Source of the DNA: Branchiostoma lanceolatum
Lineage: Eukaryota; Chordata; Leptocardii; Amphioxiformes; Branchiostomatidae
Reading direction: 5' to 3'
NCBI RefSeq assembly: GCF_035083965.1
Contig: NC_089722.1
Span: 17,581,142 to 17,645,141 of the forward strand
Length of the DNA stretch: 64,000 nucleotides
The notes below the pieces were generated by a model, which was not told the DNA's origin, made no database searches, and saw only the letters and a list, made by a program, of their open reading frames with translations. How positions within the stretch are numbered: the first letter of the stretch is position 1; each line of letters opens with the position of its first letter. This document shows, piece by piece, positions 1-64,000 of the stretch. Both the position numbers and the translations under genes were made by a program.

Positions 1-2985
1 TGTGTCTTTATTTACACTCGAAATAGCTCTATTCGGCCATCAGTGCCTCAAGTCCCTCCTCATGGATGCACTGGAACAGATACATTACGAAAAGCCCTTT
101 CTGCTGCTCACCAACATCCACAAACTGCAGCATTTGTATATGAAATTTTCCTGGAAACTCATTCAGGATTCAAAAGGTTCCTTTTCTTTTGATTTAGACC
201 TTGAAGTTTTCAGGTATCCAGATGCTTGACTGTACAGTTTGCAGCCAAGCAGCACTGAACTGAGCCTGAACTGAACTTCTCTTTTCAGCAATGTTTTTGC
301 CTACTCTGTAGTAAGCTTCAACTTGATTCTGATGCCTCTTCGTTTCAATTTACAGCTGTGTCTCGCCGTGGTCGATCACCATCAGCTCCACGGAGCTTCA
401 GCTAACGGAGGCGCTGAGACCGGCCACAGGACAGCTGGAGTCCCACATCCACAAGCTACAGCTCAACAAGAACGACCGGGCCAGCGACTGTTACTGTCTC
501 ACTGCGCCACTCAATAAGATACATCAGGTAGGGCCATATCTAGTCAAGGCATTTGTTACCTCCGTGTATGGAGACTTTGTTTTCGGTACGTCTTTTTTGT
601 AGTTAGTTGAATACACTGTCAGTAGAGTGGCAGGAAGTGAGTGGGAAGATGGTATCATTGGAAAGGTCAGGCTCACGGCAGCGTCAGGAGTTCAGCTGAG
701 TTGGTAGAATTAGTCATTTATCAGACATGGCAGACATTCCAATGCATACTTTATTTAACTTCCATATAATCATTTCTTTTACACTACCAGGGGAGTGTCT
801 TGATGGGCGAATACTCTATCCGATGGTGGCGTGTGGAAGTTGACTTCTGAAATACAACCACATGCAAATACAATACATACAGGGTGGTTAAATGTTCATA
901 TGATACTTTCTTTTGCTCTACCAGGGGAGTGTTTCAATGGGAGAGTACTCTATACAAGTCATGCACATTGACTGCATGCGGATGCTGACGACTCAAATAA
1001 AACCACATACAAATACAAAGCATACAGATTGATGTAACCTTAGCCTGGGACCTCCTCCCCCCCTACTTTGCCCCTCGCGGGGTTATTTGGGGGTAATCGA
1101 AGTTGAAGTTGATGAACATTCATTCAGTCCTTTTTTTTCTGACCACCAGGGGAGTGTGTTGATGGGCGAGTACTCTATCCGCTGGCGGCGTGCAGACGCG
1201 GACGACTCCATCCCGTACGTGATGACGGTGCTGTCCCTCCCCGAAGTGCCGATCATGAACCTGCCCGTGATGGTGGAGATGGAGCTCCCGGCGCACGGCC
1301 GCGTGCGGGAGCCCCTGGGGATCACGTACGCGCTGCACAACCGCACGGCCACGGTGCAGGAGATGGAGGTGATGATGGAGCCCAGCGAAGCCTTCATGTT
1401 CTCAGGACACAAACAGGTTCGTTTGCTTGTGTGTCCATTGTAGTCATTCAGTGAAACTTTCATGTTCTCAGGACTCAAACAGGTCTTACATACTTGCTCT
1501 TACATGTATATCTGTGTGTGTGTTTGTTTTGTTTTTGGTGTGTCTGTTTACCAGTTTGTAATATGCTTGTGTGTCCATAGTCATTGAGCGAAGCCTTCAT
1601 GTCCTAAGGACACAAACTGGTCTTACAGACTTGTACTTATATCTGTGCTGCTTATTATCTCCATGCGTGGAGGTTTTGTTTTCTGTGTCTGTCTGTGTGT
1701 TTGTTTGTGTGTCCATAGTTATTTCTCAGGATACAAACAGGTTTTACATAAACTTTGTGTTTATTGCTTCATGTTCTCTGCACACAAACAAGTCTTACAA
1801 CTTGCTCTTATAGCTATTCATTTATCTATTATGTTTGTCCAACAAAGTGGAAGGTATGGCGGAACAGGTGTTCCTTGACAAAGGTCACCTTTTCAAGACA
1901 GGCATACCGAAAATATCTGTGCTGCTTGATTTGATTGATTTGATTCACTCACACTGGGAAAAAATCCCAGGCCTACTCTTTTGAATAAGTGTGATGTGTG
2001 CACATATGTTTCAGTAGTTACATGTATGTCTGTCTGTTTCAAAACCTATCCAGTTACAACCTAAGTAGGTAACTCTTTTCTTGCATATCTTATTACCTGT
2101 ATGTCCAACCTTCTTGCCATGTTATCCAGGTCCATTTCCGACTGCTGCCCTACGGGAAACACATCCTGACCTACAACCTGTACCCCCTGCTGTCAGGCCA
2201 CATGGTACTGCCCCGTCTCCACGTCAACATGCTGCGTTACCCCGGCACCACCGACCAGATCATCAGCAAGATGATGCCCACGCATGTCTTCATTATGGTT
2301 AGTGTTGACTGATTTGTTTGTTTGTTTATTTATTTGAAAAATCTCCATCAGTGACAGTACAGGATACATACTTCACTAATCTTCCTGGAGTCGTACTAGT
2401 AATTTCATTACATTACATTACATTTAGGCCATATCAAGTTGATTTTTTAACGACATCTTCTGCAGTCTCTGAATAATATGCGAGAGCCAGGGAAAAGATA
2501 GGCAAAAAAAAGCATTAGATGCCTAACTTTTAAATGTAAAGGCCATTATTGTTGTAACAAAATTTGAAGCGACAGAACATGTCATCACAGCCTTTTATTC
2601 CTGTATTCAAGAAGTGTAGAAAGTGACACTAGTGTGGTAGCCAAGTATCATTACAAATGCTATATACTAGTAGCTACCACACTGATGTCACTTTGACAAG
2701 TCTGCTCAATGTGGAAAGGAAATACATTTTTTTGGAAATCAGGTGGAAATCAATGTGTGCGGATTCATCTATAACATTTTACCGTCTGTGGTCTTAATGA
2801 AATTTCTTTTCTTTAAAATGATTCAATGGCTGCCCAGGCAGGACACTAAATAGCCAATGCTGTGTGCCTGTGAAGCTGGTGTGTTGTTGCATCTGTATGT
2901 TGCTATAAGAATTCACTGGTTTTCTTGTTTCTACCCACAGCCTACTGGAAAGGAAGCCATGGAAGAAGTCTTTGCAGGCAGCTAA
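1..2985 (+). CDS. TRAPPC11: TRAPPC11-like (partial, 3' end of gene)
   Basis: This is the C-terminal part of a TRAPP III tethering-complex subunit acting in ER-Golgi traffic and autophagy. Supported exons are 356-527, 1150-1416, 2130-2297 and 2941-2985 (TAA), all with AG/GT borders and matching phases. The protein reads CVSPWSITISSTELQL..., then GSVLMGEYSIRWRR..., then FRLLPYGKHILTYNLYPLLS and PTHVFIMPTGKE near the end. From memory this follows the vertebrate TRAPPC11 C-terminus (NFYPLMAGYQ, NINLLRFPN, PTSIFVKPQG), that is, the Gryzun region. An open frame from base 2 to a CAG/GT donor at 213 has the right phase to be the preceding exon (join makes Ser before CVSPW), but its residues are not clearly Gryzun-like, so that exon is tentative. 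The gene continues upstream of the window. Confidence 0.85.
781..993 (+). repeat. Two decayed copies of the TRAPPC11 exon 5' end
   Basis: Two stretches (781-834 and 911-993) repeat the acceptor and first bases of the exon at 1150. Both have a polypyrimidine tract, CCAG, then GGGAGTGT and the sequence for MGEYSI, and both then diverge; the first runs into an in-frame TGA. They look like tandem fragments of the exon boundary, not functional exons. Confidence 0.7.
1451..1805 (+). repeat. Decayed copies of the TRAPPC11 exon 3' end
   Basis: After the exon ending at 1416, the motif 'TTCATGTTCTCAGGACACAA' followed by ACAGGT recurs in degraded form near 1459-1484, 1581-1628, 1727-1750 and 1768-1802, each time followed by TCTTACA or TTTTACA and a 'cttgctctta'-like stretch. 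Together with the upstream fragments this shows repeated local duplication on both sides of one exon. Confidence 0.6.
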
Positions 2986-4278
2986 GGACCCTAGTAGCCG
3001 CTTGAACAGGCCTAAGTTATTACTGAAAGTCAATTCCTTCCACAAAGAAGACATACAAGAGATCTTCAACTCCCTGATGTACAGTTACATTACAGACTTA
3101 AAGCAACATCAGTGTTAAATCTAAGGCTCAAGAAAAATCAGACGATTTTAGCATCTTGTGACAAATACGGATTCTGCTATAACATTGTGATTCTGAATTT
3201 AATCAAATGCTCTATTTCACCATTTCCAATACTTAGTAAAGATGTTATACTTGCGATGACATAAGAATTCTGAATTAGGTGTTCCATGCAGTATTATACA
3301 ATGGTAGGCATCCTTCCATCCCAGTAGTAGCACTGACTCTGTTTTCGTGGCGGTGGACAGTGCCTTGAATGAATTTGTGAATGGAAATGAACATTCCAAG
3401 GTTATGCTTCCAGCATGTCTTATTTTACTAGTTTTGCTCCTATTCTAAAATTTCTAGAATGCAATACTGTGGTAACATGATAAGATATTGATAGCTACGA
3501 TATCAAGTGTAAGCAATGTTATGTGTTAAGAATCTCAACTTTCAATTTTCTTTTGGACAGTACACAATATAAATAGTGCTTACTCAGTGCAATACTATGA
3601 TACTAAAGTGATGTTTTTTTGTTGTTTTTTTTCAAGCAAAGAAATAAAACATCATAAGCAACAAGTATACGTTTCAATTCTTTTATTCCAATGTGTCATA
3701 ACCATGTATGTGTATCTACATGTATATAGCCGCGGTATGACCACCATTCACCGTAACACACCGCCATATGATACATACAGATGCTATGTTATGTGCTCTT
3801 CTGCATTATCCTGTCATCTGCATCAAACCCGGATTCAGCAACCACTCAAGGGACAGTGGAAATATGGTTGCTGACGACAGGGTGGGGTTCACTAATATCA
3901 GAGATGTAAAGATGGGACGGGACTGTTTTAATGTGGCTTGTGAGTAGAGGTAGTTGCTTGCGCTAGGTGGTTGCCCGACTAGGTTTGACTTTGATAGCAC
4001 CAAGTGTTAGTAGATATGTTTTTACAGCCATAGATCTTTGCATCTTCATTGACAGTATTGTATTGGAGCCTGTGTATGTAGTAATTGTTAATTACATACA
4101 AAGGAATGTGGTAAAAATGGAATGTTAACAAACAAGTCAAACAATGCATTTAGCGCATAATAAATTGTAGCTGAGACGGACATGTTTTCAAATATTGTGC
4201 GTCACGAGAAAAAACAAACGGCTTGGGCCACAAACAGTTAACGCCATTTCGATATCGCCAGTCTGCCTTCAGATCGCC
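2986..4278 (+). other. TRAPPC11 3' UTR and spacer before intelectin
   Basis: The 3' UTR follows the TAA at 2983-2985. A canonical AATAAA at 3643-3648 is the best polyadenylation signal. The rest (about 3670-4278) is spacer and the presumed promoter and 5' UTR of the intelectin gene; no further coding region was seen. Confidence 0.5.
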
Positions 4279-5649
4279 ATGAAGACGTTGGTTCTTATTT
4301 CGTCCCTCTTGACTTTCGCCTTCGCCGTTCCGAACGGGAATGTTCGGACTTTGGGGGAGCCCGAGGTTCTTGAGAACGCCGAGACTTGCTCCGGCTGTGG
4401 CGATATGAATGCGCATCTGACTAACTTGGAGAGCACTGTCCAAGCGCAACAGGTAAATTTATCCATTCAATTTCAAGTCTCTTCACAATAATTTTTGGGA
4501 AAGTAAGGAGATCTCGTGCTATCAAATGAATAGAAGTTTTCAGAGGCGAACGTCGCCAAGAGTTGGCTTCGGAAGTCTTAAGAGAGTGGCAGGAAGTATT
4601 ACGTACACTGCACAGTTGCCTCTGGTCTATTGCTGTGGTCTAACGATTGTCTTTTTATTCAGGCGGAAATCGACGCGTGCCTGTCGTTGCAGACCCTAGT
4701 TATCAGCCTCACTAACACAGTGAGCGGCCTGGAAAGTCGCTTGTCCCAAGCAGAAGCGTCGGTGATGGCGGCAACCACTGAGCACGGCCTGGGTACCGAA
4801 TCCAACCCGGCCCACTCCTGCCTCCACATCAAACAGACCAACCCCTCCAGCCAGGACGGCGCCTACTTCCTCGTCGGGAACGGCGGAACCGTCTACCAGA
4901 CCTACTGCGACATGACCACGGCCGGAGGCGGCTGGACGCTGGTCTCCAGCGTGCACGAGGACGACATGTACGGCAAGTGTACGGCCGGGGATCGATGGTC
5001 CAGCACCCGCGGGAACAACATCAACTATCCCGAAGGAGATGGCAACTGGGCCAACGTGCATACCTTCGGCTCCATGGGGTCGGCCACCAGCGACGACTAC
5101 AAGAACCCAGGCTACTTCAGCATCAGCGCCTCCAATGTCATGCTCTGGCACGTGCCCAACAACGTGCCCGCCAAGAACTACAAAAGCGCCGCCTACCTGC
5201 GATACCGCACGTCTGACGGTTTCCTAGACAACTACGGAGGCAGCCTGTACACACTGTTCAAAGATCACTACCCTGTCGGGTATGGCCTCGGCACGAACAC
5301 ACACGACAACGGGCCGGCCGTCCCTATTCTGTACGAGCAAGGCAGTGATCATCTAGTGGAGTCTCTCTTATCTCCTAGTGTTATTTCTCTTCAACAGGCT
5401 TCCCCCGGCTTTGTACAGTTTCGCGTCTTCAATCACGCGGCTTCCTGTATGGCAGTTTGTCCTGGTGTAACCTGCGTTCGTGGTTCCTGTGAGAACATGT
5501 GTATCGGGGGCGGCGGGTACTACCCCGATGGCGCTCCAAGGCAGTGCGGAGACTATGGATCTAAAGATTGGGACGGCTACGGTACCAACGTAGGCTTCAG
5601 CACCAGCAGACTTGCGATTGAGTCTGTCGTCATGTTTTTCTACCGCTGA
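4279..5649 (+). CDS. Intelectin (X-type lectin), secreted
   Basis: Two exons, 4279-4452 and 4663-5649, give 386 residues. Residues 1-16 (MKTLVLISSLLTFAFA) are a signal peptide. Residues about 60-90 (LQTLVISLTNTVSGLESRLS) could form a short coiled coil for oligomerisation. The rest is a full intelectin domain: YCDMTTAGGGWTLVSSVHE, then GDRWSS, YPEGDGNWAN, SDDYKNPGY, GFVQFRVFN and CIGGGGYYPDGAPRQCGDY, ending LFYR-like (MFFYR). Intelectins bind terminal 1,2-diols on microbial glycans through calcium. The whole lectin domain lies in one exon, whereas human ITLN genes are split into many. By alignment to human ITLN1, Asn260, His263, Glu274 and Tyr297 are replaced by Ser, Asn, Asp and Phe, while Glu262, Asp282 and Trp288 are kept, so ligand preference may differ. 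Confidence 0.93.
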
Positions 5650-6656
5650 AGAACACACAAGCTTGCTCCACATGTTTGGAAGAGAAAATCATAACCACTC
5701 AACGCAAGTTTCCCAGTTGTATCAACTTGATTGAGTAACTACTATTTGGCGCATCCAGCGCACATGTAGTGTTCCCTTTCAGAAAAATGGACCAGCCGGA
5801 TCGAAAACAGTTACAAATATACAAAAGAGATAAGCTTCTGTGGCAAATGCACACTAAAATCATTTAGTCACGGTTATTCTCATATCTCTTCATTTTTGAG
5901 TTGAGTTGAGTTTATTGAGAAAATCCATTAGTGATGTGCCCTTGATATAATTAAGGAGAAATATCTTTAACTGAGAAACTGATTGACCAGTGTCACTTCT
6001 GTGTCACGTTTGAAAGCTGGCAGTCAATATGATGAAATGATACTAAATCAATTCAGTCATAATGGATCTTTCCCAATGATAATACGGTGTAAAGGTTTAT
6101 GTGTATGAATCTACTAACGCATGTAAAAATCTCCGTGGATCAATTAAAGAATTCAAATAAATGTAATTTGCAATGCACGTTTTAAGATATGAATACAGGA
6201 AACACAAACAACTTTCTCTTCCTTTGTCCTTTTTATCAATAATATCCATGTGACACATATTAGTTCTAATCGACTACAATATAAACACCAAGAAAGCACC
6301 AACTTATAACTGCGAAAACACAAACAGACAGACCAAAAACAATGCCTCCCTGTGAATTGGTACCATATTCCATTAGCATTGACCTCATGGCCTGGACTGT
6401 CGCTTTTAGCAACAACATGCACTTTTATTATCGATTATTTCTACCACCTCTGACGTCTACTTCCTGCCCCTCCGTAATTCAGAAAATCATGTATGTGACA
6501 TGATATGTTATTAGGGATGTATTATTCAAATTTCTCCTGCCTAATTAGAATTAAAGTAAAATCTTTAGATGACAGCCATAGAAACACGATCATGATCCGA
6601 TGTTTGTGCTGACAGGGCAAATGTGCTGACATCTGTTCTTGTCACAGCCGTCGTCT
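5650..6656. other. Intelectin 3' UTR and convergent spacer
   Basis: This lies between the convergent intelectin and PEF genes. A plus-strand AATAAA at 6156-6161 is a likely intelectin polyadenylation signal. A minus-strand AATAAA (TTTATT near 6423) could serve the PEF gene. Nothing coding was seen. Confidence 0.45.
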
Positions 6657-9600
6657 TTAGGAGTACATCACAACCTGGATAAACTGGAAAAACAACAGAA
6701 CACCTAATGAATAATGACTATTCAAGCCCTGTCACGTTCATCGTACGACGGTTTACGATAGCAAAAAGTCATCGTGGAAGTAGTAGATTTTTCGTATTAA
6801 TGATTCATATTAATTAATCCACTGTCCCTGTGGTGTTGTCGTGGATCATTGGTGACGGTCTGTCAGAGCCTCGCTGAAAATCGCACGTCGAGTGTCACTG
6901 CGAATTTAGAGGTAACTTGATTCTTGTTCGTATGTAACTACAAGGTAGTGCCCAATTATTAATCTCCAAGCAGATCCACACCGGGCGCGAAAATCGTATA
7001 TGCTAGCCAGAGAAGGTCCAGTCAGCCAGAGAGGGTCCAATCAGCTACCGGGCTGATTGGACCCTCTCTGGCTGACTGGACCTTCTCTGGCTCTCCAAGT
7101 GGATCTGCTTGGAGATTACCCAATCATAATTATACCACCCACCAGTATATGTTACTATGCGTTTAGATGATGCTTGTGGGGAAAAAAACTGTAGCGAAGT
7201 TTTGGAAATCCACAGCTGTTGATAACTAGACATCATGGTCAGGTCCCATACTCACATCGTCGTATCCGAAGGTGGCAACTCCTGTCTGGGAGGTGTCACG
7301 GCGCCTGAAGTGGTCTAGAATACAGGGACAGAAAAAAACGTATTGGCCTAATGTTTGTTTTGCTTGTAATGTTCAAGCAAATGTTGGGGTAGCAAGTAGT
7401 GAATACTGTACCCTAACAGCTGACTGGGCTTCTTTGACAGCATCATCTTAGGACCGATCATTTTTTGATGAAGTTATTACGCAAATGTGCTAAACAATGT
7501 TAGTAAATGTCACTACCATAAAGATTTCAGTATTTTTCTATTAGTATTTTTTTGCCCTAATATTGCTTTGGTTGCCTTTAGACAGGGCACTATCTGTGTG
7601 TATCTACCTGTCAGCATCCTGAGACGAACCGCGCAGGCCACGAAGTCGTCAAACTTGATCCTCCCGTTGTCGCCGTAGCGCTTCACGATGACGTTCAAAG
7701 TTTGGGGGCTCAGCCTGTAACCTATTTGATTGAAGAGGAGCACGTTTTATAATAATAATAATTGTTTTTATTGGTCAAAAATTACCCGCAATGGCAGCCT
7801 TTCTAGCGCTGAATTGATGCAGGGTTTACAGGTTTCATATCATACGCAACATGCATACACATCTTTTGTGTCCATACTTGCACTACGTGGAACGGTCGCA
7901 AGGGTCTGGGCAGCTGCCATTCGGCGCCACCATGTGACCTTAATACGACCTTCCCCAACCGAAGTCAGGTACCCATTTACACCTGGGTGGAGTGAGGAAA
8001 GTCGTGTAAAGTGCCTTTCCCAAGGGCACAAGATCGATGACAGGACAGGATTCGAACCCGGAACCTCTTGGTTCTGAGCCTAACGCTCTGCCGTTGCGCC
8101 ACATGATCCCACCAAATCATGACAACGTCGCTCTCGAAAGGGTATTTTGTAATAGCAACAAACCATTGACTTAAGACTCACTTATTTTATTTCTTGAAGA
8201 GCTATATTTTGGGTACCTAAAACGAGAGGTTGCACGACGTGAGGTTAATCGATGCAAATACGTTCACAATGTCGGGAAGGTCTTGAATGTGTGACAGAGG
8301 GCTTTATGTGTAGCCTGACTGTCATCCTGTTTCAGTTCCAGGCTCTACCTTCACCAAGGGTTTGGTGGTGAAGGTAGAGCCTGGAACGGAAACAGGATGA
8401 CACTCATGCTACTTTAGGTGTACGTTAGCCAGATTTGACATAGTTCCGTAGATCCTGACTCACCCCAGGAGGTTATGGCAGCATGTAGCTCGTGAGGTTC
8501 CACGGTGCCGCTCCTGTCACGGTCGTGCTGCATGAAGGTTGTTTTCCACTGGTTCAGAGCCGCCCACAGCTCCTTAAACTCGTTAAACCCCATCTTCCCG
8601 CTGTAGTCGCGCTTGTAGGGTGGGTCAAGGAGCTTGTGAGCAACACTGTCATCATGAAGATCTCCCGGTCTTCAAGTCAAGATGTATGGGTTGCAAGGCT
8701 CAAATTTTCTACTAGTCTTTCAAGGTATCTTTTTTCCGGTACTCTTTGCGCAAGACATGGCTCTGCTTACAGACTAAAAATGCAAACAATCGTCTCTAAC
8801 ATAGGCAGCGATTTTGCTTCAACGTCGCGAGAACAAGAGAGAGACTTGATATGATAAACAATGAAAATCTGCATTGGGTGGACCAATTAGGTTTAAGTAG
8901 GCTATAGCAGTAAATGTATCTTCACAACTTAATGGAATATTATATTTGATATACATTTGATATATACAGACATAAACTAAGCTGACTAAGAAAGGATACG
9001 TCCAGCATCGAGATCATGATGCGGCTGGTCTCCAGGCTAAACGCTGTTGGAGGTGGACGAACAAAGAGTAATAAAGCACCTGAGTGTTTAGTATTTTCAA
9101 ACTTCAATTCATTTGTCATGTCAAGGCCGTCCTTGTATCAGAAAGCTAATCGAGCGTGCATGCGCACGCGCGTGGTGTTTGTGAGTGAGTGAGTGTGTAT
9201 GTGCGTGCATGTGTGTGCATGTGTTTGTCTTTCTGCTCTCTGTTTTAACACAACTGAACTGTGCGTCTTAACTGTAGAATGTGATTTTAGTATTTTGATG
9301 CTTACAGTTAGTGTTTTTAAGTGTTCCAGTAATAGTATGTAAATGAGCGTGCAATTCAGCCGTCAGGCTGACATATGTTCCTTTGTGCAATAAACCAACA
9401 CTACTAAAAACCAATACTACTAGAATGGTGACGAAGTCTTACGTTGGTAGGTTCCGCTGATCCCAGAAGATGTCAGGCATTTCTGCAGCTCCCTGGCGTC
9501 AACCTGCCCGTCCTGTTGAATCACCATCAACATGACATTATCTCATACAAAGCATTTCAATGCAAGCCAAGTTCAAACGGGAAGGCTGGAAACAGAATTC

Positions 9601-11070
9601 TAGACACCCCTACGTATACCGTAGGTGGAACTATCATACTAGTAGTTAGATGACGTTGACCAATCAGAATAGGAGACACACATGACGTTGACTAATCAGA
9701 AGGAGTGATACACATGCGACAATGAGTCAGTAGAGTAGAGTAGATTTGAAAAAATAAGTTACATGCCAAATTGGGAATGTTACGAAAAATGCCTTATGAT
9801 ATGACAACATATACACCTTGGGGCGGGTCATTAACCTTAAGTGACCTGTAGTCTAGGAGACAAGGTTACTTACCGCTCCAGCAACAGAAGAGAAGTAGCC
9901 ATATAGCGGATCAGCCTGTGGTTGGACCTGTGCACAGGTGAGGGACATGTATAACAAAACAATATATGGCAGTTTGGCTCGCCAATGAGGCGTCGGTAAC
10001 AAATATCGCAAATATCCTTCCACTGCCGTCAGCCTGTCACCTTGCTACCTTGAATCCAGAAATATTCTTGTTTGACATACATAAACTAGGAACACAACAG
10101 ACCGTTCACATTGATATATCAGTTATCTGATACATAAACTAGGAACACAACAGACCGTTCACATTGATATATCAGTTATCTGATGCATTTATGGCACACA
10201 CATCATTTCTTTGTATGTCCTAGCTTGTAGGTGGCAGCCTCACAGTTGAGGTCCAGGTTCCAGTAGTTAACTGGGAGACCCCGGTTCAAATCATTTCGGG
10301 CTGGACATCTCGGTTGGGGCTGCACCCGTCTTTCGGAAGGGACGTAAAATGGAGGTCCCGTGTTCAGAAGGTGCCTTTAGCACGTTTAAGGGGAGGGGAT
10401 AGCAACCTCTCCCTGTAAAGACATACTCTCCTACTGAAACAGGAAACTTACTGACTTGTGTGCCACTAGGAACTATATATATATAAGGTGAACAGCAACA
10501 ACAACGTACCTGTCTCGCAGTCTTGGACAAGGATCCAGCAAGTGGATCTACCTGTCCTCGCACCTGTGGATGTCACAAGGAAGGTAACGTAAGCTACATA
10601 TCCAGTCTTATAACCGAATAATTGCAATCCAAGAAAATTCAAAATGCGTACCTCGTTATCGCCATGATCAGTTCGCTCTCCTGCTAGACTTCGAAGGCCT
10701 TCTATCTTTTCTAGCAAAGACTCAATCTTAGATTCTGCTGGGTTTCTGTAAAAAACGGCGCGAAAAAAGTAATTAAGTTTTTACCTACAAACTACATGTG
10801 CATAGCATTATCAGTCTGTCTTTAAAGTTCATAGCTTTGATGATGATGATGTTCGTCGATCATGGTCATAACTTTATTATAAAACACAAAGTTGTTTTGA
10901 TTCCCCAACGCCCGTTACTGACCGAAAACAAACGAGCCTTCAGTTTGTTAAAATGATGTTGATATGGTTGAAACAAACAAATCTGAAATTCACCTGTTGG
11001 AAAAGCCCTCCACAGAAAGTCCGGAAGCCAGCAAGCACACCAGACAGACAATCATTGGATGAAGCGCCAT
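6657..11070 (-). CDS. Sorcin/grancalcin-like penta-EF-hand protein with signal peptide (copy A)
   Basis: Ten exons on the minus strand: 11070-10994, 10745-10652, 10563-10510, 9927-9874, 9512-9443, 9043-9000, 8611-8464, 7721-7608, 7314-7256 and 6683-6657. All phases agree and give 246 residues. The C-terminal ~165 residues follow sorcin: DPLYGYFSSVAGA|DGQVDA (EF1), [18 protein letters not shown] (EF2, loop DRDYSGKMGFNE intact), DRDRSGTVEPHE (EF3 intact), [17 protein letters not shown] (EF4), HFRRRD and YDDFIQVVMYS at the end (EF5). PEF proteins are normally cytosolic calcium sensors with Gly/Pro-rich N-termini. Here residues 1-22 ([20 protein letters not shown]) form a classic signal peptide, and the linker is not Gly/Pro-rich. 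Copy B lies upstream in the same orientation, so this is a tandem duplication. Confidence 0.88.
6960..7118. mobile_element. Foldback MITE, TAATCTCC family, 9-bp target duplication
   Basis: Inverted-repeat element starting TAATCTCCAAGCAGATC and ending in its complement, with inner palindromic arms around 'ccagagaaggtccagtcagc'. It is flanked by CCCAATTAT (6951-6959) and CCCAATCAT (7119-7127), a 9-bp target duplication with one mismatch. It lies in the last intron of PEF copy A. Confidence 0.8.
7747..8112 (-). mobile_element. tRNA-derived SINE
   Basis: Read on the minus strand, the element starts TGGGATCATGTGGCGCAACG, has an A-box-like TGGCGCAACGG and a perfect RNA polymerase III B box (GGTTCGAATCC, plus coordinates 8048-8058), then a body containing 'gggaaaggcactttacac', and ends in an ATT-rich tail at about 7747-7760. 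This is the usual plan of a tRNA-derived SINE. It lies in an intron of PEF copy A. Confidence 0.75.
8311..8411. mobile_element. Foldback MITE, TAGCCT family, 9-bp target duplication
   Basis: Two arms of about 45 bp around 'ccaggctctaccttcacca' form a hairpin. Ends are TAGCCT.../...ATGCTA. Flanks CTTTATGTG (8302-8310) and CTTTAGGTG (8412-8420) are a 9-bp target duplication with one mismatch. Confidence 0.75.
10077..10186. repeat. Tandem duplication, 53-bp unit
   Basis: Two nearly identical head-to-tail copies of a 53-bp unit that begins 'acataaactaggaacacaac', in an intron of PEF copy A. Confidence 0.9.
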
Positions 11071-12043
11071 CTTCTCGGACATCTGATAACTACAACTGGA
11101 CTGGGAAGAAAACAGTATAGGCTAATAAGTAAATCTGACTACCTTCAAATGGGGGGGGGGGGGGGCTCCTATAGACTAAGGCTAGTTGCAGGCCCCTTAC
11201 TCCAATAGACATTCCATACAACAAAGATGCATCTCTGTCTCTAGCTTGGAACCCATCTTTTTCAACATGTAGCTCCAGTTCGCTCCTCTGATTGCATCCA
11301 AGAATAACATTACCGATTTTAATTGTTCAAAATGTGTAGTCGGGATCGGCTGGTGCAGACAACTATCAAAACTAGCAGGCAATCTCGTCGACTAACTCCG
11401 GACCACAGATGACACGACAAACTACCAACCACGGTCTGGGGAAATTCGGGAGGATATATGGTCGTCTATGTGTGATAGGGGTTTGGCTCTCCCCAGCTTA
11501 TGCTAACAAAACGTAGCAGCAAGATTTTGCGATTACAACAATTTTGCCATTTCAGCCTAATGAATTCGACTCCGACCAGTGTGTCCCGTTTAGCTGAGTC
11601 TCCGAAAATCAGGCAAAATATAGAATTAAACACTGGAACACATGTTCAACCGCAGTGCATGGAAAAACTATATACGTGTAGCATGTCTAGAGCATGGAAA
11701 AGAAGAGAATAATTGTCCTACAAATTATTCCTGAACACCTGTTGTCTGCTCCGGGCGGGGTCTTGTGGGGTGACAAAAGTCGTCCAACCTGTCCTGTAAG
11801 TATTGTGTTTGTGTCTGAAACCGCCAGGGGGCAGCAGGTGTCCCTGACACGTGGTTACATTGCATGGATGATAACGTTGTTGGCCAAACCTGAGACGTTT
11901 AAATGGGTCACAGTTTCTTCACATACACGGTCAACCTCACCAAATGTACACACACAAGCACACGCACACACACATGCCACGCAGAAAAACGAGCATTCAA
12001 ACACACACATACATACACACACACACACACACAAGCACATAAA

Positions 12044-12094
<51 letters not shown>

Positions 12095-12649
12095 ATGTAA
12101 GCATACACATACACGAATAGACATACACGTACACAGGCACACACACATTTGTGAAAATCTGAAAAAAATAACAATACAAACTTTTTGTTTTGATTGTTGT
12201 TTTATTACTTGATTACGTAACAGGTATTATGATCTCATGCATTCGTAGAACCAATCCACTACAATATCATCACCAAGAATCAGCTACAATACAAACATCC
12301 AGAATATAATAGAACACAAACTTTAAATTTATGGCCTCCGTCGGTCAGTATTTACCATGGAAAGCAACAACTTAAACTACAACCAATGTTGCTCGAGGTG
12401 TGGCTCTCCTCAAACACCTCCATTTAACGTCCTTAGATCTGAAAGACGCCCCTATCCTTAGCTAGGTACTCATTTTGCACTGAGTAAAGAGAGGAAATTC
12501 GTCTTAAGGGCCTTTTCCAAGTGTGCAACCACATGATAAGATACAAAATACAAGTTTCTAGATGACCACCACACAAACACCATCATGCAAGTAACTTTAT
12601 GTTAACAGGTCGACTGCACCGGAATCTGTTCTTGTCCCAGCTGTCCTCT
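11071..12649. other. Spacer between PEF copies, with CA microsatellite
   Basis: This holds the 5' leader of copy A (the stretch just upstream of its ATG resembles the leader of copy B, suggesting a shared 5' UTR acceptor), a 14-base G run at about 11152, an interrupted (CA)n tract at 11945-12150, and the 3' UTR of copy B with a minus-strand AATAAA (TTTATT near 12199). A SINE-like fragment lies at about 12400-12530. No gene was seen. Confidence 0.5.
11945..12150. repeat. (CA)n microsatellite, interrupted
   Basis: Mostly CA dinucleotides with ATAC and CGCA interruptions; the longest pure block lies at about 12049-12089. Confidence 0.95.
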
Positions 12650-15600
12650 TCAAGTGGACATCGTTACTAGGATGAACTGGAAAACAACAGAACCAACTAT
12701 AAGGAGGTTCATGGTTCTAAGTACGCCTGCGCACCGAAATGCAGTGTGGGTAATGTGTCAAAAGTGAAAGCCCTTAACTTGTAAACAGTTCTTGTCTCGA
12801 CCATTGTCTCGATTTGTATAACAATATCCAGACGTGTTTTATGTTTCAGGGCCTTGACCTTTGACCTATTACCCCCAATGCATTTCGCTGCACATGCCCA
12901 CTAAAACTCGTGACTGTATATACCAAATTATCACTTCTTTATTTTTGTTCTTTGAGATTTTCTTGGAAAACTTCGCCCAGGCCTCAAAATGCATTTTGTG
13001 AAAGGAGCAAGTTTACTACAAAATCAGACTGAGCACGTTTTTACGGTAGGTAAAGAGGCTTTGTATAACATTTGCCGATATCTTTCGGCACTTGCCGATA
13101 TCTTTCGGTAATCTATGGCATTTATTTGCTCACTTTCCAGCTTCTTTTTGTGATTTCCAGTATGGTCGCAACTTTTAAAAACTACGTACGAAAGTCAATG
13201 AATGAGCACAACGTGTCAGCAGGCCTGACATCACATACTCACATCGTCGTATTGGAAGTTGACAGATCCTTCCTTGGCAGTGTCACGGCGGCTGAACTCG
13301 TCTAAATTAAGGGAAATATAAAAAAAAAACTAGTAACACGACCTCAAAGCATCGACATTTCAAGTGACGTATCATAAAGGTTTGCCATTCATTATGCAAA
13401 GAATGTCCTCATTTGCATAACCCCTCTTAGTTCATCATCTTTCCGTACCCGAATAACACAAGATGTTCAACGTATGAAAGTCTTATCTTATCAAAAGAAA
13501 TATGTTGTAGAGCAGCATTTCCTAATAGATTATGTAAACGAGACACACACACACACACACGAGTCAGTTTGTGCTCGTATCTACCCGTTAGCATCTTGAG
13601 ACGAACCGCGCAGGCCACGAAGTCGTCAAACGTCATCTTCCCGCCGTCGCCGTAGCGCTTCACGATGACGTTCATGGCTTCGGGGATCAGTGCGTGACCT
13701 GCAAGATTGAAGGAAGGTCATTTACAATTCTCTCAGGTGTAAATGAGTACCTAGCCTAGATTAGGGACGTCCCTCGGATAGGACGTTAAATGGAGGTCCC
13801 CTGTTTGTGGAGAGCCACACCATACGCACGTTAAAGAATCCACCAAAACTTTCGAAAAAGAGTCGGGGTATGCCCCGGTGTGCGATGGTCCAAAACCTTA
13901 CAGTCGGTTGACCCGATACATGTCAGTAATTGCCGATTCTTTGGCAGATGGACATTACGGAAGAAGAAAAGAAGAAGACGTTTTCTTGCCAGCGTCGCTT
14001 TTGAAAAGGGGATTTTCAAATAGCAACAAGACTTCAGAGACTTCACACCTCCATGAAACATCTAGTCCAAGAGCTTTAAAGTTTGTAGATTTCTGGTTTC
14101 ATCTTGTCTCATTGATTATTGAAGTGATGCATGATTTGTATCTTTAAATGTTCCACCTCCATAAATTGCACATGTATCAGGTCCAATTATGGTAAACACT
14201 GGAATATTCATATTATCCTCATTAATCATGTAAATTAAGTCCTAATTTACACAATTTACTTCTAATTATGTATATCACTGCCCAAGCTTCCTGTATACCA
14301 AATATCAAGAAGCTGGTTGAAAGATTTTAACAAAACGACCCTGCAATTCCAGAACAAGCTGCTCGGGGGAACAAACATTCACCACTTTTCTTTGCATCAA
14401 AATCTATCTGCCACCAAAAAGCAAAACCATAGCAGGACAAAAGTTACAAAGACTGAAAGTTCTGCTGAAAAAAGAAACAGACATGAAAAGCAGCCATGGG
14501 GACCAAAAATAGACATTGACTTTCCAATTTTGGTCGCTACACGGTCGCACAGCGATTGCCGCCCGGTGAGGTTATGAGGTTAAGTTGGCTAGATTTGTAT
14601 AGTTCCATAGATCCTGCAGCTGACTCACCCAGGTCGGCGATGGCAGCGTGTGGTTCCACGGTGCCACTGTTGTCACTGTCGTGCTGCGTGAAGATTTCTT
14701 TCCACCGGTTCAGATCCTCCCAGAGCTCCTTAAACTCGTCAAACCCCATCTTTCCGCTGTTGTCGTGCTTGAATTAGAGGAGTCAAGGAACTTGTGTACA
14801 ACGTATCATTATGGAACTGTGTAGATGTATGTCTTTGGCTTGCTTAACAAGAAGGTTTCGGAAGTGCAAGTTACAGACACTCTATCACCACAAATCATGA
14901 GAACTTATTATTTTGACACAGACAATGTTTATACAGATGATACAGGTCGCTAACAAAAGGATACGTCCAGCATCGAGATCATGATGCGACTTGTCTCCAG
15001 GCTAAACGCTGTTGGGACGAACAAAGAGTTCTCATAGTATGTACCATATACATGGTTGAGCAATGACCAATGTAAAACACCAAATTTACTATTTATAACT
15101 ATAAATGGATCGAATAAGCCCATAACATAATGTTTGTCTGTGTTGTGTGTCTTACATAGGTTGCTTCCGCTGACATCTCCATCGACCTCTTCATTGACCT
15201 CTCCAGTGGCCTCTCCATTGCCTTTGGCCTCTCCATTGACCTCTCCAGTGGCCTCTCCAGTTGCCTCTCCATTAGCCTCTCCATTGACCTCTCCAGTTGC
15301 CTCTCCATTGGCCTCTCCATTGACCTCTCCAGTGTCCTTTCCATCGGCCTTTCCATTGACCTCTCCATTGACCTCTCCATCGACCTCTCCATCGACCTCT
15401 CCATTGACCTCTCCAGTTGCCTCTCCATTGGCCTCTCCATTGACCTCTCCAGTGTCCTTTCCATCGACCTCTCCATCGACCTCTCCTTTGGCCTCTCGAT
15501 CGGCCTCACCAGTGGCCTCTCCATCGACCTCTCCTTTGGCCTCTCCAGTGGCCTCTCCAGTGGCTTCTCCATCGACCTCTCCAGTGCCCTTTCCATCGAC

Positions 15601-18600
15601 CTCTCCAGTGGCCTCTTCAGAGACATCTCCATCGTCCTCTTCAGTGACCTCTACAGTGACCTCTACAGTGACATCTACAGAGACGTCTCCATTGGCCCCT
15701 GCAGTGACTTCTGTAGTGACCTCTGTAGTGACTTCTTCAGTGGCCTCTCCATCGATCTCTTTATCGTCCTCTCCAGTGACTTCTCCATTAACCTCTCCAT
15801 TGACCCTTGAGGTGACCTCTCCAGTGACCTCTTCAGTGTTCTCTTCAGTGACCTCTACAGAGACCTCTACAGAGGATTCTCCAGTGACCTCTTTAGTGAT
15901 CTCTTCAGTGACCTCTACAGAGACCTCGACAGAGGCTTCTCCAGTGACCTCTTTAGTGACCTCTCCATTGACCTCTCCAATGACCTCTGCAGCGACATCT
16001 CCAGTGACCTCCCCAGTCACCTCTCCAGTGCCCTTTCCATCGACCTCTCTATCGACCCTTGCGGTGAACTCCCCAGTCACCTCTCCGGTGACCTCTCCAG
16101 TCACCTCTCCGGTGACCTCTCCAGTCACCTCTGCGGTGACCTCTCCAGTCACCTCTCCGGTGACCTCTCCAGTCACCTCTGCGGTGACCTCTCCAGTGAC
16201 CTGCAGCTGTTGTCCAGGGAAAGTTAGCTGTTCATGTAAAGGAATCTCAAGTTAGCTGTTCATGTAAAGAAATCCACAAAACATTAGTTTAAAGTAAACG
16301 AGGAACAAAACAGATTGTTTCCGCCAACATAACCGTTATTTCTATGCATCTGTTGAAGAGAACTCTCAGCTGGTAAATATATGTTATTAGGTACTTACTT
16401 TTCTCGCAGTTTTGGAGAATGATCCAGAAAGAGAATTCTCCTTTCCTCCTTTCTGTGGATTCCATGAGATGATGTCATAAGTCTTTTACGCATGTTATTG
16501 ACGACAATCGAACTAACCATACTCCAGCTGCTTCGATGCATTTAAAACAGACGATACGCATGGTTCGGTTGAAAAGTCTATAAAAGCGAACCTTACAAAG
16601 TCCTCGATACGGAAAAATGAGTATTACCTTGCATCCAAATGACAATGGATTCAAAATATTTAACACATATTCAATAGAAGATTGGGGCAACTTTCAATAT
16701 CACTGGGATAAGAAATAGACTTACTACACGCGGGGAAAAAGGCAACATTAGAGAAGGAACAAAGTTGGTGAGCTATAAATTTACCCACGCTCTGGCATCT
16801 AATTGGATGCTACTGGTCACAAAGTTGGTAAGCTATAAAGCAAAATTGATAAGCTATAAATTTACCCATGTTATGGGTCTGGTGTGGTCTGGACTGGACA
16901 AGACTACAACCCAAGCAAGTTTTAAAGTCGTACCTCGTTATCACCACGACAAGTTCCCTTTCCTCCAGGACTTTGACTCCCTTTTGACTTTTTTATCGGA
17001 GTGCTCGTGGCAGGAAACCACATCTTTTCCAGCGCAGTCGCCATCTTCAGCATTTCTGCGCGGTTTCTGCACAAAGCGGCGTGGGACAAATAATTACTGT
17101 AAATGCATTCATTTTCGCGTGGTTTTAATGTCGCGGTAGGGAGAAAATTGAGTGTTCGCGGTGGGTTTAAGTTCGCGTTTGAGACAGTAGTAAACCGTAA
17201 ATTTCGCGGAGGTTTTAAGTTCGCGGCGAAGAGCTTACCGCGAAAACAGCAAATATAAACCACCCCGAACATTTCTTAAATAACGTTACATGTACATGTA
17301 ACGTTACCCCGAACATTTCTTAAATAACGTTACATGTAACGTTGGGTAACATAAATTCGCGGGGTACTTAAATTCGGGATTTTTCGAAAACGGGGTGTTT
17401 AGGGATATGTGCTAGATGCAACATCAGTAATACCGCTAGAAATGCAAACTTGACAGAGTAACGTATTCAGAACACTGTCTGAAAAGCTTCGATAACCATG
17501 CATTAGAAGTTGGCTACGTCAAAAACTCTCCGTCCCTTATTGTCACAGTCTGAGGGCTTCGTGGGAGAATTATATGTACATAGTTGTTCGCTGGTTTATA
17601 AGACAAATGTCACATCCGCTTCCTGCTCAACACAATTATTTACAATACAACTTATTAGAATCTGTTTTGCTAACCTACAACTGGACTCTAAGTGTGATTA
17701 ATCATCAAAACGCCTCTTTGTTGCTACAACCAATGGCTACGGCACTACGGTGAATTTTCCCGCCGCCATATTCGTTACCCAGAATCCTGCTATTCGGCAG
17801 ACGACAAATGTTTGCGAGGAACACTTTTTTGTCTAAATGTTGTGTGTGATAGTGGACTGATGGCGATATTTTCCTCAAAGTTTGCTCTTAGCACAAGCAG
17901 AAACACATGGACATAGTAGTATTACCATTTCTACGGCATCCAGCTAACGCCCCGATGAATAATGTACAAATTTCCATGACGGTGGGGGTGAACTTTGAGT
18001 GACGTTCTACCGACTCAACACACGGGTTGTTCCCGGAGGCTTGATGTGTCCGGTACGGCCGTTTTTTCGTGTATTTTTTTTTTACTTGGACACGTCTATA
18101 TCCAAAGCACTCTCCTCAAGCCAAGGATGGAACGAATAGCTGCTGTATAAAATGTAATTAGCGGTAAGATATTCAAGACGAATCTTCTCTCCCGAATTAA
18201 TGTGCCCCCCTGTCCGACAGCACCATCATTGTGCGTGCGGCGGACGGTAGTTTCAAGTTGAAATATTATGGTGTCAGCACGACTAGAGACAAAATCTACC
18301 ATATATATGATTAGTGCAAAGATAGTACATGTACATAATACTGAAAGAATAATAGAAAAAAAAGGATGGTTTATTGTTCTGCTAAATTGATTTCAGTCAA
18401 CCATTATCGGAAAAATCCCGAATTTATGTTACCCAACGTTACATGTAACGTTACATGGCGTTGTCTGGTGGTATTCATTTACTCTACTTTGTTACAAAAC
18501 TAATGTTTGAACATATACGCGTCATTTTTTTCACATTTCTATCCTTGCTAACATGTAATAAGGTAGATTCAAATTGCGATGTGGAAACAAATCATCACAA

Positions 18601-18764
18601 ACAGTACGTGACTTTGTTATAATGTTTTGATCGGCCAGATTCTACAATATGTTTCTTTAATATGATGTACTACGTATGAAAAAAAAAGAAGAAATGTACC
18701 TGTAGGAAAAGCGCTGAAAAGAAAGGCCGGAAGCCAGCAAGCACACATCGTTCATGGTACGCAT
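12650..18764 (-). CDS. Penta-EF-hand protein with giant acidic repeat exon (copy B)
   Basis: Nine exons on the minus strand: 18764-18700, 17066-16934, 16452-16399, 16200 (or 16206)-15156, 15008-14965, 14767-14629, 13698-13585, 13301-13243 and 12676-12650. Phases agree throughout and give about 559 residues. Each exon except the repeat one has a clear counterpart in copy [10 protein letters not shown] near the start, [52 protein letters not shown] and [11 protein letters not shown] at the end. Differences are large. The exon coding DPLYGYF is absent, the EF1 exon is replaced by a 348-residue repeat, and a three-codon deletion after VEPH removes the Glu at position 12 of the EF3 loop. EF2 ([12 protein letters not shown]) is intact. 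The N-terminus ([15 protein letters not shown]) is a weaker signal peptide than in copy A. Confidence 0.78.
15156..16200 (-). repeat. Coding 12-bp minisatellite: (T/N/D)-G-E-(V/A) repeats
   Basis: About 87 tandem 12-bp units (GAGGTCACTGGA and variants) fill one exon of PEF copy B. On the minus strand they read TGEVTGEV..., grading to EVNGEV, EVDGEA and finally [11 protein letters not shown] before a GTAAGA donor. The 1045-bp length is 3n+1, exactly the phase needed between its neighbours, and there is no stop, so selection or very recent expansion has kept the frame. The last residues align with the end of copy A's EF1 exon (GISGTYQ), so the repeat probably grew inside that exon. The plus-strand frame (SPLTSPV...) is also open, but only as a by-product of the periodic sequence. 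Confidence 0.85.
17329..18453. mobile_element. Non-autonomous TIR element, ~1.1 kb
   Basis: Inverted termini: the left end (17329-17390) reads 'acatgtaacgttgggtaac', then ATAAATTCG and CGGGATTTTTC; the right end (18408-18453) is the complement, GAAAAATCCCG, AATTTATGTT, then 'acccaacgttacatgtaacg'. The left end carries an extra ~20-bp insertion and a partial tandem copy of the outer end (17263-17330). No transposase frame was seen inside. It lies in intron 1 of PEF copy B. Confidence 0.6.
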
Positions 18765-20744
18765 GTTGGGACACCAGATTACTACAGCTGGTTGCTGTGG
18801 AAAACAAAAATATAGGCTAATGAATATACCTGTATACCACCTCCCTCTTCTGCTTTATAGAATTGAATGAAAGACCTTCATTGTGCATTGACGCCTCAAG
18901 GGGCTAGGGACAGGTCGTCTTTTGCATGACTTAACAATGAAACAGATAACAAACAACCACAGAAACAACACAGACAAGTGTATTGGACAGCAGAAATACA
19001 CGAGTTAAACATATATAGTAGACAGAAGTGTTATATTAAGCTAACTGAGTACAGTCAGCTTCTATTATCAGTATGTGCTAATTAACTTCATAAGGCTTTG
19101 AGCTTAAAGCACAATACGTAATACTATACGTCCGTTAGACTGTCAGATTTGATAAAATCAAACAAGAACCCTCCTATTCTTTTCAATCAGTGCGACGGGT
19201 TCTTTGACGTGCTATCGTAGAGACGTCCCTGTCCGAAGATGGGCACTTATTTTCAACTGGATAAAGCAAGGAAATTGTGCAAAGTGCCTTTCCCATTGGC
19301 ACGACAGCAACATTTTGAGATCACAATTACATGGCCGATTCGGGTACGATTTCAGTCCCTTTAATTCAAGGACACCGGCCATTGTGCCAAATGTCTGCAA
19401 GATTTACGAGATAACTTTACTGGTAATCGCAGTGTGGTCACGGAATTAAAAACAAAGTGCAATGATTAGAAATATGTATGGTAGTCGGTGCAATATAGGA
19501 GACGATAACGTACGTATTACCTAATCTGATATTTGAAAAACTGGGAAAACAATAGCTAATATCGACATATCTTATCAAGTAGGTCATCAAGGGTTCCCTA
19601 GGTATTCATGCGATTTTTTCCTGAATACATACGACCCTTACTATTAGTACACCTCGTATGAATTCCGTAAAATTCGTGTTTCTTCGTAGTGGATTGTTTG
19701 AATTCCGTAAGATTCGTAGTAAAGCTTGTATGAATTCCGTAAAACTCTTATCTTATGAATACTTAGGCACCCTGAAATACATGTAGGTCATTGTCCATAC
19801 TGGTTGATACGACGGGTCAGCTAGTCCATTAGCGTCTACAAAATTCAGGTACAATACAGAATTATGCACTCAAGCACAACTTCAATACATGGAAATAATG
19901 AAGCCGCGTCTAAAGCAATGGAAAAAAAAGTCGCAGAAGAATTGTACTTACAAACTTGTTAGCCTCCAGTGACCTGCGCTCAGTGATCTGGGCGACCTAG
20001 GTCTGAACGAGAGACGCCTGCGGTCTGACGCAGAAACGCGAACAACCCGTTCTGCACTGACCGGAGTTACCCTGCATGAATAACGTTGTTGCCTACATTG
20101 AGGCCATAGTTGAGTTTCTTCACACACGCATATACATGCACATATACACACACGCAGGTGCGCGCGCACATACACACGCGCGTGCGCGCGCACACACACA
20201 CCACATGCACACACAACATGAACATACACAAAAACGTACCCAAACACCTTTAGCCTTAAATTTGAACTTTTTGCTTACTGTACTGAAACTGATAAATTGT
20301 GTCCACGTTTCATGTCTTTTTGCTACCATAACCCTAATACTCCAACTTAAATGTATGACTATGTACGTATGTATGTAACCCTAAATATGGCTAACCATAA
20401 CATCAATTAGCTTTAAGGTTAATCACACTTTTGTACTGCCATTAAGACATCTCTTCAAATCTTAAGCTACCATACTGACCAAGACCAAAGCATGTCCAGA
20501 ACAAAAGGTACGAAAACGGACGTTTTGCTGCGGTACCTTGGTCACGCACCAGGGGGCCAAAATCAATCTTGACCTTCGTCCTACCCACATATCATTATCA
20601 TAATCCACCCAGACATTAAGTTATGCTGACCACAAAGATCCAGAAACACACTCAGATATAGACACACACACACACACACACAAACACATACATACACACA
20701 CACACACACACAGATATTTTTTATGGAGGTAACAATGCCAACTA
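18765..20744. other. Upstream spacer of PEF copy B
   Basis: No coding region was recognised. The first 60 bp resemble the leader of copy A. A SINE-like fragment (about 19190-19380) shares the 'gtgcaaagtgcctttccca' core with the SINE at 7747-8112. An interrupted CA tract lies at 20120-20232, a second at 20660-20713, and a dispersed repeat at 20520-20740. Confidence 0.45.
20520..20740. repeat. Dispersed repeat family (three copies)
   Basis: A stretch with 'cttgaccttcgtcctaccca', 'atatcattatcata', 'gttatgctgacca' and a terminal 'atggaggtaac' also occurs in recognisable form at 35320-35530 and 60555-60735. It is probably an old interspersed element; its class could not be told. Confidence 0.5.
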
Positions 20745-23700
20745 AGGTGCACATCAGTCTTTTATTTCATCAGTACAATATAACCTGTACACATGTCTGA
20801 ACCAGCACCAACGTGTGAAGTAATAGTAGCAGCAGCCTTCAGACATGACAGTCTCTTCTGACAAGGACACTTGTGAATCTCAAGGTTCGGAAAAAGCTTT
20901 CCGTGACTGTCATAAAATGGGTGTATTACACACGTCTGTCCATTCAAAAATATGCATTCTTATTGTTGCCAAAGTCTTTTATATTCACTACAGTTATATT
21001 AATTCCGACACCAACACATCTTGGCAGTGCTTGAATCTGTGGGTTATTTTCTATAAATTCGGGGTGATTTCTAGCGTACATTTAGTGTTGCGCAATCTTA
21101 CAAAAACATGGTGATGACAATAGTATACATACAGGACATGTCATGTAGGAGTGCAGCTAGCGCAATAACACTGTTTCTGAACACAACACTTTCAGCTCAA
21201 CAAAACCCTAAGAATGTTCTCAATTATACATCAACAATATCTATCCATTCCTGCTACGGTATACGTATCACATGTGTAGGTTGGAATAATGAACATCAAA
21301 ACCAAAAGTAAGGTACATGATATATGACTGTTAAATGTTTATTACATTACATTTAAAAACAAAAGGGAGGGCCAGTTGCCTTGGAGATCACTTGGTACAA
21401 TCTGTTATCTGTTTCCATAGCTACTGTCTGTTTCCATGGCTACTGTCTGTTGATATGGCTACTGTCTGTTGCCATGGAGCCCCTCCCAAATGTTATCACA
21501 GAATTTCCTCTACACAGATGACCCACTCAACACTGAAGACCACCCACCATAACACAATTTCAAAACCATTCACCCATTATAAAAGAATAGCATATATATA
21601 TACAGCTTTATAAAATTACATCAAATGTTTTACACATACAATTGACAGTATCTTGAATGTAAAATGCTATTAATTCTACATCAGTTAGTTATGGTACTAT
21701 GATTTATATACAATCACATTCAAGGCAGTGCTCAGTGTTATCTTGAGAAAGTTAACCTTCATAAAGTGAAATACATTAAATTTGACAGTTTCTTAAAAGA
21801 ATCACCATGATTCTTTTTGGCGTAGGAAATACATTTCTGGTAAAGGCACAATTCATTTCATTTACAAGAGACAGTCATAGCATCATCATCTTTACCTAAT
21901 TAAAATGTACCAAACAGATAAAATCATTAGTACGACAAATTGATTCTTATTTTCAAAGCCTGTGTAAAATTGTTAGCCTCTACCAGGCTCCGTCCTATCG
22001 TTGGGAAAATAGTAGAAATCAGCCGAGGTACTCTGCTATACAGGGTAGGTCCGCTATACAGTGAAGCTCCATTATCGATGGACGATAATGGAGCTTCACT
22101 GTATAGCGGACCTACCCTGTATAGCGGAGTACCTTGGCTGATTTCTACTATTTTCCCAACGATAGGACGGAGCCTGGTAGAGGCTATAAAATTGTGATCT
22201 TCTGTGATGGTATGAACAACTTCTCACTGTGTGCAATCTGAACAAACCTTTACAAAACTATGAACCTAGTGACTGTCATACAACGATGTTACAGCTGTCA
22301 GATTCTCCTCTTATTCAGTATTTCTTTACCTTTTCTTTAGTACAAAAATATGTGCTTTTCTTGTTAAAACATCTTTTTTTGTAAAAACATGTGAAAGTGT
22401 CATAGTGAAGCAATACTTCTTCCACAGCAACTGTTACAGTAGTGGTCAGTTCACAGATTTTCTGATGAATTCTGTTCTAAAATGTGACCTTTTATTGTCA
22501 AATAACAGTTACTCAAGCAACTGGATATGATTTTGGAAACGGCCAATAACCTTTTATTGTGTTCCCAAAACTATAGATTTAACCTTCTCCCTGCTGCCCA
22601 ACCCTTTTTAAACAATACAAAGTTGCTACTAAATGGCCACTTCAGCAGGGAGAAAGTCAAGACTGCAGCAAGAAAATAAAATAAAATAATAACAAAAAAA
22701 GCAGGCAAAAAAATAGGGGATAGGACAAACTGTAGCATTAATTATCAGGTCACCAATTCATGTTAAAAAAGTTGAGAATTGCTGAACAAAATTCAATCAA
22801 ATTAACCTCAACATTCACTCTATACAATAAATATTGGTACTTACATGTAGTATAACTTACTACAAACTTGCTTTTGATAATGTCCCAAATTTAATCATCA
22901 AATAGACTAGAATCAGACACTGTTAGCAAACGGTAGTCTTACTTTAAGTTCATAACTTACTGTTCATTATTCTTATCTTCATATAAAAAATTGTGCACAC
23001 ACAAAAGTCACCTTTAAAACTACAGTAGAGCGCAAAAATAATTTGTACAATATATATAATATATATACTGTATATATATAATACTTTGTACATAAACAGA
23101 GATATCTCTGTGTAATAGTTAGTTATGTGTGCAACTTATATAAATCAAATATGTACACGCACTTCACACAAAAATATGGACTTAAAAGTTCAAATGGGTT
23201 TTATCGCTTCATTCCTCTCAAGTTCTGCTATACTGTAAAACTGTAATATTTTAATTAAGGGTTTGAATTAGCAGGATCAGATATGAGTACAATATCAAAA
23301 TATAAAATGGAAAATTTCTGAAACCTGGGGCTCTTTTTTTCTGTTCCTGTATTGTTTTCTAGTTTCCTCCATATATCTCCTTCCAGAAAAATGGTAATAT
23401 TCATGTCTAAAAAAGAAATAATGCAGAAATAACAGTGTATATAGTACAATGTAATAGTGCAGTGCGATCAAGAGTATCTATAAATCTGAAATAACAACCA
23501 CACGTACAACAGTTTTCAAATTTCTTGAATTAATCAATATTTCTTCAGTGTCCAAAGAGTGTTTTGCAAGCAAATCTACAGAAGATTTTCAAACAATTTG
23601 ATTCCTTCAATCTCTCTTCACTTTAAGTATGTGCTGCTTCTCACCAGCTACACATTTTTTTCTGCTGGTGCATTTGTAGGCTATCAAACATTGTACCTGT

Positions 23701-23797
23701 GGGCCACCATAGATTTTGTGCACTGTGTACTTGTGGGCTACTGTAGATTTCAAGAAGACACCAGATCCTACTCTGGCAGCTCCCTTGTGGTCAACCC
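20745..23797 (-). other. Probable long 3' UTR of the bHLH-zipper gene
   Basis: AT-rich sequence between the stop at 23798 and a minus-strand AATAAA (TTTATT, 20761-20766). No other gene was found in it. It holds a near-perfect foldback MITE (21974-22186), a fourfold ~20-bp repeat around 'gctactgtctgtttccat' at 21415-21478, and ATATA-rich sequence near 23048-23080. That it is all one transcript is inferred. Confidence 0.4.
21974..22186. mobile_element. Foldback MITE, TAGCCT family, near-perfect 103-bp arms
   Basis: Arms 21975-22077 and 22083-22185 are complementary with only about two mismatches around a 5-base loop. Ends are TAGCCTCTACC/GGTAGAGGCTA. Flanking TAAAATTGT at 21965-21973 and 22187-22195 is an exact 9-bp target duplication. 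Confidence 0.9.
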
Positions 23798-26700
23798 TCA
23801 TGGGTGCTTGCTGTAGAAATAAAAAGAACATCTAAGACCACATGTTGACATTGTGCATGAAACAACAACAATAATACTTTTCTTTGTAAGTTACCAAAAC
23901 AACCAGCAAACAACATAAGATATAGTTAACAGCCTAAAAATCTACAGCAAACACAAAGCAACTTTCAAAGGAAAAATGCACTACCGGTAGTTCAGCTTTA
24001 TACATGATGTTAATAGCAAGTTATCTGGATTCAGAAGTAAAATGGCCACAGAAATCCTTAAGTTTTATAATCAGATACTTTAAGTACACAAAAAATCACA
24101 AGTAATCTAAAACACTTTTAGGTGAGGCAATCAGAATTGAATTACATCCAAGGCTACCCGGACAAGCAAAAAGGAAAATCGAGTTATCAGATTACAGTTG
24201 CATAGAAACACCTTAGATTGAAATAACAAACTGTCACTTAACAAGCTAGCATCAGATCCATTAGCCAAATTTCCTGGACTCTCCTCTAATCTGTTTTAAT
24301 CTCATTAAAAGTCTGTCTAAATATCTGAGTAATTATCAAGCTTTAGGTGCTTAAATATAAGAACTAAATAACCTTAAAAGCACTAATTATTACATGGCAG
24401 GTGTGGGAAAATGGGTACACTAGGTGGTCTGCTGTTTTAAGCTTATACAGTAAGGAGGGGGGATTTAGTTTAATCCGAGGGATGAAGTTGAAGTGCCACT
24501 GGGATATGAATAATCAGTGTCCAAAAATTGGCTTTAGATTTAAGTGAATGTGCTGAAATACAACAGTGCCTGAATATTTCCAACAAAAGTATTACAGAAT
24601 GAACATAGATACGTGTACAAAATGTACACCCTTCCAATTGAGAATCAAACCTTAAAAATCATACTTCCTGTTCTTTAGTCCAGGTAATCAAGTTAAATCA
24701 ATTCTGTATGTGAAGAGAGGTCCTGTGTTTGAGAACAGCTACACCCTGAACATGTTAAAGAACCCACCACACTTATCGAAAAGAGGACCATCCTGGTGTG
24801 AATGGCTCAAATAAATCTGTCCAAATACACAGCTTGTACTGTTCAGTAGAAACTTGGTGTGTTACGCCATGAGGCAGTATTCAAAGTATGCAACACAAAC
24901 AAATAAATCAGCCATACCTTACCCTAGATGAGTGTACTCAGTCTGTAAGGCTGAGATGCCCTGCTGTAGGGCCAGGTTTCTGGCTCGCAGGTTCCTGACC
25001 TCTTCTCTACACTGAAATGAGACAGGTGCACATGTTATGCTTTAGAGGGATCATCTGGGGCTTTGGTCAGGATTAAATCTCTTTAAGTGAACTCTACAAG
25101 CCAGGAAATGCTAGAGGTTTTGATAAAAAGCCTGACAACAATGAAACTGCTGGATAAGTTTTTGAGCTTTGGAGAAAGAGAGGAATGATATTGCAGCCTA
25201 CCAAACGTCTTACCATATAGGGTATAATTGTTAGGCCACAGTTAGGACATTTTATGGATGACATCTGCCAGTGCATTGATTTTCACCAGATTACAAAGAA
25301 AAACCCCACAACGTTAATGGTCTTCATTTGGAAAATTTAGGCATCTTCTTTCCTTTTCTTGCCCATCATGTTTTTTTCTCGCACTCTGGTAAGGATGTCA
25401 TAATATCTATTCATTTTTTTTGCTTAAACTTTTTTTGCCTTACCTGATCAGCCTGCCTCTGTTTGTCCAGCATCTCCAAAATAAAGCTGTTGGCTGCAGA
25501 GAAACAACAATGTTTGATTTGATATATCATTGAAACGCACAATGTGGACTGCTATTCGGTTGAGCACTAATTATGTCCCTGTTGGTATGTGTCAGCACAG
25601 AACTGTCAGATCTAAACTCACAAATTAGCCCCAAACCTTGGCTTGTAGTTATAAGATCAAGCAGATCTCCTGTTGTACCTTTATTGAGAACGTTTTGCTG
25701 GCTCTGGTCGGAGGAGTCCCTAGAGTCTGGGATGGCCTGCTTTAGACAGTAGACACCTCTACTAAATAACAGTTCTAAACTCACAAACTAGCTCCAAACA
25801 AATCTCCTGTAACAGTTGTACCTTTATTGAGCACATTCTGTTGGCTCTGGTCGGAGGAGTCCCTGCAGTCCGGGATGGCCTGCTTCAGACAGTAGATGGC
25901 GCTCTTGAGACTGTCGCGGCGCCGCTGCTCGTTCAACTTGTGCAGCAGCCGACGGTCCACAGACCCTGGCTCCAACTCTGGGGATGTGGAATAACAGGAT
26001 ACGTGGAATAACAGGGTACGTGGTCGAGAGCACCTCCGTGGGAAGGTCCGGAATGTGTGACGGGGCTTTTACTAGAGCTCTGTGTACATTCTGCAAGGTC
26101 GTGGCAGACCTAGGAAATCTTGGATGGAGTGTGTCAGGAAGGCCATTAAGGTGTGCGGCCTAACCAGCGTGAACCCGCTGGACAGAGCTGCTTGGAAGAG
26201 CAGTGAGAAGACTAGCCGACTGCTGCCCACCCTGTCAGGGACCCCGGCAGCAGTATAATCAAATACTGGATATTACTACTTTTACTACTACTACTACTAC
26301 TCAAGACTAAGTATGTCTTCCTAAGCTCATAATGAACATTTTGAACAAAAAAATCTAGCCCGTAATGAAAAGTATATTAACTACTGTACATTCTAAAACT
26401 GCTTGACCCCTCATAACTCACCTTCTAGCTTGATCATCTTGTCCCTGTTCTTTTCCCAGGGTGCCCTGTTGGCGTCATCAGGACCAGGGCTGCTGGGCTG
26501 GTACCAGGTGTCATCCAACAGCGCCTCCTTGCTGTCTGTAGTGGCAATGCAGGACATATGTTCATGCAACAATATTGCTAAACATTTTATACCATTGGTT
26601 CACAAAGAAGTCTAGCACATGTAGTTAGGAGGTGATAGTCTTCTTTACTGATATAAGATAATAACATTATTTCTTTCCCCATCTGAAATACAATCCTTCA

Positions 26701-29700
26701 ACGTTCAAGTCTTGAATGTAAACAATTCCTAAGTACTGTACTGTACTAGTAGATCAATAATCAACAAGTTTTACCATTACGTGACTTTACATACATATAA
26801 TCCAGCAGGATTTGTATACACAGAATCAGGAGGCAAATTATTTACATTATACAAGTCTGTGTGAAAACATAAGTTAGTCATGACTCATTCCGACTCATGC
26901 ATTAGATAATACAGTCAAACCTGTACATATTTTTAGTGACTTCTACATAAGAACCACCTGCCCAATGGGACCACAGTCCCCCTTTTTGGTGGTCCCTTAG
27001 ATAATTTTCCCCATTGACACAAACATTAAGGATCCATGACACCAGTTAGACATTTAAATCTAAAGCAAAATAAACAAACATAAAACAGCCTCACCTGAAG
27101 TGCAGGGTGCAGAACTGGGTCGTGACGACGTTGTCTCCGTCGGCGCCAAGTTGAACTGCTGCTGCTGGAGCCGAATCTGTGCCTGCAGAATCTCGAGCGG
27201 GTGTCGGTCTTCCCCAGTCACTGGCCTGCTGTCCCCAGCACTTTTGTCTTCTTGGTCCGACCCTACAAACGCAGAGTTCTCTAGTTCTTGGGATGACTGG
27301 TCATCCTGGCTATAGCCTGCTACACATGTACACTTACTCTCAAATTCGCTTTCAGACTGACAGGCTTCCAAAGACCGCTGCTGTGTATAAAGAGGAGCTA
27401 CTGACTGAGTTACTGAGCCTTCTCCGTCGCACTGCAGGTTTCCTTCACAAACTTTTGCTTCGCTGCTGTCGGTAGTGGTTTCTTCTTGAACATCTGTGAC
27501 CTGCGGAGTCTCTACTACAGGATTTGGCTGTAAGTTTGGCCCAGCGGCTGGGTACACGTTCCCATTCACAATCGTGAGATGTAAGGATGTGTCTGTGTTC
27601 TGTAATGTGGCGGGGTTCAACCTACCCGTACTGTCTGTACTTTGTGTTATGCCATCCTGTGTAGCAAATGTAGAGTTAAAATCATTGTTCTCTCTGTCTA
27701 ACAACACGTCAGCCATTTCGTTTCCGTTCTGTCTTTGTTCCACTGTGTCCATAACTTTGTTCTTTTGTTTCTTTCCTTTCGTCGGAACATTGTCTTCCGA
27801 GGCTCGTCTCTTCCTCACGGTGGGTGCAGCTTCATTTTTGACTCTCGTAGAAAGTCCGGCTCCGTTGCAGCTAGTCTGGGATAGAGAGTCATCTGTATGG
27901 TTAAACACTGGCGGTACTTTATGTATCTCATCATTAGAGACTACGGAAGTCAAGCCGGGCACTTCATCCACCTCTCCTTTCCACACATCTTGACTAACTA
28001 TGTGTTCGTTACCGTCCCATGTCATACCTCCGTGTTCCAAGGCAGCCTGAGCTCTTTCCTCCTTACCCACCGTTTCATACAGGCTATATGTGGACCTCTG
28101 CAGGTTAGTGATCAGGTTGTGGCAGGCAGTGGACAAGGCGGCCAGGACGTTCTGCGTTCTAGGTCGCGTTGGCTCCGCATCGGGCAAATCTGACGCGGCC
28201 TCTCTGTAGTTGTTAACGATTGAAGGCGGAACTTGAGAACTATTGCTTAAGACTTGTTCACTCTTAGAGTTAGACACGTCGTCAGAAGGCCACAAGAAGT
28301 TAGGTGCCGCTTTAGAGTCTACGCTGTCGGCGGTGTGCTCTACAACCATAGGTATTACTGGATGACTGAGCCTCTGTTCTTGTGAGGGTGGAACTACAAG
28401 ATCTTGGGGTAAAACCTCCTTCGGTCCCTCTGTGTTGTTTACAGATACAGCAGGTATAGAAAGGCCACTTTGGGTGTTAAAACCAGGGTAAAACTGATCC
28501 CCATGTCGCGTCTGGAAAGACGGAGACTCTGGCACGGGCTGTTCTTGCTGGTAGGGGTACCCCCCGCCTTCGACCGCGGTGTTCTGCACGATCTGAATCT
28601 GTCGCTGGAAGTTTTGATCCTTGGCTTCCAGCCTGCTCATGTCCATTTGATAAGGCACTGGCGGGCTCGCCATCTGGAGCCGTGGGATCTCCACTTCCCT
28701 CTCCACCTTGGGTAAGGAGGGGTTGTACCCGACTTGCAGGCCGTCTTGAGAACTGAAGACGTTCTCCTCTCCCTGAAGGTGGTGGTTTGGCAAGACGTTA
28801 TGCTGCTGCTCTGCACTGAAGTTTGGTGACCAGGCAGTGCACTGTTCTCTCTCCACGTTGTTTAGTACAACTGACCCAGTCCTCTGCTGTTGTAGCTCCC
28901 ATGCCTGTCTTTCCAGTAAAGGGTTGGGAGTTTCGGCTGGACCTTGCTGTGACACAGTCTGCTGCATGACCTGTGTGGGCTGTTCACACGACCACCGAGC
29001 CCCTTCCTCCTGCACGGCTCGAAGGGACGACAGGTTCGGGGACCGGTGAGGGGGGTGCTGGGCTTGACACGGGGACTGGGGGACCGGTCCACAGGGGGAC
29101 TGCGGGATGGGGGTGGGGGTCTGCATGCACGGCGAGAAGCACTGTCCGGACGTCCCGCTGAGATTCGAGTGGGTGGAGCTGATGCTGGAACTGCGGCTTA
29201 CTAACGGCGCTGGCTGCCATGCTCCCGCCGCTGCACACGGTTTCTGTATTACAGGGCTGGGAGCGCTCGCCTGTCCCGGAGACAACATGCTCCTCTGTTG
29301 TGCTGCGGCGCTCTGCTGAGCGTACAGCATTCGCATCCGTAGCTCGGTCTGTGCGATCTTCTCAAAACTGTCCATAGCCGCATTATTGTTCTGAAGCTGG
29401 GCATGTGCGGCCATGCCTTGGTTGGGAAAGTTTCGATGCTGCCAGTGATCTGCTGGCTGAGTCCTAGCTGCGGCCTCGTTTTCTTGAGTCTGTACAAACT
29501 GACCGGGTATCGACGGCGGCATGTCCGGCAGTCCCTGGTACGCCGCGTTTCTCGGATGGTGCTTCAGGGCAACGTTTGGGTGCATCCCTACAAACTGGGA
29601 ATAGTTTGCCCCGTTGCCGTTTCTATACAGCTGGTGTCTCTCTCCTCCTTGAATCTGTTGTGCGTGGTACTCGCTGCGTTGGTAGGTCGGGAACTTGCCC

Positions 29701-30080
29701 GTAGGGTCGCTGTGTACGATGCCGCCCGTTTGCGGGTGGTACGATACGTCCTGGTGGTACCCTTGTCCGGGGTGGCCATGTTGCGACTGCGAGCTGAGCT
29801 GATGAAGCCTCGCGGCGTGAGAACGCATGGCGGGATCCTCCCCCAACAACGCATGATCCAAGTCCGAGAACTCAAACCCTTTCAGGTTGATGCAGGTCTG
29901 GGGATCGAAGCCGGACTGCTCGTGGTGGTATGCCGCCTGTTGTTGCGGATGGTGGGCCACCACGTTCATGTAACCGCCCCCCTCCCCCCTCGCCCACCAC
30001 CCAGGTGCACCGTTCGCAAACCCACCTGCTCCATTCTCCTCCGCCGACTCCACTGGCAGGTGTGGGCGTTGTCCATACAT
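23798..30080 (-). CDS. Large bHLH-leucine-zipper transcription factor, family unresolved
   Basis: Six exons on the minus strand: 30080-27095, 26535-26422, 25977-25822, 25493-25444, 25011-24923 and 23810-23798 (TGA). The total of 3408 bases gives 1135 residues with matching phases. Exon 1 codes ~995 Gln/Ser/Pro/His-rich residues, with an acidic-hydrophobic patch (KGFEFSDLDHALLGEDP) that may activate transcription and a basic nuclear signal (VRKRRASEDNVPTKGKKQKN). The DNA-binding domain starts near residue 1042: RRLLHKLNEQRRRDSLK, whose His-Glu-Arg at basic positions 5, 9 and 13 is the class B signature for CACGTG boxes. A loop (IPDCRDSSDQSQQN), helix 2 (VLNKANSFILEMLD) and a zipper (REEVRNLRARNLALQQGISA) follow. 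The domain resembles the Myc/Max/Mlx/USF group, but the long N-terminus matches no family I recognise. Confidence 0.82.
25679..25756 (-). repeat. Duplicated partial bHLH exon, possible alternative exon
   Basis: Within the intron after the basic-helix exon, a second copy of its 3' part codes VYCLKQAIPDSRDSSDQ and QQNVLNK, followed by the same AAAG/GTACAAC donor. About 70 bp of flanking intron is also duplicated (near 25605-25675 and 25770-25820). An AG lies just before 25756. The 78-bp unit is entered and left in the same phase as the real exon, so it could be spliced in. No stop lies in it. Confidence 0.65.
26097..26300 (+). mobile_element. 3' end of a 5'-truncated non-LTR retrotransposon
   Basis: A plus-strand frame at 26097-26258 reads GRGRPRKSWMECVRKAI, then VCGLTSVNPLDRAAWKSS and a TAA. 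The (G)RPRKRW-(D/E)CV...LDRAxW pattern is typical of the C-terminal end of non-LTR reverse-transcriptase ORFs. It is followed by a short tail that ends in a TAC repeat (26275-26301). It lies inside an intron and antisense to the bHLH-zipper gene. Confidence 0.7.
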
Positions 30081-30760
30081 TATTATGTAAACTAAGGCAC
30101 AACAAGTCTCCTCTCCTTCTTTAAGGAAATTTTTCCTGTCCTCTGATTATCTGGTGAGTCGATCTTGACAGTAGTTTGCTTGCTAGAGAAGCAAGCTGCC
30201 GACGTTTACATCGCTTCAGCTATCACCTGTGCGAGGGTTTAAAATCATATACGCGAAGGTAGCCCGGTAGCTAGCGGTGCGGGAGCTACATTTGTAGCGA
30301 ACTGGTGACCAAGGGAAAGCTACAGCATTGGTTCTCCTAGCACCGGATGGTTAGGTACAGCTCTACGGGGCGGCATACCATCGCCGTGGCCGGCCATGCA
30401 AGTTGAACGAGGCTACTGCAAACTTACAAGTGTCTCCGAGCTGTCAAACTTCGGCTGCAAGGAGCGAGCCCACCGACCTGGAGCCCCGGGTCAAATTTCG
30501 CCCGCCTGGGGTCCCTCAAAAAACTTTCCGGGCGGACGGCTGGAGTGGAGATCGGGAAGGGCAGGCGGTCTAGTCGGACGCCCCATTCTCTGATCTCGCT
30601 GTTTGCGGCCGGGGACGGAGGAAAAGGCACAAGATGAGGCGAAAACCGAGCCCGTACCACTCTTCAGCCATTGTCTTCGGCCTGCCCGGTTCACCTGTCC
30701 TCACGGCGCATGCGGGCTTCCCAGAGCCCACTGCGAGGGGCTCCCTTAGGGCCTACATGG
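30081..30760 (-). promoter_or_regulatory. GC-rich 5' flank of the bHLH-zipper gene
   Basis: The sequence upstream of the start codon is clearly richer in G, C and CpG than its surroundings, notably 30440-30760, as expected of a CpG-type promoter and 5' UTR. No TATA box is evident. Role inferred from position and composition only. Confidence 0.4.
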
Positions 30761-33469
30761 CGGTTTCCGGTATACTGCAAATATTTGTTTTACATATTAA
30801 CCGCACCTTAGGCTCCCAACGATGACTTAATGTCCATTTAGACGATTTCATACCAAATAAACTAACCTATTGAGCTAGTTCAAACACATAGTATAGATAA
30901 TATAATTGCGATATCACTAAAATTGTAGAGTTCAATTTCGCTAAGAGACCCCCACAGCTAGTGTTGTGTTTGGGTCCGACCATTCCTCTCGTAGGGGGTC
31001 AGCAAGTGGAAAATAATGGGCAGTGTGTGCATGTTATTCTTTTGGGCCGTAGTATAAAAGGTAAACGTTTACATAGACATGGCGCTGCTCTACTGAAGCC
31101 CCGTTTTGACCCGTCTGAACAGCGATTTGCTGTCCTTTTAAGCAATTTGTGTTTGTTTTGGAACGTTTTGTGCGGCACCGGAAACCGACATTTACTCCCG
31201 AATCACCGGCCTTTTAACAACCACCTGTTGCATTGTTTAAAACAAAAAGGAAATTGGCTCGTTTTTACATGGTACTTACAGGTCTAGGGTCCTCAAATTA
31301 CGTCTTTAAGTGTTTTCAGGCTCAAGCAGGTATTTGGAGGTCGAGTGAATCAGGAATGATTTGGCTTGGCTTTGAAAATGGTCTGTCCGCACAGGTGACC
31401 CGAAAAGGGTAAAGATAAAGATCTGTTCGCGTGCTGGTATTGAAAGCAGACGTCAATCACGCCTTTGTGTGACGGGCGACTGGCGCTGTTGTTTGTCGAT
31501 GTTTTTGTGAGGGCTTGTGTTGCCCGTCACTCGCGACTGATAGAACGGGCTAAGAAAGAAGCCATTACATCGCCTCTCGAGTTTCAACCCCAGAACAAAA
31601 ACGCAACCCTGTCCTCACACGCGTGCGATTTGCTAAAAACTCATTCCGCCACCTCCGAACAATGCCCTGTAACGAGATCTATTATGGGCTCCCTTTTTGA
31701 GCAGCCAAAGCGATTAATGGGTGGAAACTAGGCGATAATTACCCCGAATCTTTGCAGGACAATCGGGCAAGCACGTGCCCGAGGCAGAACAGGTCTTACG
31801 GAATGACCTACGTTGTACGTACGAGATATAATGAAACTCCAAGGCAGGGCGCGCCAAAGTTGATTTACAACATTCGTCAATAGATTGTTTCACTGTTTAA
31901 AAGTTGTTCCACTACATTTAGCATAACACATGGTAATTTGCATGTAAACTGTTGTGCTGATGTATATTTACTGACATATATATATGCTTGTTGTGGGCTA
32001 TTTGGTCGTGTGTAATTACACATTCCAAGCCTATAACATACCTTTAGGCGACAAGACAATTAATTACAGTGTTTAGTTAACTGGGGGTTAAATACTGGAA
32101 CTTGTTGCCACAACCGGGTCAGCCACTTATTAGGCGACATTGTCAGAAGCGGAGAGACAGACAAAGAAACAAACAGAACATCACCAGTCCTGGCGGACGC
32201 CCAGTGTACTACAGTATATCACGCGATCGTAAGGCCTAGGGGAATTTATGTTGTATTTCCGATTACGGAGTTGTTGTTTTTTCCATCATCTTTGATTCAA
32301 TTCCCAGTAGAATAAACATAAGTGTCAAACAGAGCTATTTTGTACATTTTCAATTTTTTTCAAAGTACAATGAATTACAATTAGTGGTGCAAGAGTATAG
32401 ATAACTAAATTAAATACATGTTAAATACATAACGGTTGGATTACGGAATTATTGCCGGTAGGTAGGGATTTTTTTTTCAGATTTCGGCCGAAGTGATCCA
32501 ACAAATACAGTTCGACAATGTAAAACTGAAATGCATCAGGACAATGATATTTTCAATTATAAAGTTACAGATATTCTAATCAAACAGATTTACATTGTAC
32601 GAAAACAAGTACATCAATAAACGGAACGAAAATGTATAATGTTTTCTACATATTCTTACATAAACTGTTCAAAGCTCTAATCTGTTAACAGTGAGAAATA
32701 CAGAAAGTTCATTTTTATCACTGATCATGAGATGTCAGATAAAAAACAAATTCTGCCACTTGCCCGCGGTCGACGACTGAAAAAGGTAAGGGTCGGCAGG
32801 TTTTTGTTAGGGACAGTCAGGTAGCCTGGTGACCAGAAACACAACCTTTTCTTATGCTTAATCGTCACCATCCACGACAATCGATATTCACACCGATAGC
32901 AACAATAATGAACATAGTAGCCACATATAAGGATCCCGGCTTTGATATAACCACCTATTTTTTATCCTCAAGTACAGGAGGAACATATTTTTTGTCTTTG
33001 CGAGAGAAATAACGCAAGGAATTGGTTATGGGCCTGTGTGATTTTTGTTCGTTCCTCGATCTTGGCGGAGCAACGAAGAACTGATTGTGACCAAATTTGA
33101 TATGCCCTCCTGAGGAAAACTTGAACACAACAACTCTATATATAGAACAGGAATATTATGTCATCTCAGCCAAATCTACAAATGTAAGGTGTGAAGGGAA
33201 AGACCAGGTGTGTATTGACCTATGACCCGTAAAGCCTGGTCGTATGATAAGGTCGTGTTTTACCGCCGGACGCTCGCGGCCTCATCATATGTGGGTCGTT
33301 CTCTTTATCAAACAGCAAATACAACGTGATCTAGAAATCAAACATAGCTCCGCACTGAATATCTACATACTGTACTTGTTTTTACCGGCCATATGGTATC
33401 CCCACATTATGTAACTGGCTTTGTTAGGGTCAACGTGGGCTAGATTCTTTCAAAACTAGATGGGAGACG
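30761..33469. other. Intergenic spacer between divergent genes
   Basis: AT-rich sequence without a supported exon on either strand. It separates the minus-strand bHLH-zipper gene from the plus-strand adhesion GPCR, so both promoters should lie here or just inside. No repeat of note was seen. Confidence 0.5.
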
Positions 33470-36400
33470 ATGCTTGTGGTTCGAACTTTTTTCTTCCTCT
33501 TTGTCTTGAGGTTCTCTGACGGGAGGTCCTTGGACGACTCCTTGGGAATCTCGCCTTGGCTTCTCGCAGCTTCTGAGACTCTGTCTGAGACGGACGCAGG
33601 GAGCGGTGAAGAAGGTATGGATTTTAACTTCTTCAGTAAACTTCACATTTATCAATTGTTATAAGACAGAAGTACAATTACGATCCTTTTCTTATTTCAA
33701 CACACATCAAGTATGGATCACACCTTGTAAGACGCACATAACACGTGACGTTAGTAATAGATGTACAATCGTCAATTGCTAAATTGCGATATGTAAGATA
33801 GAAAATATTATGATTCTGAACCTAGATTTTAAAGGACATTAAAGTAAGTTTCTGCCTTCAATCTTTGCGCTATAGTGAAGCCCCTGTTGTTGTCAATTTT
33901 AATGTTCATTCTACAATTACTGGCGATGCTAATGTCAGTCACTTGCTAGAATGCATCACCACTGTGTCTTGCACCTTTCGATGTTGATTAATAAATAAGA
34001 AAATGATAATTTGCCCTCTCTTGCGTATACAGTTAAACTCACAAAATATACTATGTATGAAAGAAACAAAATCAGCATTTCGAGATCTCAAGCCCCTGCT
34101 GCCTGACCCCGTTATTAAGCGAACATCTGTCAGTTTTCGCCCTTGTTGTCTATTTTTGACTCCCTGCTTGTTCGTCCTTGTCGGCCGGACTTCCACCGTC
34201 CGACCCATGTCAACACTTTACAACAGTAATAAAATTAAATCAACAAGTCTGTAAATGTATACGTTTTGTAATTTTAGATTTGCAGTGTGACTTTCAGGGT
34301 CTTCCAACGGTCTTGTAACATGTCTATACTCGCCTAAAAACGTCAAAACAACCTGTAGCTTATTCAATAACCTCTGCTTGGAGAGTAACAATTCAACACA
34401 TTTGCACAACGATTTACTTGAGCATGTGTTGATGACTCATGTTAACTTTGTGAATGCCACACCTGAATGGAAGGAGGAATGATCATGATGATTATGGTGT
34501 GTTTCTGACTTTTTGTGTTTGAAATAAATCTAATGATATCTGAATTAACATTACAAAGTGTAACTGTTTGTTTCCTCCGGCACATTATTTTACGTAGACA
34601 GCAAATATCAGCGAGGCAACATGTTTTGTAATATTCTAAACGCCGTTTCTTTTATCGAGCGTCAATCGAGAGACTTTGAGCAAAGCTAAAATCTTGCTAA
34701 GAATAAGCACATTCGCGTCTTTTGTAAGTTTATACAAGGGTGCTAAGATTTGAAGATATAGAGACAAGACGGCTTCCGTTGGTTGTATACTTACTCCAGT
34801 GTCGACTACGGAATGCAAATACTCAGTATCTTCTGAAGCTATTAGGAAAAGTCAACATGGGTAGTGTATGGGGGGGGGGGTGTATTTCTATTTCTTCCAG
34901 GATTCTATCTAATTTCATTATGTACATTCACTAAACCACTTTCGAATATTTTGGGATAAAAAATTCGTTGTATTTGTTCTGCAGATGTAGACTTAGGAAG
35001 CGGCAATGATGTAAATTTGAACTTGAAGTCGACCGAACCACCCCCCATCAAGGACGCGACCTTCGCAGTCAACCCCGTTCTGCAGCATACCTGTCGGCGC
35101 GAAGAGGCTGATGGGTATCTGTGGCCGGAGACCGCTGCCCCGGGTTTGGCAGAGGTTAGTATTCAGATGTTTATAAATTAATGTAGAAAAGGCATAGATA
35201 CAAACAAGTGGTATGTCATTGAGGATGGCTGCTTTACCTTAGTCTGTACCAGCAGACTGTTTTGGGTTGCTGGAAAAATAGTAGAAATATGCCAAATAGA
35301 CTGAACATCCTGCTAGGGGGCCCAAATCTACATCTCTTCTTCCTCACATCATTATCATAGCTGGTTCATGTCCAGGACATGTCCGGAAGTTATGCTGCAG
35401 TACCGAGGAAAGTCACCAGAGGGTCCTAGCTCGACCTTGACCCTTGTCCTCCCCAAATCTACCCGCATACTGAATATCATTACTATCCACAAAGTGTTGA
35501 TATGTTAACATTAAGTTATGCTGACCACATATCATAACATACCAAAGGACTTAGTTGGGTTGCAAATGCGTAACGTATCGGTCGGCTTACGCATCTGGCA
35601 AATCTGTCAGCCAATTTGGCCATTTCCAATTTTTCCAGCAACCCCAGGATCCCGGCAGAGACTTACAAACAAGCATTTTCTGTGCTTCACTCCAATAGTA
35701 AAACTTGTTTTGACAGCGAGACGTGTCATTAAACATTGAAGTCATAAAACAACAGGAGCTAATTGATTCATTAGCATGCAGCCTTGTCTTAACTTACTAT
35801 TCTATTGAACCATCTAAAATTATCTTCACTTCATTAAAATATCTATTCAGAGTTTTGGTATAAAACCTAGTTCTACCAGATCTTTCTTTAGTCACTGACG
35901 AAAGATAGCGGATGGTGTCTGAAACGTCTGACTGTTTCAAAATTTATCCAGGTGCTTGTGTAATGAGTAACAATTACTTGGCGAATGAAGTCATAAGCAC
36001 AAAATAATAAACTCATGAAGCAAACACCATACATGTACATTTGTGTGCGGACGTAATTTATAGACGTGGATGCTCACTTCTCAGCTGATTAATTGACATT
36101 TACGAAAACATGGATTCATAGTCGAGTCGTTTGTTTACTGTCTCTATCCGACGTGTCTGTATAGTTGGTTATCTCTAAGAGTTGGCAGTTGACACCTGCT
36201 TCGCCTAGCCTCCGTCGCAGGCCTTCCCACTAGCGGTTTACTAGGGATATTTTTTTTTGGGGGGGGGGGGGGCATATCTGCTTGAGCCCCCGTATCTGCT
36301 TGGGCCCCGTATCTGCTTGGGATCGTGGTAAACACAACGATTACCACGATCCCAAGCAGATACGGGGCCAAAGCAGATACGGTGGCTCAAACAGATGTAC

Positions 36401-39400
36401 CCACCCCCCCCCCCCCCAAAAAAAAATTGAAAAAAAAAAAATTGCTAGTAAAACGCTAGTGGGAAGGCCTGCAACGGAGGCTATGCTTCGCCAAGTTCCG
36501 GGATCACAACACGTGTGATTCGGAAACAACGCACTGAAGCTCCGGCAACATATCCGATTACCCATCTGAAATAACAACAACAAACGAGCATGTCAGAGAT
36601 AACCACAGTAACATTAAAAAAACTTAGCGGAAGATCTATATATCAACTATGCAGAATGTTTGGAAATGATAAAAGTGCGCTGCCACTTCAATTGCTAATA
36701 TATGATAACGGAATAAAAGGTCGTTGAAAAAAGATCTGTAGGTATACAATGTAATGATAGAACAAGATCTAGATAAACTACAATCTACTGCCTTTGGTTG
36801 GAAAACTGGCAGCTGAATTTTCTACGACACATGCACGGTTATCCCAAGACTCATGGTGCCCTAAGTTTGCGATTTTGCCCTACATGTTACTCTCCAAGAG
36901 GAGGGGTTCCGGCAGGTTTTTGACGTGTTTTTAGGCGTTTTTGTCGGGCTTTCTACTTTGTCATTTTTTGTTTCCATCAAAGTAGAAAGCCTGGCAAAAC
37001 GCCTAATACATGTCAAAGCCTGCCGGAACCCCTCCTCTGCTCGAAGAGTACTACATGTAACTGAGAGACCGTTAAATGATCTGAAAAAAAATGCGACGCT
37101 GAACGGTCTCTCAGCGGTCTCACAGCTGTCTCACAACGGTCTCACATCGGTCTCTCAACGGTCTCTCAACGGTCTCTCAACGGTCTCTCAACGGTCTCTC
37201 AACGGTCTCTCAACGGTCTCACAACAGCCCTGCCTCTGTGGAATTTTCTCTTAACCGTTCCCATGACTACTGGCAGGTTCCGTGTATCGGGGAGGAGGCG
37301 GATGCTGGCCGCGTGGCGACCCGTGAGTGCGGGATAGTGGAGATGCCTGAGTACGGGTACTCCGTGGCCTTCTGGCGGGGTCCGGACTGCAGCAAGTGCC
37401 GCGTCTGTAAACCCGCCACCAAGTCCTGCAAGGGGGAGAGCAGCTACGACATGGACTGGGAGGACACGCCGATAGGTGAGGCGCTGATTGGCTGTGTGTT
37501 CATCATTGAATTCAAATCTACCAATCACAAGTCCTGAAGGACTCGATCATAACCATTATCGGAGCTTAGTAGCAAGTTTAGTATCACAATATTTTCGTCA
37601 CTGAAATCAGAGAGAATTTGCACTCTTAAAGTCAGCTTTGGTCGAGAAGGTTACTTAATCCTTATTGTGCTTCTACGGTTGCAAAGTTTTTCGCCTTGTG
37701 CAAGGGGAGTGGCAGTCTTGCGTTTCTACCAAGAAAAGGCTGTTGGAAATTGGAAGGTTAAAGTTTGTTTGGTTGTTTGTTTGTTTGTTTACTAGGAGAG
37801 GTAGTAGAGAAGCCGTGTGACGAGCGGCTGGGCCTGAGAGGGTCCAGTGTGAAGAGACGATGTGTGGAGTACCCGCCCCTCAGTATGGCTGTGTGGGAAG
37901 TTCCCGACATGACCGAATGTGTCAGCGCCTTCGCCAACTCTACCATATTCCAGGTGATCATGAATAAACAGACTCTCTTTATACATAACCAAGTGTTCTA
38001 CCTGTTTTAGCAAGGACAATGCCACTTAACACTTCACCAACATCACAGCACGTACAGCAGAGTAAAGTCCAATGGATAGCAAGAAGAAAACGCAGATCAG
38101 CACCAAGGACAGGGTAGTATGGAGACGTGAAAGGCGTCATGTTTTTGCAAACAGGCTCGTGACATCGGCAGTCCTGCTTGATTGGACTGGTTGAATTTGT
38201 TTTAGATAGAACTATGACCTAGAATAACGTATAACTACGAAAATAGTATCGCCGACAGGAGATCGTATTCGTAGAGTTATCAAAGACTGAAGTGATTTTA
38301 ATCTTACAGGTCGTGCATTGGGGGAAAAGTCAAGAAAGAAACTCAGTTTTCCATTCAATGTGTCAAATATACTTTTAGTCTTATTGCAACACCAGCATTG
38401 CTTCTATGTTTATTGTTTGAGCTCTTAATCACACTAAAGCAGCTTGGGGATACTACTTTAAAATGCAGGGAAATCACTTGCAGTACTTCTGTCTCTCGCT
38501 AGACGACGCTGCTGGAGCAGTACTTCACCATGTACCTGAACTCCACCGTCCAGTGGATGAAGCGTAACGTCTGCCCGCCTGAGACAACGTTCATAGAAGA
38601 GAACAGGAAAGGTCAGGATAGGACTTCATCGATTCGTAGTTATAAAGTAACCCGAGATATGTGTAGTACATACAGAGAAAGACGATGTGTGTGTGTGTGT
38701 GCGTGCGTGCGTGCGCGTGTGTTTTTTGTGTGTGTTTTGTGTGTGTCCTTTTCAGATTTCAGGTTTCCAGCCTCAATGACGAATCATAACGGTATATGCA
38801 AGCACGAACGGTATCGAAGACAACTAAGAATTCCTTTTGCAGGTATTTTCAGATGGCCCTTGACGCTAGCTGGGTTCCCGGCGCTCGCTGACTGTCCCTA
38901 CGGCTCCATCCTGCCCTCCGCCCGCCTCATCCGAGACCTCATCCTGGACATCTCTCTCGGAGTCTTCCAGCACCAGGAGATTCCCGTGGAGAAGTACAAC
39001 GGCACCAGCCTGACCGATAACTTCCTCAACACGCTCTGGACAAGCAGCATGGACAACTTCGTGGAAAGCGACGTCTACAAGGAAGGGAAGGAGTTCTTCG
39101 AGAAAATCTTTAACAAAACAGGGGAGGGGGCTAACGATCGCAAACGGCAGCGACGGTCTGAGAAGGCGACCGAACGCATCGTTGTCCGCAGACCGGAGAT
39201 ACGGCCCCGACATCTGGATCATTTCGGCACGTCCGACTATGGCGGAAATGCAGCGGTAGACAGTTTCAACCACAGCGAGACAACCAACCAAACTCAAGAA
39301 CCTCCATCCAGAAACAAGGTTGGTAAACTGATCGTTCGTTCTCATTTAAATGTAACGTTACACATTTTATAACTACCGTTACCGTTTGAAGTAAGACGTT

Positions 39401-42400
39401 CCTGACATTAGGATATGCCACATATAAGATGCCAAACTGTCATTTTCATGGCGACTCAAAACCTTTTTGGCTTTTAATAACGACAGTTTGGCACCTGATA
39501 TGTGGCATGTCTTAATGTCAGGAACGTCTTACTTCAAATGGTAACGGAAGTTACAAAATGTGTACATTTAAATAAGAACGAGCGTGATACGTACAGTTTA
39601 TTGATGTAGCTTGATGGATGTTTTCCGACGATGCTGAGGGTTGCAGTTAACCTGTCTGGGTAACTTTTTGTAGCGACATGGCTGAATTCCAAGGTATCTC
39701 CTTCAGTATTTAGCAACGCTAACTCGTTGGCACTGAAGCGCTGACTTGGAATCCATTGCGGCGCTGCAGACATCGAAGCGAGTTTTGACAACTTCGCTTT
39801 CGCAAATATGCTGTGATAGTAACAGTTACAGGTTTGCGTAGCAAAACCTTTGTTGGATCCGTTGGCATGTGCGGTGGCCGCCATCTTGATTTTGTGACGT
39901 CGCAGGGTAGCCATACCATTTCATTGGGAGGACGTTTTTTTTTGGTCGCTAGCGTTCTCTCTATTTTTGACAAATCGGCACACAACTATTACACATTCAA
40001 CTCAAATAAAGATTCAATACCAATTCATATTTATAAAAAGACCCCGTAATCGCTAAACTAACATAGCAAACCTGAAGTATATGTAGCACAAATACTTAAC
40101 TCTAGTTGTACCTATGTCTCTCTTGCAAATATAAAGTTTCTTCTGTTGCCCCAGGTGACGTGGGAGAACTTCGCTAACGTGCTGCTGCACCTGGAGCTGC
40201 TCCTGCGCAGAGCCAGCCGGAAGTGCGTTCAGAACGAGGACGGCAGCGTCAGCTGGACGGAGCCCATGACGTGGATGTGCCGCTCAAAGGACAGCGCGCC
40301 GTTCGAGGACTTGTACAAGGTGGGCTCTTTTAGTTTATCATTAGGCCACGGCTTAATTGTATGGATGACGATTCCTGACATAGATATTAGAATGATAACA
40401 TCTTGTATGTTATCATTAGAATGATAACATACAAGAATGATAACATCTTGTATGTTATCATTAGAATGATAACATACAAGAATGATAACATACAAGGTTC
40501 ACTCCTATAAATTTTGTGACCTATGTACAATTTTCCCGCATTTGCTAGCAGATATTTATTTTTAGTTTATTTTCAGCTCTTAACATATCTATATACAGTT
40601 CCCTGTTGATAAGTTGAATGAGGGATAAGGTCATATTATTATTAAGGGAATCATCTTCAAGTCATGTTGGATTTTGCCTTTTATGTACGACGTCTGATCA
40701 CACTTCAACAGATTCTATCAGACAGCGCGAGGGTGGAGGCGTTCATCTCAAGCGTAGAGCACGTGACCGGTGACCTTGGCAACTTCAGGACCCCGGATGT
40801 GGAACTAACCCTCAACATGTTTGAGACTGCGCACAAGGTGGACCAGGTCTACTCCCCGGAGGTAAGACTGATGCTTATTTTCTTCCATCCATCTTTTTTT
40901 CGCCCGTCTCTCACCCAATGAATCCTTCCGAAAACATCATAATTGTAAACCTCGCGATTTTTTCACGGACTACGGGGTATTGTTCTCAGTTTATTTGTGT
41001 GTTTGTTAGTTAGTTTGCATTGGTGTGTGTGTGTGAAGTTTTCCCCGCTGGCCCAGATTCAAGGTGCTATGAGGGGGGGGGGGGGGGGGTAAAAGGTGTA
41101 GCTGAAGACTTGCAGGATTGAAGGCTGGCTTGGCTCGGGTCCATAGTCCCACTGGAAGGCATAACAATGTATACCGTGTATGCGGAATTAGCGAGAAATA
41201 ATGAATAAAGAAAGGAATCAACAACAACAAAACTCTACTTATTTCACAGTTATAAGACCTTCGCTTTCTTGTTTAACTATGTCTTTGTCACCCATTCTTA
41301 TTCCCCTAAATATATCATACATGTATAATTGACACCTGATTAAATCTATCAATCAATGTGTCATCAGTGATGATATCAATACTGAAGTAACGTATGTTTG
41401 AATAACTCACGAAACTTTTCTCAGATTGCCTCCACCCTCATCGAGACGATCAGTAGCCTGGTGGGCTCCTCCCCTGGAACACTGAGTTTGGAGGAAACGC
41501 ATCGGTTAGTTACTTTTGGCACAGATGAATTTGTCTATGATTTTAAGGGATTCGACACATTTTTACACCGGCTTCAGGTAAGATGATGTCAAATTATGAT
41601 GCCTATAAGTCGGAGTCAAATGAACTTTCCCTAATCTGAGCTTGATATGTTCATCTGTTTGGTAGAGTTCATTCTGAACTATGGTTAAACTGTAATTTGT
41701 AGCACATAAAGAAGATATGACCAAAAGTTTCGATTGAACAACATGAGATGAAATTGTTGTTGACCTTTATGCCGTGCCGTATCATCTCGCCCTCCCAGCT
41801 TACTCCTCTTAATCAACACTATCGTGGATGACGCCATGACCGACAACATGACGTCATACTCAGTGGTGACGGACAACGTTGTCGTCAACATAGAGAAGGT
41901 AAAACAACATTATCAGAAACACTAAAATAGCCACATTCGTCGTACGATCGCAAACCAATGGAATTCTTCGGGCAGTCTTTTATATGTCATAAGTTTACAG
42001 TTAGATGTGTAAAGGTTAGGTGTGCCTAGCGCCTGCAAAGCTGGTGCACTCCGAAGGGTGGTTTTAATTGCTATACAAATACAGACGCAGACATTCTCTT
42101 ACAAATGAAAATATAAAACCAATAAGTTTTCCAGTCTTTGAGGTTTTCAGACGAAATGACAACATCACGACTCTTTCCCCGCAGGTGGAGCCACAGGCGT
42201 TTCCCGGCATGACCTTCGTGTCTTTGCACGGTCCGTCCAACCTCACCAACTATACGGACCATGGAGGGTCAGGTATGGATTACGTTATACATCGTACTAG
42301 CTAAAGTTTATTGCATTACATCCGCTATCTAAGCATACCTTAAAGCAGGTGTATTTTTCCCTTTATTTTTTACTCGAATGACGAAACAGAGATTTTACGT

Positions 42401-45400
42401 GTACTTGAATAAAAGATCGAATTCTTATTCAGTGTTTGACTGATACTAACTAAAAGCTAATTTAGATCCGGTCATGAAGCAATGGAGAAAATAAGCTAAA
42501 GTCATCGATCCTCCTCGAATCATTCGATCATTTGAAGAAATCGTTTATCTAGTACATGTGTATCAAGATATACAAAGCTCCTTTAATGGCATGAACTGAA
42601 TACTATATTTCATCTGAAGGTAACCTCAGCCTGAGGAACCACACCTTCCAGACCATCCCGGGTGCTCTACAGGAGACGGTGCAGCAGATCGACATCTCCG
42701 TCCTGAGCGAGCTCATCTACATCCCGCACGCTGTCTTCGATGACGCCGATGTCAGGTGATGCCTTTTTGTTGCATTTCCTGTTTATGGCGTGGTGACATA
42801 TTTGTCGTACCTTAGGTCTTCGTACGATTTTGATGTCGTAGAATTTTCAAGCAGGCTGTGACGAAGGACATTATATCCTATGTCATGTCCTTGCTGTGAC
42901 AGAAACAACCACTGACAAGGGTCCAAGACAGCCTCCCCCGTAACAAGACAGCTGAATTTTGTGCGGCATATACATGACCGCTCGAAGAATGCCCTCGGTT
43001 AGCGACGAATGTTACTGGTCGTAGAATAAGTCCCCACAACCCGGCTGAATGTTAGAGTTGACGGATTACACGAGATCGGATGTGCTTAACACGAGAACAC
43101 TAGTGGTACATGATATATATTATCTAGAAAGATTCTACATTCAAATTTAGAGACACATTAACAATATTCCTGTTGCCCATACATTCAAGTACATTGGCAT
43201 CTAAGGCATGTTTATAAGGATACGGTTCAAATTTTCAAAGCGTAGGATTCTGCAAAGGCAGGTGTCAAAGACTGGTAAATTTTGGCGAGGACTCCGGGGC
43301 TAGCCTAATAGTATACTATCAACCCCACAATTCCAGAGCTGCTCTGGATGCGAACTGCTCCTGGCACCACCATTCCCACAACCTGCGCGCCATCCAGTTC
43401 GTACTCTACGAGAACGACCGGCTCTTCCCTTCCGACATAAACGGACAAAACGACTTACAGAACGGCACAAATTCTACCGAGAACCATGAAGGCCTGCTAA
43501 AGGAAGATCAACACCAGCTGACGATCGGCAGCAGAGTGCTAGCGAGTAAAATCCAGGGACGTTGTGTGAAGAACCTGACAGAACCCGTTGTCATCATCCT
43601 GAAACACAAGATGGTGAGAGTGGTGGATTGATACGCAAATGTTAAAAATATTTTGGAAAATCGAATATCCCGTGCATGATTACAATTGTTTCTTATACAG
43701 TTCTACTGTACAACTGATAGTTCCAGGTATGGAAAAAAATACTTTCTCATTTTATTTTGCAGAAGGGGAGAACCCCTAAGTGCGTGTTCTGGGACTTCGA
43801 TGTCGCGGGTAGGAAACCTTTAAAACCCTCAAATTGTTGGTTTTCCTTGGTTATCAACTTATATGATACATGTATAACATTACGTTGTGACAACGGCAAC
43901 AACAGTAAAATTTTCAGTAACAGTAAGACTTTGTACAAATATCGTGCAATAAAGTTCTTCTTCATTTTCTGAGGGCGCTGGTGGTGATGCTGAAGTACTA
44001 CGGTCACCGTAGTTTTCTTAATTCGATAACAATGAAGATGGATTTTATAATGACATCGTGATTGCAATAGACTTAAGCCCTTTTTTCAATGTGAAACTGT
44101 ACTGGGGAGGTGACACGAATTATGTTTCCTTTGCTGCGAAAGGTGGCGCAGGCGCGTGGTCAACTGAGGGATGCTGGGTACACCAAACCGTTGATGACGT
44201 CACGGAATGCCATTGTAACCACCTGACTAACTTTGCCCTGATAATGGTACGTCATCGACCAACTGCTTTTCTGAGAACATTTTTGGCGACGCCTCAGGGG
44301 CCAGATAAGTTATTATTGCTTATTAGCGCTATCGCTAACAAAATATCATTTCATCCAGACAGCTCGAGAACGTAAGCTAGCATATGTAACGATTACAAAA
44401 GGTAGTGGAATGAACAGTATTAACCAATGCACAGGTATCCAAGATAACAGTTACTCAAGCAACTAGATAGATTTGCTTGAGTAACTGTTATATTGCGTAT
44501 TTTACTTCCTGGATGTCTAACCTTCATCGACGCACTGGACAAGTATATGTTCACAGAAATCACACATATGAGATCCTATCCAAATTCATTTTCAGATAAA
44601 GGTTTCCTTCCTCAAGTACCTCTAATGTTTGTTATGATTTTGAACGTATCTTCAATGGGACTTTCCAATAAGCAGCTAGTGGAGTCTGGAATCTCTCCCA
44701 TAGCTTAGTCTAGTCAGCCGTAGGGGCAGCATGGCGTTCAGCAAAGATTCTCTACTGCTGGCGATCTTCTACCAGTCTTGCCATCTGGTTGGTCAAGCAT
44801 GTGCATGTATCCAATAATCACAGATATCAATACTATAGTCTATACTATAGATGTTGTTTCTCCCCTGTCCACGCTCAGGACATCGCTGACCAGTTCGGTG
44901 CCGGACCTTTGCCGGCGGAACATCGCACAGCGCTGAACTGGATCTCCTGGCTGGGCTGCGGTCTGTCCATGGCCGGACTTATCGGCACACTGGTGTCTCT
45001 TCTCTTCGTCAGGTCGGTAGATGGGAAAAAATACAACAACACCTAAAACCCTGTCACATATATTAGACAATGACCTCCCGACCTTCCCTAGACCATGGCT
45101 GGGAGGTGGTCATGAGCAAGGTCATCTGTGGTTGGAAGTTGGTCGGTGAGATGTTGATTGCCTACTTGTATCTAAAATTCATCTGCGCCAGTCGACTATA
45201 CATTTTAGAAAGTCGGCATATTATGCTTGGACACGAACTGGATTTAAAATGGATCCAAGGCTACGCTCAACCCAGTGTTTGCCTTGGTTGGGGAGTAGCC
45301 CAGAGTAAAGTTGTGGGAGTGTCCTGTGTGTGTGACAGGGGCTTAACACTTATCATCGAGATAAGATATGGTGATAGCCTTGGCTTGATATCATGAAGCC

Positions 45401-48369
45401 ACCGACATAAATTGTAATGGATCTAATTAAATCTAATCTTGGTTGTTAACGAAGTACGATGAGTACATACATCATAATGGCAAAATTGTCAGTCACGTTT
45501 CGAAGGCGTTTTCTGTTCAAATGAACGGGAAGGTTGTTGTGAATTGCCTTGCCGGCTTGTCGCTCCGTGTTGTAAGTAGCTCAAGGCAATACAATGGTTT
45601 AATGTTTCTTGTGAACTACTCCCCTTCAGGAGTCTTCGCCAGCTGAAGACGACGCCCTGTCACGTGAACCTGAGCGCGGCCATGCTGCTGGCCATGGTGA
45701 GTCTGCAGGTCGGGGTGAAGCAGACGGACAGCCGGCTGGCGTGTGGGGTACAGGCCGCGCTCATCCAGTACTTCTTACTGGTAAGATACAGCACATTTAA
45801 ATTTCTACTACCTTCAGTAAATGATTGGAGATAAAAACCAATTCATGTTTTATCTGTTGTGCTATTCTGACGTAAAACGGTACTATAAACTTGATGTAAA
45901 ACTGCGTAGTGGCGAAATGCGTTAGTTAAATTTTCTCTAAGGCACCGGTCACATCGTACATATGTCGTGCATATACCGTACAATATTCAGTTAACGTTGC
46001 CCTGTTACTGAAAAGGCTGCAGCGCAGCCTCAGATCCTTAACGGTGGTTAGTTTTGGCACAGCCGTACCACGTACCAAGAACCAGAGCTTACACGAATGT
46101 GATCGCGCCGTATCTCACCGCTCTTTATTTCGGTTGACCTTTCCCACCACCTATTACAGGTGTCGCTGGCGTGGATGGCAGTCGAGGCACTGCTCATGTA
46201 CCAGAACCTGGTTAAAGTTGTCCTGAGGCCACCAAGATTCTTCTTCTGCAGGTCTTGCGTCACAGCCTGGGGTAAGATATCTTCAATTCAAAGGGCCCGT
46301 TGATGCCCTATTTCCATAGGATGGAGACCGTTCATTGAAATTTCATAGGCCGGCCTTAGAGACCATTGAAATATCATTGAGATAATAGAGGGATCATTGA
46401 AAAGTTATAGAAACAACCGTTGACCAAAGAATCGTTGCCAAAAAGTTGATCATGAGGGATTTAGGAGATTTTGAGACTCTCTGTAAACTTTGAATACTGC
46501 AGTTTTCAATTATCTTTGTTAATCACTTGTTAATCAAAACTGTCACAAACCATCGGCTGCATGATGTCAGGGAATAATTTGGAGCATATCACGAAGAAGT
46601 TTTAACAGCCACGGACGTTATTTACTAGAATGCAAAGGAGACACGTTGTGGTTGGAGATTGAAACTGTTTTTCGAGATGTCTTGGTGTGAAACGCCGGTA
46701 ACCGAATTCCTACTGTTGTTCCTCCTGCAGTTGTACCGGCCATCGTAGTTACCGCGTCTGTCTTCCTTCGCTGGGACTCATACGGCGCAGACGATAGGTG
46801 AGATGGATATCAAACGTTCAGAATCTAATATATAGTTACCTAACCTTGCAAACTGTGTAATGCCATGTGCAGAAACGATAGACAATCTTTATATTATATA
46901 TACATATGATAACATTTAAGAATTAGGGTCAAAGGTTCGTACATGAAAACATTACGTAAGTTGCTTAAATCATCTATCCATTTACATGCATGCTTGAGTA
47001 ACTGTTACTTTGCGTGTTTTGAATACCATGTAGCTAACAAGTAGAATGTATCAAGACGATGACAATTGTCAGATTTCGGCTCAATGTGTTGTTGACTGAT
47101 ATTTTGTTGTCGCACCGGCTGCTTTATTTTAGATTATCATGAAAAGACTTAAACTTTACATAACCAACACTGAAATAATTGGGACCCAATGTCATGTCCT
47201 GGAAGTTGCAGTAGACTTGTTTATTCCGTCAGTCAGCCGAAAAATTGGGTCCCAATTATCTCAGCGTTGGTTATGTAAAGTTGAGCCTGTTCATGATGTC
47301 ATTTTACCAACACAGACGAACTTTCATGCTATGCTCCTTTAGATGTTGGATCTCCGACACCGCCGTGTTCTTCGCTACGTTCTTCGTGCCCTCCATGATC
47401 ATCGTGGTGTTCAACAGCGTCATCTTCGGCCTGGTGATCCGATCGCTGATGGTGCGGAAGGTTCCCGGGGACGGGTTCGCCACCCGCCGAAGGGACCGCG
47501 TGAGGGAGGCGCGGAGCGCCATCGGGCTCATGGTCCTGCTTGGTAAGTTATAGACTGATCCTTACTGTCCATCACAATTAGCAAATCAACCAATGCTTGA
47601 GAGATTGGCAATTAGCAGTTCAACCACTAAAAGAGTGGCTGTGCATGCCGCTTTTAGCCTATTTGACAACTTTTCACAGGCTTATTTGATGTAGATAGGT
47701 AGGAACTGTAGACAGTTATGCCCATCTGAATTAACGATTACAACATTTTGTACTTCCATAGGTCTAACCTACCTCTTTGGAAGTTTCACCGTCGGCGACG
47801 CGCGCTTGGTCTTCCAGTACATCTTCGCCATTACCAATTCCATCCAGGGTTTCCTCATCTTCCTGTTCTTCGCCGTCATCCCCCTCTACAGGCAGAGGAC
47901 GTCGAAGAAGAACCGGTCTGGCCTTCACAGCAAGATGCCCTCTAGGGGTCAGTCAAAGATGTCAGTCATGTCTCTAGACGTTTCTTCACGTCTTCGCAGG
48001 TCGTCCTCACAATCGACGGTGGAAAGCTTCACGGAAGACTGTGAAGCGGTGAGACGGAAGGTTGGCACGCTTCCGGCTGTGAAGGAGGTCGACGAAGAGC
48101 CACCGGAAACCGACGATGATGGCCGAACGAGTACGGATATTCTCGACGAGACCCGAACAACAGAGGAACGAGAAAGTCAAAGATTTTCTGCATCCGCCAT
48201 GACAGAGACTCTGAAAAATGACGATCAAAGCAATCCCACTTTTCTGCCGTCCTCGCATGGCTACTGTACCCGTGGCCGTGTGTTTGGCCACGGGTTCCTC
48301 AGAAGGGCACACGTGTCTACCTCTGAAAGCGAAGTGGACTTGACTCTATGGGACGGCGAGCAGTGCTAA
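33470..48369 (+). CDS. Adhesion G-protein-coupled receptor (HormR-like modules, GAIN/GPS, 7TM)
   Basis: Twenty-one exons: 33470-33614, 34985-35154, 37277-37475, 37796-37953, 38503-38611, 38843-39318, 40155-40319, 40712-40861, 41425-41504, 41799-41898, 42185-42272, 42620-42755, 43338-43613, 43763-43808, 44143-44246, 44879-45012, 45630-45780, 46160-46271, 46731-46797, 47343-47542 and 47762-48369. All phases agree except one base missing in exon 13; with it the protein is ~1224 residues. Order: signal peptide (MLVVRTFFFLFVLRFSDG); a hormone-receptor-like module (DGYLWPETAAPGLAEVPC, ATRECG); a second such module (KPCDERLG, VKRRCVEY, WEVPDMTEC); a basic RKRQRR site; the GAIN domain (IQFVLYENDRLFPSD, VFWDF); and a canonical GPS (CHCNHLTNFALIM, cut expected between L and T). 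Then come seven membrane helices with CWIS in loop 2 and a ~180-residue Ser/Glu-rich tail. Subfamily not assigned. Confidence 0.88.
35240..35660. mobile_element. Degraded foldback element with internal repeat
   Basis: The outer arms 'gggttgctggaaaaatagta' (from 35263) and 'aatttttccagcaaccccag' (to about 35650) are complementary. They resemble the inner arms of the element at 21974-22186. The interior holds a copy of the dispersed repeat also seen at 20520-20740. It lies in intron 2 of the receptor gene. Confidence 0.5.
36206..36483. mobile_element. Foldback MITE, TAGCCT family, exact 9-bp target duplication
   Basis: The termini TAGCCTCCGTCGCAGGCCTTCCCACTAGCG and their complement at 36452-36483 bound palindromic arms with 'ccgtatctgcttgggatcgtgg' type repeats, including long G and C runs. 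TGCTTCGCC flanks it exactly at 36197-36205 and 36484-36492. Located in intron 2 of the receptor gene. Confidence 0.88.
36897..37038. repeat. Inverted repeat (foldback)
   Basis: Arms starting 'agaggaggggttccggcagg' at 36897 and ending in the complement at 37038 enclose 'aaagtagaaagcc' palindromes. Intron 2 of the receptor gene; no clear target duplication was seen. Confidence 0.75.
37095..37225. repeat. 11-bp tandem repeat in intron
   Basis: About ten units of 'CTCAACGGTCT' or variants, ending some 50 bp before the acceptor of receptor exon 3. Early units vary (CTCACAGCGGT), later ones are nearly identical. Confidence 0.9.
39326..39590. mobile_element. Foldback element next to receptor exon 6
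   Basis: Left arm (39326-39430) and right arm (39484-39590) are complementary over ~100 bp, including 'gaagtaagacgttcctgaca' and its complement. It begins only about seven bases after the exon 6 donor. Confidence 0.75.
43338..43613 (+). pseudogene. Frameshifted GAIN exon of the adhesion GPCR
   Basis: Exon 13 is read in one frame from 43339 (NCSWHHHSHNLRAIQFVLYE, then NDRLFPSD) and in another from about 43440 (NGQNDLQNGTNSTE ... SRVLASKIQG ... EPVVIILKHKM). Both halves are clear GAIN sequence. One base is missing near 43437-43442 (context GACATAACGGAC), and in the first frame a stop follows at 43498-43500. No GT lies between the halves, so a small intron does not explain it. It may be an assembly error, a disrupted allele or a real loss of function. 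Confidence 0.75.
44450..44495. repeat. Short inverted repeat, dispersed family
   Basis: The arm 'ataacagttactcaagcaac' and its complement form a hairpin. The same half-unit occurs at about 22503 and, complemented, at about 46992, so it is part of a dispersed element. Confidence 0.65.
47145..47290. mobile_element. Foldback element upstream of receptor exon 20
   Basis: Arms of about 43 bp ('aactttacataaccaacact...gggacccaat' and its complement) end roughly 55 bp before the exon 20 acceptor. The arms differ at only a few bases. Confidence 0.75.
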
Positions 48370-48385
48370 AACCATCTCCTTTACA

Positions 48386-48492
48386 TAATCTCCAAGCAGA
48401 TCTTACGGTGGCAAGATCGTAATTGGCCGCAAAGACTGTGTTCATGAGCCGGCAGTTACGATCTTGCCACCTGAAAATCTTCTTGGAGATTA
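48386..48492. mobile_element. Foldback MITE, TAATCTCC family, just after the receptor stop codon
   Basis: It begins TAATCTCCAAGCAGATC and ends in TTGGAGATTA, with inner arms 'ggcaagatcgtaa'. It starts 16 bases after the receptor stop codon, so the 3' UTR probably contains it. Confidence 0.75.
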
Positions 48493-48494
48493 CC

Positions 48495-48595
48495 TAGCCT
48501 GGAGTCCAGTCTTCTTAGCTTTGGTCCGCTTCCAACGTCGCTACCCCTGATAGGTTGGAAGCGGACCAAAGTTAACAAGGCTGGACTCCAGGCTA
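48495..48595. mobile_element. Foldback MITE, TAGCCT family, inserted at the end of another MITE
   Basis: TAGCCTGGAGTCCAG... and its complement form ~40-bp arms around a short loop. Flanks GAGATTACC (48486-48494) and GAGATTACG (48596-48604) match at 8 of 9 bases. The left copy is the last part of the TAATCTCC-family element, so this insertion is the younger. Confidence 0.8.
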
Positions 48596-48604
48596 GAGAT
48601 TACG

Positions 48605-51104
48605 ATTACAGTCAAGTCGCCTAAAACCAACAGGTTTCTCTGGACAATCAAGACCAGTTCTAGTTATCCTTGGTTAATGAAACGGGTTACTAGAAAATCA
48701 AACCCATTGACTTAGTTAGACTGCCTGATGTTACCTCATTGTGAACCTAGAATCCGCACATCTTTCTGATGGAGTTAATAAGCCATGGCTTATTTGTGAT
48801 TGACAAGTGAAAACAATCCCTGAATTAGAAGATGTAGATGATTGACCTATGTATCATCATCATCATCATCATCGCTCCTCCTCTTACGAGGTGTAGCAAG
48901 TGAAGTTTGCTGTCCAGCACTTCTTGTCGTTCATTGCAGGAGTTCTTGTCCTTCCAAATTAGTTTCGGTTTCTATGAGTTTCTTGAGTGTTGTGATTGGT
49001 CGATCAATCCTTCTCTTTGCGTCTGGGTTCCAAAGCAGAAGCTAGCTTTCCCGCTGGTTGATTGACCTATGTATGGCAGACACCAAGCGTCTACACAATA
49101 GAAGCTATAACCATAGTTGTGTAAGAAGAGAAATATTATGTAAGAAGTAAAGCCAGTAACAATTTTGAAAAGATTGAAAGGTTGCCACGTGTCATTCGAG
49201 ATACTCAACCGATAAAAACGACGAAAGTGCACAAATGTAACGGCATATCTATATTCACCTCAATCAATAAGTGGGTTCATGGTTCCAACTGCGCATGTAC
49301 AGTGTGGCGTATTGTATGTTATATGTCAAAGGCAACTCACCCTGAGTCATAAACAAAACACGTCTGGAGTCTAGACAATTACTGTTCAAACATTCACCTT
49401 TGACCTCGCGCATATGCAGTTGGAACTATGAACCCGCTTATTGTAAGATACTAGAGCTTAGGCCTAGGTACGTCCATGTCAAAGATTATGCTTCTCCCTG
49501 GTGCGATGAACCTCAAATAAGAGTGCAAACACAAGCTGGCATTATGATGTTCATGCTTTATGTGCTCATGTCAAATTGTCTCATTGTTCTCAGGGACATC
49601 CAATGTCTAGATATACAATATTTCAAAACATTGTTGCAATAAAGATTCCTGGATAAAATCAAAACCAGCTGTTTGAACTGTTTGAGTATGCATGGTACTT
49701 GTATGAAGGATGCTATCGAATCTCCAAGCAGATCTCCACGATGCCAAAATCGTACAAGCTAGCCAGAGAAGCTCCAGTCAGCCAGAGAATTCGAAGTTGT
49801 CAGGCACCGGATTGCAAAAAAAAATCTTTCTGCCAGTTGGATACGGTCTTGGATCTGTCACCGAACAACCGATATGTCCGTTTGTTTCAAGTATGAGTGC
49901 GAAAACGCTATCAAATGAAGGACCCTCGAATTGTTGGGGATTATGTAGAGTACCACGTTGGTGAACTTTTGCATTTCGAGCACCCTTCAAGATAAAACGG
50001 GCTCGCTCATACCAAGGACTTGATCATACGTAAGTGGTCAAGTGGATTTCAGTTTGTATTTCCTAGCATGTAAATCTACAAAATAATGGGAACTCGAGGA
50101 CAAAAGCTTCAAGGACTAACTTTCATTGAAAGGCTATAAAACACAGATGACTGGGCACAGGGGTTCACCTGGCGTGGTATGGGAGATAAAGGCGGTGGAA
50201 GGAGAGGGATGGGCTCCAACTTCCAAGACCTAGCCTCCACCAGACCTTCCTACGGGGGTATGGATCGTAGAATTCGGCAAAAAAAGGAATAATTGGCCAG
50301 TAGAGTCAGTTCGTGGTAAGGTCAACAGAACTGCGCCTGCAAATGAAGCCCTATTGTGGCCAAACTCACCAGGCAAATATTCTCTCCATAGCTGGCGTAG
50401 TTAGTCTGATAGAGACTGTCCAATACCGTGCTCTAGACAAAGTGGATAACAACCCACTGCCGGCCTGTGGCCTGAAAAAGGCGATGCGGCTATTCTTGCC
50501 TTAGCCTTTTTGAGGCCTGGCTTTACCATTTATGCGCACCGTACAAACCTTATGAATCTTTAAACAGTCCAACCATAGGGATGAAAAGACGGCCTTGTGT
50601 TGTGGAAAAACTGACCCAATTTCGGACGACCTGTTGTCAGTAAATTTCGAGTAATAAATCGGTATAACTGTTACAAACTACATATTCTACCTCGTCTACG
50701 CCGTTACTGTGGTAACAGTGCACCGCTGTGTTACCAAGGTGATAACGCGGCATTCCGTCGCCATGGTGATGAAAAGTGTCGTCACAATACACATCCTGCA
50801 TGTCGTCATCAGATACGGACGAGACTAAAAATATCATTTAGTAGGGATAACTTGTTGAACACTTATGACTCTAGAAATGTAACAAACCGATAGGAAATTG
50901 CAACATTAACACTTTGCACATAGACGAATTCCGCTCGTAGAAAACAGTACGTATTTTCTGTGATTTTGTTGCTGTCATTTTTCCGCTAAAAACAAATGGA
51001 CCCCCTAAAATGAGTGCGCTCTTCCTGTAAGACGTCACGCGGTCACCGCCAGGGCATGCGGGACAGTGTCCTTCCAGCCAAGCGGAGTAAAACTTTAATG
51101 ATGG
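48605..51104. other. Spacer between receptor and the acidic-tyrosine gene
   Basis: No supported exon. It holds a CAT microsatellite (48856-48873), a ~177-bp inverted-repeat element (49266-49442, arms 'aataagtgggttcatggttcc') related to sequence at 12702-12920, and a half copy of the TAATCTCC MITE at 49719-49800. Confidence 0.5.
49266..49442. mobile_element. MITE with ~34-bp terminal inverted repeats
   Basis: The ends 'aataagtgggttcatggttc' and its complement near 49442 bound a body containing 'aaaacacgtctgg' and 'cacctttgacct'. Related sequence with the same inner motifs lies at about 12702-12920. Confidence 0.65.
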
Positions 51105-53933
51105 ATGTGTACGAGAGCCTGTCATCAGACAATGGAGGGAAAACCGCGCCCGGTCTGCAGGGAAATCACCAAAGTGAGGAAGGTCAAAAAGTCAGCGGTG
51201 CCCCCGTACTACCCGCCTAGCAACACCAGATGTCAAGGATCTCCAAAGATACCCCAAACCCACGAATGTAAAAACGGCTTAACGAAACTAACTACGGAAG
51301 GAGACGACTATTACTACGTCCAGTCCAGATTTGATTATAACTTCTCGGTGAAAAAGAGCCGAGCTAACTCGAGGGCTTCGTCTGTTTCGTCCTGGGTTTC
51401 CTGGCGGGACTATGCGACTCCGAGGAAGAGCAGGGCCATACAAAGGGTGCATCAGCTTTCCGAGAAAATTACGGGGCTCGAAATTCCACGTCGACAGACA
51501 CGTCTGCCCTACGTGGACGCGAGTAGGTCTGCGTCCTCGCTCGTGAAAGGGTGGAGAACGCCGAGTTTTGGGAGGCAGTACTCCAAAACAGCGCCGGCAA
51601 GGTTGGCGTCAATACGCGAAGGACGATATTCATCTGGTGCGGTACGTTTTCCTCCTATTCTGAATACAGAAGCGCCCACACAAAAACGATAGACAGTGTG
51701 ACAGCGATAGAAGTCACTTTTTCTAAAGATGAATAATTGAGCATGTCGACTTTGCATGGCGGGAACAATAGGCGACAACAGGCCGTTTCAAGGGGGACAA
51801 ATTCTGGGATTTGGCCTCAATAGAGAAGCGGATTATTCATCATGATATGTGCGAGGATACGGCATAGCAACAGCGGGAAAAGCTTACGACATAAGGACGT
51901 CGTAAGTCAGATCGGGGATTAGAATGGTCCCTTGATTTCCAAAAACCACAAAGGCCCCGCAGCAGCGATGGAGGAACTTGTCGTCACAATGGGCAGAAAT
52001 AATACTGTGGACGTCAAGAACAGGACGCATGACGCATCCTACTTGTGAGTACAGGTTATCTGTAATTCTGATCTCCCATCGCTGAATTTGCTGCGTGGTT
52101 TGAGCTCCAGGATGTGCTGTGTTCATGTCTAAGAGACCGCGCAAACAGGCTTACGGTAAAGAATAGGGTGCCACATGTTTCGTCTCTTTGAGCCCGGATA
52201 TATGTAATTCGTCAAAACTGACTTTTCAGGCATTTGCATGAGGAAAGGCAGTGCTGTACAAGACGAACTGACTGCGTATTTCCAAGATGAGTTCAATCAG
52301 CCGTTTTCCACCGCTGCAAGTGTCTTCTTTGATGGAGAGTGACAAAATTAGGCCAAGGTCTCACGAAATACCCAGGCAGACGCAAGAGGCTGAAGAATCT
52401 CCCGAAAAACGCCGTCCAAAATCTCAAGAACTTCCCGCGATCAGAGGCGCTTCGAGAGCGGGATGGCGGACGGCGAAATCTCGGGTCGTGTCTAGGACAC
52501 GGGCTGGTCGTGACACGGGATTGAGTTTAAAACCGCCGCCTCACACGGGTCTCAGGGCACGGTCGGGATGGGAGAAACAAGATGGCACCAGAACTCCGTC
52601 AGAAGATATGGACGATCGCAACAGATCCAGCAGAAACAGGTTCTATCGAACCGCTGCCATGGCAACAAGGTCACAGACACTTCTGGATATAGGCCGTCAT
52701 CTTGTCCCGTCGCCCAACGCTGTTCAAGGTCAACGACGGGAAAACGATACGTCATCACAAAGTGATTATCAAGAGAAGAAACTTGAAACGAAAATTGATA
52801 AAGCACGGAACGAAAAATACGAAAGGCAGTCAACGCTTAATGTGACACTTACGTCAAGTACAGTCAGATTGACACAAGAAACCGAAAGAGAGAAAACTCC
52901 CTATTCACCTATTGTGAATGAAATCTCGCGTAAAGATAGCAACGGTCGAGAAGAGAAAGAGGACTGTAGTTTGTTTCACTTGAACAAGAAGCAACCTGAC
53001 TCGACTGCCGGGGATAGAATCTCGGGTGGAGACGCCAACGATCTAGAAGAGGAAGAGGACTATTATCTGATACATTTGAACAAAAAGCAACAACCTGCAA
53101 GCGCCAAAACATTTGGCTCAAGTAGCGTGGATAGAATCTCGCGTGAAGATGGCAAAGATCGAGAAGAGAAAGAGGAGTATGCTCAGATGCAGTTGAACAA
53201 AAAGCAACAACCAATAGGCGCCGAATCATGTAAATCTAGCGTTAACTCAACTATCGTGAATAGATTCTCTCGGGAAGATGGCAACGACAAAGAAGAGACA
53301 GAGGACAGCAATCTCTCAAAATTGAACACCGCGCCATTGGTGAAGGAAGCCACAAACGACGCTTATTTGAGCGCCGGTCTCTCGTACGGCTACAAGTTGT
53401 GGAATGAGATTTCTAGATGGGGCAACCAGAACAGTTCCAGGTTTTCCCACTCCTTAAAGCTTCTGGATCGCATCGAATCTGGCATAGGGAACATGCTGGG
53501 GGAAACAAAAACAACACAGGATGTAAAATGTGAAGGGGAAGAGAATTCCTCGAGCAACTTACAGAACAGTGAAAACACGTCGCACGATCCTTCGGAGAGT
53601 GCGTCGACATGTGTGAATGAAGAAAAAGAGGATTTGAACTATGAAGGGAAAGAACAAATATTCACATCACAGGGAAGTGATGAAACCGACCACAATACAG
53701 CGAGCAAAGATGTGCCTTCTCGGAAGTACAGTAAAGCAGCTAGCCACGCAAACTCTTGGTGTCAATCATCGCACGACGACTATTACGTCACGACCCTTGA
53801 GGACAAAAGACCACCGCGCCACCCGGCAAAGGGACGCCAGAAAAACGGAAGGACTGTAGCTAGCGGAGAACTCAACACGTATGAGGACTACTTTATTTCC
53901 TTAGATAGTAAAAGCAAGTTTAAGAGGGTTTGA
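51105..53933 (+). CDS. Unrecognised disordered protein with acidic-tyrosine motifs
   Basis: Two open frames, 51105-51641 (or to a stop at 51692) and 52287-53933. A GCG/GTACGT donor at 51641 and an AG at 52285-52286 would join them in phase, giving ~727 residues; they could instead be two genes, as 52287 is a good ATG. I recognise no domain. The protein is rich in Ser, Glu, Lys and Arg, has no signal peptide or membrane helix, and is probably mostly disordered. Both parts share a short motif of acidic residues, Tyr and Leu: GDDYYYV (51299), EDYYLIHL (about 53057), HDDYYVTTL (about 53773) and YEDYFISL (about 53881). In the second part, four ~45-residue units repeat with (I/F)SR(E/K)D, REEKED and LNKKQQ. 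The polyadenylation signal is AATAAA at 54341-54346. Start is uncertain. Confidence 0.55.
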
Positions 53934-55783
53934 CCACTGCTGTGGTGGTATGATTAGACATTTCAGTGAATACGTTTTCCTACATGTATAACCTGGAGAC
54001 TCCAAAAAACGACGCTTCCCTTCTCAAGGGCGCCACCTTCCTCCTATTGAAAATTACAGTTACTGACTTACTGTATTCTTTCCCAAATGTTTTGTTTCTG
54101 AAATCTGGACGGCATCTGTTTAGTAGTGATTCTATTTATTGCAGTCTACATTTAAAATGTATTAAGCGATGGGATTTGTGTAATGTAATATTATGCGAGA
54201 ACAGATTGCTTTTCTGCTAAAGTCATAGAAACCGTTGTACGATGAGAACACATGAAAACCATTATGCTTCTTGTAACTATACCGCAACTAATACTTTATA
54301 CTATTTACTGCTGTGTATCTAATACGAGCTCTTTAACCCCAATAAATGTGACATCGTTCTGATGTTCCTGTCTTTCATATTTTGTCATGCGGATGATTTG
54401 ACTCAAAAAGATCAGACCATAAAACGGCTCCCCCTGACGCTCATAGTTATATTGCACCAGTGAGTACGCCAAACGCTTTACAATTTGAAACGAAAATAGG
54501 GTGTATTGACGGCAAAAATAACGTAATCACTTTTTGACACTTCGCAAATAAGATAGAAGTTGAAATTTATAGGGCATTATTGCGCAACCTGGAGCGGTAC
54601 TGCAGATTAGGGTCCGATATGGTGTACATACAGTAAAACGTAAAATCATACAAGATATCAGTCTTAAAGGTAGTGAACCATTTCCAAAACAAGTTTTAAA
54701 AAGTCTTAGAATATATTTAGAATAATATTTAAGACTTTTTTAAAATGCGAGTTGACATAAGAAGATCGATTTTGCAGTCGCGGGCTTGGAGCTAACATCA
54801 CTCCTTCTAAGCTCCGCCTACATGTATAAGCATGCACACACCACGTGAAAGAGAATGAGAACAAGTTTTGAAAAATGATACAATAGACAGTTTCTTTGTT
54901 CTTCAAGGGAGACGTCCTCTTTATTAACAATAGAATACTTGTTATAATTAATGTGTTTGATTTCAGTTCCGTTATCATATTATTATCTTAGGTCATAGAA
55001 AAAGAGACCTAATGGTATGTTATTTACAGTTATGAAGTGTCATGACACTTATATACACAGTGTGTATTACTGTTACAATGTCCTAAATGCCAGTGGAATG
55101 CAAAGACACACGTAATTGTACGGGACAAAGTTGTGCTAGCATTAGCCGTGGGCTTTTAACAAAGTGGTTTGTCTTTTCTAGACATACACGACAGGTATAT
55201 GGGGGGACTTATTTACAGTGCACGCGTCATATATAATATGGGAAGTAAAAAACATAATGTACAGATTTCAATTGCAATATAACACAAAAGTGCCACAAAC
55301 CTAGATGGAATATCAGTTTCCCAGATATTTTGAGCTCTCCCTGAGAGTCTAATATTTACTCTTGTCATCTTTAACTTCCGAGGCAATGCCACGACTAAAA
55401 CACAATCTTTACAACAGTTTCACGAACAATTTACGGTCGACTGTATTGAAACAAAAGTGCGTACACAGCTGTTTTTATACGTTGAAAAATTGTATGAATC
55501 AAAGATACATATTGGGAGATGGAAGACTCGTTTACAAGTAGTGAGACGCTACCGGTTTGAAGTGTGTGTTAAGTCACTACATTTGATAATAAATACTAGT
55601 AAGTAATAAATTCTCACCGATGAGCATGGCTGACAGAGACAAAGTGCTTAATAAATCTAAATGTATACTAAGAAAATCATACAAGATAGTATCTCTTTAT
55701 ACATGTATTCCGTCACGTGATAGCCTCTTCAAATATATGTCCTGTTAGTGTTACATGTATATGAATATGCGGCATCAACTTCT
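53934..55783. other. Convergent 3' UTRs and spacer
   Basis: The plus-strand 3' UTR ends near the AATAAA at 54341. The stretch 54700-55783 is likely 3' UTR of the minus-strand PNT gene, with a minus-strand AATAAA (TTTATT) near 54919. I looked for an ETS DNA-binding exon on the minus strand and saw none. Confidence 0.45.
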
Positions 55784-58513
55784 CTACTTCTTGTGTGTCT
55801 TGCATCTTCGGAATGAACGATAGAACGCGACCCTCTTCCAAAAGTCCTCGTAAAGAATGTGACCTTTGACCGGAACCCTGTACTCGAACCCCTGTAGGTT
55901 CATGAGGCACATCCCCCTCCCGTTCATATGGAACAGTCTCAGGTCCACTGTAATCTGGTGGCGAGCCGCTAGGTGGCGCAGCCAGGTGCGCACGTCTCTC
56001 AAGTCCCACGACAACGGATCTGTAGAGAGGTGGAGAAACGTGTCAAGAAAATTACAAAGTTGCAAACGAAAAGAGTGTATGATATCTAAAATGTCTGAGA
56101 CGGATATTGAATACGTTTGTTGCAAATTCTTGCCAGAAGACTAAATGCAAGATAAGTGACAGAAAAAAGACGAACAAGCAATGACGAACAATTTAACATG
56201 TGGCTACTCTAGTCTACTTGCTGTTTCTAAATTTCAACTTGTTGGGTTTGAATTCTTGTTCTGAAACAGCGAAAGTCGAAAGTTTCCACTCTTCGTGTAA
56301 TGTGTGGGTTCCATGATTTCGCGCACATGTAACTAAGAGGCGAAAAAATAAATCGTAAGGAGGGGGCATGCGAAGAATACTCAGATTCCAAGGCTATCGA
56401 AAGTATGGAACGAACGACATTCTATCGTTTGACTGCGATGTAAATTAATTTGTCTTTTTGTAAGTGCCGTTAGCGACGGAACATGCATCACTAGAGGAGA
56501 GAATTGGAACGGCCACCGGTGACTGTTACGTACCGACACTTTGTGTATGTAAAAAAAAACAAAGTTGCAGAAGTGTAGTTCTCCAAACTGTCTATTTTAA
56601 TTGCGTGGGACGATTGGGAAGAGGAACAGTATAAAACCATGTGATGTGACAGTTATCATGTGCAAAGGGAATTATATTACTGGAATCAATACGCTTGATA
56701 TATTGGCCCCTCTAAATCTGTATCTATATCTATATCTGTATATAGAAGGTATTAACAATTTTAAGCGTAACACACAGCCGCTGGTTACATTGCACAGAAC
56801 GACCTGTCACACCTAACCTTTGCCCATCTAGTCGCAAGTATTGTTCAAATATTTTACTAACCACATAGCTATTAAGTCTACGTACCTTAAAGAATTAAAT
56901 GGAAAATGAGATGTGAGATAAAGGCGCAAGTTTAGGTTCAACCTTTGAAATACGTCCTTAGACTCATTACCTATTGGAATCTGTAACGTCATCACTGACG
57001 TCACGGTGTGGACCTGCGCACGTCTCCTGGTCGGGCGTTCCGACATGACGTCATCAGCTGACTTCTGTCGACTAGTCCTGTCGTCAATCTAGGGAAAAAA
57101 GAAAATAAAGAGAATATCACAACCTGAGAGAGCAAGGAATTCCGCCAGTTCAAAAAGAGCACACTGAATCTCTGGGAAACTTTTTGGAAAAACCATTATG
57201 ACTCGACGATTACACCTCAGAACGTCGCTTTGAGACGAAGTTTGCGCTTGAAAAACACCGGAGAGTTTGCTTTTTTGGTCAAAGTTCATTAGAAAAAGTA
57301 AAATAATTGAGTATCCATTGCTTTATATGAAAATAATCGTAGAGTAAGTCTAACAAAACGTCTGTAGAATTATAGAATGACGGTGACCAATTTTTTTGCA
57401 AGAGATTCTTTAATCCATGGATTCAAGATCAAATTTTCTTGCGGCCTTATGAACGAAATCTACTTCCTTTTTATTCCCTAGAAGTCAAAGTGACAGTTGC
57501 AGTTTCACAGATACTGGCCGTTTCGTTTAGTCAGGAAGCGCGAGCGGTGGTTTGGCTGAACGGTTTTCTGAGAAACGTTAACAATTACGGCTTGCTGCTT
57601 TGAACTCCGGAATTAGTTTCTACGAACTTACAAAGATAGTGAGTCCTTTCTAATCTCCAAGCAGATTTATACACGGGGGCAAAATCGTAATGTCAGCCAG
57701 AAAAACTTTAGTCTCTCTGGCTGACATTACGATTTTGCTCCCGTGTAGATCGGCTTGGAGATTAAGTCCTTTCAGTTTCCCAGGTCCTCAGTATACTAAA
57801 CCCTGCACCTATAGAAAACTTCGATTTCAGTTTAAGATTAAGGGTCACATATGTCGGACTATCGTTGTACGATCGGAAATTGAAGAGGGCTTATTACATT
57901 CTAAGGATAGCCGTACTTGTGTGTCGGAAAATGCCGCTGTCTTGTTACAAAAAAAAAGGCTGTCTTAGATCCTTGTCGGCGGTTGGTTCGGTTACAGCCC
58001 GATTGAAAATTCTACAACATCACAATTGTACGACGACCTACGACGAATGCGACCTCAAAAAAGTACTTTGCCGCATTGAAAAATGAATGAGCAAAAAGGT
58101 ATACGATTAGAAACTGTTGCGAAGCTACACGTTTACTAGAATAGTCATGAAGAGTGTTGCTTCACAGGTTGATAAAATGTATTATTTTGAACATGACAAA
58201 TACAAATAAGACTTAACCGCGTAATTTGGTGTATCAAATGTAAGTAAACATATATGGAACGAAGGTAAAATATACGTATATTGACGGAATTTCATTCTTA
58301 GACTAATATCACTGTACCATGGAAGATTGTGGCAAACTGTGAATGCTGTTGCGTTGAGAGAAACAATAATTCTTAAGAGAAAAAAAACAAAAAAAAACCC
58401 AAAAAAAAACATCATAGAAAGAAAAATAAGAAAGGATCAAGGCATGGTAAAGAAATGTGATAAGAGCAGAAATAAGAAAATTCACGCCAGAGGAACATAA
58501 CGTTACGTACCAT
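55784..58513 (-). CDS. PNT (Pointed/SAM) domain protein without ETS domain
   Basis: Minus-strand exons 57088-56971 and 56019-55784 (TAG) join in phase and code IDDRTSRQKSADDV..., then IPI|DPLSWDLRDVRTWLRHL, VDLRLFHMNGRGMCLMN and GHILYEDFWKRVAFYRS. This matches the PNT domain of ETS factors (W..DVR.WL, VDL..F.M.GR.LC, F..RVP, G.ILW). The likely start is an ATG (58513-58511) that is the last codon of an upstream exon, with an in-frame TAA before it, giving 118 residues; an internal ATG at 57046 is an alternative. The protein ends 12 or so residues after the PNT. Known PNT-only proteins, such as Drosophila Edl/Mae, bind and modulate ETS factors; that role here is only an analogy. Confidence 0.72.
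57651..57764. mobile_element. Foldback MITE, TAATCTCC family, exact 9-bp target duplication
   Basis: TAATCTCCAAGCAGATTTA ... CGGCTTGGAGATTA with ~48-bp arms. AGTCCTTTC flanks it exactly at 57642-57650 and 57765-57773. Lies in an intron of the PNT gene. Confidence 0.88.
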
Positions 58514-58619
58514 ACTTGCAGCTGTTCTTGAATGGTTGAACAGAGCGGCTCCGATTTGATGTTGCCGTTAGCGAGGACGAGACTTAAACAATTCCTCCGG
58601 CTCCGAGGAAAGCAGAAGA

Positions 58620-61480
58620 AGAACAGACTGATATTGATGTTACGCACACGCACTGTGGGGTTCCTCTTCTTCTCTTTCTGCAATTAGTCACGAAACCGGT
58701 CCAGTCCTATCGAGACCTTCAACAAGAAGAGAAGTACTGCCGTAGAGAGAACTGTAACGGCTGTCACACGGCACAGTGCAGGTACAGGGAGGTAGCAGTG
58801 ACGGTTAAGTTCCGCACTCTAGCACCGTTTGCATGAACGCACGGCTTCGGGGATCACAGCCGTAAAACTCGGCCGTAGGCAGCCAACGGATCTCTCCAAC
58901 TGAACCGGCGGTCCGGGTACAGGGTAGGGTAGGTACACATGTGAACACGACCCCTCAGCGTGCTTGAAACAGTCGTGTTGACTCATGCTCAAGTCGAGTA
59001 TTTGCCATCCTGGTTGGCCATTATTGTGGCCGCGCGCGCACAACCGGATTAGGGACCCCTCCCTGCAGGGTACCCGCTGGCCCGTCCGGGTATGTAGAGG
59101 GTCCCGCACCTGTATACACGGAGGATCCAAGCAGATGTGGGATGGGGAATCTTACCGTCTTCTGGGAGTGCCGACACCCAACCACCCCACGGCAGCCAGA
59201 AAACGTTACGATTTTCTATCCAAACATCTGCTTTGACTTTAGCTCACGCCCGCACACAAGTTGGTCATTTCAAACTTGAAGACACTCGGTATTTAAAAAA
59301 AAAAAGTATCTTCATAATTATAACCTGTAATATAGAGAGGTAAGGGGAGCATTACATGTTCATATAAGGTTGACCTTCACCTAGAAAATAGTGATAGCTG
59401 AAATTGCTGTTTCAGCAACACCTATGTCTTCTTATTTAAGACAAATAGAGTTATGCTATGGCGATGTCTGTACATTTTCATATCTCTTGGCGTAACAGAA
59501 GAAAGTGAAAAATAAAGAAAAAGAAAATCAGTGCCCCTATGTCACGCCAGAGAAAGAGTGCAAGAAAGGAAAGAGTGAAAAGGTTGGATATAAAGAAAAA
59601 AGAAAGAGAGAAACCCCGGTCAGTGCCCTTACATTTATGTCGAACCAGAGAAAGAATGAAAGAAAGAAACAGAGTGGAAGAAGGTTGAATATAAAGAAAA
59701 AGGAAAAGAAATCCAGTACCTCTATGTCACACCAGAATAAAAGCGAAAGAAAGAAAAGGAGAAAGAAAGAAAGAAAGAAGGTCAATATAAAGAAGGAAAC
59801 AGCGAAAGCTAGCCAGTGCCCAGGAGTGGAGCACGCGCCACAGCGCCCTTTGATCCTGCCCGCTGACAGCTGTGCCACCCTGCGGAGTGATCCTCCCGCC
59901 CGCCGCACACAGGCACAATGGCCCTCACAACAAGCCTGTTTTCCCATCTGTCTAAGTTCAACAAGATAGTTTGTGCACTTCCGCCGCCAAGTGCCATTAA
60001 TTAGTCCGCGGTAGAGAAAGGGGAGGGGACCTGCAAGCCCGGGATAAACACTGGGGGTACTTGTGGGAAACTAGCTTTCGGGTCGGACAACATTCGTGAG
60101 TGGATATTCTGCATTTCAAAGAAACGAAAACGAATTGACAATCACTCTATAATGCAATTCCGAAGAACAAGTGTCTCAAAGAATAACAAAAAGCAAGGAG
60201 CTTTCTGTAGCAAAGCTCCTCGCATAAAATATAGCTCCCAATAATGAACAAATGAGGACCGTTGCAAAGGAAGCGGATAAAACAAAAGTCGCAAACGTAC
60301 GTTAACATCATTTCGAAATTGTCCAAGTGTCCAAAATGAATGGACAAAAATATTCAACGCATATAGGCATTCAATGAGTATGAAATTCCTTTCGCTTGTG
60401 TCTGTGCGTCCCTAGCCTCAAAAGTACCTAGCCTATCGTTAATTGATAGCTGTTGGTCATCGCATGTGCGGTAATTGTAAGAAAAAAAGCTACCTGCATG
60501 GAAATCCGTAGTTTTTCTTCCGTTATCACCTTTGAAAAATTCTGACAGAACGCCCAAAATCGACCTTGATGTTGGGCTTCCTAAGGCCTACCCACACCAC
60601 AAATATCATTACAATCCATCCAGGGGTTACTACGTTATACTGACCAAATGGTTGCGGAAACACAAACAGACAAACAGATACGCACACAGACAGACACACC
60701 CAAAGCATCACCTCCATTTTCATGGAGGTAACAAGATTCCAATTAACCACCATTCAACGGAGCGTACCTAACCCCACATTGTCGTCCACAGAGGCATGCA
60801 CAATTGTGAGGTCTTTGTGTATGGTCTGGTGATTTAGAAGGTAAATCTTGCGGCGAGGATCAGCTAGGGCCCAAGAGGCTACCCTGTGGAACCACCTGCG
60901 GGCAACCATACAAAAAACCGCCGAGCCGATTTCGGGACAATTCCTTAAACAAACCGTCCGCTTAAATCGTACAGGATGAATCTCATTAGTCCGTTATGCA
61001 TGGTCCGCTCCTTTTTCGCTTGTATACATCAAAGTACTGTACTTCTTTTATGCTACGGTCCCATTTCCAATCCGGGGCCCGGCCGGGCTGTATGCGAAAA
61101 CGAAAAATAGAAAATAAAGAATACATCAAGAAAATACACAATTTATGGTTAGGAGTAATTTATTTAACGTGTCTTTTGTTGTCCTTTATATCATATTTTT
61201 CTTTCCCACAAGCTGCCCGGCAATAGGGCCGTAGCATCAGTTTTCACTTCATTTATGAATGGAGATTCGTTCGATACGTTTTTTCATATCTGGATCGAAT
61301 TCAACAAGTAACAGGCGCCTGAGCAGAAACATCAAAGGCCTTCTATTCTCATTTTCGAATGTTGACGTTTGCTCTTCCCTGATACACCTGCTGGCGAAAA
61401 TGCTTTGGTATGGTAATGACGTTATTCCGATCGATATGACAGGCCGATAAATACACCGAACAGTCTACAAAACGTTCGGG
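58620..61480. other. Gene-poor stretch with minisatellite
   Basis: No exon with homology was found. The open frame at 59505-59969 is an artefact of an AG-rich minisatellite. A copy of the dispersed repeat (also at 20520 and 35320) lies at 60555-60735. Confidence 0.5.
59505..59822. repeat. Minisatellite, ~90-110-bp unit
   Basis: Three and a half units, each with 'cagtgcccctatgtcacgcc' or a variant, an AGAAAGAAAG-rich middle and a 'ggt(t)g/caatataaagaaa' end. Confidence 0.8.
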
Positions 61481-61494
61481 TGCTTTCTATTGGC

Positions 61495-61540
61495 GGTATG
61501 TGTGTGTTTGTCTGTATGTGCACGCGCGCGTGTGTTTGTA

Positions 61541-61578
<38 letters not shown>

Positions 61579-61805
61579 CGCTTATGTGCGTGTATGTCAG
61601 ACATGTGCGCGTATGTTTGTGTCTGTGCTGTGTGTGTTAGTGTTTGTTTGCGTATATGTGTTAACGTTTGTGTGTGTGTGTGTGTGTGTTCGTGTGTCTG
61701 AATGTGTGTGTGTGTGTATGTACGTGTGTTGGTATGTGTACGTGTGTGTCGGTGTATAGTAGTTGTGTGTATGTGTATGTGCATGTACATGTGCATGTGT
61801 GCACA

Positions 61806-61891
<86 letters not shown>
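61495..61891. repeat. Long (TG)n microsatellite
   Basis: Interrupted GT-rich sequence from 61495, ending in a pure (TG)n block of about 80 bp at 61809-61890. The many short open frames over it are artefacts. Confidence 0.95.
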
Positions 61892-61895
<4 letters not shown>

Positions 61896-62019
61896 GCTGA
61901 TGTGGATGCTACTTATTGTAGGTAGCTGAGGCTAGCACAGTATTCATATGTAGACAATATCTTCAAGCGTTCAAACTATGGATGAAGTCGGCTGGCTATA
62001 GCTAACATCCTGTAACGGT

Positions 62020-62209
62020 CACTGCACGAAATGGCCTCGTATCCCGGCGTATACGTACAGGGATTCCTCCGGAAATATTCCATATCCCGGTGCGGATTTA
62101 GCGTATCCGATAAAATTAACGGATACGCTAAATCCGCACCGGGATATGGAATATTTCCGGAGGAATCCCTGTACGTATACGCCGGGATACGAGGCCATTT
62201 CGTGCAGTG
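62020..62209. mobile_element. Perfect 90-bp inverted repeat (foldback element)
   Basis: Arms 62020-62109 and 62120-62209 are fully complementary, with a 10-base loop ATAAAATTAA. The ends are CACTGCACGAAATGGCC and its complement. No convincing target duplication was found in the flanks. Its termini differ from both other MITE families here. Confidence 0.9.
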
Positions 62210-63233
62210 GGTTTTCCACGTGCGGTCACTAATTTCCACCTCCGCATCCTGATACGTCACACCGTTGTAATCCCGCAGGATTGAGGTGGATCGGTTTGTT
62301 TGCTGTTTGCTGTAACTCTGTCAACAGATAGGAGTTAACAATCGCATCAAGCAAACAAATACTTCAAACCATTACTTCAGCTCTGGAATTTTTAGATCCT
62401 GTCTACGTCTGCTCTAGATGTACGTATACGCTGTGTAAAACAGTTACTGTACACATGGCTGCCAAATTACGTATAACCTCACAAGAGAACACAGTATAGA
62501 CAATAAAACAGTGTGATTGTCAGCTGTTTAGTGACTAGGATAGCTGTTGAATGTATCCCGCAATAGGAATGTAGTATGTTTAACGCATATCAGTATTTAA
62601 GTCATGAAAACTACACGCGCATTCGTTGTCGACTATTGACAAGGGGAATAAAAAAAACGGGACTGTCCAAAAGCGAAAAGACTACATGCCGCAATTAAAA
62701 CAGAACAAATCTAACAACATATTCAAAATCGTAATGATAACTTCAGAAGGAATGACAATGCCATCGCTACTCTGCTTTCTACCAGCTTCTATTCTCTAAA
62801 CAAATATACATAGCTCCAACTAGTTCTGCGTCTTTTGCGATAGCGTTTTGTGGTGTCTTTTCGGTGGTGTCACCCCCGCTCAACAGTCCCGCCAACCTCT
62901 AACGAAGTATTCTCCACACAAAGACCAGGATATAACTCGGCCTTTGGCTCGACAAACTCGCGATTAGAAAAGACCTATTTTCCCTCATTAGTACGACAGT
63001 CGCCGTGACTTGTTATCTCGCTTGTTCCCTGTGGCTTTCAAGTATTTGTACACGTTAAAAGATACAGTTAACAGTATTGATCCCCCGATGGTGGCAAGCC
63101 CTCGGGTCCGGTTAGATCCGTGTCCAACCAACCTGTATCCGTGTCTTTTGTGTGCCGCGCGGCACGACCGGGTCTTGTTTTCCTCACCGTTCGCACGGAA
63201 AGAAAGTTACTGATTCACGCTAACACTAGCCTC

Positions 63234-63404
63234 TACACCAGGCTCCACAGGTCGCTGGAAAAGTAGTAAAAATTGGCCAAATAGACATGATAGAGGATTT
63301 AGCTGGCTATAGGTCGCAAACTGTACTCCCTAGCCAGCTAACTACTCTGGCATGTGATGTGTTTATTTGGCCAATTTCTACCATTTTCAAGCCTGGTAGA
63401 GGCC
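63234..63404. mobile_element. Degraded foldback element, TAGCCT family
   Basis: It begins TAGCCTCTACACCAGGCTCC and ends GCCTGGTAGAGGCCA, with inner complementary stretches 'aaaattggccaaata' and 'tttggccaatttctacca'. Related to the elements at 21974 and 35240 but diverged; no clear target duplication. Confidence 0.65.
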
Positions 63405-63840
63405 ACGCAAAATTTACCGGCAAATGTTTCAGTAGATGTCATCCGGCACGCGTTCTTGTTTTCCTCACCGTTTTCACGTAAAGAAAGCTACCGATTCGCG
63501 CCAAACCATACCGGCAAATGTTTCCGTAGATACCACCCGGCACGGATTCGGATGAACTTATTGTACGTACTGTAGAATCTGACCGATAAAGACATCAAAA
63601 CAAGTCACTGTTGAATATTGAAAAAGGCTTAAAAGTTTTCAAAAGTCAGTGTTTTTGGTCATTTTTCTACATCATAAGCTGAATCTACCTTTTTGCGTTA
63701 CACAGCGATATTCAAGGTGTATGAAAGCGACATTGTTGTGTCTGTCTGTTTGTTTGTATTGCATACCCGGTACACCACCTCATGCCGTTTGTACTGAAGA
63801 GTACCACCTGTGTATATCCAGACTAGACAGATTTATTTGA

Positions 63841-64000
63841 TCCACTCACACAGGGATGGACCCCTTCTCTTTTCGATAAGTGTGGTGGGTTCTTTAACGT
63901 GCTCTAGGTGTGGCTCTCCTAAAAAAACGAGACCTTCATTTGACTTCGACCTGTCCGATGGACGTCCCTTAGTATTACCGAAGTCAAGTACTCATTTACA
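63841..64000 (+). repeat. SINE-like repeat, cut by the window end
   Basis: The stretch with 'gtggtgggttctttaacgtg', 'tctaggtgtggctctcct' and 'gtactcatttaca' also occurs, mostly inverted and diverged, near 10340-10400, 12400-12530, 13740-13850 and 24715-24795. It appears to share a body with the tRNA-derived SINE family at 7747-8112. Confidence 0.55.

Follow-up and report, generated by a model that had tools for sequence, protein, structure and literature searches.

The 64,000-nucleotide window of Branchiostoma lanceolatum DNA that we analyzed contains two sorcin-like genes in tandem, both on the minus strand. We refer to the upstream copy as p2 and to its neighbor as p1; the exon models of both are given in Table 1. 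The original prediction of a penta-EF-hand (PEF) gene at p2 is borne out and can be made more precise, as the best PDB-sequence match of p1 is sorcin (E 2e-75) and the same is true of the p2 core (127 aa, EF2-EF5; E 1.7e-44). The p2 core matches 32 PDB sequences at E <= 1e-10 with sorcin at the top, which makes sorcin the closest of the solved PEF proteins as judged by PDB sequences only. Pfam EF-hand models score above their cut-off on p2, and sequence homology to the PEF family extends over EF2-EF5.

Table 1. Exon models of the two tandem sorcin-like genes (positions in the window)
Feature	Position	Strand	Remarks
p1, tandem paralogue	6657..11082	-	ten exons, five EF-hands
p1 exons 1-3	11082-10994, 10745-10652, 10563-10510	-	
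p1 exon 4, helix A (DPLYGYFSSVAG)	9927-9874	-	
p1 exon 5, EF1	9512-9443	-	70 nt = 3 x 23 + 1
p1 exons 6-10	9043-9000, 8611-8464, 7721-7608, 7314-7256, 6683-6657	-	
p2, whole gene	18764-12650	-	nine-exon model
p2 exon 1 (candidate)	18700..18764	-	homologous to p1 exon 1; four small indels, different start codon
p2 exon 2, basic N-terminal stretch	16934..17066	-	contains ATG at 17053
p2 exon 3	16399..16452	-	54 nt, corresponds to p1 exon 3
p2 exon 4, repeat-filled, at place of EF1 loop/helix-B exon	15156..16206	-	350 codons + 1 nt; phase 0 in, 1 out
p2 exon 5, helix C preceding EF2	14965..15008	-	
p2 exon 6, EF2 loop and EF3 loop	14629..14767	-	EF2 canonical; EF3 position-12 Glu lost with 9-nt deletion
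p2 exon 7, EF4	13585..13698	-	
p2 exon 8, EF5	13243..13301	-	
p2 last exon (FILVTMST, then stop)	12650..12676	-	

All eight p2 introns have GT-AG boundaries and consistent phases, and the exon model is free of stops, frameshifts, and damaged splice sites throughout. Spliced together, the exons remain open to the final stop and encode 535 aa when translation begins at the exon-2 ATG and 561 aa if exon 1 is included. Given the indels and the different start codon of exon 1, translation may in fact begin in exon 2.

Calcium ligands and domain organization of p2

A tblastn search found no counterpart of the helix-A (DPLYG) exon in p2. Because this exon is absent and the EF1 loop exon has been replaced, EF1 is gone from p2, which is left with EF2-EF5 rather than the five EF-hands that characterize the PEF family and that p1 retains. 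In the EF3 loop of p2, which departs from DRDRSGTVEPHE, a 9-nt deletion puts Ala instead of Glu at position 12, and EF2 is the sole canonical calcium loop left. Glu124 in EF3 is the key bidentate ligand of sorcin, on which its strongest calcium site relies and mutation of which strongly reduces calcium affinity (PMC4649501). Of the three loops that supply calcium ligands in sorcin (EF1, EF2, and EF3), p2 therefore does not keep a full set, whereas EF2 and EF3 of p1 retain their position-12 Glu. The calcium-sensor core that had been predicted is thus not intact, as p2 lacks both the helix-A exon and the EF3 bidentate Glu.

Sorcin dimerization is attributed to EF4-5 (PMC4649501), and PEF proteins form heterodimers via EF5 (PMC5037681). 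In p2, 17 of the 26 EF5 residues are identical to those of human sorcin, and p1 and p2 share 15 of 26; conservation of EF5 is no better than that of the rest of p2. The N-terminal domain of sorcin is defined as short, flexible, and Gly-rich (PMC4649501), whereas that of p2 comprises 84 aa with 9 Gly and a net charge of +10, followed by the repeat. Compared with p1, the net charge of p2 is +10 versus -2 in the N-terminal part and -10 versus +1 in the core. Thus, p2 resembles sorcin and grancalcin in possessing EF2, EF4, and EF5, but it differs from them in lacking EF1 and the EF3 Glu, in carrying an acidic repeat of 350 residues at the place of EF1, and in having a basic N-terminal part instead of a short Gly-rich tail.

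The repeat-filled fourth exon

As delimited by its splice signals, p2 exon 4 spans 1051 nt (3 x 350 + 1), compared with 70 nt for the EF1 exon of p1. The predicted in-frame repeat exon in a PEF gene is confirmed with respect to its 3n+1 length, its retained phases, its lack of stops, and its GT-AG introns, although it has 350 codons and not 348. Tandem Repeats Finder places the array at 15171-16202 with a period of 12, 86.5 copies, 75% matches, 1% indels, and a score of 858. The 12-bp unit codes around GEV(T/N/D) and occurs about 86 times, close to the 87 or so units proposed earlier, but the exact motif (T/N/D)GE(V/A) is found in only 43 of 86 units, the remainder being variants such as SVEV, TEEV, DGKG, and TAEV. 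The exon encodes E 79, G 63, V 62, T 46, A 26, D 24, N 18, and K+R 15 times, and its product carries a net charge of -88. With 29% acidic residues, this domain is better described as acidic than as polyacidic.

No stop occurs among the 350 codons of the required frame, while the two sister frames on the same strand contain 12 and 14; in the array, the opposite-strand frames contain 41, 2, and 0. There is a single register shift, of 6 bp, near the 3' end of the array. The 79 units that share one register fall into 46 distinct sequences separated by at least 56 substitutions, and the 6-bp indel is the only one detected. A 21-nt repeat probe (allowing up to 3 mismatches) has 51 matches, all within the exon, whereas shuffles lead one to expect 0.01.

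The last residues of the exon had been reported to align with the end of the paralogue's EF1 exon, and this alignment holds: at the 3' end, 15 of 22 exonic nt and 7 of 10 intronic nt are identical to p1. The exonic match has a binomial p of 2.5e-5, and the runner-up 22-mer in the repeat exon reaches 11. At the 5' end we found no recognizable homology to the p1 EF1 exon; identity there is 4 of 22 nt on the exonic side and 8 of 20 nt on the intronic side. The proposal that the EF1 exon became the repeat is supported insofar as that exon has been replaced and its 3' end is homologous. As a source of the repeat unit, the EF1 loop itself (DGQVD to DGEVD) is not supported: its best 15-mer match of 11/15 nt is also the maximum most often reached when the EF1 exon is shuffled (40 shuffles).

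At E 0.01, the repeat had no Pfam match. Against PDB sequences, it has 17 matches at E up to 1. The three below 0.001, namely a pyridoxal kinase (6su9), OCM3 (9ufe), and a protein with an ARID domain (23fj), were considered as relatives and rejected: the alignments cover only four-residue-periodic low-complexity stretches (NGHM, PGQM, SGQP) and are therefore read as compositional. The T4 tail-lysozyme beta-helix also matches weakly (E 0.03-0.08). AlphaFold2 modeling of the repeat alone from a single sequence gave a mean pLDDT of 42 and a pTM of 0.21, which for a low-complexity protein is weak evidence of disorder.

Coding minisatellites are in-frame tandem repeats within exons, and p2 exon 4 is such an array. 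It resembles them in its 12-bp unit, its confinement to a single exon, its whole-unit copies, and a product that is predicted to be largely disordered, but it differs in lying within, and abolishing, a conserved calcium-binding motif in a gene that has been duplicated. Among PEF proteins, peflin and the calpain small subunit have low-complexity N-terminal regions (repeats, poly-Gly), and p2 likewise has a PEF domain after a long region of this kind. In those proteins, however, the extra region lies ahead of a complete EF1, whereas that of p2 is acidic and replaces EF1 within its exon. In the open-licence PMC literature, searched by titles and abstract starts with partial coverage, we found no description of a PEF or EF-hand protein with such an acidic repeat and no match for GEVTGEV, both of which are weak negatives; for amphioxus sorcin, the same literature yielded one paper, which concerns presenilin.

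Selection on p2 and alternative explanations

Comparison of non-synonymous and synonymous deviations in six frames revealed no purifying selection on the repeat residues. In the GEVT frame, the ratio is 1.85 times expectation over all deviations (0.92 to 1.86 in the other five frames) and 1.41 times expectation on a minimum spanning tree of the units. Therefore, bulk calcium or mineral binding, which had been suggested for the repeat, has no sequence support as a selected function.

Taken together, these results allow p2 to be read either as an unusual, new form of sorcin or as a decaying gene. The latter reading, which makes p2 a young pseudogene or a late-decaying copy, is a serious contender, though we consider it the less probable one. 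On this view, the array grew in an unneeded exon and stayed in frame through chance and its 12-bp period, and the gene is silent or encodes a useless protein. Besides the unconstrained repeat residues, this reading can draw on the loss of the helix-A exon, the replacement of EF1, the deletion of the EF3 ligand, and an exon 1 that has acquired four small indels and lost the p1 start codon. The p2 copy has also changed faster, with 16 private changes versus 6 in p1 (p 0.052), and the core differences between p1 and p2 are spread evenly over the codon positions (22, 24, and 21), a near-neutral pattern. The dN/dS of the core is 0.72 by NG86 (bootstrap 0.39-1.40), 0.60 by YN00, and 0.53 by ML. On the other hand, every exon of the p2 model is intact, and had p2 been neutral since the duplication, the simulated probability of an EF2-EF5 core without a stop or frameshift would be 0 to 0.026. 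Neglect since the duplication is therefore unlikely, and any decay of p2 must be recent. Within the array, stop-making G-to-T changes are also rarer than other G-to-T changes (1/158 versus 12/237; p 0.019, with sites that are not independent).

It is rather improbable that the repeat is spliced otherwise, with part of the array removed or an upstream or internal acceptor used to yield a shorter insert. Every unit does offer GT and AG dinucleotides, an in-frame AG precedes the modeled acceptor by 21 nt, and animal exons over 1 kb are unusual. However, the array is purine-rich on its coding strand and provides no pyrimidine tract for an internal acceptor, and skipping the whole exon in silico leads to a stop nine codons further on. 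We consider it very improbable that the array belongs instead to a plus-strand gene encoding a Ser/Thr/Pro-rich, mucin-like repeat (TSPV). An ORF of 374 codons is open at 15131-16255 on that strand, and the array has no stop in its frame, but by inspection no single-base change of the unit yields a stop in that frame, so its openness carries little information. Moreover, no plus-strand exons that would join it were seen, the gene models there cover the minus strand, and the minus-strand flanks of the array are splice sites with matching phases.

A proposed calcium-blind partner with a disordered arm

The reading to which we give slightly better than an even chance is that p2 is a genuine paralogue under relaxed constraint. 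In this view, an in-frame minisatellite took over its EF1 exon, and what remains is a dimerization module, for the most part blind to calcium, with an acidic, disordered arm. Such a gene would have arisen by tandem duplication of a sorcin gene, after which the p2 copy would have lost the helix-A exon of EF1. An expanding 12-bp minisatellite would have filled the EF1-loop exon between its splice sites, its GEV(T/N/D) unit falling in the frame of the neighboring exons and the exon keeping its former 3' end, and a 9-nt deletion removed the bidentate Glu of EF3.

We infer that p2 is probably transcribed and translated. Its product would be mostly calcium-blind, binding calcium at most weakly and with low affinity, and would retain EF4-EF5, with an N-terminal arm composed of the basic 84-residue tail (+10) and the disordered acidic repeat (-88). 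Through EF5 it might pair with itself, with p1, or with another PEF protein, and its long charged arm may alter the calcium response of the partner. Selection would then retain the repeat frame and overall acidity but not the order of residues. A more specific proposal, which we regard as tentative and somewhat unlikely, is that p2 is a selected, translated, calcium-blind partner whose minisatellite was born in the EF1 exon, whose acidic 350-residue arm is balanced by the new basic N-terminal tail, and which tunes or sequesters a calcium-sensing partner.

Should p2 instead be in decay, it would illustrate for how long a reading frame can outlive function when the invading repeat has a unit length divisible by three. 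If p2 is translated, it would represent a clear and datable takeover of a conserved motif exon by a repeat, with the gene unbroken and an intact tandem copy adjoining. It would then offer a route to asking how new disordered domains arise within folded families, and what role is left to a PEF protein whose calcium switch has been disabled.

Tandem penta-EF-hand genes and their surroundings

The window is eukaryotic DNA that, judged by its appearance, probably comes from amphioxus. Its minus strand carries a tandem pair of penta-EF-hand (PEF) family genes, p1 and its upstream sorcin-like copy p2. From DPLYGYF onward, p1 resembles human sorcin nearly without gaps, and its best PDB sequence match is to sorcin (E 2e-75, query residues 84-248). 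The EF2-EF5 segment of p2 (the C-terminal 127 residues) also matches sorcin (E 1.7e-44), and p2 is 535 residues long if read from the exon 2 ATG. All eight p2 introns have GT/AG ends, and their phases, compared exon by exon, are those of p1.

Coordinates of p1, p2 and other features
Feature	Position	Strand	Description
p1	11082-6657	minus	ten exons, 250 residues
p1 exon 1	11082-10994	minus	signal-peptide-like; best 13-residue hydropathy 2.74
p1 exon next to helix-A exon	10563-10510	minus	54 nt, phase 0-0
p1 helix-A exon of EF1	9927-9874	minus	54 nt, phase 0-0; QADPLYGYFSSVAGA
p1 EF1-loop exon	9512-9443	minus	70 nt, phase 0 in, phase 1 out
p2	18764-12650	minus	longest model nine exons, 561 residues
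Tandem duplication	16221-16274		28 bp, 96% matches
p2 repeat exon (exon 4)	16206-15156	minus	1051 nt, phases as in p1 EF1-loop exon
Open frame	4582-5649	plus	355 aa
Open frame	52272-53933	plus	553 aa; 117-bp (39-residue) repeat, ~1.9 copies
Open frame	27060-30146	minus	1028 aa, partly low complexity
Tandem array	37102-37225		11-bp unit AACGGTCTCTC, 11.3 copies, 92% matches

If the signal-peptide-like sequence of p1 exon 1 acts as such, p1 would be secreted, unusually for its resemblance to sorcin or not; in p2, the corresponding exon is less hydrophobic (1.2) and its start codon differs. The two neighbouring 54-nt exons of p1 are identical at 31 of 54 nt, a match equalled in none of 20000 shuffles, so they likely arose by duplication of the helix-A exon. 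Elsewhere, the 355-aa open frame looks intelectin-like and is matched weakly by two Pfam models, Fibrinogen_C and COLFI, neither of them reaching its cut-off; neither the 553-aa nor the 1028-aa frame has a Pfam match at E 0.01.

Origin of the repeat exon

The p2 exon standing in the place of the EF1-loop exon is built of a 12-bp unit around GGAGAGGTCACT (consensus; TRF copy number 86.5), with 79 units in one register before a 6-bp shift near its 3' end. The strict motif (T/N/D)GE(V/A) occurs in 43 of 86 units, the remainder being variants, and the 350-residue product contains 79 E, 24 D and 15 K+R. The original prediction of an acidic, stop-free repeat with matching phases at this place was correct and described the exon well, and the alignment that it proposed with the end of the paralogue's EF1 exon holds: 15 of the last 22 nt match (binomial p 2.5e-5; next best 22-mer within the exon, 11/22), as do 7 of 10 intronic nt past the donor. 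The 5' start has no recognisable homology to p1 (4/22 exonic and 8/20 intronic nt), and the unit was not traceable to the EF1 loop by sequence match. Thus, by these comparisons, the exon shares its place, its phase and its 3' end with the EF1 exon, and the interior is new. Immediately upstream of the acceptor, the 28-bp duplication doubles a CTAACTT stretch, a possible branch point.

Reading frame and selection

Since openness alone carries little information for a 12-bp unit, we compared reading frames. The frame needed by the neighbouring exons (GEVT) has no stops, versus 12 and 14 in its two sister frames; the opposite strand has 41, 2 and 0. The open opposite-strand frame (TSPV) is uninformative because, by inspection, no single unit change makes a stop there. 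Stop-making G-to-T changes are rarer in the GEVT frame than other G-to-T changes (1/158 versus 12/237, p 0.019), which points to a kept frame but is only suggestive because the units are copies of each other. With at least 56 substitutions among 46 distinct units (of the 79 in one register), an assumed 0.08-0.14 indels per substitution gives four to eight expected indels, most of them frame-breaking. Only one, of 6 bp, was detected; therefore, the frame looks kept. We saw no purifying selection on the repeat residues, and since non-synonymous change is not below expectation, the residues, unlike the frame, look not to have been kept.

For the core common to p1 and p2, dN/dS is 0.72 by NG86 (bootstrap 0.39-1.40), 0.60 by YN00 and 0.53 by ML, with 22, 24 and 21 differences at the three codon positions. 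Using human sorcin as the outgroup over 127 aligned columns, 66 are the same, 22 are shared by p1 and p2 only, 14 are all different and 3 have gaps, leaving 16 changes private to p2 and 6 to p1 (two-sided binomial p 0.052). By these comparisons, constraint on p2 is weaker than on p1. Had p2 been neutral since duplication, its core would have stayed clear of stops and frameshifts with a probability of 0 to 0.026, depending on the rate assumed (4000 simulations per rate), so p2 was probably coding for most of its history; a recent loss is possible.

Calcium sites and the predicted product

Sorcin binds calcium through EF1, EF2 and EF3 (PMC4649501). In p2, EF1 is replaced, and no counterpart of the helix-A exon was found; the exon preceding the repeat matches the neighbouring 54-nt exon of p1 instead. 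Exon 6 encodes an EF3 without three residues, so its loop is altered and differs from those of p1 (DRDRSGTVEPHE) and human sorcin (DTDRSGTVDPQE). Thus, as read from its exons, p2 retains the half of the protein that serves dimerisation, while EF2 is its single calcium loop of canonical form. The original prediction of a PEF gene with a repeat for EF1 stands, but its interpretation is only half right, since the calcium-sensor core was overstated; bulk calcium or mineral binding by the repeat is possible but unsupported.

The predicted product has a basic tail of 84 residues (+10; p1, -2) and an acidic arm of 350 residues (net -88); its EF2-EF5 core is acidic as well (-10; p1, +1). AlphaFold2 on the isolated repeat gave a mean pLDDT of 42 and a pTM of 0.21, as expected of a disordered chain, a weak indication given the single-sequence, low-complexity input. 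The EF5 of p2 shows no special conservation, sharing 17 of 26 residues with sorcin and 15 of 26 with p1, which seems to weigh strongly neither for nor against pairing. We regard p2 as a predicted sorcin-type PEF gene with a coding minisatellite, a standing that hangs on transcripts. Given that PEF proteins pair via EF5, forming heterodimers that include ALG-2/peflin and sorcin/grancalcin (PMC5037681), we favour a model in which the p2 product would be a calcium-insensitive partner. It would pair with p1, with a second copy of itself or with some other relative, and would contribute a charged, disordered arm.
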